This document shows, in pieces, positions 1 to 64,000 of a DNA stretch of 64,000 nt. A program made the position numbers and the translations under genes. The stretch lies in assembly GCF_000003815.2 (NCBI RefSeq), contig NC_049981.1, positions 7,800,297 to 7,864,296 on the forward strand, in the 5' to 3' direction. The notes below the pieces were generated by a model. That model did not search any database. It saw only the letters and a program-made list of their open reading frames with translations, and was not told the origin of the DNA. The stretch comes from Branchiostoma floridae. Its lineage: Eukaryota; Chordata; Leptocardii; Amphioxiformes; Branchiostomatidae. Positions within the stretch are counted from its first letter, which is position 1. Each line of letters starts with the position of its first letter.

Positions 1-3000
1 CACGGCACCGGGTAGAGGGTGATTTAATGACGTGACTGTAGCTTAGACTTTAAGTTCCGGCCCGGCAAACTTGGTATGGTTGGAAAGGTTGCATAGCAAG
101 GAATCGAAAGGTGCAAACAGCGAAATATTCAGATACTTTCTTCTCGAGATATTCTTGAGTATACGGGCTCTGTTTAGGCGCAACCGCTAGCCCCTTCTTC
201 TAAACACCGCCGGTCACGGCACCGGGTAGAGGGGTGACTTGATAACGCCAGTGTAGCTTAGGCTTCAAGTTCCGGCCTGGCAAACTTGGTATGGTTGAAA
301 AGGTCGCTTAGCAAGGAATCGAAAGATGAAAACCGCAAAATAGTCGGATACTTTCTTCTCGAGATATTCTTGAGTATACGGGCTATGTTTAGGCGCAACC
401 GCTAGCCCCTTCTTCTAAACACCGCCGGTCACGGCACCGTGTAGGGGGTGACTTAATGACGTGACTGTAGCTTAGACTTGAAGTTCCGGCCCGGCAAACT
501 TGGTATGGTTGGAAATGTTGCATAGCAAGGAATCGAAAGGTGCAAACCGCAAAATAGTCGGATACTTTCTTCTCGACATATTCTTGAGTATACGGGCTCC
601 GTTTAGGCGCAACCGCTAGCCCCTTCTTCTAAACACCGCCGGTCACGGCACCGGGTAGGGGGTGACTTAATGACGCGACTGTAGCTTAGACCTTAAGTTC
701 CGGCCCGGCAAACTTGGTATGGTTGAAAAGGTTGCATAGCAAGGAATCGAAAGGTGCAAACTGCAAAATAGTCGGATACTTTCTTCTCGAGATATTCTTG
801 AGTATACGGGCTATGTTTAGGCGCAACCGCTAGCCCCTTCTTCTAAACACCGCCGGTCACGGCACCGGGTAGAGGGTGATTTAATGACGTGACTGTAGCT
901 TAAACTTTAAGTTCCGGCCCGGCAAACTTGGTATGGTTGGAAAGGTTGCATAGCAAGGAATCGAAAGGTGCAAACAGCGAAATATTCAGATACTTTCTTC
1001 TCGAGATATTCTTGAGTATACGGGCTCTGTTTAGGCGCAACCGCTAGCCCCTTCTTCTAAACACCGCCGGTCACGGCACCGGGTAGAGGGTGATTTAATG
1101 ACGTGACTGTAGCTTAGACTTTAAGTTCCGGCCCGGCAAACTTGGTATGGTTGGAAAGGTTGCCTAGCAAGGAATCGAAAGGTGCAAATCGCAAAATAGT
1201 CAGATACTTCCTTCTCGAGATATTCTTGAGTATACGGGCTCTGTTTAGGCGCAACCGCTACCTCCTTTTTTGAAACACCGCCTGTCATGGCACCGGGTAG
1301 AGGGGTGACTTGATAACGCCAGTGTAGCNNNNNNNNNNNNNNNNNNNNNNNNNNNNNNNNNNNNNNNNNNNNNNNNNNNNNNNNNNNNNNNNNNNNNNNN
1401 NNNNNNNNNNNNNNNNNNNNNNNNNNNNNNNNNNNNNNNNNNNNNNNNNNNNGCTATGTTTAGGCGCAACCGCTGGTCCCTTCTTCTAAACACCTGCCGG
1501 TCACGGCACCGGGTACGGGGTGACTTAATGACGCGACTGTAGCTTAGACTTTAAGTTCCGGCCCGGCAAACTTGGTATGGTTGGAAAGGTCGCTTGCCTA
1601 GCAAGGAATAGAAAGGTGCAAACCGCAAAATATTCAGATACTTCCTTCTCGAGATATTCTTGAGTATACGGTATCTGTTTAGGCGCAACCGCTACCTCCT
1701 TTTTTGAAACACCGCCTGTCATGGCACCGGGTAGGGGGTGACTTAATGACGTGACTGTAGCTTAGACTTTAAGTTCCGGCCCGGCAAACTTGGTATGGTT
1801 GGAAAGGTTGCTTGCCTAGCAAGGAATAGAAAGGTGCAAACCGCAAAATATTCAGATACTTCCTTCTCGAGATATTCTTGAGTATACGGGCTCTGTTTAG
1901 GCGCAACCGCTACCTCCTTTTTTGAAACACCGCCTGTCATGGCACCGTGTAGGGGGTGACTTAATGACGTGACTGTAGCTTAGACTTGAAGTTCCGGCCC
2001 GGCAAACTTGGTATGGTTGGTAAGGTTGCCTAGCAAGGAATCGAAAGGTGCAAATCGCAAAATAGTCGGATACTTCCTTCTCGAGATATTCTTGAGTATT
2101 CGGGCTCTGTTTAGGCGCAACCGCTTCCTCATTTTTTGAAACACCGCCTGTCATGGCACCGGGTAGAGGGGTAACCTGATAACGCGACTGTAGCTTAGGC
2201 TTCAATTTCCGGCCTGGCAAACTTGGTATAGTTGAAAAGGTTGCCTAGCAAGGAATCGAAAGGTGCAAACCGCAAAATTGTCGGATACTTTCTTCTCGAG
2301 ATATTCTTGAGTATACGGGCTCTGTTTAGGCGCAACAGCTGGCCCCTTCTTCTAAACACCGCCGGTCACAGCACCGGGTAGGGGGTGACTTAATGACACG
2401 ACTGTAGCTTAGACTTTAAGTTCCGGCCCGGCAAACTTGGTATGGTTAGAAAGGTTGCATAGCAAGGAATCGAAAGGTGCAAACCGCAAAATATTCAGAT
2501 ACTTCCTTCTCGAGATATTCTTGAGTATACGGGCTCTGTTTAGGCGCAACCGCTACCTCCTTTTTTGAAACACCGGCTGTCATGGCACCGGGTAGAGGGG
2601 TGACTTGATAACGCGAGTCTAGCTTAGGCTTTAAGTTCCGGCCCGGCAAACTTGGTATGGTTGGAAAGGTTGCTTGCCTAGCAAGGAATGGAAAGGTGCA
2701 AACCGCAAAATATTCAGACACTTCCTTCTCGAGATATTCTTGAGTATACGGGCTCTGTTTAGACGCAACCGCTGGCCCCTTCTTCTAAACACCACCGGTC
2801 ACGGCACCGGGTAGAGGGGTGACTTAATGACGCGACTGTAGCTTAGACCTTAAGTTCCGGCCCGGCAAACTTGGTATGGTTGGAAAGGTTGCATAGCAAG
2901 GAATCGAAAGATGAAAACAGCAAAATATTCGGATATTTCCTTCTCGAGATATTTTTGAGTATACGGGCTCTGTTTAGGCGCAACAGCTAGCTCACCTCCT

Positions 3001-3255
3001 TTTTTGAAACACCGCCTGTCACGCCAATGGGTAGAGAGGTGACTTGAAAACGCGATTGTAGCTTAGGCTTCAAGTTCCGGCCTGGCAAACTTGGTATGGA
3101 TGTAAAGTTCGCTTAGCAAGGAATCGAAAGGTGCAAACCGCAAAATATTCGGATACTTCCTTCTCGAGGTATTCTTGAGTATACGGGCTCTGTTTAGGCG
3201 CAACCGCTAGCTCCTTATTTGAAACACCGCCTGTGATGGCACCGGGTAGAGGGTG
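1..3255. repeat. Satellite array, about 215-bp units
   Basis: About fifteen head-to-tail units of roughly 214-219 bp, marked by recurring GGCACCGGGTAG, CCCGGCAAACTTGGTATGG and TTCTCGAGATATTCTTGAGT. Unit starts were read at 1, 215, 430 and 644. Two end variants alternate, one with CCCCTTCTTCTAAACACC and one with CCTCCTTTTTTGAAACACC, and some units carry an extra CTTGC. The unit at 1 is nearly identical to the one about 858 bp later, but the next units do not keep that register, so there is no clean higher-order repeat. Short open frames across units are by-products of the repetition. Confidence 0.95.
1329..1452. other. Assembly gap (N run) inside the satellite
   Basis: 124 N bases; the flanks on both sides are satellite. 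Confidence 1.
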
Positions 3256-3473
3256 TAATGGTTTATTGAGCAAAAACATATCGCTACATTCGCAGCCTGA
3301 CGGCTGAATTGCAGTTGCAATATCACATTAAAACAAACGCATTTGATTAATGTCCAACAAGGCAAATCATTAAGATAAAAGTACGTGTAAAATCAGTTAG
3401 GTACGAATATAATACATGATATCGACCAGCGAATATCTAGAACGAAAATTAGAGGCATACAATATTGGCAGGA

Positions 3474-5096
3474 TTAAGGCATGGGGGCATTACAGTTGAG
3501 TAGACGGACCATGTGCGGAATGGCACTAGACCTATAGCGTTCAGTTCTGCACTTGGGAATGTCCAGTTTGTTGGCAGAGCGGGTTTGTCGGCAACTAATG
3601 TTCTGTCTTGTGGATGGTAGGAAGTGGCGATATTGATCAGAGACTAAGAGTGATTGAGCAAACCGAAGTGTCAGATTCGAACGCCTGGAGTGGAGTGATG
3701 GAAGGCCAAGCTGTGTACACGCATCTCGGTAGCTGGTGTAGTCGCGTCCCATGATGATACGTACCGCTCTGCGCTGGATACGTTCGATCTTGTTGCTCAG
3801 CTGTGTGGTTAACCCTGGGTGCCAGACAGGGGCTGAGTACTCAGTAACTGGGCGAATGTAGGAAGTGTAGACAGTCACGAGGTCTTCCTTCGAAGTGTTG
3901 AAATGCTTCAGTCTGCGCAGAAAGAACAGACGTTGGCTTGCCTTACTGTATGTGTGGTCGACGTGCGCGTTCCATCTGAGGTCAGACTGTAGGTAGAGAC
4001 CGAGTATTCTCATGACTCTTACTTCCACTAGAGAAATGTCGTTGATCTTGAGCGGGGGAGGAGGGCGTGGAGTCATGCTGAATTGGACATGGAGAACCAT
4101 ACATTTACCCGGATGGAGAACCATCTGGCTCTCCTGGGACCATGTGGTCAAGTCAGTAAGGTCCTGTTGGATGCTCGGAGGTTGTGATGACGAGTTTCTA
4201 GTTTCCAACAAGTTCAAGTCATCTACAAACTTCCATCTCTTGGATAGGGCTTGGCGTGCTGCACTGTTTATATAAACAATGAATATGATGGGGCCAAGAA
4301 TCGTTCCTTGCGGTAGGCCACAGGTTACAGAAACAGATTCAGAAAGGGCTCCGTGGTAACGGACCATCTGTTGTCTGTTCGTGAGGAAGTCCGAGATCCA
4401 TTTGACTAGAGATGGCCGTAATCCCAACTCAATCAGTCGGCGAATAGCTAAGGTGTGACTCACACGGTCGAAGGCTTTACTGTAATCCGTGGACACCAGG
4501 GAGCTCAGGGTACCAGGTCTGTCGGAGGCCTTGAATAAGTCGTTTGTAAGGTCTAACAGACAATGGGTGGTGGATCGACCCTTCAGGCAGCCGAATTGCT
4601 GGGGGTCGATTTCAGATTTAATGTCCGACAATACCCATTGACTGATGAAGCTTTCAGCAACTTTGCCTAACAAAGAGGTCAGTGAGATGGGTCGTAGTTC
4701 TTTGACCGAGGGAGGTTTCGTCTTAGGCACTGGGACCACAACGGCGCATTTCCACTCCTCTGGCACGGTACCCTGTTGGAGGGAGGCGTTCAGGATATCT
4801 GCAAGAGGCGTGCTCAATTCACATGCAAATTCTTTGACAAGTTTACCCGGTATCCCATCCGGCCCTGCGGCTTTTCTGGTTTTCACTTTCAAAAGTTTGT
4901 TGTAAACCTCCCATGGTTCTACCGATGGTGCTGGGAGTGACGGTAGGTAGGACGGCAGGAGTGATGGGTCTAATGGTGGTAGGGACTGGATCACTGAGGC
5001 AAGAGATGTGTTGATCTCATTGGCTATACCACGTTTGTTGGTCGGATCTATGTCTTCAATGTGGATGACTGGTTCGGTACGGGTCATGTTTGCCAT
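3474..5096 (-). CDS. CR1-like LINE reverse transcriptase, partial ORF2
   Basis: A 540-residue open frame holding the fingers, palm and thumb of a non-LTR reverse transcriptase. Visible blocks are GPDGIPGKL, LRPISLTSLLGKVAE, the motif A region DYSKAFDRVSH, GLPQGTILGP (motif B) and FVDDLNLLE (motif C) near residue 290, where most CR1 proteins have YADD or FADD. The C-terminal thumb SYIRPVTEYSAPVWHPGL is also present. The apurinic-type endonuclease expected upstream is absent. A frame change and stop separate it from the linker at 5118-5366, so the copy is probably dead, although this part has no internal stop. Confidence 0.85.
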   Translation of the reverse strand: MANMTRTEPVIHIEDIDPTNKRGIANEINTSLASVIQSLPPLDPSLLPSYLPSLPAPSVEPWEVYNKLLKVKTRKAAGPDGIPGKLVKEFACELSTPLADILNASLQQGTVPEEWKCAVVVPVPKTKPPSVKELRPISLTSLLGKVAESFISQWVLSDIKSEIDPQQFGCLKGRSTTHCLLDLTNDLFKASDRPGTLSSLVSTDYSKAFDRVSHTLAIRRLIELGLRPSLVKWISDFLTNRQQMVRYHGALSESVSVTCGLPQGTILGPIIFIVYINSAARQALSKRWKFVDDLNLLETRNSSSQPPSIQQDLTDLTTWSQESQMVLHPGKCMVLHVQFSMTPRPPPPLKINDISLVEVRVMRILGLYLQSDLRWNAHVDHTYSKASQRLFFLRRLKHFNTSKEDLVTVYTSYIRPVTEYSAPVWHPGLTTQLSNKIERIQRRAVRIIMGRDYTSYRDACTQLGLPSLHSRRSNLTLRFAQSLLVSDQYRHFLPSTRQNISCRQTRSANKLDIPKCRTERYRSSAIPHMVRLLNCNAPMP

Positions 5097-5117
5097 GTGT
5101 TTTACTTCTTTGTGCCA

Positions 5118-5366
5118 TTAAGCAGCGTCCTCCTTCTTGAGTCTTTTGACTTTAGAGTTGTAGTGTACCTCTTTGGCTGCCTTGATCGCACGTTGGGTCT
5201 TGTTTCTAAGTTGCTTCCAGGCAATGGGGTCACTTAAGAAAGCCCGCTGGCGTTGGTGGATCAGGGCCTTTATGTCCGGTGTAATCCAGGGCTTGTCGTG
5301 TTGGTGTAGTCGAACAACCCTTAGAGGGAAGAACCGGTTCATTTGGGACAGGAGGGTGGTGTACAT
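5118..5366 (-). pseudogene. CR1 LINE linker fragment
   Basis: The frame contains HDKPWITPDIKALIHQRQRAF, the segment that lies between endonuclease and reverse transcriptase in CR1 ORF2; the LINE at 46386 has the related DKPWITVTIKELIAARQQAF. It is out of frame with 3474-5096 and belongs to the same insertion. Confidence 0.7.
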
Positions 5367-5399
5367 GGCGCGGCTTTTCTCAACTGCGGTGGGGGCCAG

Positions 5400-5622
5400 G
5401 GTGACTTAATGACGCGACTGTAGCATAGACTTCAAGTTCCGGCCCGGCAAACTTGGTATGGTTGGAAAGGTTGCATAGCAAGGAATCGAAAGGTGCAAAC
5501 CGCAAAATTGTCGGATACTTTCTTCTCGAGATATTCTTGAGTATACGGGCTCTGTTTAGGCGCAACCGCTAGCCCCTTCTTCTAAACACCGCCGGTCACG
5601 GCACCGGGTAGAGGGTGACTAA
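5400..5622. repeat. Satellite unit between two insertions
   Basis: Same 215-bp unit as the array at 1-3255. It ends at GGTGACTAA where the foldback element begins. Confidence 0.95.
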
Positions 5623-6342
5623 GGCCCCGTTCATATTAGGATTCGCGTATCGGGATATATCCGGATACGGCGTAAATCAGGATATATCCATTTGCGTTCA
5701 TACTAGGGTTAACGAATCCGGATATGATTATTCGTGTCCAAAATAAGATCCGGATATATCCTAATTACACCATCTGATGCTGCTTGGTGAAGTCAAACTT
5801 AACTCTTAAGTAGCGTTTGCTTTGGTGTAGCATGGTAAACGAGCTGCGTCGCGCAGGTAGATGATGCCAACGCCCGAAATGAACAGTAGAAAAGTAAAGA
5901 AATGCAACCAAAATGAAGGAGTGTTTGCACGGCTACAAGTACACATCTTCACACCTTACTAGAAAACTTGAAAATGATCTTTATTTTTAACTGACCGTTC
6001 TAGAATGTTCTTTAGAACAGGAGTTCGTACCTGCCAGGTGCGAACACCTACGACGCAGCCCGTTGCCTCATCCTTACCATGCTACACCAGGCAAACGCTA
6101 CTTAAGAGTTAAGTTTGACTTCAGATCCGACAGTGAATCCGGATACGTGAATCCTATTGCGTTCATACCAGGGTTCACCCCGCAGCGAATCCGGATAAAT
6201 TCACCTCCAGATGTGGATTCGGCGTATCCGGATATATCCCATAAAGATCCGGATTCGGACCGTTCATACCAGGGTTCGCGAATCCGGATTCACCGCGAAT
6301 TAGGATATATCCTGATACGCGAATCCTAGTATGAACGGGGTG
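5623..6342. mobile_element. Foldback DNA element (MITE-like), TTAA-type target likely
   Basis: About 720 bp with long inverted arms. The ends are CCCCGTTCATATTAGGATTC on the left and, in inverse, CCCCGTTCATACTAGGATTC on the right. The inversion continues inward: GTCAAACTTAACTCTTAAGTA near 5790 is mirrored near 6110, leaving a loop of about 240 bp. The arms are full of GGATATATCCGGATA-type palindromes. Satellite lies on both sides, with CTAA on the left and TTAA on the right. That suggests a TTAA target (piggyBac or Kolobok style), with the left copy mutated. No transposase is present. Confidence 0.8.
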
Positions 6343-6380
6343 TTAATGACGCGACTGTAGCTTAGACTTCAAGTTCCGGC
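6343..6380. repeat. End of the satellite
   Basis: TTAATGACGCGACTGTAGCTT and the following bases match the satellite until GTTCCGGCC, after which the sequence is unrelated. Confidence 0.85.
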
Positions 6381-6662
6381 CAGCTGAAGTTGGAAGCACA
6401 CGTCTGTGGGAGGGCTGTTCTCGGGCATGTCTGAAGGCGAGGAACGGCGCCAGGACGTGGGAATGCCTCTCGCTTCAGCTGTAGTGTCTGCTGCAGTAGA
6501 ACAGGGTGGTGGCCGGCTTTCTCCTCTCGTCCCTCACTTCATGGATTGTATTGATTTTCGGTATGTGGGTAGATCTTGATAACACCTGGAAACGATTAGA
6601 TTTTGGGCCCTCTTGAGGCTTGCTACGGTACTGCAGCGGAACTTTCCAATTATGCCGGTGTT

Positions 6663-6666
6663 CTAC

Positions 6667-6701
<35 letters not shown>

Positions 6702-6702
6702 A
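6663..6702. repeat. CA microsatellite
   Basis: ACACACACAC run with a few interruptions by AAAC. Confidence 0.95.
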
Positions 6703-6719
6703 ACGCTACCCAAACAAGA

Positions 6720-7770
6720 GTTCGTAGACCTCAGACCTGCTTGAAATATATTGGGTGTCTGTAGACCTACTGTGTATTTTTTTCCTTTCTGTCTGTGGTG
6801 GTTGGAAAAGTGAGCTTTTTACGGTGTTGGTCGTGCACCATGCAAAGTCTGAAATTCCATTTTTTGAATTTGTATGATTGGACATGGATGAACATTACTT
6901 ATTTTGGATTTCTTAAGTAAATGACCAACAACAGTACCTTGAAGTTGTTGAGACGACTTTTTGCCACCCTTTTCTGTCTCAGATGGCCCATGTAGTTATT
7001 CTGTCACGTCATGATATATTCATTACTGATATCTTCCTATTTCAACGTAATGACCTAATGCAGCTGCTAAATCTCCTTGTGTGTTCTTCCAATGATATTC
7101 ATTATAGATTTATTTCTGGAGTGTTATATCACTTGACATTGTTATTTGCATAATTTGACCAGTGGCACTTTTACAGTAGTTCCTTAGCAATATGAATAGC
7201 GGTAGCCCCCATCCAGCAGCAACAGTTAGTCCCCAGGGTGGTATGATATTTTAATTCAATCCGTCCCACCCAAACCTAAATCTCTTGTAGTATCTAAGCC
7301 AAATTTAACAGCAGAATTTACTATTCAAAATGTCATTGTCAATCCCATCTATAGATGGCAATGGAAACTTCGAAAAGTTCAGAAAGCTGTTGTGGCCAGA
7401 GCAAACACCCAGCAAACATCCCCCCAAACAATTAGCAGTTGCTTAGAAGGGGGAAAACAATTTCATCATATATTTGCAGTAACAAGATAAATTTATATCA
7501 TCTGGCAGGAGATACTGTTGCCACTAAAACAGGGGATGCAAAGTAACCCGATACATTGAAGGTGGCACAGAACACTGCAAAAACAGGTGATGGTTCTACA
7601 GCCCAAACCCATCAGCTGTGATCATAACCAAGCAGACCTATTACCTGTTCTTTAGGATTAGCTGTTACACAGGATATTTAAAATTAGACCTGTCACTCAC
7701 ACAGCCACACAAACCCATCACCTGTATTCACAACCAAGCAGATATTAATGGACCTGCCCCAACACAAAAA
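6720..7770. other. No gene seen
   Basis: AT-rich sequence without coding or structural signal that I can support. Confidence 0.5.
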
Positions 7771-7774
7771 CAGC

Positions 7775-8345
7775 ATCAGCCTACAGTGTCAAGTTTAAAC
7801 ACAAGGAGATACAAATTCATACCTGACCATCAGGACACCATCACCAGCCCATGTACCAAATAGCAACACAATGGCACCTTGCGTTCTGGAGATACATCGC
7901 ACGCACCGTGCCCACACAAAAAGTAACCTACAGTGTCAAGTTCAAGCACCAAGAGCGCTAAAAAAATCATTTCACCCGCACCATCCGTTCAGAAGATACA
8001 ACACCGGAAAAACCCCTTCCGGACACAAAATTTCGACCTGCCGTGTCAAGTTCAAACACGACAAGGCCCAATCAATCCTAAGCAACAGGTAACAACCCCC
8101 ACCCATACGCCAAAAATCGTGGCCTTTTGGCCTTCGTGCCATTCGTCCAGGAGATACAGTGCTGAAAATGCCCCCAAAACACAAAAATGCACCCTTCAGT
8201 GTCAATTTCAAACGCCAGGAGGCCCCAAATCACACCTGAACGACAAACAACACCCCCCCCCACCCATGTACCAAAAATCATTGCGATCGCACAATTCGCT
8301 TTGGAAATACAGCGCCGAAAAGCCCCATCTTCCACACATTCCCAC
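7775..8345 (-). repeat. Degenerate tandem repeat, inverse orientation to the 8.47-9.73 kb array
   Basis: CAGTGTCAAGTTCAAACAC-like blocks recur near 7783, 7940, 8045 and 8198, each followed by a CCCATGTACCAAAAATC-like block and a GGAGATACA-like block. Read on the minus strand the order (GATTTTTGGTACATGGGTGGG, then GGGGCCTCCTGGCG) resembles the family at 8470-9730 (GATATTTGGTGGGTGGG, then GGGCCCCCTAGCGG). I take it as older, inverted material of that family. Confidence 0.5.
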
Positions 8346-8469
8346 GCTCCTGAAAACTAAACCTGCATTACATGCATGTAACAATAAATGTAAAGAGGTA
8401 CGTCTTGGTTTATCCAGGTTTCGTTATTACCTTTGCCAGAATGGCTAAGGTTATGTTTTCGGTTTGGTG

Positions 8470-9730
8470 GTGTGGTTCTCCCCGTTTGTGAGCAGCATAA
8501 CTCGAGAGGACTTCGATGGATGCAGCTGATATTGGGTGGGTGGGTAGGGGTGTGGAAGACGAAGGTCGAGTTCGATAATGGGCCTCCTAGCGGCTTGCTA
8601 AGGTACTGCAGCAGGACCTGCATGCTTGATATCTCGCGTTCCGGACATGCTGCGGTCGTGATTTTTGAGCGTTAGGGAGCCCTTAAAGCAGGGAGTGATT
8701 GCTGCGAGTTTGGGCCCCCTAGCGACTGGCTAAGGTACTGCAGCAGGACCTGCATGCTTGATATCTCGCGTTCCGGACATGCTGCGGTCGTGATTTTTGA
8801 GCGTTAGGGAGCCCTTAAAGCAGGGAGTGATTGCTGCGAGTTTGGGCCCCCTAGCGGCTTTCATGGAAGTGCAGGCGCCGGTTTAATTGCAAACTTTTGT
8901 CTGCGGACAGCATAACTCGAGAAGACTTCGACGGATGCAGCTGGTATTTGGTGGGTGGGTAGGGGTCTGGGAAACGAAGGGGGAGTTCGATAATGGGCCC
9001 CCTAGCGGCTTGCTAAGGTACTACAGCAGGACCTGCATGCTTGATATCTCGCGTTCCGGACATGCTGCGGTCGTGATTTTTGAGCGTAAGGGAGCCCTTA
9101 AAGCAGGGAGTGATTGCTGCGAGTTTGGGCACCCTAGCGGCTTGCTAAGGTACTGCAGCAGGACCTGCATGCTTGATATCTCGCGTTCCGGACATGCTGC
9201 GGTCGTGATTTTTGAGCGTTAGGGAGCCCTTAAAGCAGGGAGTGATGCTGCGAGTTTGGGCCCCCTAGTGGCTTTTTTGAAAGTGCGGGGGCCGGTTTAA
9301 TTGCAAACTTTTGTCCGCGGACAGCATAACTCGAGAAGACTTTGACGGATGCAGCTGGTATTTGGTNNNNNNNNNNNNNNNNNNNNNNNNNNNNNNNNNN
9401 NNNNNNNNNNNNNNNNNNNNNNNNNNNNNNNNNNNNNNNNNNNNNNNNNNNNNNNNNNNNNNNNNNNNNNNNNNNNNNNNNNNNNNNNNNNNNNNNNNNN
9501 NNNNNNNNNNNNNNNNNNNNNNNNNNNNNNNNNNNNNNNNNNNNNNNNNNNNNNNNNNNNNNNNNNNNCAGGCACCGGTTTAATTGCAAAACTTTGTTCG
9601 CGGATAGCATACCTCGAGAAGACTTCGACGGATGCAGCTGGTATTTGGTGGGTGGGTAGGGGTCTGGGAAACGAAGGGGGAGTTCGATAATGGGCCCCCT
9701 AGCGGCTTCCCTTGGTACTGCAGCGCAACT
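8470..9730 (+). repeat. Two-level tandem array, 414-bp units containing 132-bp doublets
   Basis: The block GCGGACAGCATAACTCGAGA, GATATTTGGTGGGTGGGTAG, GGGCCCCCTAGCGGCTTGCT recurs at about 8490, 8905, 9320 and 9600, a 414-bp spacing before the gap. Inside each, a unit containing AAGGTACTGCAGCAGGACCTG occurs twice, 132 bp apart (8601 and 8733; 9016 and 9148), almost identical. Confidence 0.85.
9367..9568. other. Assembly gap (N run) inside the array
   Basis: 202 N bases; the array continues on both sides, so copy number here is not reliable. Confidence 1.
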
Positions 9731-9814
9731 TCCGGGTGTGTTTTTCCATCTTCAGAACATGGTATGGCCACGAGTTTTGGGTGTTAGATAGCTGTTGTGC
9801 TCAGGAGTTGGTGA

Positions 9815-10295
9815 CATAAGTTTGGGTCCCCTAGCGGCTAGTTTAGGGATAGCCGGGGCATTCTTGTCGAAAACTTCTGAAGCATTACAACCCCCCCAGC
9901 CTGGTTTCAAATTGGTTGATTCCATCAGTGAGAGTGCACAGCACAGTTGACGCGTTACTTGATCCAATGTTGAGGTGAAAGGTGGTGACCTAAGGTGAGG
10001 TAGCAGCTGCTGATCTCTAAGGATTGAGTCAATGAAGTTTGTTGTGGGGCAGGACATATTTGAAGACAGGGATTTTTACGTTTGCCAGAATTGCTAATTG
10101 TGGATACTGGTGGAGCAGAGATTAACTTGGAGGTCTTGTCGGTATGCAAGCAACTTTGATGACCTAACTGACAGGTAAGATTGAATATATGATAACGATT
10201 TTAAGTGTTAGAAAGGTGTTGTTTGTTGGAAGACGTGACATATGTTTGAGTCCCCTAGCGGCTTGTTTCTGGGGATAGCAGGCATTTTTGTCGAA
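9815..10295 (+). repeat. Diverged solo fragments of the 414-bp family
   Basis: GGGTCCCCTAGCGGCTAG near 9825 and GAGTCCCCTAGCGGCTTG near 10245 are both followed by GGGGATAGC-like text. Further fragments of the family lie near 6605, 14355, 14480 and 14940-15080. Confidence 0.6.
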
Positions 10296-10779
10296 AAGTT
10301 CTGTGGAAATGCAAGGCATTTTTGTCATGACACTCTAATGTTGCCAAGTGGTAGAAGTAGTATGTTGCTCCCATGGAGTTAGGCCTTATTGTTGCCTCTG
10401 TATATTTTTTGATTCCACTGCTGGGCACTAGTGAATCCTTTCTGGTGGGTTGTTGTTGCATGACAGCCAACCATTCTTTGCAAGGATGTGTGAATTGTTA
10501 TATTCCTAGACCACTGACCCGTTTACAAGATGTTTCAAAAAATGGTAGGGAATGGTAAATAATGGTAGAATTCTGTTATCATTATCTAGAAACTATCAAA
10601 GGTATCAAGGTCTACATTATAAATATTTTTATAATTATGGAGGACCAGGGAAATATTCATAAGGTTGAAACAGTGCTTAGAATATGTCTGATGTATGAAA
10701 TGTTCTAGACATCTATGTACAAGACTTTAAAATCAATTGTAAGTAAAGGTAAGGGAGATCCGTACGGTTGCAGTTTCTT

Positions 10780-10985
10780 ATAACTCGAGAGGGCTGCGAC
10801 GGATGCTGATGATATTTGGTGGGTGGGTAGGGGTCTGGGGAACGAAGGGGGAGTTCGATAATGGGCACCCTAGCGGCTTGCTAAGGTACTGCAGCGGAAC
10901 CTCCATGTCTGATATCTCGCATTTTGGACATGCTGCGGTCGTGATTTTTGAGCGGTAGGGAGCCCTCAAAGCGCCTTGGAGACCA
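10780..10985 (+). repeat. Solo copy of the 414-bp family
   Basis: Contains TAACTCGAGAGGGCTGCGACG, GATATTTGGTGGGTGGGTAG and CTAGCGGCTTGCTAAGGTAC in the same order as the array at 8.47-9.73 kb. Confidence 0.75.
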
Positions 10986-10989
10986 ATGT

Positions 10990-11281
10990 CCTGTAATGGG
11001 GGAGGATCCTGGTGGCCCCGAACAGTACTACTGCAATGGGGGGGTTTAAAGAATGGTAAATAATGGTAGAATGCTGTTATCATTATCTAGAAACTATCAG
11101 AAGTATCAAGTTCCACTTTATAAATATTTATATAATTATGCAGGACCAGGGACATATTTATAAAGTTGAAACAGTGTCCCTTAGAGGACGTGCTAAAATT
11201 TTCGGCGCATACAGGAATCGTAGCTAAAATTGTCGATCCTCAAGCGCACCAACCTACGAACTGTTTGTGGGATGTTCAGAT
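10990..11281 (+). repeat. Duplicated block, copy 1 of about 290 bp
   Basis: TAATGGGGGAGGATCCTGGTG through GTTTGTGGGATGTTCAGATA, nearly identical to 12735-13025. Shorter related pieces lie at 10545-10690 and 11465-11610 (GAATGGTAGAATGC, then CATTATCTAGAAACTATCA). Confidence 0.8.
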
Positions 11282-11719
11282 AGCATGTTGACCCCATAAA
11301 AGGAAGCCATAGTAGTATTGTTATCTCTCTATATTTTTAAGTTCCACTGCTGGGCACTGGTGAATCCTTTGTGGTGGGCTATTGTTGCATGACTGGTAAC
11401 CTTTCTTTGCAAGGACGTGTGAATTGTTATATTCCTAGAGCACTGACCCATTTACAAGATGTTTAAAGAAATGGTAGGGAATGGAAAAGAATGGTAGAAT
11501 GCCGTTGTCATTATCTAGAAACTATCAGAGGTATCAAGTTTTACATTATAAATATTTTATAATTATGCAGGACCAGGGACATATTCATAAAGTTGAGACA
11601 GTGTTTAAAATGTGTATGATGTATGAAGTGCTCTAGACATCTAAGTACAAGACTTTAAAGGCAATTGTAAATAATGGTAAGGAACATTCGTATGATGACT
11701 TAGAATGGATACAATTTGA

Positions 11720-12670
11720 AGAGCATTTACCACTAATGGAAATCTACATTGGCTGTAATGTAAAGATTAGCAAGTTCAGGCTGTCATAATCTCATCCGTG
11801 AACATTCCAGGTCATAAGAACTCACCCCACGCAGCAGCCCGCTATCTCAAGAGTCCGAAAGCCTGTTTTTTAGAAATTCCGGCCAGCATAAGTTATGCGC
11901 CGCTTCAAATTTGCCGCCATCTTGGATTCTCATGACCTGAAATTAGGGGTCATGACCTGACATTAGGGGTCAGCACATGCCTAAAAAATGAACCAAAACC
12001 TTGTTTTTTTGCCAAATCTGAATATCTGCACCCTACACTGCTCATCAATAAGAACATTTTCTTACATTTTCATGCTAGAAGTTGAAAATAGTCTAAAATA
12101 CTGTATGGACTCATTTTGGGCCTTCTGCGGCTGCATCAATTAGGGTCATTGCCCTTGTAGGGGCTTCAAGTTCAAGATTGACAAATTTCAATAATTACAC
12201 TTGGTGCGGAAAGGGGTTGCTAACAATCATCCCAAGTTTCAAAGGTTTCTGACCTGGAATGCTCCCTTGGGGATACTTTCTGAGAAGCTGGGTCAGGGGG
12301 CTGTGGCACTGTGTTCTGAGGCTAGTGACAGACCACCTGTCATTTGGCAAAAAGGGCCAAAATCAGGAAAAAATGGTGAAACCCTGCTCATCCTGACATA
12401 AGAAGCCTACTCTACTTCCATTTAGGGGCCTAAATCTGTACTAAAATGTTATATGGGGTAGACCTGTAAGCATTTGAGGAGAGTACATACTGCAATAATG
12501 CTTAAGAATACAAAAACTAACAAAAATGGCCAAAAGACAGTAAAATTGAAGAAACTGGAAAAAAAAATTGAGTCAAGTGAGTCTGCAGAAACCTGCTTCT
12601 TATCAAAATAACCAGTTTCAGGGGAACTATTGGCCCTAAAGGCCCTCCTGCCCTAAAACCCAAAGTCTGC
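11720..12670. other. No gene seen; repeat-flanked segment
   Basis: The left edge (GAGCATTTACCACTAATGG to about 11790) is repeated at 12672-12738, so this stretch lies between direct repeats. The short frames inside have no recognisable protein similarity. Confidence 0.5.
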
Positions 12671-12734
12671 CAGAGCATTTACCACTTAAGGAAATCTACA
12701 TTGGCTGTAATGTAAAGATTAGCAAATTCAGGGT

Positions 12735-13025
12735 GTAATGGGGGAGGATCCTGGTGGCCCCGAACAGTACTACTGCAATGCTTAGATAGGGTTTAAAGAA
12801 TGGTAAATAATGGTAGAATGTTATCATTATCTAGAAACTATCAGAAGTATCAAGTTCCACTTTATAAATATTTCTATAATTATGCAGGACCAGGGACATA
12901 TTTATAAAGTTGAAACAGTGTCCCTTAGAGGACGTGCTAAAATTTTCGGCGCATACAGGAATCGTAGCTAAAATTGTCGATCCTCAAGCGCACCAACCTA
13001 CGAACTGTTTGTGGGATGTTCAGAT
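12735..13025 (+). repeat. Duplicated block, copy 2 of about 290 bp
   Basis: Near-identical to 10990-11281, 1745 bp away, including CTAAAATTTTCGGCGCATAC and CAAGCGCACCAACCTACGAA. Confidence 0.8.
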
Positions 13026-13029
13026 ACTT

Positions 13030-14340
13030 ATATTAATGCTAGATAGGTAAAACTATACATTTTTGAAAACCTTTTTAAAGAACCTGTAGAATATGAATAT
13101 ATCAAGATAAAGACTGTATCTAGTTTGTAAGGAATAATACTGCACAAAAGGACAGTAAAAATTTTTCTTTGAAGTCTCAAAAAATATTTGAAATGTATAT
13201 AACATCACCCACAAAGTCTAAAATAACTAACGTTAAGTCACTGAAAACTAGGCTAGAATGCCTTGCTATTCTTCCTGAATCAATAAAAACATAAAACAAT
13301 GTATGTAAGTGACTGTAACTGTTTTATTCTTGCTAGCAAAGATAGTACCTAAAGCCTTGACCGGTTGTAAAAAGATGGGCCTTATCAGTGTTCCCCTAAT
13401 GTTTGACCAGGAAAATTTCACCAAAATTATGAGTTAATCTTGGAGGAAAATCAAAACAGACTTTGCTACCTCAAAGTGTTACATACATGTCTGAACATGC
13501 TGCCCTCCCCCATAGGTGAAAAAAACAATTACAAAGCAGAAATTTGGCTGGATCAATAATTTGAAAACAATTTCAGACACTCATGGCCCTCAGTCATTTA
13601 TGATAAACACCAAAAACACCCACCTACTCCTTTTTCACGGCAAAGAAACCAAACAGAGGTTTGTAAATACTACCACAAGGTACAGGACCGGCAAATGGCA
13701 GTCAAAATGCCGAAGTTTTCATCAACTTCCAGTGGTAGAAACATCGTCAATCTCTTCCTCAGCGGTGTCACAACCCCTTCTAGGTTCTTCAGCATAATTG
13801 GCAATCAATAAATTGTGATTCTGAGGAAAATACACAAGGCAGAAACTACCAAACTACAGCTTCAACCCTCCCCAACATAAGGGAATCCCCTGCACATCAA
13901 AACGAGTCTGTTTCCCGATTCCACCCGGGGAATACCGAGGAATGCCGAGACATGTAAATTGATACTCTCCAAGCAGAGGTCGAGTCGCGGAGATATACTA
14001 GTAGTCGAAAAAAATACAGAGCCGCTCCTCCTACTCCTGTTCACCAAATTCACCGCTCCTACTACTCCTATTCCGGGTAGTTCTGTACATTACAGTACAG
14101 TGTAGTTTAGAGTTGTAATTGTTTTCCTCATTAGATTTGGAAGATTCCAGTTCTTAAACATTGTTGTATAATCTGTGTCATGTAATATGATCTACTTAGA
14201 TGCCTAGCTTCTATAGAGATACTTTGTGCTATATCTTTTGAGCTTTGAGTTGGTTAGGGGTCGGAGACTTGAACGAATAGTCAGGAACATGTATGGTCCT
14301 GATTTTTAAAAGTTAAATAGGTGTTGTGCTTAATAGGAAG
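13030..14340. other. No gene seen
   Basis: AT-rich with a few short frames (for example 93 codons at 13516-13797), none with a recognisable family signature or convincing splice signals. Confidence 0.45.
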
Positions 14341-15170
14341 AAGTGACATATGTTAGGGCCCCTAGCAACTTGTTCCTGGGGATAGCAGGCATTTTTACCT
14401 TTGTCAGGAGGGTTAAGGTTATGTTTTGGGTGTGTTTGTGTGTCTCTGTGTGTGTGTGTGTGTGTGTTAACAGCATAACTGGAGAAGTCTTGGATGGATC
14501 CTGATGATATTTGGTAGGTGGGTATGGGTCGGGGAAACGAAGGTCAAGTTCGATAAGGAGCCCCTTAGGTTAGAGTTGAGTTGCATTATTTTGTTTATCT
14601 TATTCAATGTGGAAGATTGCAGTTCTGAAACAGTCCTGTATAGTATATTGATTCTCTCAGTGGTTATTGTAATTTAATTCTGTAGGGGCAATAATCATTG
14701 TACTGTGCCAAGCAATGTTAGGGAAATCTACTTTCTGCAGGTCTGTCTTGTTATAAGATAAAATGAAATGAGTAACGCATTTGTCTACAGACATCATTCT
14801 GCATAACAAACCTGGTTTATTTTGCAAAGGTATGTGTTCGTGGAACTCTAGTTCTTTATTCACTTCGTGAAACGAAGTGTTTGTAGTCAGTGCCGTTTTG
14901 ATGTCAGGGGGTCGTTTGTCAGCCTGATAACTTGGGAACGCGTGGATGGATTGTTTTGATATTTGGTATGTAACGTTAGGTAGGATTAGACATGACGAAG
15001 GAATGGCAGGAATTGCGTTACGGCAGGGAGCTCTAGCGGCGTGTTATGGTACTGCAGCGGAACTTCCGGTTTTGCTATTTTTTGTTTGGGACTTGTTTGG
15101 GGGATGATTTGTAAGTGGTAGGTAGCTGTGTAAAAGCATAGTAAGGTGTGTAAGTTTTGGCCACCTAGGG
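14340..15170 (+). repeat. Diverged copies of the 414-bp family with a GT microsatellite
   Basis: GGGCCCCTAGCAACTTG at 14357, GATATTTGGTAGGTGGGTA near 14504, and GAGCTCTAGCGGCGTG with GGTACTGCAGCGGAACTTCC near 15030-15070. A TGTGTGTG run lies at about 14445-14470. Confidence 0.6.
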
Positions 15171-16444
15171 TTTTCGCAGGGGCGGTGAAAGTAATTCTTG
15201 TTTTAGGTTTTGAGAAGGAATAATGCGAGAAGGGGTTGATGGATGTTAATGACTGTAGGTATGCAGATAGCTTACGTAATGATGTACATACTTGAATGCG
15301 TGTTATTAAAATTTGGTGGTAATTTGCATAATACAATAGGTATGTGTAGAAACCTTCAACACTCTGTGTCTGTGAACAGTCCAGCTCCTTCACGCCAACA
15401 CAGATTGATCTGATATTTCGTATGTGAGTAGTTCTTGAGAAGGAGAAGAAACGTACGAGGTGTTTTTTCGTCTAGTGGCTTTTGACGGTTTTGCAGGGGA
15501 TGTTTGTAGGTGGAAAATGGATTTTACAGTGGCCCTGAGTGGGTATTACGCAATCGTGCTATATTTAGGTGGTATTACGTCATGCTGCTACCACGCTGCA
15601 CCGTCTCCACAGGAAGTGACCCCAAAAGTCAACAAAAAATGGTACTATAGGGACAGTACATTATACATGGTGGGGTGTACATGTCTCCCATAAGATTTTT
15701 TTAATCTGTACACCAAGAATAAGAGCAATGATGATATTGTATACAGGGGCATATATTATAAGTTTTAAAAGGGTTGTACATGTAACAGTTACTACCGGTA
15801 CAATACATTGTTGAAAAAAGCAGGGTTTGTTTTTCACAGTAACTTGTAGTCATTAATGAGATTGTTTATAGGGGTTGTACATTAGACATATGGGATACAC
15901 AATATAGTGGACTGCATTGTGAAACAAAGAATGTTTAATACATGATCATTGTTGCAAGCAACAAGTCGAAAATGATTATCTGTATTGCAGCAGTTGTATA
16001 TTATACTTAAAGGGTTTGTACAAGAAAACTATATTACTTTGTGGAAACGTCCATGCAATGTATTAAGTCGTCAATATTGACATGTTTTATCTCGATAGTC
16101 CATTATTCACATTGGAAGTATATAACGTACTACATTGCGGAGCTTGGTAGCAATTTGCATATTTGATATCTATATATATATCTATAAATATCTCTTTTTT
16201 TCAGTTACAGATGTAATACATGTACGTTTGACTGTCCTGTTATGAAATGCTGCGGATTGATTAATTGTGCAAACTAGCCCCTGGTTTGCATAAAATACTT
16301 GATTATAGAAGGCATCCCCCAAGTTATCTAGAGATCAAAAAGCATGACGATCCGTCAACCCTTCCCGTGTTATTACCCTCCAAAGGAATGATGCAATTAC
16401 GCACGCGCGTAAGACTTGTTGTAAATTCCGGGAATTTTTACCAA
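15170..16444. other. No gene seen
   Basis: AT-rich; several GGTTGTACA-type words recur between 15660 and 16030, but no clean repeat or coding frame could be defined. Confidence 0.45.
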
Positions 16445-16969
16445 GGCCACAGCAAGTAAATTTTATGGATGACATCGTCTACAGACTGAAAAAAACGTGC
16501 GATCGGACAAAAAAAAACACAAAAAAACAAGATAGGTAGAAACAAACAAGATGGCTACATTTTCAAAAATAGGCACCATCAAGTTATGACCCCTGTTGTA
16601 AAAAGAATTAAAGGGACAAAACATGGCATCAGAGCCAACAAGGCATTCATTCCTGTTTTTAAGACATGTACTGGTGTGGTAAAAGTGACACTATATAGTG
16701 TAGTAGACTGGCATCATCAACAAAGTTGGTAAGCACACTCATAGCTTCCATATATCCAATAAGTTTTAGTTCTGCAACTACAGTCCTGGGTACCTCGCAA
16801 GTGTCACTTGTACAAGTACAATCATTAGGCTACAACAAAATATATTTGCTCATTTTGGTACTTTATCGATATGTTGGCGGTCCTTGCAGAAAAAAATTTT
16901 TTTTTCCTGAAATCAGGCGAACATTAATGCGCGCGCGGATGTCATCCATAAAATTTACTTGCTGTGGCC
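16445..16969. mobile_element. 525-bp MITE, copy 1, 3-bp target duplication CAA
   Basis: The terminal inverted repeat starts GGCCACAGCAAGTAAATTTT and is mirrored at the other end as AAAATTTACTTGCTGTGGCC. The ends are flanked by CAA on both sides. The length is exactly 525 bp, the same as copy 2 at 17888-18412. A 3-bp duplication and GG ends suggest a PIF/Harbinger-type donor, but no transposase is visible, so the superfamily is inference. Confidence 0.8.
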
Positions 16970-17887
16970 CAATCGAACATACTCAGTTTGGCTAATATTT
17001 CTTTCTTTGTTAGTTACATGTGTCTTATGTTTGAGTATCTGCTATTATGATATGAAGTAGGCTTTTAAGCTGTCCTAATTATCTATGCAAATTAGCCCCT
17101 GACTTGTATAATAAAATTTGATTATGTAAGGCATCTCCAGATCTATCTCACTCGTTCGCTCGCTCACAGTTCATAACAAAAACTATCTGCATTCCAAATA
17201 CCATGACAATCTGTGAACCCAAATTATTCCACTCCAACGGGATGATGCAACTACATAGGCGTGGAAAAATCCTGTAGAATTCCGGACAATTTTGCCAATC
17301 GGACGTATCATATACTGTTAGCCTAGCCCCTCAGATGTCTATAAAAACACCCTCAAACCACCACATCCTCACCCATTTCACGAAGGTTGAGTTCTGCGAA
17401 CGCTTGTTCAACTTCTTTCTAAATTTTGTCGAATAAGCATGGTTGCTTTTTGTTGTAAAAACTGTTTGTATAATAAAATACCGTTGAAATCATTAATTAT
17501 AACTCTGTTTCCCGGAAGCATTATAAATTTATAAACATTTAATGACACCACGTGCATATAAAACAAAATAGAATTTCAATGTTTAAGATGACAGGCATTC
17601 ATCAAACACAAACAATATACCGCTCCCAAAATCAATACTGACTTAGGCCTGCTTAACAAAAATTACCTTTAGTTAGAAACTGGCGTCGGTCTACTTTTAA
17701 TAATACTAACATGCGTATGGAAAATAACATGCCCTAAATCAAAGTTATAGTGTGCAGTCCCTTCCTGAGAAGAGAACATTTTTCAAAAACGTCCATCGAG
17801 ACTAATTTCAGAAGTTGTGTCCATTTAACACGTGGAGCAGCAACGTGTGACTATTGCAAAAGTAGGACACCTGTCTGTTATACATAA
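16970..17887. other. No gene seen between the two MITE copies
   Basis: AT-rich sequence with no supported feature. Confidence 0.45.
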
Positions 17888-18412
17888 GGCCACAGCAAGT
17901 AAATTTTATGGATGGCAGCCTATGCAGAGTGCAAAAATAATGAGATAGCGCGAAAAAAAACAAGATGGTTAAAAAAACAGGATGGCTGAATTTTTAAAAT
18001 AGACACCATAAACGTCGTAACAAGATTTGAAGTGACAAAACGTAGCATCACAACTAAGAAGGCATTCATTCCTGTATTAAAGAAGCGAATTAGTGTGGTA
18101 AAAGTGACACTAGTGTGCGTGGTACACTGGTATGACTTGCCAAGCTGGCAACTATATTCATGGCTTCCATATTGGTGGCACTTTTACAACTATCCAACTA
18201 GTAAGTTTCACTTCTACAACTATAGTCATGGCTATCTCCCTAGTATCACTTTTACAAGTATGATAGTTAGGCTACAACACAACATGTTTGACTGCTATTT
18301 TGGTCTATCTGACCATCCTCGATGAGGAAAAAATTTTTGTTTTTTCCCCCTGAAATCAGGCGAAAATTAATGAGCGCGCTGAAGTCATCCATAAGATTTA
18401 CTTGCAGTGGCC
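17888..18412. mobile_element. 525-bp MITE, copy 2, 3-bp target duplication TAA
   Basis: Ends GGCCACAGCAAGTAAATTTT and, mirrored, AAGATTTACTTGCAGTGGCC, flanked by TAA on both sides. Same length, ends and internal order as copy 1 (for example AAGGCATTCATTCCTGT and GAAATCAGGCGAA in both) but clearly diverged. Confidence 0.8.
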
Positions 18413-18574
18413 TAAGTCTCTTTAGAAAAGCAGGGCACATTTGAATTCGCTTGAGACTAATTGCGCTCTTTAAACGAGATGCAACAACACGTGGCACATT
18501 GTAGAATGATTAGAAAAAACTTAAGACAATTATGGGGAAACAAATGTGCGGAAATACTTGTTCAACCTATCAAT

Positions 18575-18745
18575 GTTGGCCAATGCTTCAGACTACCTCA
18601 TCCTAGGCCCTGTTTTGGGGCCCTTTTCCTTGATGACACGTGTCTATGTAATGCGTTAGCTACGTCACAAAGGCTGAAATGATATTGTCTAGGGGCACGG
18701 ATATTACTTTGGTAATTGCAGGGAACAGATATTACTCTGATAATT
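18575..18745 (+). repeat. Dispersed repeat, copy 1
   Basis: GGCCAATGCTTCAGACTACCT, GATGACACGTGTCTATGTA, GAAATGATATTGTCTAG and TTACTTTGGTAATTGCAGGG occur in the same order at 24340-24513. Confidence 0.7.
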
Positions 18746-18988
18746 GCAGTCCGGGATCTCATATTGGAAGATAACGCTATGTCCAAGACTCCTTTTCTCT
18801 ATTTAATATAACTTGGCTTTCACAGTACTAGTGGAATATAAAGCTGAAAAAAGGATTCGATCAAATGATTCTGCATTCTTTCTCTTAGTTTATTCAGATA
18901 ATACACAGAGATTTTACACGTTCCTTGACTCACGGATTACACGATGTTAATGACACAAGTCTACGTTACAAGTGACCAGTACCTTGCG

Positions 18989-19017
18989 TTATGATATGAT
19001 ATGATATGATATGATTT
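18989..19017. repeat. ATGAT microsatellite
   Basis: Five or so tandem TATGA pentamers. Confidence 0.9.
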
Positions 19018-19019
19018 CT

Positions 19020-20590
19020 CAACAGTTGCATCAGTGACAATGTATGGCCATATGGCAATGTACAGACAACAAGGGTTACATTCTAATACTACACATATAC
19101 GTTATATTACAACACTCTCAGTTACTACAATGCTAGAGGACTATAGCGAGTGGAATTTACGGTAGGTAAAAAAGGGAACTATCACATATATGAGTATTTC
19201 TATTCTACTTTGTGACATAATATTTGTCAAAAACATTTAGGAAAGGTACAGTTTCTTTTTTTGCATGGCGTAAAAATATAAATGTATTAATGTATAGAAG
19301 TACATTGAAGGTGTCAGTGTCACCACTTGTGAGTGGTAGAGATATATTTGACTTACATGTGATTGATTGCGTTAACATTTGTCTTTGTTTACTGTATGTA
19401 GGACAAGATATAAACTACAAAATAGACTTATTTCGTAATTCCAGTCACCAACACGTTACACGACCCTCACTGGTCCCAAACCAATTGACACCCTATATAC
19501 CTTAAAGGACAGGAAATACCCCTACATGATACTATTCCTTCATTTCTTAATTTCTAGTCACATGGTGACTTCTTGAGAATAACAAATCCAAAGAATAAGA
19601 GATGGTTTCTACCCTCTGCATTGTTACATCAACTCTAATTTCAGACATGATATGAAATACTAAAACTTCTCGACATAACAGAATGGTGCTACTTTTTAAA
19701 GTTAGCTGAATGTTGCTATTCATGTTAATAAGATAAGAATTAGATGCCTGAATTTTGCACACTTAAACCATACAAATTTGATTATATTACTTATCTCTAT
19801 TCCATTTCGCTTTCATCAACATCATTAAGCATTCCAAAATCACCGGTGAGGTGAGGTACATTTGTACACATTGTAAGAGGTATAAAGGAGGCCATACACA
19901 TCAGGGCACTCCAGCCATCACTGAGCATAGAGGTGGGCACGTTTGACCAATTGCTGACGACACATATCCGCAAGATCACGTATTAATAAGATCACGTGTC
20001 TGTAACTCTCGCGAGTTTACGTTCTGAAGTGATTGGTCATCAGTATTGATCCTGAAGTAGGTTACAGCGGTCGTTGAAAATTTCATCCGAATATATTTTT
20101 GTGTTGGATGAAAGTTTAGCATTGTTTTATGATTACTACTAACACAGATGAGCTTCCATGATACATTATGCATATTTTTCTAGTATGACCTGTCCATCAT
20201 CTTGATCGGTTAATTCCAACTCAGCATAAGGGGGCGCCGGCATTAAACGGTTAAATAGAATTTGTTAAACATCATCATTATAAGATGCTGCATAAAAGAA
20301 CATCGTTCCAAAGCAGGATAATGCTTACAAACAGCCAAACAATGAATTTAATTTTCTTTTGGTGTGGAAACAGGTGGACTTTGCTCACTGTACCTTTGAG
20401 CAAATAGAGACAATAACCATGTCAAAATAAAGAAGAGTCTTCATAATGTCCTTCATTTCCTAATATTCGTATTCTGCAATGGACCCCTTTGCAGATGTTT
20501 GAAAATGGTCTGGCTACTCGCTCGAGACCTCTTTGTAACAGAATCCGTTACTGCAATTTTACGCCAGGAAACTCTTTTAACGATGAAATG
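19020..20590. other. No gene seen
   Basis: AT-rich; the short frames have no recognisable similarity or splice context. Confidence 0.45.
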
Positions 20591-20595
20591 GTCAA

Positions 20596-22097
20596 ACTAG
20601 GGGTGAGTACCGGTGTGACAGCGATCTCGCCCCCCAGCGATCTCGCCCCCCCCCCGCGTTTTCGCCCCCTTTAGCGTTTTCGCCCCCCCCCCCCCCAAGA
20701 GCAGCTGGTTACTACATATTACAGGTGCGCTACCTGGTACTATACTGCACCTGGGGAGTAACGTATATGGTGTGTTACCTGGTACCTATATGGCACCTTA
20801 TTACCATACCGTAAGATGTCATACCTCGAAAGTCGATACTATATTGTTCGGTGCAAACATGACATTGAAATGAAAAAGACAATTTTTGCAGCTGATGTGG
20901 CATAAAATCAGTGCTACTGCGAACGTATAAATCAACACCGTCTATGGTACGGAATACGTCAGCTATATGTTTTCAATTTGTCACAGTGTTTTCTTTCTTG
21001 TGCTGGAAACATTTCCAAAGCACTAACAAAAACACACGTGAATAATAGTTTCTCATTATAAACACTATCTACGCGTAAGTTGATATAGCTGTTGCTAAAT
21101 GCTCCACAAACACTGGTAAAGTACCAGTCTTAAGAAACACGGGTAAATGCATCAGTTCCTAAATACTAGAAAAAACAGTCATGTTTGAGGTGAAGATATC
21201 CCTTGGCCAGGTGCATATACCAAAATGTGCGTTATTCTAATTAGTGCCTTATATTTGCATAATTGATAAAGACATTACATAGTTCTTTTGTGGTCAATTC
21301 ATGGTAGAGACTTCATATTGGAGATATATAGGTTGCTTGAGGACAGGTGAATACAATGAAATACATCTTATGTCAAGACTCAGGTATATGCAATAATGGG
21401 AATACAAGGGACCCAACCCTCCTTGTCTGAAACAAGTTCAACTATCTTATTACCATGTAATTACGTTAATATTGATACTATGAATGGAGTTATGTATCAA
21501 ACGCATGTACTTATATCATTCTGAAACTGAATTTTGTGATTTATACCAATCAACTTCTAAAATGTCATGTAAACCCGTTTTTTTGGAAGGGGGGGCGAAA
21601 TCGCTAAAGGGGGGCGAGGTAGGGGGGCGAGATCACTAGCCGGGGAGAGCGAGATCGCTAGTGATTTCGCCCCGGGGGGGCGAGATCGCTAGTGATCACG
21701 GGGGGGGGGGGGGGCGAGATCGCTGTCACACCGGTACAGAAAATTCAGTTCCAGGTCCGGTTCATGTCCAAAGGACCAGGTCCCCTTTCCTGATTCCGAA
21801 TGTGAAAAACGTGTGAATGGACGATACTCATTTTGCTACAAAGAAACTCCCACTGGTGCTTTAAAATCCTACAATCCTACTGCCTCTGTACTATTGACTT
21901 TAATGCTTTGAGAAATATGACTATAAACTCTACTCTCCTTTGTTCTTGTTATGTTCCTTGACCGGTAAGTCCCCAAAATGTGATCATATAACCAGATCAT
22001 TTTCGAATAGGTCCAACATGCGGTTCATCGTTTTTTCCGGACTGGTTCAATAAGAAAAACCGGTTTGTACCTATACAACGTACTCACCCCTAGTTCA
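20596..22097. mobile_element. Outer DNA element with CTAGGGGTGAGTAC inverted ends
   Basis: CTAGGGGTGAGTAC at the left is mirrored by GTACTCACCCCTAG at the right. Only short pieces of the outer element remain around an inner element (20610-21738), including CAGTTCCAGGTCCGGTTCATG and AAAACCGGTTTGTACC on the right. The look is hAT-like, but an 8-bp target duplication could not be established. A fragment resembling its right side (CAGGTCCAGGTTCATG) is near 46120. Confidence 0.6.
20610..21738. mobile_element. Inner element with poly-C/poly-G inverted ends
   Basis: GTACCGGTGTGACAGCGATCT at the left is mirrored by GATCGCTGTCACACCGGTAC at the right. Several GCGATCTCGCCCCCC-like blocks follow inward on the left and AGATCGCTAGTGAT with long G runs on the right. 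There is no transposase frame between, and the middle is AT-rich. It is embedded in the element at 20596-22097. Confidence 0.75.
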
Positions 22098-22184
22098 GAC
22101 AGTTACTGACCTCAGAAGGGTTAGAACAGATGAAAGGACGCCACTGGAGGCATGATGATGATCGTTGCTTCCAAGCTCTGTCCC

Positions 22185-23495
22185 TTAGTTTTGTGTTCCA
22201 GAACTTGCAGTATATAAAGAGTTGACTATTGGTGGTATCATTTGACTCGGATTTCTCGGTAGCGGTATCCCTACATTTGGGTTAACGTTGTATGCTGTGT
22301 TTTGTATGGGTGGTATTATTTGGCCAAAGCTTGTATCCATCTGACTCAGACCTTGTTGTGTACCATGGTTTCGGACTGGAAAGGGGGTGTTGTTCTGTAC
22401 ATTAACAGTTGGTCTGATGTGATGCATCATGATGTTGTTTGGGGCAGGAACTGCATCTCTATCTGAACGGTTAGCTCTGAGCGCCACGATACTCTTCACT
22501 GTTATAACAACGATGAAAATAAATCCAAAAAAACTAGCGACGGAGATGATAGCGATTTGTAAGATACTAAGCCTTAATGTACTGTCCGATTGTGGAATTT
22601 TTGTCGATTTCGTTGTAGACATGTCGTTCTGTCCTTGCAGAGCTTCCAAAGAGACAGGAGCCGAGTGTGAAAATGTGGCTAGTTGGGTCACCCATGCATT
22701 TCTATTAACTGTGTCATGTACAGACAGTGTTCCTATTCCTTGATCCACCACAGGACCAGTAGTAAGAGACCGATTCGTTGATACCTTAGTCTTAAAAGCT
22801 GGAGTCTTATCGGGTCGTTTTGTCAAACAGGATGTCAGGCTTACATCGGCGCTTGCTAAGGGCACGCCTTCCATGTGCTTTGGGCTCGCACACACCAGAG
22901 TATCTAGCCCAGACGGAATATAGCCAAAAACGCACGCCTCACACTCCCGACAGCAAGCTGCAAACATCCCCGTGCATATTTTCAAACAGCGTATCTTCTT
23001 GATTAACCACAGCAAGCCACAACCACAGTCTAAAGGATTATCGCTGATGCGCAAGGTATCTAAGGAGGATAGCGCCAAGTCTTTTTCCGAGACGGTTGCA
23101 AGCCTGTTACCAGTGAGATCCACCAAACTCAGGTTTGGAAGATTTTCAATGACGACGCCCAAATTCACGTGTGTTAGTCTGTTCCCAGACAGGTATAAAT
23201 ACTCCAAGGCAGGCAGAGAGCGGAGTTCCTGCCACTCAATCGATTCGATGTTGTTGTTTGTCAAGCTGAGGGAAACGAGTTTTTGCAGTGGTGGAAAATA
23301 TGTAAGACGCCTCAGATTGCTGTAGGAGATATGGAGGTGGGTTGTATGTGCAGGCAGTCCCTTGGGCAAGTTAGTAAATGGACTTGCGAAGCAATTGATC
23401 GAAGATGTGCGTGGACTATGACACCCAGCTGGAAGAGCGTAGCCCCTCGTGCAGAAAAATAGCCAACAAAAAACGATTTGCATGAAAGCTTTCAT
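22185..23495 (-). CDS. Leucine-rich-repeat type I membrane protein, intronless
   Basis: A 436-residue protein. The start chosen is the ATG at 23495, not an upstream in-frame one, because it opens directly with a signal peptide (MKAFMQIVFCWLFFC). After it come a cysteine-containing LRR N-cap, about five LRRs (such as LVSLSLTNNNIESI and LEYLYLSGNRLTHV), and a C-terminal cap beginning NPLDCGCGLLWLIKK with further cysteines. A Ser/Thr-rich stem follows, then one membrane span near residues 307-336 and a cytoplasmic tail of about 100 residues with no TIR or kinase domain. It is probably a cell-surface recognition or adhesion protein. The architecture is common in deuterostome LRR families and no one-to-one orthologue can be named. 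The gene has no introns in this window, and a TATA-like box lies upstream. Confidence 0.85.
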   Translation of the reverse strand: MKAFMQIVFCWLFFCTRGYALPAGCHSPRTSSINCFASPFTNLPKGLPAHTTHLHISYSNLRRLTYFPPLQKLVSLSLTNNNIESIEWQELRSLPALEYLYLSGNRLTHVNLGVVIENLPNLSLVDLTGNRLATVSEKDLALSSLDTLRISDNPLDCGCGLLWLIKKIRCLKICTGMFAACCRECEACVFGYIPSGLDTLVCASPKHMEGVPLASADVSLTSCLTKRPDKTPAFKTKVSTNRSLTTGPVVDQGIGTLSVHDTVNRNAWVTQLATFSHSAPVSLEALQGQNDMSTTKSTKIPQSDSTLRLSILQIAIISVASFFGFIFIVVITVKSIVALRANRSDRDAVPAPNNIMMHHIRPTVNVQNNTPFPVRNHGTQQGLSQMDTSFGQIIPPIQNTAYNVNPNVGIPLPRNPSQMIPPIVNSLYTASSGTQN

Positions 23496-23602
23496 TTTTG
23501 CATGGAAACGGTAACCAACTTTGACAATCTGGGGTGACAAGTTCTGCGGTTTGGGTTGTCGAGTTAGAATTTCAGGGATCCAATGAGTAGAGGGCAACGA
23601 TG

Positions 23603-23609
23603 CTATATA
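23603..23609 (-). promoter_or_regulatory. TATA-like box for the LRR gene
   Basis: TATATAG on the minus strand, about 110 bases upstream of the chosen start codon at 23495. The spacing allows transcription to begin about 30 bases downstream with a short leader. Confidence 0.4.
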
Positions 23610-24339
23610 ATATCATGCCCCTTTGGAAAGACAAGTCAACTATTTTCTCACTATACTCAGTAGAAAATGAGTACCTGGCTTTGGGTAGGGACGTCCTCCC
23701 GTATTGGATGTAAAGCCGAAGGTCTGGATTGAAGGAAGCCACAACAAAAGATCGGTTTTTAGACGCGTTGTCTTTTCTGATGATCTTGCCGCCTCCTTCT
23801 GATAAAAACGTACAGTTTTCTTGAATTCAATCTTCACATAAAAGCTTTGAATAACTGAACCTAACAGAATGCCCGTCTACGTGTTTTCCTGGTTGCCACA
23901 GAAGATAGAGGGAATGATATGACTATTTTGTGGACGCAAATGTGCACGTGTTTTGAAATATTAATTTTTCAATGGCCTCGATATTTTCTGGGGTATCCCT
24001 GTACTGTTCAGACATTACGAAAAAGACAGAATCGAATGGAAAGAAAGTTGTAACAACCACGTATGATCTTTTATACAGCATTTTATGTGAGTATATTATT
24101 ACAATTTTCAAGATAGTAAAATATCAGTAATTGCAAGTTCGATACGAGAACGATTCCTACGCTACGACATGCAAAAAGAATATTTACTGCGTACTGCTTA
24201 TTCAAATTAACATTCAATTTACTGAATATAACGTTAGATAGGTAACGCCGTGATCTTAAGCTCTTTTCCCAAATGAGAAAAAAACACAATACTTGAAGAA
24301 ATACTTGCGCGGATACGTGACAATGTAAAGCATAACAAA
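23610..24339. other. No gene seen upstream of the LRR gene
   Basis: Only short frames without recognisable content. Confidence 0.4.
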
Positions 24340-24513
24340 GTAGGCCAACGCTTCAGACTACCTGACCCTATTTCATGTATTTTTCCCAATGATGACACGT
24401 GTCTGTGTAGTGTGTTAGCTATGTCAGAGACTGAAATGATATTGTCTAGAGACACAGATATTTGATAATTGTGGGGGTCGCGTGTTACTTTGGTAATTGC
24501 GGGGAGCAGATAT
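24340..24513 (+). repeat. Dispersed repeat, copy 2
   Basis: Same ordered words as 18575-18745 (GGCCAACGCTTCAGACTACCT, GATGACACGTGTCTGTGTA, GAAATGATATTGTCTAGAG). It directly abuts the CR1 fragment. Confidence 0.7.
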
Positions 24514-24893
24514 TACGTTCAGACTTTGCATGATGTACAAAATGACCAATAAACTGGTGGACGTACCAACAAAGTATCTAATACTAGCTCAAACAAGAAC
24601 AAGAAACAGGCATGCCTTCAAATACCAGAGTTACCAACCTAGGATTGATGTGTTCAAAAATTCGTACTTTCCCAGAACTATCGTAGAGTGGAATTTGTTA
24701 TCACCAAGTACAGTAGGGGCATTTTCTCTGGACAGTTTTAAAGAACGCTTGCAGATAGATGTGCAAAAGTTAGGTGTGACGGGTTATTCAGTGTAATATA
24801 ACCAGCTGCTGCCGCGCCGCGTGCCTGCGAAGCTGGTGTGTTACGCCAAACGGCGGTTATACACGTTATATAGATACAGATACAGATACGTTG
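24514..24893 (+). mobile_element. CR1 LINE, 3' terminal fragment
   Basis: The frame to 24796 reads MMYKMTNKLVDVPTKYL, RIDVFKNSYFPRTIVEWN and SLDSFKERL, which is the conserved C-terminus of a CR1-group ORF2 protein. The 3' untranslated part ends in an ATACAG-type microsatellite (TAGATACAGATACAGATACG). The rest of the LINE is missing by 5' truncation. It is a different subfamily from the LINEs at 3.3 kb and 46 kb. Confidence 0.75.
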
Positions 24894-25571
24894 GTTGCTG
24901 CAGTACCCCCTTCCTATATCTTCCTCTCTTTATATATGACGTGACTTTTACAGTGTACTAATTTTTCTTTGATGACCTAATAAAAACATAGTCTGTGACG
25001 TAATTCCGGTATATGCCGGTTGTTTTGCTTTCTGTGGTGTGTGCTTCAGCGTCACACATAAAGGCCCCTTCACACGAGGGCAAGAATCAGCCGGAATGCC
25101 GTCGGAATGAAAATTCTTTTCTATTCCTGGCAATTCCTGGCACTTCGTAGTGTGTTCCAGAAATTCTTTCTTCATTCCAGCTATTTGTACCCGTTCTTTT
25201 GGCTGGCCTGAAAGTTTTGGACATGTTAAAAACTGTCGAGGTGCATTCAAGTGGAGAAATATCGAATGACATTCAAAGTAGATTTTAAGTGTATTTTAAT
25301 TGTTCTAACTGCAGTATGACCGCATTCTACGGCATTCCAACATTATTCGAATTCTTTGAACTTCTACTTTTTAAACAATAAAGGCTACCATGAGTGAATT
25401 CGGGACATCATGTTATCATCAGGTAGCGCATACCGTGGGTTTTAGTATCTACTCTAATAACAAAACAATCTTTTGTGTGTCTACTTATTTTTTTGAATAA
25501 TTAGGAGACACTACTTCGATTTTTCACTGTTTAACAATTGTTCATGTACAACATTAATCAAAGATAACATG
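24894..25571. other. No gene seen
   Basis: AT-rich spacer with inverted GGAATGCCGTCGGAATG-type words near 25095 but no definable element. Confidence 0.4.
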
Positions 25572-25777
25572 TAACGCTAGTTAACCTTTATACGCTGGGT
25601 AGCCTATATCCGGGTATTTAGGGATATCAAGTAGACAGACGGTGGTTTCAAATTGCAATATTCTAAAAGTAGTGTAATTTAAAACCACCTGTCGTCGACT
25701 TGGTATCCTAAATACCGCTTTAATCTTTTAAAACAATGGGTATAGATTATCCTGCGGATAAAGGAGAACTAGCGTTA
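25572..25777. mobile_element. Foldback MITE, TAACGCTAG family, copy 1
   Basis: TAACGCTAGTTAACCTTTATA at the left is mirrored by GATAAAGGAGAACTAGCGTTA at the right. The whole 206 bp folds back: GGATATCAAGTAGACAG and GGTGGTTTCAAATT pair with AAAACCACCTGTCG and GACTTGGTATCC. Relatives lie at 43346-43570 and 50147-50360. Confidence 0.75.
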
Positions 25778-25824
25778 ATTGCAATTAGAAAGAAAGCCAA
25801 TGTATCATTCCCCTATCTGATGAG

Positions 25825-25943
25825 NNNNNNNNNNNNNNNNNNNNNNNNNNNNNNNNNNNNNNNNNNNNNNNNNNNNNNNNNNNNNNNNNNNNNNNNNNNN
25901 NNNNNNNNNNNNNNNNNNNNNNNNNNNNNNNNNNNNNNNNNNN
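25825..25943. other. Assembly gap (N run)
   Basis: 119 N bases between two foldback elements. Confidence 1.
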
Positions 25944-25945
25944 TG

Positions 25946-26259
25946 TAGGATATTGGAGAATTCTTTTTACACAACCAGCAGGTACGTACATTGCCGACGT
26001 TTCGATGTCTCTCAGATACCTTCGTCAGAGCTTCTAACTGGAGTTCTGCTTCTCACCGCTATATGTAGCCAATGTAGGTGGCGCTTTTGCGGTGAGAAAA
26101 CAATCCCAAACGTGGCTAAGCTTGTATCCCCCCTCGTCCCGGTGAGAAGCAGAACTCCAGTTAGAAGCTCTGACGAAGGTGTCTGAGAGACATCGAAACG
26201 TAAGCAATGTATGTATCTGCTTGTTGTGTAAAAAGAATTCTCCTAACGTTATATCCTAA
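25946..26259. mobile_element. Foldback repeat with hammerhead-like half motifs
   Basis: Arms of about 115 bp in inverted orientation: AGAATTCTTTTTACACAAC, GTTTCGATGTCTCTCAGA and TTCTAACTGGAGTTCTGCTTC are mirrored on the right. Each arm, read outward, contains CTGACGA, then a hairpin, then GAAAC. That matches one half of the hammerhead ribozyme core known from Penelope-like elements and their derivatives. No protein is encoded. Confidence 0.7.
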
Positions 26260-26710
26260 AAGTATCCGGTTATGTCGCCGTATAGTAAACATAAATAATC
26301 TCATGTATCTCCTATCTACGTATGGATTGCACCAGATCTAGATGTATCTAACCACTAATCTTATACATCGATTTGCCTTTCATTGTTCTAGCTACAAAGA
26401 CTTGCATTTAGGGAAAAGAGATACTCATTAGATATGGAAATAAGTAAAGTATTTCTAACACAAAACATTTCTAGTAATGTTGATCTTCCAAATAAGATTA
26501 ACGTAGATCGTCTTGAACGAATTGTCTACAAAGAATTGATAATCGACAAAATGCTAGTCTCAACCTGAGCCTAATTTGTTAACATCATTTTCTAACATCG
26601 TTTTCTAATTTTTGCTCACAACAGTGCTTTCTCTTTAGTACTTAGATTTGTTTCCAGCAGCAGCTTTTGCCATACTGGCGAGATCTGTTTGATACAGAGT
26701 ATAGGTATGG

Positions 26711-27208
26711 TCATGGGGCAGAGAACTCAGTGTTAGGTCTCCTGCACAATATTTCAGGACTGTTATTTTCAAAGCCCTGGTCTATCACCATGACACAGAA
26801 GGTTATCATGCCTGTATACTGGCTACAGGCGATCTTCACGTGGTTTATGATGTGAGCCTTACATAAAGCCTCATCCTTACAGTGTATGTCCATGTGATAC
26901 ACCCTGCCGCGGGGAGTCATGTAACTTCCGCCGAAGCTAAGACTCTTGGCGGCCGGTTCGGTCGGGTCGACAAGGATGTAGTAGCCAGGTGTTACAAACT
27001 TGTTCATGTTGGACTCAGAAAGTTTGTACGGATCCCAGTCGACAAACACGCGGCCTTCAGACAACACGGCGGCCGAGAAGGCTAGAGGCAGCAGGCGGTG
27101 GAGGTCGGGAGGCTGGTAGGGGGTGAGCGGTGGGAGGTGGGTCGTGTTGTGTGATGTAAGACTACTACGCAGGGCAGACACGTCAGACTGGAAGTAGAGA
27201 ACATGCTG
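26711..27208 (-). CDS. Unrecognised protein, terminal exon
   Basis: This minus-strand exon begins after the acceptor CTATTCTTTTCAG (exon base 27208) and runs about 165 codons to a stop at 26711. I do not recognise the family. Visible features are HVLYFQSDVSALRSS at the start, a Pro-rich stretch, FVDWDPYKLSESNMNKF, PGYYILVDPTEPAAKS and RVYHMDIHCKDEALCKAHI. Four cysteines lie in the C-terminal half, and no membrane span is evident. The exon follows the one at 30438-30692 in phase 0. The intron between them was enlarged by a LINE with a SINE inside it. Conservation of the unbroken frame and clean splice sites support a real gene; upstream exons were not found. Confidence 0.6.
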   Translation of the reverse strand, partial: QHVLYFQSDVSALRSSLTSHNTTHLPPLTPYQPPDLHRLLPLAFSAAVLSEGRVFVDWDPYKLSESNMNKFVTPGYYILVDPTEPAAKSLSFGGSYMTPRGRVYHMDIHCKDEALCKAHIINHVKIACSQYTGMITFCVMVIDQGFENNSPEILCRRPNTEFSAP

Positions 27209-27246
27209 AAAAGAATAGCACATAATTAGTGACATGATCAACACTC

Positions 27247-28326
27247 TTGTTGCTTGTCCTAATGGCAAGTATGCGCTCTATCAGGTGCGATGTCAAGTCA
27301 TCTCGACCAAAAGGTATGCCTGGCATCTTGCTTACTAACGCACGGTCCCTACTTCACAAACTTGATGAGTTCTGCTTGACTCTGTCCCTGAATAAGATCG
27401 ACATAGCGGCAGTTACTGAGTCCTGGTTCTCAGCTGACCTACCGGAAGAGGTCACGTCGGTCGACGGTTACAACCTTTATCGCAAGGATCGACGTAACAG
27501 GAGAGGCGGAGGAATCGCCCTTTATATCAGAAATGATATAAAGGCAAAACATGTCGACATCGCCGTACCTGAGAACTTGGAGTGCATCTGGACACAACTG
27601 CAACCGCAACGGACCCCCCGTGCTGTTCCTGTACTGTACATGGGAGTTCTGTACCATCCTCCTTGGGCAAACGAAAAACTCTTGCAAGATGAGACAATCC
27701 AACACCTCATCCACACTTTAGACACAATCACAAGAAAACACCCTCTTGCCGGCATCATTCTATGCGGAGATTTCAATAATCTCCCCATCCAACCGTTGTT
27801 ATCCAGTCACCCAGAGCTCAAACAGGTTGTGACCGGTGCCACTCGCTCTAACTCAACGTTGGACCTCAACATTACTAACGTTCACCACCAGTATCACGTA
27901 CCTTACATTACAGCTCCACTCGGTTCCAGTGACCACAATTGCATCCTGTGGAAGCCAAAAGTCTCTAACCAACACAGCGGTCTGCTACCCAGGGTCAAGC
28001 ACCGCCTCGTCACACAGGACAGAAAAGAAGCACTTGGTTTATGTATGTGCATCACCGATTGGTCCGCCGTCTATAACACTGTATCAGTAGAAGACAAAGT
28101 GGCCACGTTCAACAGAATCCTACAGACCATGCTCGACGTTTGTGTTCCCCTGAGAACTAGCAAATCGCGAAATGTGGACAAGTACTGGATGACAGACAAG
28201 ATCATGGCCGCTATCAAGAAAAGACAGTCAGCCTACAAGAAGCACGGCAAAACAGAGAAGTGGAAAAAACTTCGTAACTGTCTGGGTCCAGACACTCATC
28301 AGAAAGCAGAAGAGCAGCCACTATAA
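27247..28326 (+). pseudogene. CR1 LINE endonuclease fragment
   Basis: A 359-codon frame containing an apurinic-type endonuclease: ILLTNARSLLHKLDE, ESWFSADLPEEV, RRGGGIALYIRNDI, the catalytic CGDFNNLP near residue 174 and GSSDHNCILW near residue 227. A linker follows and ends at a stop after QKAEEQPL; the protein resumes in another frame at 28340. Catalytic residues of the endonuclease look intact, but the element as a whole is broken. Confidence 0.85.
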
Positions 28327-28339
28327 CAGATGTATCGGT

Positions 28340-29933
28340 ATGTTAAAGAAGGAGAATCCACGAGAATGGTGGAACTTTGTCAATAATGAACTTGGACGCA
28401 CACAGAAATCAAAGGGGAAAGTCACCGTCTCTGATGTCCCAGACGATCGAGTTGCGGACGCACTAAACGACTTCTTTGCGGAAGCGTGGTCGGACAGTAG
28501 AGCCTACAGTCTCTTCCCACTCCAGCTCCCCTCCAACTCCGATGACCTCTGCAGCACTGGCCAAGTTAAAGCCATCTTAAGGAGTCTGAACACAAGGAAA
28601 TCAGGTGGACCTGACGGTATTCCAAACCTAGCTCCAGTCGTGGTTCTCCTGTCGATTGGACAGATGAGGAGGCAGACAGGCTTCTTGCCTGTTTGCCTGA
28701 CCTGCACGTGACTTTTTATGGTGAAGGAGGGGTGAGCAATTCCTTCTCCACCCTCTCGTCTCCTGGAGCACTACGTCTCACAGGGGCAGAACTGTCTGCA
28801 ACGTGTGAGGCGGCTCCAATAGATGCAGCTTTGTTGTTCGGAGTATCCGTCTCCTAGGAGGACTTCCGACCAAGGATGTAAGGAGTTCCTCCTACCCCTG
28901 ACTTCTGTGCCATGGCGGGAGCCGCTCATGCCCGGACATGCCCCTAAAGCCTGTCTCGGCCACAAAGCCCCACCAAGGCCACAAAAGGTCACTAGCCGCA
29001 GCTAGATACTCATTTACACCTGAGTTAAGTGAGGAAAGTCGTGTAAAATGCCTTTCCCAAAGGCACACGATCGGTGACACGGCAGTTGGATTTGAACCCG
29101 CAACCTCTCGGTCACGAGCCGCAAATGCTGCCACTGCGCCACGCGGTCCCACAGTCGTGACTCACTTGATAAACTCCTCTTACAACTCCGGATACATGCC
29201 TTCCGTGTGGAAAATGGCGAATGTTTGCCCCATACCAAAAACGTCTGTTCCTGCAAGCAAGAAGGATTGGCGGCCTATCTCCCTTATCTCGACCCTTGGA
29301 AAGGTACAAGAAAGGCTTGTGCTGAACAGATTTCTACCGATTATTAAGCCTTGGATACGGGATCAGTATGCCTACATGCCAAAAGCTTCGACCACTGTCG
29401 CTCTTCTGAAAGTGCACCAGTCCTGGTTGCAAAGTTTAGACACCAAGAAGACATCAATGGTCCGTGTGCTCCTGGCTGATATGTCAAAGGCTTTTGACAG
29501 AGTCGACCACGGAATACTGCTACAACATCTAGATGCCCGTGGTACGCTCCCTAGGATGCTTGCTTGGATCTCCAGCTATCTATCCGGCAGGACCCAACGC
29601 GTGGTCGCCAACAATCAGTACAGCAGTTGGCGCGTTGTCACCTCTGGGGTTCCTCAAGGTGGGGTGCTATCCCCTTACCTGTTTCTTGTGTACATGTCTA
29701 CAAGAACCACCAAGTATGAGACCACCGATAACACCGGCTATGCGGATGATATAGGTCTGTCTGTCTGCACTTTATGGTCCCTGACGACAGGGAGGTTGCG
29801 ACAGGACGAACATTGCGTAACTCCAGTCACCGAACACTCAAACGATCATTCTTATACCGAGCCACAGTGCTCCACAACGACTCGTTTTAATCTAATCTTA
29901 CAGTTTGAAATGTTCACAAACTGCAATTTCTAA
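28340..29933 (+). pseudogene. CR1 LINE reverse transcriptase, interrupted by a SINE
   Basis: 28340-28642 carries the linker and SGGPDGIPN. After the SINE, the reverse transcriptase resumes at THLINSSYNSGYMPSVWK (29160) with WRPISLISTLGKVQE, LADMSKAFDRVDHG, SGVPQGGVLSPYLF and GYADDIG. Removing the SINE joins APVV to THLINSS, as in other CR1 proteins. The frame then leaves the LINE protein because of a deletion. Confidence 0.85.
28643..29151 (-). mobile_element. tRNA-derived SINE, minus orientation, 8-bp target duplication
   Basis: Flanked by CAGTCGTG on both sides (28635-28642 and 29152-29159). Read on the minus strand the head is tRNA-like, with GTGGCGCAGTGG (A-box region) and GGTTGCGGGTTCAAATCC (B box). 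The body follows with GTGCCTTTGGGAAAGGCA, TTTACACGACTTTCCTCACTT and AGGTGTAAATGAGTATCTAGC. A second, older member is at 51775-51990. The element is about 509 bp, and its 3' part (28643-28900) is not shared with the second copy. Confidence 0.85.
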
Positions 29934-30239
29934 TTCTTTTAAAAACGAATGACTACATGTGTTTGTATTTTATATGTACGTAGTTTTAAGCATGTTTCAT
30001 ATGTCAATTTCTCTCCTTCGTTATGATTTTAACACCTCGATTTTAAACACTGTAAATTAGCGACCTATTCAGACTCTGTCTCCATGTACATGAAATCTGC
30101 TACGCTAAATAAATTCTTTGATTGATTTGATTGATTGATTGATTGATTGAAGTACACTCATGTCCATGTACATTTGTAATGGCTCGGCCCCTACCCGAGT
30201 ACACGTCGAACACTCTACTCACTCAACTGCACGATGTAA

Positions 30240-30428
30240 ATGTAAATGCAGAAACTTTCGCGGTGGTTAAATGTTCGCGCTTTTCGCGGTGGCCGCTTCA
30301 CCGCGAACATTTTTCATGGCAGTAAGAGACTGCAGTGCATGGTGCTACCGCGAACTTAAAACCACCACGAAAAGTCCTTTTTCCTGCTACTGCGAAATTA
30401 AATCCCCGCGAACTTAAATACATTTACT
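30240..30428. mobile_element. CG-rich MITE, copy 1
   Basis: The ends are TGTAAATGCAGAAACTTTCGCGG and, mirrored, CCGCGAACTTAAATACATTTAC (each written as overlapping pieces of the inverted terminus). The interior has GCGGTGGTTAAATGTTCGCG and GTGCATGGTGCTACCGCGAAC. Other copies lie at 45013-45223 and 52654-52865. Its end is only about 10 bases from the exon at 30438-30692. Confidence 0.75.
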
Positions 30429-30437
30429 AGTACTTAC

Positions 30438-30692
30438 AAAACTGCTCTCCTCCTTTCCCCAGAATCCCATGTACTTCAGGACTTTGTGAAGTTCCATCCG
30501 GTGACCCTCTCCAACAGTTTGTAACAAAGTCGTTGGCTTACATCGTGGTAGGAGGAATTTCTGGAAGATCATCGGCAGGGCCTGCCTTATCCGGTCATAC
30601 GTGCCCGTTCCCTTGTACTTTGGGTCTTGACGGCCGTTTTTCCCCAGTAGAGAGTCACCATCGTCGCTAAACCAGTAAACGTTGAAGCCTAC
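30438..30692 (-). CDS. Unrecognised protein, penultimate exon
   Basis: 255 bp, 85 codons, phase 0 at both ends. The acceptor is TATTCAATACAG before GTAGGC at 30692, and the donor is GTAAGTA just below 30438. Encoded text includes VGFNVYWFSDDGDSLLGKN, YDRIRQALPMIFQKFLLPRC and MELHKVLKYMGFWGKEESSF. It reads on in frame into the terminal exon at 27208 (ESSF to HVLYFQ). Exon size and phase and consensus splice sites support it; the family is unknown to me. It lies directly downstream of the SLC9B exons on the same strand but is not an SLC9B sequence. Confidence 0.6.
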
Positions 30693-30699
30693 CTGTATT

Positions 30700-31170
30700 G
30701 AATAATAGTACTAAATAATAATGATGGTAAATGATGTCTGAATTATTGCAGATGTGAAAGATTATTTGGAAGTGCAAAATTGTATCAAAGTATCTAAATT
30801 TCCAACTTGAAAATGCATTCTTCAATGCTGAATTATCTATCAGTTCTGTGTGTAGAAATATGACTTACAATATTGGTGTATTGGCCTGTCGTAAGAAACA
30901 GTATAGACCATATATATACTGCTTGTCAATTTCTCACACTAAATCACGACCCAGTGTTATCATTACTTCATATTCAGGGCTAGGTGTCCTTCAAGCTAAT
31001 TTCTTTATGTGTAGTCATACTTCAATTCATAATCTGTTGTATCTAGATTTCAAACATGACTTAAAGAGTAACGTAAACTTTCTCAGCCAGGCCACCACTG
31101 ATGTGAACTGCACAGGTGTCTGTAGCATACTGAAGTCCATAGTTATCATCTGGTCTTTATATAGTTATAT
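30700..31170. other. No gene seen
   Basis: Intronic or intergenic AT-rich sequence; a 112-codon frame at 30848-31186 has no recognisable content. Confidence 0.4.
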
Positions 31171-31529
31171 TTCAGCCATACCATAGGTATGGTGAAATAT
31201 ATTGTATTCGTAATGTTTCTTTCTCCTGTCAAATCTTCAGAACACGGTATCTCCGTTGTTCCTCAATCGAATGACTTGAAATTTGGCACAAGGGTAGAGT
31301 GGGCCAATACCCTCGGACGTTTTTTTCATTTTTCCTATATCTGTCTCTAAAATGATTTTATTAAGGTTTTTGTGTCATCTTAAGACCAAAACTGTATATT
31401 TGGGCCCCCTGTACCCTGGTATTATAACCGAATGAGCTGAAATTTGGTGTAGATAGGCATTAGATAGTTGGTAAAATGATCCAAGTAAAAGTTTTGACAT
31501 AAGCTACTTTAAAATGATTAATTTTGGCA

Positions 31530-31690
31530 CTTTTCTGATGGGAAATTTGTTTTCTTTTGGCCTCCTGACGTGACCTTCCGTGACCCCGCACGGAGCCCAC
31601 ACCTGTGCGCGAAGAGGGCGAAGGCTAATTAATATTCATAAGCGGGGCCTCACGATTCCGTATATACTGCAGTGTTCCCGCCAGAATATT
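31530..31690 (+). promoter_or_regulatory. Promoter-like module, copy 1
   Basis: Contains CTGACGTGACC, CTAATTAATATTCATAAGCG, GCGGGGCCT and then CGTATATACTGC. The order and spacing match copy 2. No open reading frame of note follows; about 100 GC-rich bases do. Confidence 0.4.
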
Positions 31691-31817
31691 TTACAGCGTC
31701 GGCACACGGGGCCCGGGGTCCACCGAAGAACGCCGAAGGCCCCGGCCCGGCAGGGTCCAGGGGCAGAGCCTTGCTAACTTGCTAACTTGCAACCAGCGCT
31801 TTACTATATACAGTAAA

Positions 31818-31995
31818 TTTCAGCACTTTTCTGAGGGAAAATTGGTTTTCTTTCGGCCTTTTGCCGTGACGTCACCCCGCAGAGCCCCGCACGTGCAAGT
31901 TAAATGAATTTAACGAGCCAGCCAATCAGCGAAAAGGAAGACGAAGTCTAATTAATATTCAATAGCGGGGCCTTCCAACCCAGTGTATATAGAAA
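31818..31995 (+). promoter_or_regulatory. Promoter-like module, copy 2
   Basis: A perfect CRE palindrome TGACGTCA (31867-31874), a CCAAT box in AGCCAATCAGCG (31920-31931), TCTAATTAATATTCAATAGCG, GCGGGGCC, then TATATAG (31986-31992). This is a core-promoter-like order, but the only downstream candidate is a simple repeat. Confidence 0.45.
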
Positions 31996-32116
31996 CACGT
32001 GCATATCTTGACAACACAGCGGACGAATGTCACCTTACGCCCGGTTTTATATACATGTATATAATTATATTTCAGCCATACCATAGGTATGGTGAAATAT
32101 ATTGTATTCGTAATGT

Positions 32117-32247
<131 letters not shown>

Positions 32248-33250
32248 CCTGTCAAATCTTCAGAACACGGTTTCTCCGATGTTCCTGAACCGAATGACTT
32301 GAAATTTGGCATAAAAGTAGAGTTGGCCAATACCCTCGGCCTTTTTTTTCATTTTTTCCATATCTGTCTCTTAAATGATTTTATGAAGGTTTTTTGGTCA
32401 TCTTAAGACCAAAACTGTATATTTGGGCCCCCTGTACCCTGGTATTATAACCGAATGAGCTGAAATTTTACACAGATGTGCCTTGATAATTCCCCCATAT
32501 AAATTCAATATCACTTTTGGTGTACAGTATAACGAAATGCTTATTTTTGCGATTTTTTTGGTAATTTTTTTACCAAAAAAGGACACTTTTGGCTCCTGTA
32601 CCTTGGTTTTAGAACCGGATTACCTGAAATTTAGTATAGGAGTGCCCTAGACATATGCGCACATGGATTCATTAACACTTGAGGCATACAGTACAACAAA
32701 ATGCTTAATTTTGCGATTATTTGGCCATTTTATGACCAAAAACTTACACTTTCGGCTCTTGTGCTCTGGTTTTAAAACCAAAATGACCTACATTTTGGTT
32801 AAAGGGTGCACTAGATATTTTATCAAATGACACGTGTATAATTTTTGTCATAGACTACGTCAAAATGATATATTTGGGGATTTTTTTGTCATTTTCCAAA
32901 AGCCAGAGGGGTCAATGACCTTAAGGTCGTTGACCCCCAGCTGCAGATTGCACCTACCGGCATATAGTCTATTTAATCTAATTAGACAGGTAACCAAACA
33001 CTTAGCCTGAATCTATATCCTAAAGAGGGGGGGTGGCAGCCAATCAGCGAGCCCGGTGTTATCTGGAAGAGTCCATTCTTACACGGAGGGGTTCATTTTT
33101 TTTTAAAATTCATCATTGGACTGGTGAAGTCTTTCAGTGGGTGTATTTTTGGACAGGTCTATTTTGCAATTTTACAGAAGGTGTGCTGGAAGAGTCTATT
33201 CTCGCACGGAGGGGGGATTTTTTAAAATTCATATTTTGGACTTTGGTGAC

Positions 33251-33350
33251 NNNNNNNNNNNNNNNNNNNNNNNNNNNNNNNNNNNNNNNNNNNNNNNNNN
33301 NNNNNNNNNNNNNNNNNNNNNNNNNNNNNNNNNNNNNNNNNNNNNNNNNN
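33251..33350. other. Assembly gap of exactly 100 N
   Basis: A 100-base N run usually marks a gap of unknown size. It lies where the C-terminal SLC9B exons would be expected. Confidence 1.
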
Positions 33351-33670
33351 CCATTCACACCCGCACTCTGGGGACTCCTTTCTGTAACATGAATACAAAC
33401 TAGTCAAACAACAGGCCTGTTCCCAACACCATCCACACCCGCACTCTGGGGACTCCTTTCTGTAACATTAATACAAACTTGTCAAACAACAGGCCTGTTC
33501 CCAACACCATCCACACCCGCACTCTGGTGACTCCATTCTGTAACATTAATACAAACTAGTCAAACAACAGGCCTGTTCCCAACACCATCCACACCCGCAC
33601 TCTGGGGACTCCTTTCTGTAACATTAATACAAACTAGTCAAACAACAGGCCTGTTCCCAACACCATCCAC
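33351..33670 (+). repeat. 78-bp minisatellite
   Basis: About four units of CATCCACACCCGCACTCTGG, GACTCCTTTCTGTAACATTA, CAAACAACAGGCCTGTTCCC. The array starts at the N gap, so its copy number is unknown. Confidence 0.9.
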
Positions 33671-33778
33671 CCTAGACAAAAATGCCTTTACTGCACTGTT
33701 AACTGGATGTAAACAGGCATTAAGACAACATTGTAAAATATACACAACAGAATGAGTGTAACTCGTGTTATTCCTGAC

Positions 33779-33885
33779 CTGATCTTTACTTGGGAAGTAC
33801 CACAGGAAGATACCTGCCAGGGTGCCTCCTGCAATTCCCATCAGGAGCTCTAGGGGGCCTCGAAAGATTGTGAACACAAGGTTAC
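33779..33885 (-). CDS. SLC9B exon e, last one present
   Basis: Acceptor TATCCCTTTCAG, 107 bp, GNLVFTIFRGPLELLMGIAG and IFLWYFPSKDQ, donor GTCAGGAA. Leaves in phase 0. No matching next exon exists at lower coordinates in the window. Confidence 0.88.
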
Positions 33886-36800
33886 CTGAAAGGGATAAGA
33901 TCAATCAATACTTTAACCAGTAGGTAGGTAGTTGACGTACAAGGGTTATATCAGTACCGCTTACAAATCATTTAATTTTTTACTTATAATCTTTGCTATT
34001 TCAGATTAGCAATGTTTTTATATTTTGATTTTAATCAATGTAAATTAAGTAAGTAATTTGACACCATATATCTATTACTTTTTTTCTAGCTCGCACAACA
34101 ACTGTTATCATGAACAAAATTTGGATTCTTTACAGTTGCCTGAGTAAATTTTGATAGGTTGGGGGCATTGCACATTTCAAAAACATATTGCAGTAACTAG
34201 GCCTACATGGTCTGGTCATTGGGGAGACAAGATATTTAGACACTTAGACATGTAAGAAATTTACCGTCAGATCCATCTTACCAGCTTAGGCCACACCAAT
34301 TTTATTTGTTGCTTCTCGGACTTTTTTTAGAAAACAATAGGATTGGTCGGTTGGAAAAAAATAAAATTTGGCAAAAATTGGGGGGTAGGAGAAATTGAGG
34401 AGCTTACTCAAGTTACACAACAGAAATAACAGCTTTAACAGAAAATACGGAACACGCTGGTCCGTTGCTAGTCTATTCTTCTCCTTGCTATGCTAATAGG
34501 CCACACCCACAGGCGGGTCTGAAGTGCTGCACGGCATATATACAGAAAGCAGCAGAAGTATTTCCCAAGATTACGATCGATTAGTTTATGATATAAATTA
34601 ACAAAAGCATATACATGATAAATGAAAATGTCAGCCTTGAAACGACGTAAAACTTAAAAAATGCCAGTGTAATACAGTGCTCAAATCCCCGCTTTAACTA
34701 CCCTGGGAAAACGCAGACTCCTAACGAGGCACGCAAAGTTTACCGATCCCTACAACACGCACGCACGGGACACCCGCTGCCTAACACCCGCCGGCCCTTG
34801 AACCAGCTGGCCCCTACTAACACGAGCCTCTGCGAGCGATGTTGGGGACCGGCGTTAGTGGGGCCAGCTGGTAGTGGGGCGGGTGCATAGAGGCGGGAGG
34901 GCGCGCGTTAGGCAGGGGATCGGTAACTCTTATTTGCGACTCTTATTTGCGAAGCTTCTCGAGCAGGTTTCCCAGGGTACGCTTTAACGGGACGTGGCAA
35001 AAGTCACTTTCGGTCGCTGAACTCTGAATCCCACCGACTTTTTTTTCTCATTTACGTTGGAATCAAACATTTATACCCTTATCTAAGCTCAAACTTTCTA
35101 AAATCAATTTCTACTGTGTAGTTTTTTATGTCTGATACATTTAAAATCCTGTTCCTATTTACCGATACTTTTTTCTCCCATAATTCCTGAACGCACCGAT
35201 AGAAAAACAAATACGAAAACCAAGATGGCGGGCGGCTTTTGCTCTTTCAAATGGAGTAGTTTTTCTTTTATTTTATCGGTAGGATCGGAAGATATCGGTC
35301 AAAATATGAAATGTGCACTTTATTCAGAGTTTCCACGCTGAAAAAGAGATGTTTTGAAGCAATAATGAGGCGGTGTTGGCATAGATGACAGAGCCTTATT
35401 AGCGCCCCTTTGTCTTCGCGGGCACTTTCATGCAAATCATCTCTTTGTGCCTGTGCTGGGAGCGGGGTTTTCAACTGTAAATCAAAGTCTCTGAAATTGT
35501 TTGGTGTGTGCATTCAGTACTTTTGCCCTGTAAGTTACAAGCAAGGACTTTTGGTCAGAGCTACTTGTTTTAAGCTAGTTTTGGACGAACCACGTTTTTT
35601 TTTCACTATCGTTCCGTAATTTGATTTGATTGTGTATTAAACACAACTATATTCTGGGCATCGGTTACATGAATCAGACTTAAGTTTTCATCCTCCTAAG
35701 TTGTGTGTGTGTTTTGTGTATGCTTGTGTATTTTTCCTTCTTTATTCTGTTTTTGGGTCGAGTTTTCGTGACCGCTTGGGAAATCAAACATGGCGCCCGC
35801 CGGTTCATCTCAGGTCAATGGGATAGTCTACTGTATTGTGGTGGGAAATGTTGCGTGCGGTTTCGGATTGTTTTCTTTATTAAACTAAACAGAACGTTAG
35901 TTAATTCATTTCAGGACTTTTTTTTTCAAAATGACCAGAACACATTTCAAAGAATATGTGACTCAATTAGATAATTGGTCTCAAAGTAAATGGTGCCTGT
36001 GTTTTTTTAATGTACAACTCACCCATGCTGCTACATATGATGTTACCCAAGCGGGATGATTGTTGTCAAGAACTGACGGCGTCGGTTATTCGTAACAATT
36101 TACAAAGCACCTTTTTGAAAAGGTCTAAAATGCCAGTTCAGGATTACAAATAAACTTTAAGGTCGGTCTACAACCTGGGCAATGATTGGAGAGAAAAACA
36201 TACAAACTGGGACTGGCCATGGACAGTTTAATAAATGGTGTCTTCTATTTGAGCACAGTGGCGCTCGGTGCAACCAATCCGTTCCAACTGTTGCGCTATC
36301 TTGTTCTATTTTATCGGAAGGAACTTTCAAACCGTATCCTGTCAATAATTTGTCGCTGAAAAGTGGCTTGGTAAAGCTGTTTATATTACAAATACGTTCA
36401 GTTTGGAATATTTTACTATTACTAGCGCCATATTGAATCTTTTGCCGTCAAAAACCAGCACTAGTAAATCGTCCAACTTCACCAGCGGCGAGCTGACTTT
36501 TTTTTTTTTTTTGATGATGGAATATCTTTGGGTATTTTGACCATAAGATGGACAAAACTATACTGAAAATCCTGTTGGTTTTGAGTCAGGCAACGAATTG
36601 GTATTGTTAAAACGTGCTAATGTAATAACAATTGAAACCAGCGGCAGGTAACGCATATGAATAGCGACGTTGACACAGGGGAGATATCGTAACATAAACA
36701 TTACTACGGCCCGCCTTTTAAATTTTCAACCAATCACGGACAGTTTCCAATGGAGACAACAGTGATTGGCAACTAATTATCATCAATATTCATGTCCCAC

Positions 36801-39800
36801 AAGTGGGGATTTTTCATGCCCTTTTGGACCATCGTGGAAATACACACAGGAAAACCTAAATTTTCAATATTTGGGGGGTCCCTGGTAACAAAGTCCAAAG
36901 TTTTAAGAAAAATCATGATAAACATACCATCCTAAATAGGCACGTACAGCTAGTGGAATGCCCATAGTTTATTTGAGAGAGGAGAGGCAGTGAAATTTTG
37001 TCAATGTGAGGTGTGGCCATTTTATTTTATTTTTTTCAAATCGGGAAAAAAAATAAGGTCAGGGAATCCGAGAAGCAACAAATTAAATTAGTGTGGCCTT
37101 ATGTTTAAAGAGTTGCAAGTAGAACTGGTCAATTTACCGGTGGTGAATGTGATGCCAAGACACACTGCGAATCCCGTGATAGCCAGGACGTCATCTACGC
37201 TACCAGAGGCAATGACTAGTGTGGGGATGCCCTGGTCTACCCCTAACCCCAGCTCCTGTAGCCATAACATGGAGGGGACCACCACTGCTGGGGACACTGC
37301 AGCCAGCACAAACCTGCATACAACAGTCAAGATGATATGACTTGTTTTATCAACTTCGCTCACTCAGTGGTTTTGTTCGGTGGTTATAGCAAAGGACAAG
37401 GCATTATGACATCATATACACCTAAGGACAGGTCATTAATACTTAATAATTATTACAGAAATCCAGCTGCCTTTTGTCCATAGTGCTTAGTAAGCAAGAT
37501 AGAGTAGAGTAGGATATTATAGATACAGTAGTACAGACTAGAAGGCACTTCAGTGTTGTATATGCCATGTTTTTTTCCTGCATGAACATTCCCCTGTTGG
37601 GTGACCGCCCTATGTTCCAAAATCCCTATGCCCTGGTTCTGAAATCCCTATGTTCCAAAATCCCTATGTTCCGAAATCCCTAAGTTCTGAAATCCCTAAG
37701 TTCTGAAATCCTATATATGTCCCGAAATCCCTATGTTCCAAAACCTCACATATGTTCCAGAATCCCATATAATATATGTTCCAAAATCCCTATGTTCCAA
37801 AATCCTATATATGTTCCAAAATCCCTGTGTTCCAAAATCCCATATATTTCCAAAATCCCTATATTCCAAAATCCCTATATTCCAAAATCCCATATATGTT
37901 CCAAAATCCCATGTACCAACACACTAGTGTACAAACTGGCGTTGTAGCAACCGTTGAGAGTTGACCAAAGCTACATCAGGCAGGGCTCAAGGCTGCCGAC
38001 ACGCTGGATTTCGGAACATTATATTGAGGCCTTGAACCCCCCAGTAGCCGTACCCCAGCATAAAGCCCCAGAGCCAGGGGAAGTCCAGCAGGAAATGAGT
38101 GACTACGGCCAGAGTGGAGGCCTCCACCACACACGGCAGGAAGGCCAGCAGCAGCACTGTCCAGCTCAGCCTCCGTAGCTGGACTGGGTCCAGACCCAAA
38201 CCTGCAACACACAATCAGTAACCTTTACTTAGATATCATACCTGCAACACACAATCATTAAACCTTTACGGTTATAATAAAGGGATTGTTTATTTGTGTT
38301 TTGATCAAAGAAGTTGCTGACCCGACCACACACGGACCCACCAGGGTCAGCTTAATTAGCTACAGGCAGGCGGGACAATCCGGGGCTCATTCCCGGACCG
38401 CCCTTCAAAGCGTGCGGACGCGAAACCTCTTCTCTCTCCAGCGCGATGGCCGAGTTCGATTTTGCAGAATGGTCACAGGCAGCGAAGCTGACCCCAGCTA
38501 CGGTCAAGGCCTTGGCCAAGGCCGAACTTGCTGAGAAAGAAGCCCTTCTGTGTGTTACTACCGACATGCTGCAAATACTGGATCTCTCTGTTGGCCAGTA
38601 CGCCCTGCTATGCAGGGCAACCACTAAACTGCAAGCGGCGGCCGGGGCAGCGAAGCCCGCCAAGACCAAGGCGACAGTCACCCTGGATGACCTGAAAGCA
38701 GACAAGGAGCTGTCCGACCTCCTGTCCCAGGTGGAAGGAATCGACGGTCTCCTGACGGACGGCGCAGCGGCAGCTCAGCAGACCGGTGACGACCAGGCGT
38801 CTTTTTACCTGCACAACAGCGCCCCAAAGCAAGGTGAGAAACCCCTACTTATACCGGAGTTCGTGGACTCCTTCACCCAGCCCGAGAACGACCACGAGAT
38901 TGCACGCGACGGTCAGACGTCCATCATACTACGGACCAGCCGCTCCCGCCCAAAGCTGGAGTCGATCAAAATCCCCGCGTGGTCGGCTGCCAATGCTAAG
39001 ATCATGGCCGCGCTTATCCGCGCCGGAAAAATCTCCAACAAGCAGGACATCGAGGACTACCTCGCATATACGGTGAAAGTGTCAGAGTTGTTCGAGGTGT
39101 ACGACGTACCGTCTGTCATGTTGTACGACAACCAGTACAGAATCCTACAGAACCGTAACGGTTTTCGCTGGGGAAGGGATTCCGAGCACCTACACTCCCG
39201 CTTTCTGCGGATCCGGATGGTGCCCACGTCGAGGCCCCAGCAGCGCAAGACCACAACATCCCGCGCGAAGACTTCAGACGGCCAGGAGATCTGCCTGAAC
39301 TTTCAGAACCCCGGAGGATGCAGGCGACCGGCAGGCACATGTCAATATGCCCACGTGTGCATTACACCGGGTTGCGGCGAGTCACACCCACAGTGCGAAC
39401 ACGCCAGGAAGACCACTAAATAGCAACTCATGGACAGTCCATTAAACCTGGCAACATGGGAAACAGAACTGCGAAACGACAAGGACCAAGATTTCCTCTT
39501 AGACGGACTATCAAATGGCTTCAAAATTCTACCGGCAACCAGCGACATTACCCAAGTAGAGTGCGACAACTACAAATCTGCTACAGACCCAGCTCATCGC
39601 GGTAAAGTGGAAGCGCAACTTAAGGAAGAGATGCGGAAAGGGAATTATGAACTGAGTCGAACAAAACCAGCCATAGTCAGTGCTCTCGGCGCCATCCCGA
39701 AAAAGGGTTCTGACGATATAAGACTGATCCATGACTGCAGCAGACCTGAAGGCTTCGCCCTGAACGACTACGCCGAGGCGGAGCGCTTCAGCTACCAGAC

Positions 39801-42490
39801 ACTAGACGACGCAGTAAAAATGCTACAACAAGGTTCCTACATGGCCAAAATAGACTTAAAGAGCGCCTACAGATCAGTGCCTATTCACCCATCTAATCAC
39901 AGCGCGACGGGACTCAAGTGGCGGTTCAACGGTGACAGTGAGTACTCTTATCTGTTCGATAAACGTCTACCTTTTGGCGCTAGGCTTAGCCCGTCCATAT
40001 TTGATAGACTATCACAAGCCGTCAAACGTATGATGCAACGTCGCGGTTTTCACACGATCGTGCCCTCACTTAGAGTAGTACGACTTGTTAATTTAATAGA
40101 TAGCGCAGGCCTTTGTTCCAAATTCCTTAAGTCACGACTCCTAGCTAACTCCATGTACTCTTTCTTTCATTCATCTTCTGACTGGGGGTTTGGAGAAAAT
40201 TCATCTGTCATTTTTATTGTTTACCATTAAAAAATGATTATACCCCCAGTCACGCGTCTCTCTCGTATGTATAGATTAAAGGTTATAATAAAGGGATTGT
40301 TTATTTGTGTTTTGATCAAAGAAGTTGCTGACCCGACCACACACGGACCCACCAGGGTCAGCTTAATTAGCTACAGGCAGGCGGGACAATCCGGGGCTCA
40401 TTCCCGGACCGCCCTTCAAAGCGTGCGGACGCGAAACCCCGCCCACCCTCAACCGTAACAAGAACTCTGTAAACAAGAACTCTGTAAACAACCACCGTAA
40501 ACAAACTATCACTGTATGTATATACTGTATAACTACCAATTTATGTAACTACTTCTCCTGTGGAGAAAATTCATCTGTCATTTTTATTGTTTACCATTAA
40601 AAAATGATTATACCCCCAGTCACGCGTCTCTCTCGTATGTATAGATTAAATTAGATATCATACCTGCAACACACAATCAGTAACCTTTACTTAGATATCA
40701 TGCCTGCAACACACAATCATTAAACCTTTACTTAGATATCATACCTGCAACACACAATCAGTAACCTTTACTTAGATATCATACCTGCAACACACAATCA
40801 TTAAACCTTTACTTAGATATCATACCTGCAACACACAATCAGTAACCTTTACTTAGATATCATACCTGCAACACACAATCAGTAACCTTTACTTAGATAT
40901 CATACCTGCAACACACAATCAGTAACCTTTACTTAGATATCATACCTGCAACACACAATCAGTAACCTTTACTTAGATATCATACCTGCAACACACAATC
41001 AGTAACCTTTACTTAGATATCATACCTGCAACACACAATCATTAAACCTTTACTTAGATATCATACCTGAAACACACAATCAGTAACCTTTACTTAGATA
41101 TCATACCTGCAACACACAATCATTAAACCTTTACTTAGATATCATACCTGCAACACACAATCAGTAACCTTTACTTAGATATCATACCTGCAACACACAA
41201 TCAGTAACCTTTACTTAGATATCATACCTGCAACACACAATCATTAAACCTTTACTTAGATATCATACCTGCAACACACAATCAGTAACCTTTACTTAGA
41301 TATCATACCTGCAACACACAATCAGTAACCTTTACTTAGATAGCAAATAGGAGGATTCATTGGATGATTACCTTTGCCAAGAAAGTTACGTTTTCAGTAG
41401 CGTGTGTGTGTATGACCAGCATAACTCAAGAATGCCTGGATGGTCGCGTTGCACTTGCCATAAACGACACTTTTTTAGGTGGCTTCTGTTCTTTAAGTTC
41501 ACAAAATCAGTACAAGGTTGACCCAATTGCAAGTACATGTACGTAGTTGACACTCACAGAGATCAGAGCAGGTTTGATAGTCTGCCTGGGTGTCTTCAGG
41601 AGGAGTCTGTACCTAAGCCTCTAAGCTCACTTAATGCTTCAATAAAACTGAATAATGCTAAAATCAAACCACCATAAGTCATTCTAACATAACCAGTAGT
41701 TGCCATATGGACAATGAAGCACTGACCTGCTCGGATGAGAATGACAGTCAGGGCGACAAGGCGGATAGACGATGCCCAGACCGGATCAATCCAGCTGCCG
41801 ATCATGATGCCAGGAATGTTCCGCAGCAAGATGCCTACAATCAGCATTCCTGATGGAAAACATGTTGGACTTCAGCAGGTGTGTCAATACTCACATGCTG
41901 TAGAACAGGGGGTTCTATTTGCTTGATATGGCGTTTTATGTCATACCTGTTATGCGAAAACGTTCGATACGGGTGTTCCGGACCGGGCCATAACTTCTGT
42001 ATCGCACAGGTTCAAAAGGCGTATCACACAGGCTTAATCTTTGAGTAAATCAAACCATTTCGAACGGGCCGAGTGTAACACGGTTGGCAATTCGATTACC
42101 TGATTCGGACGTTGGAACATTGCTGTTGCAACTTTTTGTTCGAGGGCAACGAATTTGTTCAACTTCTGGCGCATTTCGCATCAAAACATGGGTTTTCTCA
42201 GGTGGGTATGACATGAATAAAATACAGCATGGCATATTCCGCATCACCCCCAGTCCCAACCCTCCCACGGGTCGGATCACCCTCCGGCTACGGGACCGGT
42301 CCATTGTACTGCCTGGTCCCAAATCCTTCCTTACATCTCCCTACCTACTGTTGACATTACTGATGACCATGTCCTGTATGTTGAGGAGAGTTGTACTGAC
42401 CCAGGAGTGGAGGTAGTTTGATGTACTGTATGAGCCGGCCTCCAATCACACACAGCACCAGCAACACAGTCAGGGCAAACAGGTTTCCAC
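33779..42490 (-). CDS. SLC9B-family Na+/H+ antiporter (NHA), internal exons only
   Basis: Five minus-strand exons join in phase: 42490-42401, 41849-41727, 38201-38054, 37313-37138 and 33885-33779, about 215 residues. The product is a polytopic cation/proton antiporter of the CPA2/NHA group (vertebrate SLC9B1/SLC9B2 relatives), which exchanges Na+ or Li+ for H+ across plasma or organelle membranes. Diagnostic text: LPPLLGMLIVGILLRNIPG, RLVALTVILIRAGLGLDP, AAVSPAVVVPSM and ASGSVDDVLAITGF. The last contains the paired aspartates expected for ion translocation. Exons for the N-terminus lie upstream of the window's recognisable part or in gaps. The C-terminal third, which follows FPSKDQ in the family, is missing. 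Introns carry a minisatellite, a retroelement and simple repeats. Confidence 0.88.
33890..34687. other. SLC9B intron, nothing further seen
   Basis: AT-rich intronic sequence without a supported feature. Confidence 0.5.
34688..34991. mobile_element. GC-rich foldback element
   Basis: CCCGCTTTAACTACCCTGGG at the left is mirrored by CCCAGGGTACGCTTTAACGGG at the right. Inside, TTACCGATCCC, CTGCCTAAC and CCAGCTGGCCCC are also mirrored, so nearly all of the 304 bp can fold on itself. No coding capacity. Confidence 0.75.
34992..37137. other. SLC9B intron, no supported gene
   Basis: A YY1-like AAGATGGCGGGCGGC lies at 35223. A 32-codon frame with good start context (AAACATGGCG) lies at 35790-35888. 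Neither is enough to call a gene. Confidence 0.4.
37138..37313 (-). CDS. SLC9B exon d, with the DD pair
   Basis: Acceptor CTGTTGTATGCAG, 176 bp, FVLAAVSPAVVVPSMLWLQ, GIPTLVIASGSVDDVLAITG, then CLGITFTTG. Donor GTAAATTG. The adjacent aspartates correspond to the essential acidic pair of NhaA/NHA transporters. Confidence 0.9.
37600..37925 (+). repeat. Minisatellite of CCAAAATCCCTATGTT-type units
   Basis: About twenty units of 16-26 bp, mixing TTCCAAAATCCCTATG, TTCTGAAATCCCTAAG and AATCCCATATATGTT. Lies in the SLC9B intron between exons d and c. Confidence 0.9.
38054..38201 (-). CDS. SLC9B exon c
   Basis: Acceptor GATTGTGTGTTGCAG, 148 bp, LGLDPVQLRRLSWTVLLLAF, then FLPCVVEASTLAV and FPWLWGFMLG. 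Donor GTACGG. Phase 1 in, phase 2 out. The acceptor is copied many times in the minisatellite just upstream. Confidence 0.88.
38205..38269. repeat. Splice-acceptor minisatellite, left part
   Basis: Two units next to exon c, then interrupted by the retroelement at CCTTTAC. The unit on the minus strand is an acceptor-like tract TGATTGTGTGTTGCAG followed by GTATGATATC. Confidence 0.9.
38270..38427 (+). repeat. Split direct repeat A1
   Basis: Begins GGTTATAATAAAGGGATTG and ends GCGGACGCGAAACC; matches A2 at 40281-40438 in length (158 bp) and sequence as far as I can read. Confidence 0.92.
38446..39423 (+). CDS. Retroelement ORF1 (gag-like) with a CCCH zinc-finger-like end
   Basis: 325 residues, starting 18 bases after repeat A1. 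The N-terminal half is acidic and helical-looking (LAKAELAEKEALL). The middle has IPAWSAANAKIMAALIRAG. The end has a Cys/His cluster CLNFQNPGGCRRPAG, then CQYAH and CITPGCGESH, spaced C-x8-C-x6-C-x3-H like a CCCH nucleic-acid-binding finger. It probably packages element RNA. It ends with TAG at 39421, only six bases before the ORF2 start and in the same frame. Confidence 0.8.
   Translation: MAEFDFAEWSQAAKLTPATVKALAKAELAEKEALLCVTTDMLQILDLSVGQYALLCRATTKLQAAAGAAKPAKTKATVTLDDLKADKELSDLLSQVEGIDGLLTDGAAAAQQTGDDQASFYLHNSAPKQGEKPLLIPEFVDSFTQPENDHEIARDGQTSIILRTSRSRPKLESIKIPAWSAANAKIMAALIRAGKISNKQDIEDYLAYTVKVSELFEVYDVPSVMLYDNQYRILQNRNGFRWGRDSEHLHSRFLRIRMVPTSRPQQRKTTTSRAKTSDGQEICLNFQNPGGCRRPAGTCQYAHVCITPGCGESHPQCEHARKTTK
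39430..40230 (+). pseudogene. Retroelement ORF2, truncated DIRS-type reverse transcriptase
   Basis: A 266-codon frame. Residues 1-212 match the front of a DIRS-group reverse transcriptase: SALGAIPKKGSDDIRLIHDC, FSYQTLDDAVKML, MAKIDLKSAYRSVPIHP (motif A aspartate) and LPFGARLSPSIFDRLSQAV (motif B). The protein text stops near 40064, and the last 55 codons are derived from the 3' non-coding end. Motif C, RNase H and tyrosine recombinase are missing, so the copy depends on helpers. Confidence 0.85.
40191..40280 (+). repeat. Split direct repeat B1
   Basis: TGGAGAAAATTCATCTGTCA through TATGTATAGATTAAA; repeated at 40561-40650. Confidence 0.92.
40281..40438 (+). repeat. Split direct repeat A2
   Basis: Second copy of A1, starting immediately after B1. 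Confidence 0.92.
40561..40650 (+). repeat. Split direct repeat B2, right end of the element
   Basis: Second copy of B1; the minisatellite resumes at 40651. Confidence 0.92.
40651..41345. repeat. Splice-acceptor minisatellite, right part
   Basis: About seventeen units of 40 or 41 bp: TTAGATATCATACCTGCAAC, then ACACAATCAGTAACCTTTAC or the variant ACACAATCATTAAACCTTTAC. Each unit, on the minus strand, repeats the last bases of the intron before exon c (TGATTGTGTGTTGCAG). Confidence 0.95.
41346..41726. other. SLC9B intron, nothing further seen
   Basis: No supported feature. Confidence 0.5.
41727..41849 (-). CDS. SLC9B exon b
   Basis: Acceptor GTTTTCCATCAG, 123 bp, GMLIVGILLRNIPG through ALTVILIRAG, donor GTCAGTGC. 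The RAG at its end continues in exon c as LGLDP. Phase 1 in and out. Confidence 0.88.
42401..42490 (-). CDS. SLC9B exon a
   Basis: Acceptor TATGTTTCAG, then GGNLFALTVLLVLCVIGGRL, a membrane segment, and IKLPPLLG. Donor GTCAGTAC. Enters in phase 1 and leaves in phase 1. Confidence 0.85.
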
Positions 42491-43345
42491 CTGAAACATA
42501 CAAAGTTAACTCAGCAACTAACCCAACTTTTCTTTGCTAAGGCCTTGCAAAATCTGTTTCTGGTTACAGTCTGGTTATGTCAATAGGTAAATTAGCGTCT
42601 CTTTTTTTAATGTCTTTTTTAGATTTCGACTGAAGTGATCTAATAAATACAGTTTAGCATTTTGTTCAACCGAAATGCATCAGGCACAGATAGAAGAGCA
42701 TACTTACTTTACCTTTCAAAATCATAATAATAATAATCATCTGGTGTATTTGCCAGCCAGTTTCGCTTAATGCTTNNNNNNNNNNNNNNNNNNNNNNNNN
42801 NNNNNNNNNNNNNNNNNNNNNNNNNNNNNNNNNNNNNNNNNNNNNNNNNNNNNNNNNNNNNNNNNNNNNNNNNNNTGTAGGTACGTTAATAAAGGTTAGA
42901 CATCCAGGTAGTAAGATAGCAATTACTCAAGCACCAGTGTATATGATTCCCAAAATCATATCCAGTTCAGTTGCTTGAGTAATTAAGATTTGGCAAATTT
43001 CTGTGGGCTTATCTAAATAATATGCAAAATACTTGAACACAGCATATTTTTGACATTTTAAGTGTTTATAGAATTCAACCTTTGCTGTGTTACTAATGTT
43101 TAAAATTTGAAGTTAGCCATTAGAATTTCAGATTCAAGTTATGAAGAGAGGCAGTAAGGTTTGTTTAACCAAATTGTTTTGGTGCACTACTAGTTTCAGC
43201 ATCGTACATGGCGTATATACAAAATGTTCTGGCCATTAAGATTTTAATCAGCTTTGTAATCATCACAGATACTACGCTTGTTAGGGTAGACTCTCCACAT
43301 CGAAAAATAGTGCATCAAAATAATATTTTACGTAGATAGCGTGTG
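42491..43345. other. No exon seen upstream of SLC9B exon a
   Basis: AT-rich; contains a 100-N gap at 42776-42875 that could hide the preceding exon. Confidence 0.4.
42776..42875. other. Assembly gap of exactly 100 N
   Basis: Probably of unknown true size. Confidence 1.
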
Positions 43346-43570
43346 TAACGCTAGTTCACCTTTATCTCCAGGGTAACCGATATCATTGCATCTAAAAACA
43401 GAGTATTTTGGGATGTCAAGTTGATGGACACCGCCGTAGTTTCAAGCTGTTTCTATCTACTTTTGCGATTTGAAACTACTGGTCATCCACTTGATACCAC
43501 TAAATACCCTGCTATAGTAATAGCGGATATACGTGTAGTCTTCCCTATGGATAAAGGTGAACTAGCATCA
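43346..43570. mobile_element. Foldback MITE, TAACGCTAG family, copy 2
   Basis: TAACGCTAGTTCACCTTTATC at the left is mirrored by GGATAAAGGTGAACTAGCAT at the right; same internal symmetry as 25572-25777. A further degenerate relative (CAGTTCAAGGACAG, CGTTTCAAACTGCAAC) lies at 43870-43981 and runs into a gap. Confidence 0.75.
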
Positions 43571-43981
43571 CATATATGTAGTGATCATGCCAGGTAGCTT
43601 TCAGATAGCTTTGAAACCTTGCCCCACAGATATCACAGATAATGTAACACTTCTCAAGGCATTTACCTTGCTGGCAGCCTTTGCATCAAAAATTTCTTTG
43701 CATAATCTGTAGAATTCATTTAAAAATGTAGAACAACTGTTACTGTTAATAATATATATAATACCTCTTTTTGTGCTATTGTTCAGTTACCAAGATAGCC
43801 CTTTATTATGGTATTTGTATAGTTGGATAGCTCTGGCTGTATGTTTTTTGTACAGACAATAATAATTCAAAGGTTAGTTACAACAGTACATACCAGTTCA
43901 AGGACAGTTGCTGTCGTTTCAAACTGCAACAGTTGAAAACCACTGCCTATAGACCTGCCCATGGACTTGATATCACTAAAT

Positions 43982-44110
43982 NNNNNNNNNNNNNNNNNNN
44001 NNNNNNNNNNNNNNNNNNNNNNNNNNNNNNNNNNNNNNNNNNNNNNNNNNNNNNNNNNNNNNNNNNNNNNNNNNNNNNNNNNNNNNNNNNNNNNNNNNNN
44101 NNNNNNNNNN
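43982..44110. other. Assembly gap (N run)
   Basis: 129 N bases. Confidence 1.
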
Positions 44111-44448
44111 TTCTATGAGACTGTCTATGTTAAAAGGTGCTGTGGAGTGTTAAGAATAACTGAACTTTGCCAAGTAATCATGTAATATTAATGATGTGTG
44201 CAAAAGACTGTACTATCAGATGCCCACTCTGAGCCGTTGACAATTTATTGTTGATAGCAAAACAAGGGTGTAACCCCTTAGAGATTACAGATTGAATAAC
44301 AATTGATCAATGACATTTGAAAATTATGTTCTTTCACTGAGTCAAGGGCCTGACATGGAATGAAAAGTTTGATATGACAGTAAGAGTTAGACTAAGGGAT
44401 TTCTATTGAACCTATTCACTCATTACGGTCATGTTGGTGGAAAGTTGA

Positions 44449-44643
44449 AGAGGAACCATTCTGGTAATGGAAAACATTTTCCCACAAGTCAATTAATTAT
44501 TGATGAGAATTTCAGTCAAAGTTTGACTTGTCTTGGAGGTAAAATAAGAGGAAACATTTTGGTAATTGCAAACATTTTCACACAAGTTAATTCATTATCA
44601 ATGAGAATTTCAGTCAAAGTTTGACTTGTCTTGGAGGTAAAAT
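44449..44643 (+). repeat. Tandem duplication of about 97 bp
   Basis: GAGGAACCATTCTGGTAATGG to CTTGTCTTGGAGGTAAAAT appears twice in a row with modest divergence. Confidence 0.8.
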
Positions 44644-44788
44644 GAAACTGTATAATGTTGACCAAAAGTGAGGGGGGGATACATATTACACAATTATGCA
44701 GAATGTTTTGACTTAGATTAACATGTTTTTGCTTGCTAGATTAAGATATAGAGATTTGACGGTATGCCTTTGACCTTGTAATTTGCAG

Positions 44789-44957
44789 CACTGATGGAAA
44801 TAGACGGGAACCAAAGTCAGAATGACCTTGAGCACGAGCTGCGGGAACAGCTGCGTGGTCCGCTGGAGGACGTCAGTAGACAGCGTCTCCGAGCTGTCCG
44901 CATGGCGCTGCGTCGTCACGGCAACGTGGACAGCAGGATTTCCCAAAAAGATTTCCT
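44789..44957 (+). CDS. EF-hand gene exon 1 visible
   Basis: Acceptor GTAATTTGCAG, possible start ATG at 44794 (MEIDGNQSQNDLEHELREQL), RALRRHGNVDSRISQKDF-like degenerate EF loop near the end (residues 41-54). Donor GTAAATG after base 44957, phase 2. Without upstream data this may be the first coding exon. Confidence 0.6.
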
Positions 44958-47900
44958 GTAAATGTCTTTCAATTTTTCACCTTGTTATATTCTAAGACCA
45001 TGTTGATTTGATTACTCTAAATGCAGAAACTTTTGCGGTGGTTTAATGTTCGCGGTTTTTACAGTGGCTGCTTCATCGCAAACTTAAAACCACCACGAAC
45101 ATTTTTACATGTCAGTAAGAGACTTCAGTGCATAGTGCTACCCGAACTTCAAACCACCCCGAAAAGTTCTTTTTCCCACTAACGCGAAATGAAATCCCCG
45201 CGAACTTAAATGCATTTCCAGTATATGTATGACATCCTCTGGGAACACCAGAACTGATGCAAGCATTTGGATTAAAAAATTTGGCTAAAAAAAAACAGTT
45301 GTGTGAGTCAGGAAGGTCTAAAAATGACTAAAAAAAGGATTGTATACTGAAAAAAAGATTATTCATTTTTGTTCTTTCATGTCTTCTTCTTTGACTTTGG
45401 GACTGACTTAGGCATACTACACTCTAGTAGGCATTTTTCGATATTCTTTAATTTACAGTATGGTTTAAAAGTTTTTTTTCTAAATGGCCGGAAATTGATA
45501 ATAATCAAATCAACACACCCAAGTTACACCCAACTAATTAGAACTAGGAGCTCAACTGTGCAGCCAATACCAATTGAGCTATAGGGACATCCCATTTTTT
45601 AAATGTTCTTGTAACTGTCCAATAAGAAATTGTATCTGTAAATTGCCCTCTGTTGCTGAATTTTACCACTGAACTGAAAACTGAAGATATCCAGATGAAT
45701 GTCTTCCTTCTCCGTGGTGCTGAACTGGCTTCCATTACATAATAGATGCTAATACAGCAGTTCTGAACCAACAACTTTGTTACTGAAGTCTGTAGGGGTT
45801 GGTACCAAATAAATTATTTTTTTCTTCTTTGACCAGTCTGGAAAAAAATCCAGTGCACTGTTTTTTTTTAGACCAATTAGAAAATGAATACATCATATGA
45901 TCCCCAAGTTTCTGGGCTGACTTGTCCAAGAAAATAACAATATCAAAGTAGAGTAGAGTTATAGTAATTTCTACAAATTAACAGTCAAATGTACAAAGGG
46001 AGTTGGCATTGTTTACATGAAGATTGGATTTTAAAATGCTAGTAGGAGATGGATACTCCACCAAACAGATCCCTTTGTGGAGAAAATGAACCATTAAAAG
46101 TTTTCACAGACAATCAGGTCCAGGTTCATGTGTGGACCTGGATCTGGTCCTCTGGACCTGTACCTTAACTTTCTGTATGGATACCCCAAACCCACCCACG
46201 ACCCTAGTAGTCTGCAATGTGACTGTTTTCGTTATGAAGTCATTTAGCAGAGAATCTCTTGTTGTTAACTGTTACAGTAATAGTAGCCCTTTACCAGGGT
46301 TGCTTTGAAAACAGGTCATTATCTATGTATATAATGTAAGCCTTGAATAGAGAAGTGACTTTTACTGTTCAGATTAGAATGTACATTGGTGTGGTGTGTG
46401 CGTGTGGAGGAACTCTTTGACTTGTTGGTGACCCATCCTGTAATGATGGCGACATTTTATACGTCCAGTTTTCTGCGTGCCTGCCGGGCGGCCTGCCAAC
46501 CACTTCTACCCCACGAAAAGCTATCGTTGAAAGAAAATGGTTTGCTACGGAGATCTTCCAGACCCAGAGGATGTAAGGGGGGCAAAAACCGTATCCGACA
46601 AATAAGAACAATTGTTGGAAACAGGCCAGCGTCCATATCTCCTTCTTTCGTATGCAAATCCTTAGCAGGTACACACAACAAACCTGCACTCCAGCCGATT
46701 AAGCTGATTAAGTCGACTGAACCCAAGGTTGGTCTCCCTGGTTTTCTACTCTCTAATGTTCGCTCCCTTCGTCACAAGACTGATGAGCTTTATACTGTAT
46801 GTCAAGCCAACAACGCTAGCATTGTTGCTATTAGTGAAACATGGCTTAACGAAGATATCCCTGACTCGATTGTCTCACTACCGGGGTATACAGTGCATCG
46901 ACGCGACCGTGAAAGTAGAGGTGGCGGTGGTGTTGCGCTATACACCCGTTCAGGTCTGCAATCCAAACGGCTTGTAGAAATTGAGGAAGAGGGTTTTGAG
47001 GCCCTTTGGCTGTGGATTAGACCCGCCCGACTACCCCGTGGCCTGAACTGTCTGATCGCTGGGGCGGTGTACAATCCACCTAGGTCATCAGCTACCTCTA
47101 GAAGTGACAATGACTTTACTGATTACCTGGGTCGTTGCTTGGAGCACATTGAATGCAAATACTCTCAACCGGGAATAATCATTCTTGGGGACACCAACAA
47201 GTACAAATACCAACCATTATGCTCCAGATATGGGCTGAAGCAAGTCATCACTATGGCGACCAGGGGTGACAGCCGGCTGGATTCTATCATCACAAACCTT
47301 CACGGCATGTATCCACCCCCTGTTCACCTGCCCCCAATCGGATCCTCTGACCATCAGTCTATCTTGTGGTCATCTGGAACGTGGCCAACCAAACCGCTTC
47401 GTTACATCACCCGTAGACAATGCACACCTGAAGGAATGAGGCTGTTGGGTCTGCTGTTGAATACTACGGATTTCTCACCTGTGTACAACGCGCCTGATCC
47501 AGACTCTAAAGCTACTATACTAACAACAATGCTTGGAACGATTTTGGACAAAGCTGTTCCCATGAGAAGGGTCAAAGTCACAAACAATGATAAACCGTGG
47601 ATCACTGTCACAATAAAGGAACTAATCGCGGCGAGACAGCAGGCTTTCCGCGCTGCAGATACAGAATCCTATTCTAAGCTAAGGAACACAGTGGCAAAAC
47701 TTGTTAAAAGTGCCAAACGTCGGTTCTACAATAATGAAGTTCACCAGCTGATGAACTCAAATTCTGGCCAGTGGTTCAAGTCAATCAAAGCCCTGATTGG
47801 AATGGGAGGGATGAGGGGGGATGCTGACAACGCGGACCCTGCCACTCTGCATCGGGAGTGCGGTGCGCTAGCCGACCACTTTGCGTCGGTGTGGAGGCAG

Positions 47901-50900
47901 GTGACACGCATTGTCCCTACGGGACAAAGTGTTGAGCACTTGTTATCGCAAAATGGTCTTTCACCTTTTTCCATCGGTCAAATCAAGTTGAAACTACGCC
48001 AACTGAATGGGAAAAAAGCTGCCGGGCCAGATAACATTCCTCCTTGGCTCCTGAAAGAGTTCCACGAGGAACTGGCACCAATTATATGTGACTTGTTCAA
48101 CTCATGTGTTAGACACGGTTCATTCCCCCGGCCTTGGAAAGTTGCTCTTGTTAGAGCTGTCCCGAAAAAGGCAAGACCGAGCTTTCCCGCGGAATACCGG
48201 CAGATCTCCTTGCTGAGCTGCGTCAGCAAGGTATTCGAGGGGCTTCTGCGAGACGCCTTACTACAGGACACTGTAAGGAATCTGGCTCCGTCTCAGCATG
48301 GGTTCATGGCGAAACGATCGACTGTTACGGCCCTTATTCACATCCTACAGTCTTGGCATGAGGCACTCAATGCCAATCCCAAGATGGACATTCACGCAGT
48401 TTTCGTCGACTTCAGTCGAGCGTTCGATACCATCGACCATGGCCGACTACTGTCATCCTTGGCGGACATGGGTATCAGACAATCACTATGGACATTAATC
48501 AGTAGCTACTTAGAAGGCAGATCGCAAATAGTGAAGTGGGAATCCTGTTTTTCAAAGCCGCATGATGTACTGTCAGGTGTGCCACAAGGTGGATTGTTGT
48601 CACCGCTTTTGTTTGTTATCTGCATTAACTCGTTGGATGTATGTTTGCCTCAGTCTGTACTGCCTGTCAAATATGCTGATGATCTCACCAACTCAGAACT
48701 GTTGATGGGGTCTTTACCCGGTCAGTCACAAAAGGCTGTGGACGCTGTTGTTGAATGGGGTGGAGGTTTTTCCCTTTCTGTGAATGCTAAGAAAACCAAA
48801 GATATGGTAATTAGTGCGAGGAAAAAGGAAAATGTTCCCAATCCACCCCATCTGACAATAGCTGGCCTACAGATACAACGTGTTACTTCATTCAAACTTC
48901 TCGGTATTGTTATCTCCTCCGATCTGACTTGGGACGCACACGTCCAGTATATGCTGTCAAAAGCTCGTCCAAGAATGTACTACCTAACTGTAGCTAAGAA
49001 GGCTGGACTAGCAACTGATGTGCTTACACGCATTTACTTGATATTTATTCGTCCCTTGTTAGAGTATGCCAGTCCAGTGTGGGGAGGGCTGCCTAATCAC
49101 CTTTCCCATTCGCTTGAGGGCATACAGAAGCGTTGCTGTAAGATCATTGGGATACCTGTAGAGTCCTTGCCTTCCCTGTCCATGAGGCGAGATCAGGCAA
49201 CATTACGATCCATTCAAAACATTCTGAAAGATGATGGCAGTCCTCTACATGAGTTTATATCTACCACACAGAGCAACTATAGCCTGCGACGTCCTAAACA
49301 ACCGACCCCCTCTTTCAGTAGAACGAATAGGCACGCCCAGTCTTTCATGCCCCGTGCACTGAAACTCTACTCAAAGAGCTGTACAGTATAGTAGATTTTA
49401 TAATGTATGTGCTATCTTAATTTTATTGGAAATTGTATTTTAATTGATTTTAATCCTGTGTATTATCTTGCATTATACGGTCTTAATGTGCAGCGCCCCT
49501 GTGGGCCAACAGATTTCATGTGCCTGTTTGTACAGTGCACGTGCAAGTTGGACTCAAATAAAACTGAACTGAACTGAACTACATGTCTGCTTTAAGGCGT
49601 AAGTCACATTTCCAAACCATGGCCCGGCCGGGATGTTTTACTAAACTAAAAATTAAAGTATATTTCTAGAAATATGCACAAATCATGCCCATGGATCTTA
49701 TTTTGACATTTTGTGTATTTTTATATCTTCTATATCATTATTTCTGCTCCCGAAAGCTACCCGGCCAGGCCCCGGTTTGGTAATGTGACCTAAGCCTAAG
49801 TTATTCAATTGTTTTCTTCCATTTTCTTCAGGACTGTTTTCCAAGAAAATGGAATAAAGATTTCCAGTCGTCTTCTGTCCCTGTTGTTGCATCGGTTTGA
49901 GAACCAGTTTGGTGTTGACTATGAGAACATGTGGAAACTGATGTATGATACCCAGCATACAACAGGTCAGAGAACACATTTCAGTAGCATTTAAGTACTA
50001 TTTCAGTAGCATTTAAGTACTATTTCAGTAGCATTTAAGTACTATTTCAGTAGCATTTTAAACATTTGAGTAGCATTCGATGTGTTGTTTTGTAGCATTT
50101 AAAACCTTTAAGTGGTATTTAAGTCGCATTACACATTAGTGCTGTATAATGCTACTTTGCCTTAAGTTTGTCCGTGGAGTAACCTATATCCGTTGTTTTT
50201 AAAGTCAACGGACAGCGGTTTCAAACTGTGGTATTTTGAAAATGTTGCACTTTGAAACCTGACTGTTAGTCAACTTGATATATCGCATCCCTTAATACAT
50301 CTACCGTGTTATTGAATACAATGAATATAGGTTACCCCACATAAAGGTGATCTAGTGTTACAAGAACATCATATCAGTACACTAGATAAAGGTACTGGTA
50401 CAACGTATAGGTATGGACCTTTACATGTACCTGTATCAGATTCTGAACTATTTGACAAAGAAACTTGCGGTCTTAGAATGATGTCAAAATGAACATTTAA
50501 CATATTTTCTTGGTTCCTGAATGTTATGCTATTGCTGATTGGCTAGCATACCCTGTCCTTGGTGCTGAATGTCTTGCTACCAATGATTGGCTAGCAAACC
50601 CTGTCCTTGGTGCTGAATGTCTTGCTACCAATGATTGGCTAGCATACCCTGTCCTTGGTGCTGAATGTCTTGCTACCAATGATTGGCTAGCAAACCCTGT
50701 CCTTGGCCCTGAATGTGTTGCTACCAATGATTGGCTAGCAAACCCTGTCCTTGGTGCTGAATGTCTTGCTACCAATGATTGGCTAGCATACCCTGTCCTT
50801 GGTGCTGAATGTCTTGCTACCAATGATTGGCTAGCACCACTCACACAAGCCAGTTATCTTCATATTGAGAGAACTTATGCTTTCCTGAGGATCTTAAATC

Positions 50901-53900
50901 AGAGTGACATGCCCATAAATGATTTTTAAAATCTTTTTCTAGCACTGGATATTCACCTTTGAGTTAGGAACAATGACATTTTGTGAAGAAAATAAGTCAT
51001 AAGTATATTCAGTTAGGCCTAGGGAAGTAATGCTGTGTTTCCTGTTTCCCTACCTACCCTAGAAAAATCTGCCGACCCTAGAATTTTTTGGGTGGGCAGT
51101 GGAGTCACCTAGTTTCCAGTTATAATTTTTATCTAGCCTGCTTGTCCTATCTAATGAAGAACAAATATATCTATCATGCACAAAATTAAAGTTTGACATT
51201 GAAAAACAAGTGTCCTCATGCATTTAAGTTTACTTGTGTTCAACTGTATAAAAAAATTCAAGAAAAAAAGATAATCCCTACCTACCTACTGAAACAAGAA
51301 ATGCAACATTTTTTCCAAGGCCTTATGATACCAATACATTGATATTTTGGACCTGCTCAAGACCTTGAAATAAGGCCAAGTGTAATGATTCCACAATGTA
51401 TGCAGTCTTACGATACGTATTTTTTGTCTCAAGGTCGCGACAGTGTCATGGCCAAGAACGCAAGTAACGAGAACAGCACGGCAGACAAACTGGACCAGTC
51501 CTTCCACAACTCTGCTGACCTCAAACTGGTGGAGAGGATCAAGACTCAGTTTGCCAAGAGTGGGGACGAGTTTGACCTTGAGGAGTTCCGAGATGAGCTG
51601 AAGGTCAGAGACAGAGGACACACCACCACTCTGTCCAAGAAGGAGGTATATTGTCTTTCTGGGTCTACCTTGAATCATTTTGATTCTCCAAGTCGGGAAT
51701 TTAGGAGAATGCCTGCTGAGATGATGTTTTAATTTACAATGTTGAACATATTTTAAAAGAAAGTAATGGTGGGATTGTATTCCTTGTGGTTAGAGTTGTT
51801 GACTCGGAGTCTGCAGTTACTAAATCCCTGAAAGGTCCCAAATGTTGTGCCCTTGGGAAAGGCACTTCACACAGATCTCCTTGCTTGATGCAGGTGAGAA
51901 AGAGTATCTAGCTTTGGTCATTAGGGACATGTATCCTCCAAGAAGGGCATTAAATGGAGGTCCCATGCTTGAGAACTGAGGAGCAACAACGACTTGAGCA
52001 TCATTGTTTCCTCAGTGAAAATATTTGTACACAGGGCTGTCACTCCTAATCCTGGAACGGAAACTTGTTTCTTGGGATGGTCAAAAATGTCACCCCTTTC
52101 ACCCAGCAAATCCAAAATTCCTCAAATTTTTGAGAATATGTATTTTTATCAGCTTAAAATGGCACTTATAGCAATAAAAATGAATGACATCGGCTCCCGA
52201 ACAATGAGTGGGACGGAAAAAAAATGCTGGAGAAAGCCTTGTTTGTGCACGTCATATTTTACTGTGAAAGAGAAGTTACTGGTTGTAGTCATAGTTTTGC
52301 TGAGCTCTTTTTTGCTAACTACAGATGAAGAAAGCTGTTGCAGAGATGCAGGTTCCGATCTATGGGAACGTTATGAACGCACTGATGAAGAGATGTGACG
52401 ACGAGTGTAATGGACAGATCAGGTAGGGCGTGAGCACCTGGAACGTTCCATCCTCAAATGGATACAGGGTTATTAAGAAGGTTGTCTTAGACAGGAGTGT
52501 ATGAATTTTGTTTGTTTGTGTGTGTGTGTGTGTGTGTGTATGTGTGTGGGGGCTGATATAAAAAGGACTTGACATGTGTAAGTTATCACGAAAGTTGTAA
52601 ATGGAATAGATGAGATAGATGGAAAAGTTATAAGAAAGCATGTCACTTTAGATTACTGTAAATGCATTTAAGTTCACGGGGATTAAATTTTGCGGTAGCG
52701 GGAAAATGGACTTTTTGCGGTGGTTTTATGTTTGCGGTAGCACCATGCACTGTAGTCTATTACTGCCATGGAAACATGTTTGCTGTGGTTTTAAGTTTGC
52801 GATGAAGCGACCGCTGTAAAAATCGCGAACGTTAAACCATCGCGAAAGTTTCTGTTTTTACAGTGTATTGTAGGGATTTGAAAGTCTGCATTTGAATGTG
52901 TGAATTGAAGATCAGGCTTAACGCATTCCTAGGCACTTTGTATTTCTAATGTGCTGACTTATCTGTTGTAGATATTCTTGGATATTTGCTTCAAGGCAAA
53001 TTGCAGTTTCAATGCCAAAAACTGACTACTTGTACTTGTTCCATTAACAGTTGGCCAGAGTTTTTGCGGTTCCTGACGGCAGCAAGAGACTCTCTGGCCC
53101 GTGGGGATGACGGAACAGACCTGAATGCCTCCGGCTCCAAACTGTGGAACACTGGCACTTCCTCCACTAGGACAAGCACTGGGGAAGAACAAAAGGTTTG
53201 TTATCAAGTTTAAAAAATGATGTGTGTGGGGAATAACAAAAGGTTTGTAATCAAGTTTTAAAAATAATGTGTGTGTGGAATAACAAAAGGTTTGTAATCC
53301 CAACCTGTTTAGAATAGCCAACACTAGTATTAGAGTAGAATATTGTTCATAACTGGCCATTGTTACTTGTATAATGTATCTACTATGTTTATACCATGTA
53401 CTTGCAATTAGCCCTCGGGCATGCGAATATGAACTTGCAAAGAAACTTCTGTAATCAAGTTTGAAAAACAATGTGTGGGAAATAACAAAAGGTTTGTAAT
53501 TAAGTTTGGAAAAACAATAATTTTTTCCACCAAAATTATGTTAATCATCAAGGTGTTCTGGTGGATATTTCATGTCCTTTTTTACTTTTAAGCAATAAGC
53601 TTTGATGAATATTCCTGTTTGCATGTTGTAATATCAATAAGAAAACTAACTGTTCGCTATTGATTCATTAAGACCTATTGCTCATTATGTAATATATTCT
53701 GCATAGAACATTGTTGTTATTAACATTTGTAATCATGCAAGAATAATATAGATTAGCATCCCACGTATTTGTGTAATAAATGTAAGTCTGTTAATATCAT
53801 TCTTCTTTTATCCTTTGGGTATGATTGTGAAAGGTCCTGTGTGTGTTACTGTGTCTTACTGTGCATTTTTCCTATTTTATTGCGACTTATTTTACAGCGT

Positions 53901-56900
53901 CGAAAGAAAAGGAAGGTGACTTAAAGCTTACCTAAAAATTGGTGTCACTAGTCTGTAGCAAGCTTTAAACAATCTATTATCTTTTTAAGTTTCTCACCTA
54001 AGTATCACCAAGTTTCAGTCTTGTTTGCAGTAGATGAAGATTTTCATGAAGGATTCATCCTGATTGGCTGTTGAGAATGACTAGCCAAGTGTATAATTAT
54101 CTCTGATTGGCTAGCATAGCCTGTCCTTGGTGCTGATTGGCTATCACCAAGGAAAGTGTCAATGTGTAATGTGCTAATGATTGGCCATTACAACTTAAAC
54201 AAGCTTGTTATCAAATGTCCTGATTGGCTGCCAAAAAATGTAGGTCAAATGTACATTTATAGCTGATTGGCTGGTATAGCCTTTCCTTGGTGCTAATTGG
54301 CCATCACTGGTAGCCTCAATGAAGATACATGCTTCTGATGTCATTTTTTTACAGTGTGATCTTCTGCATGTGAGGTGTTTCACCACTTTGCATGATACAG
54401 CTGGGGATTAGCATTCTACATGTAGTTTTCAGTCATCTGTTAAAAGAGCTGCTTACCTGTTACAATGTCTCCTAAGATATCCTCATGCTCTATTGGCCAT
54501 CACACAATGACGCTTTCTTTCACCACCCTGTCTGTTCAGTCTGAATATCACCATTTCTTCCTTAGGTTAATCTGCATGTGAATCCTCATATTTGCATATC
54601 CTAGAGGTTATGATGGAACTTCAGATGTCAGCCTCAATGATCAAACCTCTGCATGCAAAGTAACCTAATATCAAGAAGTGTATTGGCGACCCAGTGTGCT
54701 TGACTGATAATGCAAACCACAGCAAAGCTGCATTACACTACTACTAGCTACTTGAAAAGGCACCAACATGCTATACCTCATTTCAGGATGGTGCTTTACC
54801 TTATTTCAGAGGTCACCTAATCTCTCATTTTACAGAAAATGTCTACAGTATCGTCAGGACCGAGGTTGATAGAAGGAACACCGTACAGCGAGTCGCCCCG
54901 CCCTTCCACCCCTCAGTCGTTGGGGCTGAAACGAAACTCGATGCCAGCGCCTAAAGCTAGCTCCGTTTCTCCCCGCAAGGCGAGATCCATGGCGTCAGAA
55001 ACTTTACGGGGCTATGATGGGTCTTCTTCTGGTACTGAAGACAGCCGAAAACGACGAGGTATTTCTAAATTTCGTTTATTTCATATAACGTTATATGACA
55101 TATGTCTAAGATACTGCATACTACCACTACATGCTACTATTATATCATTTGTTCCAAGGGTTCCACTGAAAAATATACAAATGCGTGTGCAATTCATATT
55201 TACTATTGGTGCATTTGTCATTGGTATGTTTTGTGCTGGTATTTTTATACTAGTGGTTAAAACCCATGATTTTACTCTTTAGTGCTACTCCGTAATACTA
55301 TTACTTTAACAATACATGTCATGTATTTGAGTGACTGAGTCGTATTGGTGTAAATGAACAGTGAATTGCTTCAAAAATGTTGTTACTCATTGTTGAAATT
55401 TGTAGATAATAGAAGACATTGTATACCTGTTAATTACTACTGATTGGCTAGCAGTTTCTGTCATTGGTAATGATTGGCTAGTACCACTCACAGTAACTGT
55501 CAGTACTGTCCCAATTGGCTGTTGACAACTGCAGGGCTGAAGTATAGCTATTGCTGATTGGCTAGCATAGCCTGTCCTTGGTACTGACTGGCTATCATGA
55601 ACAATAGATCTCTATGTGTTACTACAATGTTTTGTACTTGCAACTTTAATCCTTACTAAAACTGTTCAAAAATTTATCATGAAATGGAAACTATGATTCC
55701 AAAAATACCATCATGATGATATATAAAAAGCAAATTGTCTAATTATTGGCATTTAGCTTTAACGACTTATAGAATATACAAAGTACACAATTTTTCCTCA
55801 TTATGATTTTTTTCTCTTGTCAATTCAATGATTTTTGCAAGTACACCAAATTAGTTTATGATTTTTACACCTTGCACTTATAAATGTAGACTTTGGTTTC
55901 TTAGATGGTTTTCTTTTCTAATTGTGTTGTAGGATCACCCATAGCTGAAGAAACGCACAGAGCCAAATCACCTGACTCACTAAGTGGTAAGAAGGAAAGC
56001 TAGAAGAATAGATATCATACTACTACAGTCAAACCTGTCTATGCAGCCAACTCAGGAGACCAATTTAATCTGGCCTATGTGGACAGGTGGCCACTATAGA
56101 TGGGGTTCTAAGTGCTTGTGTCAATGGGAAAGATTATCGACGGGACCACCAAAAAAGTGGTCTCATTAGCCAGGTCATCATTACATAGAGGTGGTTTCTT
56201 GTACAGGTTTGACTGTATGTAACAGATATTTTTCTTCACACTTTTCCTGATATGTAAACTTAACATTTGCAGTGGTTTTGTTTTCTGATAGGACGTTTTT
56301 AATGTGTTTGAAACAATTTGTGGTTTGAATGATTCTGTACACTCAGTAGTAATGCAATAGAAAATGCATATCTACAGTGTCATGAATTCATGATAGAGCG
56401 GTCACGGCTAAAACGGTGGAAATGAAACCTCTGCAAAAGTTTCAGGTTTACAGTATGTATACTTGTATATTCACAGTCACAAAAAACATACACATTGACA
56501 CATCTGAAGATGCATGAAACAGTGACCGAACTTTTGTTCTTGCATATCTTCCATTTCTCTCTGCTAACTTCTGACAGGGAGAAGAAAGAAGGGAAAAAGA
56601 GGTAAATTAGAAATTGAAAAAAAGAAATGACTGGTGGTAGAAGCTCTTAAAACAACCAGGTGTAATAACATATCTATGTAGCAAACTTGTTTCTTTTCTA
56701 TACTTACTTTTCTTTGTGCAAAACTGACAAGGAATGAAAACTTGGAAACTTGTAGAACTCTAGCAGGAGCACGCAATCAAACTACAGATATGAGTTTTGC
56801 ACCTGCACAGATATCAAATATCACAATGTCACAAAAAGGTTAACTTAAGTTGTAAAATTTGTAAAAAAAATTCTATGTAATCGACATACATATCTCTACC

Positions 56901-59900
56901 ACTCTCTGCTGACAATATTTGACTTTTGACCTTCCTGCATGCCTTCCACACAAAAAGGGAGGAGAGAAGCAAGAACTAGACTGATGTCACCTAAGCCTGT
57001 GTACTATAGACACGGGCCACGCTTGCCCCCCCTTCCTACCTCATTTCTATCTGTAGTTCTGAATGATTCAGGTACATTATTGCTGCAATATACACTGTGA
57101 TTGGACCTGTACAATAGCTTAGTGGGTATGTTTCAAAACAAATCTACATGTATCACTACAACTGGATCACTCTTCTTCAGTGTCACTGGAAGAATTAGTG
57201 GTCATTATAATAAGAGCGATGGATATCGCTCAAACATCAGGAAGTAATTTCTGAATCTTATCCAATTGTAGAGATTGATTTTGTATTCAAATATGCATTG
57301 TCTATATTAGCGTTACAGTTCCGGTGCAATTAATAGCTATGTGGGTATTCTATACACTGTGGGTCCGAAATGTTGCAGATTTTGTTTGTAATTTGTAACT
57401 ACATGTAGATAGAGCATTAGGATTAGAAATCAGCAGTGTCCTTCTAGAATTTTCTGACACAAAACTCATTAAATCATTACACCAAAAAATGGTTCATTTG
57501 TATTTACATATGCTTACATTTGGTGTTTTATGATCATGGTGTTTGCCACTTACAATTGATGCAGGTATAGAAGTGACTAGATCTATAGAAGAATTTAGTA
57601 TTAGGAATATGCCCCTTCTAGTAATTGTGTGTTTAATAGTCTAATGCCACATCAAGCTTTTTTCTCACATGAATGCATCATTTTTTAGCACTGACAGAGC
57701 CCAAGCCTCCTCCTGCACAGCAGGCCATCACACCGGCACCCGCACCCGAGGAGGTGCCAAAAATCAGCCCTCCTCCTGACCAGAGCACTGCACAAGGAAA
57801 AGACGAGAAACCCGTCTCAAAGAATGATCCTGCCAAAGACAAGAAACAAACTGCACCGCCTAGCACAGCACCAACACCACCGCTGACAGAGAAGCCCCCT
57901 ACACCCCCCACCCCCTCACCTGCACCCATCCCCCCACAAGAACCCCCTCCCCCTATCACTTCGCCAATCATCCACAATCAGCCTACCCCTGAACCTAATG
58001 GAATATTCCCTGGAAAACCATCCTTACCTGAAAACTCTACAGAAACAAAAACTTCAAAAGAGAATGGCAAAAAACCTTCTCAACGCAAAACATCCCCCCC
58101 TTCACGTGAGAACACGATCGACAAAGATCCCCCCGCACAAAAACGCCCCACAAAATCTGCAGTCTCGCGGAAAAGCGTCCACATTGTTGAAAAGAGAGAA
58201 TCTAGTACATCTGTAGTGAAGAAACTGCCACCCAAGTCTGCTCCTCCAAAACGAAGCACAACTGAGGCCAATTTGAGAAGAGTTTCAAGTCAAATGACAA
58301 AAACCCAGCCATCAAAATCCACAGTTGATCTAAGAAAAAATTCTCCACCTCTGAATGAGTCCCCACCCCTGCCTGGGGAAGTGCTACCTTCACCCACCCA
58401 AACCCCTTCACAAACCCCCACCTCCATCCCCCACATTCCCTCAGCAAATAGCCTCACTTCGGAATCCATAATTTCACATTCAGGTATTTCACAATTCATA
58501 GATGTATGATTTGATATCTTTGAATTTTATCTATCAATTTAAGATGGTCGTTTGGAATTGGAGTCTGAATGCTATTTTAGAAAGACTCAATTTCCTCATT
58601 CTTTCAAATTCATGTTAAATATCCAATTCAATCAAATCTTCCTGGTGGTTATATTGTTTAGCTCTTTAGACTTTGATGTATTTTTATATTTCCATCCTCT
58701 CTTTTCTGTGTCTTACAGCTTTTCTGTCAATTTTGAAGTTGTTAATTTGGTGATTCATATGTCATAACATTTGACCAACTTACTACTGCCATAGGAATAG
58801 TGTTTTAAAACCTGTATTATTGAAGTTTAGCATTTTTAGTAATTTCCTGATTTTCACCCATTTTATTGCTTTGAAGTTCTGGTTATCATATACTTTCATG
58901 TAGACTCCAAGCAGACCCTACGGTGCCTTAGAGACAAAGCTGGCAAAGGAGTATAGCCAACTCCGACATTACTATGATAGTAATATTTTTCCTCATCTAC
59001 TCTGATCATTAGGCTCAGATCTAGAAGCCAGCATGACCTCTAACAACAGTCTGGCCTCACTCGCGTCAAAGAAAGGTAAGGATGACAAATTAAAGAAGTC
59101 CAATTTTTATCATATCACTCACACACATATAATGTTAAGAATATCAGTGCATTCAGTGGGTGCAAAAGGGGCTGAGTGTTGGAGAGCATCTTTAGTAAGA
59201 ATTGGACTAGAGTTTGTGGGTGAATGGGGGGGGGGTTAATGTTGAGAAAAAATTTCACAGATTTTCATTTTTAAAATCACGTGAAAGCTGACAGCAAATT
59301 GAAAGTCATCATGTACTATATTATGTGGTCATTTCAGACAATTTTCCCTTTTCTGTAGTTTTCTTGTCAGACAGTTACAGACTAACTTACAGTATGTAAT
59401 AATGAGTTTCTTTTGTCTTACTTTGAGAGTTTTGTCGTGCTAACAAGACTGTCTGATCTCTTAAAAATACTCAAGACTGTATGAATATCTAAAACTCTAA
59501 CAATGTGCTGTCTGCCATTCAGTCACTTTTATTTATTTCTAACTGCTCTCAAGTAATACCTTTTCCTCATTCCTTTTGTTGTTGGCCTGTAATCATCAAA
59601 TGCATGAAATTGGTATCATATTGGTATACTGTCAATGTGTCAGTTTATATTAGAAATCATTAACTTAACAGTTTTTCAACAGGAAGATTGCTACTCTATG
59701 GTATCCTGCTAAAATTTGTGGTCATGTTAGATAGTTTTTTTCACTATCCATTTGGCTTAAGTTATTTTCTCCTTAGTTTGGGCTCAAGATTTTCTTTCTA
59801 TTTTGATTGCTAAATATATAGTATGTAAACGTTTTTATTACCTGAAAATCCTGTTCATTGTAGCTTAATTGGTGACACATCTAAAGGAATAGTCAAACAT

Positions 59901-62900
59901 TTTGTTCAATCCCTCCATAAGGGATTACATGTTCCATTTGAAGCTAACATGGCACTGCCCAACTCTGGTCAGGTGAGGCCTCGTCTCCAGATGTTTCTGA
60001 TAATGAACGAGCTTCCTCAGCCTTAGGGATGAGCATGTCGGGGGGTGGGTCCCCAACAACCCCACCCAGTGGAAGGCTGGCCAGGATGGGAAAGGCTGTT
60101 GCAATGGCGGAAAAAGCAAGGTCTGGTTACGGAAAACGACAGACATTTTCCCCTGAAAGACCAAACACATCAGTAGGCACAAGTCGACACATCGGCGCTG
60201 CAGGCAGGGCAGTAGTCTTTGCGGAGGGGACAAAATTGAGAGATGGAAAGATAAGTCCCAAAAGTCCCTCGCCACAAGGTGGTAGGAAGATCAGCATGGC
60301 TACTGCCCGGAAGGCCGCCATGTTTGGTCAAAGGCCGTCCTCAAGGAATGGGATGAGTGAATCTGAAACAGAGGCGTCGGACCAAGCACTCCCAAGTATC
60401 AACACCGGGAGAAGGGTGATGGCTTTTGTTGGATCAGCAAAACAGAGGCGGCAGGACAGAAGCCCCAGTCCAGGAGAAAGAAGCCAGAGTCCAAAGACAA
60501 GGGGTATCCAGTCAGCTGGAAGGGCGATGATGCTAGCCGGTAAGGGAAGACCTGGATCAGCACAAGAGAAAGAGGCAGTCACAGAATCAGCTCCAGGGCA
60601 GAGAAGCCCAAGTCCAAAATCTAAGGGTATACAGTCAGCTAGAAGGGCGATGATCGGGAGAAGGGTGATGGCTTTTGTTGGATCAGCAAAACAGAGGCGG
60701 CAGGACAGAAGCCCCAGTCCAGGAGAAAGAAGCCAGAGTCCAAAGACAAGGGGTATCCAGTCAGCTGGAAGGGCGATGATGCTAGCCGGTAAGGGAAGAC
60801 CTGGATCAGCACAAGAGAAAGAGGCAGTCACAGAATCAGCTCCAGGGCAGAGAAGCCCAAGTCCAAAATCTAAGGGTATACAGTCAGCTAGAAGGGCGAT
60901 GATATTAGCTAGCAAGGGAAGACCAGAATCAGCACAAGAGAAAGAGGCAGTCACAGAATCAGCTCCAAGGCAGAGAAGCCCAAGTCCAAAATCTAAGGGT
61001 ATACAGTCAGCTAGAAGGGCAATGATGTTAGCTGGCAAGGGAAGACCTGGATCAGCACAAGAGAAAGAGGCAGTTTCAGAGATAAGTTCAGCAGAAGAAG
61101 AACTGACTAATAAACAAAAAATTAAGCTAGCTCAGAAAGCAATGGCATTTTCTCCTAAATCTGGCAAAACTGAACAGAAAGAAGCTAAAGAAACACCCCG
61201 TCCGCGGTCTCCTTGGCTGAATAAAGTTCAAGGTAGCAAAACAGAAGGAAAGGTTGCAGCAGCATTCTCTAAAAGACCAGGTAAAGCAGAAAAAGAAGTA
61301 GAAGATTCAGCTGAGATGTCTCAAGATACAGATAAGGAAAATAGTGGGAAGAAAAGTCCTGTTGGGTCAATAAAAAAGATGTCACTGATGGGGAAAATGA
61401 AAATGGTCCAGAAAGAAAACAATGAACCTGAAATCAAGCAAACTGATGAAAAGAAATGGGCTCTAAAACAGGGCCTTCTTTCTTCTGCTAAACAAAAGTC
61501 ATTCATGGACAAAATAAAAAGTGCTGCCAAGGAGATGGAGAAAGAATCTGAATCACCTGAAATCAAGCAAAGTGATGAAAAGAAACAGGCTCTGAAACAG
61601 GGCCTTCTTTCTTCTGCTAAACAGAAGTCATTCATGGACAAACTAAAAAGTGCTGCCAAGGAGATGGAGAACGAATCTGAATCACCAGAAAAAGATGAAA
61701 AGGAGGATGTTGCAGCTGAAAAGGAGGAAGAAAACAAAGGGAAAACTGGTCTTGCTTCATCTATGAAAAAGATGTCCTTGATGGGAAGATTGAAAACAGG
61801 GGAAAAAGAGCAGCAAGTTGCCAAGCCATCAGACAAAAAGGAAGCAGACTCTGACAAGGAAAACAAAGGAAAAACTACCCTCTCTTCATCCACAAAGAAG
61901 ATGTCGTTTATGGCAAAAATGAAGGGAGGCGGAGCAAAAGAGCAACTACAGGAATCTGAGCCTGCTGACAAAGAGGAGAAAAACACTACCGAAGAAGGAG
62001 GGGAAGAGAAAAAAAATCTTACAACAGCGGCTAAGAAACTGTCCCTGATGAAGAAGTTGAAGGGTGGAGAAAAGGAAAGTGAAGACTCAGAGCAACCAGG
62101 TACCTCCTGAGCACCTGAACTGTGATCAGCACCTAACACCGACTTTTTCTTTGCACTAACTTGTTGCAATTCCTTCACCTCAATGGCTTTTTTTCTTTCA
62201 AGAGCCATAGGTGGATTTTCTGAGTAAAGATTACGATTTTTGCCACGTCACGTTTTGTGTGTATGGTTTTGCTAAAAGCACTCAGGCACACGATCCTGTG
62301 AATTAGTAGGCCAGTTTGGACCTGTCCTCAGTTGTAGCCATGTTAATTAGATCATATGGGTGACATCCTCTGGGAAGCCACAAAAACAAAGTTAACTTCA
62401 TTATACATCATTAGAGGTAAGGAAGGTTGAACAAACACAAAGACTGTGGTATCCCAAACAAAAGATTTTTCATTTTTTTATGTTATATCTTCTTCTTTGA
62501 CTTTGAAGTTGACTTTGATATTCTACAACATTAGTATCCATATCCTAATATCTAAAGCATGTTTTTGCTTATTTTGCAGCTGCTTTGTACGATTTACACA
62601 CTTACTTTATCTTGAAAATGGTTTGAATTGCATAAGGATGACATCCTCGGGGAACCTCAAAACTGAATGGAAACAAAAAAAGTTGCCTTCAATAGGAAAT
62701 ATTAAAAGTTCCCAGAACTAATCCATGTAATCAAATCAACATGGCTTATGATGAAATAGCAATCTATAAAGCACCCTCCAACTCCAGAGAAGATAGCTTA
62801 TCCCTTCAGCACTGGATCTGGTATAAGCTTGTTCAATGGCACAGTGTTTTGCACACATTGGTGTTGTCCCTAGTGCTGAATTAAGGACTATTGTGCAAAT

Positions 62901-64000
62901 TGATGTGTACATGTGAAATAGAAAATTTACATAGCACATGAAGGTTTTTATTATGTTTTGATTAGCTTTTGCACACTGTGTAAGCTTTTACATATTGATA
63001 ATATAGAATGCAATTGTTAAATTGTTACTTTTAAAGCAAATTGCATAACGTTACATCTGAGGGGAAGGATTGAGAGCAAACTTTGCTGCAGAAATTTCCT
63101 GAATGTTTCATATTGTGTCTAATATGAAGTATTCTCTTATGGACCTCAAAAATAGTCTATGTAGAGCAACAATTTTCATCATTAATACTTTCAATTTGCA
63201 ATTTTCAGTAAACACAGCCAAATGACCTCTCCAACTTACTATTTTCCTCTCATGGTTCCATCCTTTTGTGTTGTGTTTTGACTCACGTCTTTCTTAATTC
63301 TTACTAACACTAGGAGACAGAAGGCCTTCTCTCCCAAGACTGTCTTCTTCCAGAAGTCTAATAAGCATGTGGGATTTCCCCTGTACGTAACTGTGTGGCC
63401 AATATTGTCTGGCATGCAGTGGCTAACCCTCAAAAGATTATATCAGGAAAAATTTGTCATGATTTGCTAATGATTCTTTTATTCAATGAAAAAATTAATC
63501 AATCAATCAATCAATCAACAAATTATTTGTTTATTGATCAATTAAACAATCATCTGTAGGCATCAAATGCTGATGCATCTTCGTTAAAGACATCTCTATC
63601 CAGAATTTTCTCATTATGACACAGGACCTCCAATTAGCTCTATTGAGGTGTGTGGTGTTTTGGTCCTCCAATCTTGCTTATTGAAGGGTTTCAAGTTTTC
63701 AGATGCAGATGTGCATCTTGTGATTTTGCAATAATCCTATTGCAGTTTGTTGCAATTTCATTTTCATTCTAGAATTTGTTGTATATGATACTGATGAAAG
63801 AAAATTGATATTAATTTTTGCTGATTCAGAAACACAAAAAGCAGTGAGCTGCAAGTCTACAAATCAGATTCTGTTCTGTAAGTGCCCTGTTAATTCTTTT
63901 CAGTAAAGTACGTATTACATATCTATGAATGAAATGTAAAATTTCTCTACCATTTCAGTTGCGACAGCTGAAAATTCAAGCCAAAATGACAGTCCAGAGG
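44789..64000 (+). CDS. EF-hand protein with a very long repetitive disordered tail, multi-exon
   Basis: Exons joined by phase: 44789-44957, 49832-49965, 51434-51645, 52325-52422, 53051-53195, 53898-53915, 54836-55058, 55933-55986, 56578-56601, 56767-56838, 57057-57071, 57689-58483, 59013-59075, 59973-62098 or to the stop at 62110, and perhaps 63830-63877 and 63959 onward. The first five encode helical EF-hand-like units. The last loop, DDECNGQISWPE, keeps good calcium ligands at positions 1, 3, 5, 6, 8 and 12; the others are degenerate. Arrangement and spacing remind me of C1orf87 (CREF), from memory only. From 54836 on the protein is Ser/Pro/Lys-rich, disordered and built of phase 1-1 exons. 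Whether both halves are one gene rests on phase agreement, not transcripts. Confidence 0.55.
45013..45223. mobile_element. CG-rich MITE, copy 2
   Basis: Same order as 30240-30428: TAAATGCAGAAACTTTTGCGG, TTCATCGCAAACTTAAAACC, CAGTGCATAGTGCTACC, CCGCGAACTTAAATGCATTT. Confidence 0.75.
45224..46385. other. Intronic sequence with dispersed-repeat fragments
   Basis: GACATCCTCTGGGAA and CTTCTTCTTTGACTTTGGGA here recur at 62360-62670. CAGGTCCAGGTTCATGTG near 46117 resembles the outer element at 21750. No exon was found. Confidence 0.45.
46386..49391 (+). CDS. CR1 LINE endonuclease-reverse transcriptase, uninterrupted
   Basis: 1001 residues without stop or frameshift. It has an apurinic-type endonuclease at residues 118-335 (LLSNVRSLRHKTDE, ISETWLNEDIPD, ILGDTNKYK near 268, GSSDHQSILW near 319). 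Reverse transcriptase spans 590-830: YRQISLLSCVSKVFE, AVFVDFSRAFDTIDHG near 673, SGVPQGGLLSPLLF near 731 and KYADDLTNSE near 762. A C-terminal thumb follows with LIFIRPLLEYASPVWGG. Unusual points are GDTN where GDFN is typical, and YRQIS for YRPIS. The true start may be a downstream Met such as the MMATF pair. The intact frame suggests a recent insertion that may still be active. Confidence 0.9.
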   Translation: MVWCVRVEELFDLLVTHPVMMATFYTSSFLRACRAACQPLLPHEKLSLKENGLLRRSSRPRGCKGGKNRIRQIRTIVGNRPASISPSFVCKSLAGTHNKPALQPIKLIKSTEPKVGLPGFLLSNVRSLRHKTDELYTVCQANNASIVAISETWLNEDIPDSIVSLPGYTVHRRDRESRGGGGVALYTRSGLQSKRLVEIEEEGFEALWLWIRPARLPRGLNCLIAGAVYNPPRSSATSRSDNDFTDYLGRCLEHIECKYSQPGIIILGDTNKYKYQPLCSRYGLKQVITMATRGDSRLDSIITNLHGMYPPPVHLPPIGSSDHQSILWSSGTWPTKPLRYITRRQCTPEGMRLLGLLLNTTDFSPVYNAPDPDSKATILTTMLGTILDKAVPMRRVKVTNNDKPWITVTIKELIAARQQAFRAADTESYSKLRNTVAKLVKSAKRRFYNNEVHQLMNSNSGQWFKSIKALIGMGGMRGDADNADPATLHRECGALADHFASVWRQVTRIVPTGQSVEHLLSQNGLSPFSIGQIKLKLRQLNGKKAAGPDNIPPWLLKEFHEELAPIICDLFNSCVRHGSFPRPWKVALVRAVPKKARPSFPAEYRQISLLSCVSKVFEGLLRDALLQDTVRNLAPSQHGFMAKRSTVTALIHILQSWHEALNANPKMDIHAVFVDFSRAFDTIDHGRLLSSLADMGIRQSLWTLISSYLEGRSQIVKWESCFSKPHDVLSGVPQGGLLSPLLFVICINSLDVCLPQSVLPVKYADDLTNSELLMGSLPGQSQKAVDAVVEWGGGFSLSVNAKKTKDMVISARKKENVPNPPHLTIAGLQIQRVTSFKLLGIVISSDLTWDAHVQYMLSKARPRMYYLTVAKKAGLATDVLTRIYLIFIRPLLEYASPVWGGLPNHLSHSLEGIQKRCCKIIGIPVESLPSLSMRRDQATLRSIQNILKDDGSPLHEFISTTQSNYSLRRPKQPTPSFSRTNRHAQSFMPRALKLYSKSCTV
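46386..49582 (+). mobile_element. Near full-length CR1-type LINE with an intact ORF
   Basis: Sense-strand insertion in the first visible intron of the EF-hand gene. It comprises the 1001-codon ORF2-like frame, a 3' untranslated region and the tail AAAACTGAACTGAACTGAAC (AACTG repeats) ending near 49582. The 5' limit is uncertain and an ORF1 was not found. Confidence 0.85.
49583..49831. other. Intron between LINE and exon 2
   Basis: Nothing further supported. Confidence 0.5.
49832..49965 (+). CDS. EF-hand gene exon 2
   Basis: Acceptor CCATTTTCTTCAG, TVFQENGIKISSRLLSLLLH and FENQFGVDYENMWKLMYD, donor GTCAGAG. Enters in phase 2 (completing the Leu of KDFL) and leaves in phase 1. Confidence 0.65.
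49981..50060 (+). repeat. 22-bp tandem repeat
   Basis: About four units of AGTAGCATTTAAGTACTATTTC just after the donor of exon 2. Confidence 0.9.
50147..50360. mobile_element. Foldback MITE, TAACGCTAG family, degenerate copy 3
   Basis: TAATGCTACTTTGCCTTAAG at the left is loosely mirrored by ATAAAGGTGATCTAGTGTTA. The internal GGACAGCGGTTTCAAACTG and TTTGAAACCTGACTGTTAG pair with each other. Confidence 0.6.
50519..50840 (+). repeat. 48-bp tandem repeat with a CCAAT box in every unit
   Basis: Seven units of about 48 bp: AATGTCTTGCTACCAATGAT, TGGCTAGCATACCCTGTCCT, TGGTGCTG. The core TGATTGGCT is AGCCAATCA on the other strand, a perfect CCAAT-box context. Frames of 139 and 106 codons through it arise because 48 is a multiple of three. 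Related single copies lie at 54060-54310 and 55440-55580. Confidence 0.9.
51434..51645 (+). CDS. EF-hand gene exon 3
   Basis: Acceptor TTTTGTCTCAAG, RDSVMAKNASNENSTADKL, LKLVERIKTQFAKSGDEFDL, EEFRDELKVRDRGHTTTL, donor GTATATTG. Phase 1 in, phase 0 out. FAKSGDEFDLEEF is a weak EF-like loop. Confidence 0.65.
51775..51990 (+). mobile_element. tRNA-derived SINE, older copy
   Basis: GTGGTTAGAGTTGTTGACTCG stands in the A-box region and CAGTTACTAAATCCC in the degenerate B box. Then come GTGCCCTTGGGAAAGGCACTT, GAGTATCTAGCTTTGGTCA and TTAAATGGAGGTCCCATGCTT. The GGGAAAGGCA and AGTATCTAGCT blocks are shared with the SINE at 28643-29151. Confidence 0.7.
52325..52422 (+). CDS. EF-hand gene exon 4
   Basis: Acceptor TTTGCTAACTACAG, MKKAVAEMQVPIYGNVMNAL, then MKRCDDECNGQI. 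Donor GTAGGG. Phase 0 in, phase 2 out; the EF loop continues in exon 5. Confidence 0.65.
52520..52550. repeat. GT microsatellite
   Basis: TGTGTGTGTG run. Confidence 0.9.
52654..52865. mobile_element. CG-rich MITE, copy 3, opposite orientation
   Basis: TACTGTAAATGCATTTAAGTT to GTTTCTGTTTTTACAGTGTA, the reverse complement order of copies 1 and 2. Here both ends show ACTGTAAA, the likely true terminus. Confidence 0.75.
53051..53195 (+). CDS. EF-hand gene exon 5
   Basis: Acceptor TCCATTAACAG, SWPEFLRFLTAARDSLARG, then GSKLWNTGTSSTRTSTGEEQ. Donor GTTTGTTA. Phase 2 in, phase 0 out. Completes the EF loop begun in exon 4, then becomes Ser/Thr-rich. Confidence 0.65.
53180..53510 (+). repeat. Tandem duplication covering the exon 5 donor site
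   Basis: GAACAAAAGGTTTGTTATCAA at the exon end is followed by ATAACAAAAGGTTTGTAATCA about 49 bp later, again about 47 bp after that, and once more near 53470. Each carries AAAAG followed by GTTTGT. Confidence 0.75.
53898..53915 (+). CDS. EF-hand gene microexon, 18 nt, basic
   Basis: Acceptor CGACTTATTTTACAG, then six codons RRKKRK, donor GTGACT. Phase 0 on both sides, so it fits exon 5 and the exon at 54836. It could be a nuclear-localisation-type insert. Confirmation needs transcripts. Confidence 0.4.
54060..54310 (+). repeat. Dispersed copies of the CCAAT-containing word
   Basis: TGATTGGCTAGCATAGCCTGT and TGATTGGCT variants recur about every 40 bp; further copies at 55440-55580. Confidence 0.7.
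54836..55058 (+). CDS. EF-hand gene tail exon, Ser/Pro-rich
   Basis: Acceptor TCTCTCATTTTACAG, KMSTVSSGPRLIEGTPYSES, then PRPSTPQSLGLKRNSMPAPK and VSPRKARSMASETL. Donor GTATTTC. Phase 0 in, phase 1 out. Many SP/TP sites suit phosphorylation. Confidence 0.6.
55933..55986 (+). CDS. EF-hand gene tail exon, 54 nt
   Basis: Acceptor TAATTGTGTTGTAG, SPIAEETHRAKSPDSLS, donor GTAAGAAG. Phase 1 on both sides. Confidence 0.55.
56578..56601 (+). CDS. EF-hand gene microexon, 24 nt, basic
   Basis: Acceptor TAACTTCTGACAG, residues GRRKKGKR, donor GTAAATTA. Phase 1 on both sides. Composition resembles the 18-nt microexon. Confidence 0.4.
56767..56838 (+). CDS. EF-hand gene possible exon, 72 nt
   Basis: ACTCTAGCAG acceptor with a weak pyrimidine tract, ARNQTTDMSFAPAQISNITM, donor GTTAACTT. 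Phase 1 on both sides. Less certain than its neighbours. Confidence 0.3.
57057..57071 (+). CDS. EF-hand gene microexon, 15 nt
   Basis: Strong pyrimidine-rich acceptor CCTCATTTCTATCTGTAG, residues VLNDS, donor GTACATTA. Phase 1 on both sides. Confidence 0.35.
57689..58483 (+). CDS. EF-hand gene proline-rich exon
   Basis: Acceptor ATCATTTTTTAG, about 265 residues, donor GTATTTCA; phase 1 on both sides. Very rich in Pro, Ser, Lys and Thr: LTEPKPPPAQQAITPAPAPE, PPTPPTPSPAPIPPQEPPPP, SRKSVHIVEKRESSTSVVKK, KSTVDLRKNSPPL. It has PxxP motifs suited to SH3 or WW partners and no folded domain. Confidence 0.65.
59013..59075 (+). CDS. EF-hand gene tail exon, 63 nt
   Basis: Acceptor ACTCTGATCATTAG, SDLEASMTSNNSLASLASKK, donor GTAAGGAT. 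Phase 1 on both sides. Confidence 0.6.
59973..62110 (+). CDS. EF-hand gene large repetitive tail exon
   Basis: Acceptor CAACTCTGGTCAG in phase 1, about 711 codons to TGA at 62108-62110. A donor-like CCAG/GTACCT at 62098 (phase 1) offers an alternative. Two repeated motif families fill it. The N-terminal half has GRAMMLAGKGRP-like motifs (also GRRVMAFVGSAK, ARKAAMFGQRPS, GRAVVFAEGTK) between RSPSPK linkers. The C-terminal half has six KKMSLMGKMK-like motifs (KSFMDKIKSAAKEME, KKMSFMAKMKGG, KKLSLMKKLKGG) between acidic stretches. The product is Lys/Ser/Glu-rich and disordered. The pattern suits a cytoskeletal or calmodulin-type short-motif scaffold, but that is a guess. Confidence 0.75.
60406..60903 (+). 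repeat. In-frame tandem duplication, 249 bp
   Basis: CGGGAGAAGGGTGATGGCTTT at 60406 repeats at 60655, an offset of 249 bp (83 codons), apparently without differences. Shorter copies of its second half follow to 61075. Confidence 0.9.
62111..63313. other. 3' region or intron, dispersed repeat fragments
   Basis: GACATCCTCTGGGAAG near 62365, CTTCTTCTTTGACTTTGAAG near 62485 and GATGACATCCTCGGGGAACC near 62638 match pieces at 45224-45530. No exon was found. Confidence 0.5.
63314..63382 (+). CDS. Possible alternative exon
   Basis: Acceptor CTTACTAACACTAG, RRPSLPRLSSSRSLISM, then either a donor GTACGTAA (phase 1) or a stop at TGTACGTAA. Splicing it to the exon at 63830 would create a stop (T plus AA), so the two would be mutually exclusive or this is a terminal exon. 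Confidence 0.25.
63494..63520. repeat. AATC microsatellite
   Basis: TCAATCAATCAATCAATCAA. Confidence 0.9.
63830..63877 (+). CDS. Possible further tail exon, 48 nt
   Basis: Acceptor TTTTGCTGATTCAG, TQKAVSCKSTNQILF, donor GTAAGTGC. Phase 1 on both sides; fits the donor at 62098. Confidence 0.4.
63959..64000 (+). CDS. Possible further tail exon, runs off the window
   Basis: Acceptor TCTCTACCATTTCAG, then ATAENSSQNDSPE in phase 1, open to the last base. Confidence 0.4.
   Translation, partial: MRQLKIQAKMTVQR

Follow-up and report, generated by a model that had tools for sequence, protein, structure and literature searches.

Does the enzyme-depleted retroelement at positions 38270-40650 of a 64-kb window of amphioxus DNA (the whole stretch analysed) belong to a deleted but mobile family, as its preliminary description proposed, or is it a single defective copy? 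The element spans 2,381 bp on the plus strand and has a split-direct-repeat layout (Table 1). Alignment bore out the claim that both repeat pairs are identical, with B1 abutting A2, and the described order of A1, ORF1, half a reverse transcriptase (RT), B1, A2 and B2 stood, except that a 122-bp spacer separates A2 from B2. The base before A1 is C and the base after B2 is T, both unlike the internal B1/A2 joint, so the ends of the element are unambiguous. A1 contains TATAAT at 38273 and AATAAA at 38276, a possible promoter and a possible poly(A) signal, respectively.

ORF1 is uninterrupted, as had been stated. It has no match in Pfam; its C terminus carries, on a by-eye reading, a CX8CX6CX3H cysteine/histidine cluster, and a fold predicted with no alignment was discarded (pLDDT 37.8). 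The second ORF matches Pfam RVT_1 (E = 7.7e-9) over profile positions 55-144 of 205 only, and aligns weakly to MMLV-type RT chains (E about 0.05). Its RT breaks off directly before the point where a longer relative, L010, has YLDD, which we take to be the catalytic motif. Comparison with the 4.3-kb relatives L009 and L010 made the missing parts visible and upheld the proposed loss of the recombinase, RNase H and catalytic half of the RT: relative to L010, the absent sequence runs from just before YLDD to the last codons of the recombinase, with TG on both sides. The deletion junction exists but had been misplaced near 40064. Judged by its coding content, which includes neither the catalytic RT part nor RNase H nor recombinase, the window copy should be unable to supply any of these enzymes. 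A DNA search found no second copy or other piece of the element in the 64-kb window, and an Rfam scan of the window gave 0 matches at gathering thresholds.

Table 1. The element, its host site and other features of the 64-kb window
Feature	Position	Strand	Observation
Target-side TTTAC, left junction	38265..38269	+	Motif common to the family's left flanks
A1 repeat	38270..38427	+	Identical to A2 at 158/158 positions
ORF1, Gag-like, 325 aa	38446..39423	+	Open, ATG 38446 to stop 39423
Truncated RT ORF	39424..40230	+	RT homology to 40062, then 3' sequence read in another frame
Internal deletion junction	40061..40062	+	2-bp overlap TG; 1,950 bp absent relative to L010
Recombinase gene's last codons (out of frame) and 3' untranslated region	40063..40190	+	From comparison with L009/L010
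B1 repeat	40191..40280	+	3' end is GATTAAA
A2 repeat	40281..40438	+	Directly abuts B1
A2-B2 spacer, 122 bp	40439..40560	+	Includes a 15-bp unit repeated 2.3 times (40457-40491)
B2 repeat	40561..40650	+	Identical to B1 at 90/90 positions
Host 40/41-bp array	40651..41342	-	Units with acceptor/donor-like TTGCAG/GTATGA
SLC9B2-like exon	41599-41871	-	PDB 7b4l residues 147-190, E = 1.1e-6
SLC9B2-like exon beside array	38014-38199	-	PDB 7b4l residues 190-242, E = 7.5e-11
SLC9B2-like exon	37091-37363	-	PDB 7b4l residues 236-300, E = 6.6e-21
SLC9B2-like exon	33641-33904	-	PDB 7b4l residues 296-335, E = 3.6e-7
Tandem repeat	1-3253		214-bp unit repeated about 15 times, at the left edge of the window
LINE-type fragment	3474-5117	-	Reverse transcriptase
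Single 475-aa frame	22185-23612	-	Leucine-rich repeats; hydrophobic stretch by eye
Frame	26711-27277	-	Matches histidine N-acetyltransferase C-terminal domain (Pfam Hisat_C, E = 1.3e-30)
LINE-type fragment	27238-29933	+	Reverse transcriptase and endonuclease
tRNA-Thr (cgt), by ARAGORN	29076-29148	-	Inside a LINE fragment; may be a tRNA-like artefact
LINE-type frame, 1010 aa	46359-49391	+	Endonuclease and reverse transcriptase domains; apparently uninterrupted
720-aa frame	59948-62110	+	Internal 123-bp and 129-bp tandem repeats; no Pfam match

The element sits in a minisatellite array, which also spans 38201-38269 and occupies the acceptor side of an intron in a minus-strand gene for an SLC9B2-like sodium/proton exchanger. 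The left flank ends in CTTTAC and the right flank starts with TTAGATATC; joined across the element they read CTTTACTTAGATATC. The sequence CTTTACTTAGAT is found at 17 places in the uninterrupted array to the right. Excision therefore re-forms the 40-bp host repeat with nothing duplicated or lost, in agreement with the clean rejoining, free of target duplication, that had been claimed. The tandem array is thereby a built-in empty-site control that gives an exact picture of the insertion. On the minus strand, TTGCAG/GTATGA has 15 exact copies in the right array, and the final array unit provides the acceptor of the adjoining exon. Amphioxus 'mirage' minisatellites are tandem copies of intron/exon boundaries (excerpt of PMC3087553); the host array similarly repeats splice-boundary-like sequence, and differs in that the mirage arrays there were described for other genes, Adh3 and globin. 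The array at the SLC9B2-like gene fits a mirage minisatellite.

Relatives were sought in the same assembly, one assembly of 513,431,437 bp in 431 contigs. With 40 of the 51 candidates scored, a whole-element query gave at least 45 matches, among which the window copy alone covers the full query. Match surroundings were retrieved as 20 stretches, 10 upstream extensions and 12 short stretches, with five matches on C6 and C17 left out. Two longer relatives, L009 (4,305 bp) and L010 (4,297 bp), run through the part missing from the window copy, and the A and B pairs are identical within each of them and nearly so in L011. L010 thus answers the proposed search for a full-length relative with a tyrosine recombinase: its ORFs for RT/RNase H (1123-2760, 546 aa) and recombinase (2712-3719, 336 aa) overlap, and the RT matches RVT_1 with E = 2e-19 over profile positions 55-205. 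The Pfam match to RNase H is weak (0.015, below the cutoff), and that to Phage_integrase (E = 7.6e-5) is also below the cutoff, at 23.0 bits versus 27.1; a profile built from four of the genome's recombinases matches Cre (0.001) and XerD (about 0.08) in the PDB. Together, the split repeats and the recombinase frame of L010 support the tyrosine-recombinase (Ngaro/PAT-type) identity first suggested for the window element.

The choice between these two types turned on a methyltransferase, which PAT elements carry between RNase H and recombinase. Pfam found none in either the RT/RNase H or the recombinase ORF of L010, and the overlap of the two frames leaves no room for one between them, which makes the family Ngaro-like as judged by structure alone, in groups whose structural marks carry a published warning of homoplasy (excerpt of PMC4157794). 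That the element is instead of PAT type is unlikely on the same ground; split direct repeats are common to PAT and Ngaro, and the point in favour of PAT is the by-eye cysteine/histidine cluster of ORF1, set beside the zinc finger in Gag that marks Pat1 (excerpt of PMC4157794). Ngaro elements of zebrafish, sea urchin, fungi, Xenopus (DIRS-53_XT) and Cafeteria have the same A1-ORFs-B1A2B2 layout and identical repeat pairs, and the amphioxus relatives share their order of Gag, RT-RNase H and recombinase with no methyltransferase found; solo AB copies are known there too (excerpts of PMC8547959, PMC9210276 and PMC4157794). The window copy differs from Ngaro elements by its lost enzymes, which makes it a derivative and not a complete member, and the 4.3-kb amphioxus relatives are shorter than the Cafeteria Ngaro (~6 kb). 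Xenopus Ngaro elements carry an SGNH hydrolase ORF, and none was noticed in a non-targeted look at the amphioxus relatives.

Enzyme-less split-repeat elements have a precedent in SIRE, a non-autonomous VIPER derivative that equals the A2-B2 part (excerpt of PMC6681497). The A-spacer-B form also occurs in two short two-ended relatives, L019 (6189-6554) and L022 (2941-3283), the counterpart of a solo LTR, whereas the window copy retains ORF1 and half an RT and has a junction of its own in single copy. In two further short two-ended copies, L025 (4773-4992) and L050 (671-894), A is followed with hardly any gap by the final 60-75 bases of B. A sister family is represented by L028 (L028 2654-6985), which has 68% DNA identity, three open frames and the same layout, with A and B pairs identical at 172/172 and 104/104 positions and B ending in GATTAAA. 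Against L028, ORF1 of the window copy has a dN of 0.245 and ORF1 plus the RT part a dN of about 0.25, with dS saturated, a pattern that fits earlier purifying selection in this family. RT scans for relatives outside the genome gave 16 pattern matches in genome_contigs and 3 in viral_contigs, none of them confirmed.

The insertion was claimed to be young, and its identical A and B pairs agree with this, as do its 10 differences from L012 over 1,453 aligned bases; it has 12 differences from L010 over 1,420 aligned bases and differs from five relatives by 0.69-1.66% over the first 1.4 kb. Repeat pairs are described as nearly identical at insertion (excerpt of PMC6681497), from which the identical pairs of L009 and L010 and the near-identical pairs of L011 would be expected. 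The claim of a mobile non-autonomous family did not survive the junction search. A 76-base junction query had eight matches in the one assembly searched (8 of 8 candidates scored), of which three stop at the junction, four begin there and one, the window copy, spans it; by the criterion that the preliminary description had itself set, a junction this singular denotes a single defective copy. We consider it very probable that the window element is a recent insertion of a Ngaro-like retrotransposon and a one-off defective copy. It adds a new member, though a dead one, to a type of element already known.

Other accounts of the window copy were weighed against this. Membership of a mobile deleted family, moved in trans by full-length relatives, would suit the two intact ends, the intact ORF1 and the presence of such relatives in the genome, but with no second match spanning the junction and no other among the 45 matches spanning the full query it is very improbable, on searches that, covering one assembly with 40 of 51 whole-element candidates scored, would miss any copy sharing the junction that is polymorphic or absent from the assembly. 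Still more remote is an artefact in which mis-assembly of several copies created the deletion or the repeats: the family is repetitive and the 64-kb window contains 774 N elsewhere, but there is no N at the element, its flanks and repeat ends are exact, and over its first 1.4 kb it is distinct from all five relatives compared. Alternatively, a jump between templates at the TG overlap may have shortened the RNA or cDNA, which the enzymes of a full-length relative then integrated once. The clean ends, identical repeats and short junction overlap speak for such a birth in the deleted state, which we think has a real chance of being correct while leaning slightly against it; a deletion that followed integration would have left an identical structure. 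Under either timing, the one-off defective copy remains the reading we favour.

We then compared the ends of the family's copies. Among 28 placed loci, eight are two-ended (the window copy, L009, L010, L011, L019, L022, L025 and L050), two have the right end only (L015 and L044) and 18 only the left end, which is exact or near-exact (L012, L013, L014, L016, L017, L018, L020, L024, L026, L039, L041, L042, L043, L045, L046, L047, L048 and L049). Outside the placement were L021 (bounded by N), L023, L027, the five C6/C17 matches and the sister element L028. A ratio of 18:2 or worse has p of about 0.0004 under an even split, for loci that are not fully independent, as L041 and L042 share a derivative, and with A (158 bp) easier to detect than B (90 bp); in copies at least 97% identical the ratio of left-only to right-only is 6:1, not significant alone. 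LINEs have the opposite polarity to these one-ended copies with an exact left end. In the sister family, a query with L028 gave at least 49 matches (40 of 425 candidates scored), with too few close copies to serve as an independent test; old fragments start at or near its first base and none but L028 itself reaches the B2 end from inside, a weak pattern given their divergence.

Two sets of truncated copies are related by more than the family sequence. L041 and L042, about 100 kb apart on one contig, each combine the element from A1 up to base 429 with roughly 510 bp of unrelated DNA. Their 3' ends coincide, their surroundings are unrelated on either side, and a flank duplication was found in neither; they may stem from a truncated copy that carried its 3' flank along when it moved (3' transduction). 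L039 and L040, on two contigs, are one truncated copy seen twice: with their flanks included they agree at 99.5% over 1,662 bp, and they represent either a duplicated segment or an assembly duplicate.

The left ends share a host motif. We read 26 left and 10 right ends, counting L039 and its near-identical twin L040 once and placing the altered ends of L041 and L049 by eye. In the left flanks T stands at -5 in 20 of 26, at -4 in 24 and at -3 in 17, and A at -2 in 19. The motif T[TA]A[CT] occupies positions -4 to -1 at 13 of the 26 left ends and, elsewhere in these flanks, 20 of 806 control positions, counts that are descriptive, the motif having been defined after the flanks were seen; the other 13 left ends do not have it in this strict form, and L028 is preceded by the off-motif TTTTG. 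No signal comparable to the left motif was found in the ten right flanks. The B end TTAAA and the host TTTAC share T, T and A at equal distance from the joint, a resemblance expected if the recombinase exchanges strands at a B-A joint. Strand exchange would then span some five partly matching bases, so that the host version ends up to the left of the element and the B version to its right.

From the sequences we infer the following cycle. The RNA would begin near the start of A1 and terminate in A2, as suggested by matches to TATAAT and AATAAA only; the B1-A2 block would restore both outer ends during reverse transcription; and a circle with a B-A joint would form. The recombinase would then pair the terminal TTAAA of B with a host site resembling TTTAC and swap strands there, so that the target TTTAC remains on the left, the TTAAA of B on the right, and nothing is duplicated. 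In the window copy, 1,950 bp were also lost at the 2-bp overlap, either by a jump in reverse transcription or by a later deletion. The two-ended copies fit recombinase integration of such a B-A circle.

Flank repeats set a few of the one-ended copies apart. DIRS-type integration is described as proceeding without target duplication (excerpt of PMC3266345). We applied an exact flank-repeat test, with a break shift of up to 4 bases, to 24 of the 28 loci, namely 16 left-only (L041 and L042 omitted) and eight two-ended copies. Perfect abutting target duplications were found in L012 (390 bp; L012 240-629 and 2232-2621) and L014 (83 bp; L014 562-644 and 2098-2180), whose 3' junctions overlap host sequence by 1 base and 3 bases, respectively. 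In L024 the flank repeat is 13 bp long and lies 4 bases inward of the break, in L016 it is 6 bp, and in the other 12 tested left-only copies 0-4 bases; among two-ended copies the old solo copy L050 has 9 at offset 2 and the other seven have 0-4. Mismatched flank pairs (n = 552) reached a maximum of 6, once, which three of the 16 left-only copies exceed and a fourth equals. No further abutting duplication was found in 10 truncated copies including L027 (8-9 kb upstream, about 5 kb downstream). Non-abutting repeats were also seen: the two-ended L009 has one of 179 bp and 74% identity starting 14 bases off each end, L048 adjoins a short tandem repeat, and L013 and L022 are near repetitive flanks. 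These need not be connected with insertion. A full-text literature search found no truncated, target-duplicating copies of such elements announced in titles or abstract openings.

These copies raise the possibility that the family often integrates one-endedly, with A joined to a TTTAC-like site, a variable far end, and repair that duplicates or deletes target sequence; we regard this as close to evenly balanced, falling just short of probable. The recombinase would join the first base of A to the host site, whereas the far end, at a variable point, would be sealed to host DNA by repair over a short overlap (1 base and 3 bases in the two clearest cases). Where repair or template switching ran backwards, a duplication would result (13, 83 or 390 bases), and where it ran forwards, a deletion. 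Against frequent one-ended integration, 12 of the 16 tested left-only copies show no duplication. Later loss of 3' sequence as the sole cause of the truncated copies was rejected, as it leaves the duplications abutting both ends of L012 and L014 unexplained. The duplications could also have arisen when a filled homologue joined an empty one unequally, or through assembly joins between haplotypes; a haplotype mis-join would be expected to introduce differences, and there are 0 in 473 duplicated bases, and the asymmetry of left and right ends likewise speaks against assembly joins.

The family gives a readable integration signature, a host TTTAC that resembles the end of B. If one-ended integration is true, it would also yield 3'-truncated copies with an exact left end, some with long target duplications. 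Were this real, the order of strand joining and the ability of incomplete copies to integrate, questions difficult to approach until now, would come into view, and a target duplication alone would not exclude a tyrosine-recombinase element. The truncated relatives are thus the part worth following, and the window element is an ordinary, well-preserved casualty of a young family.
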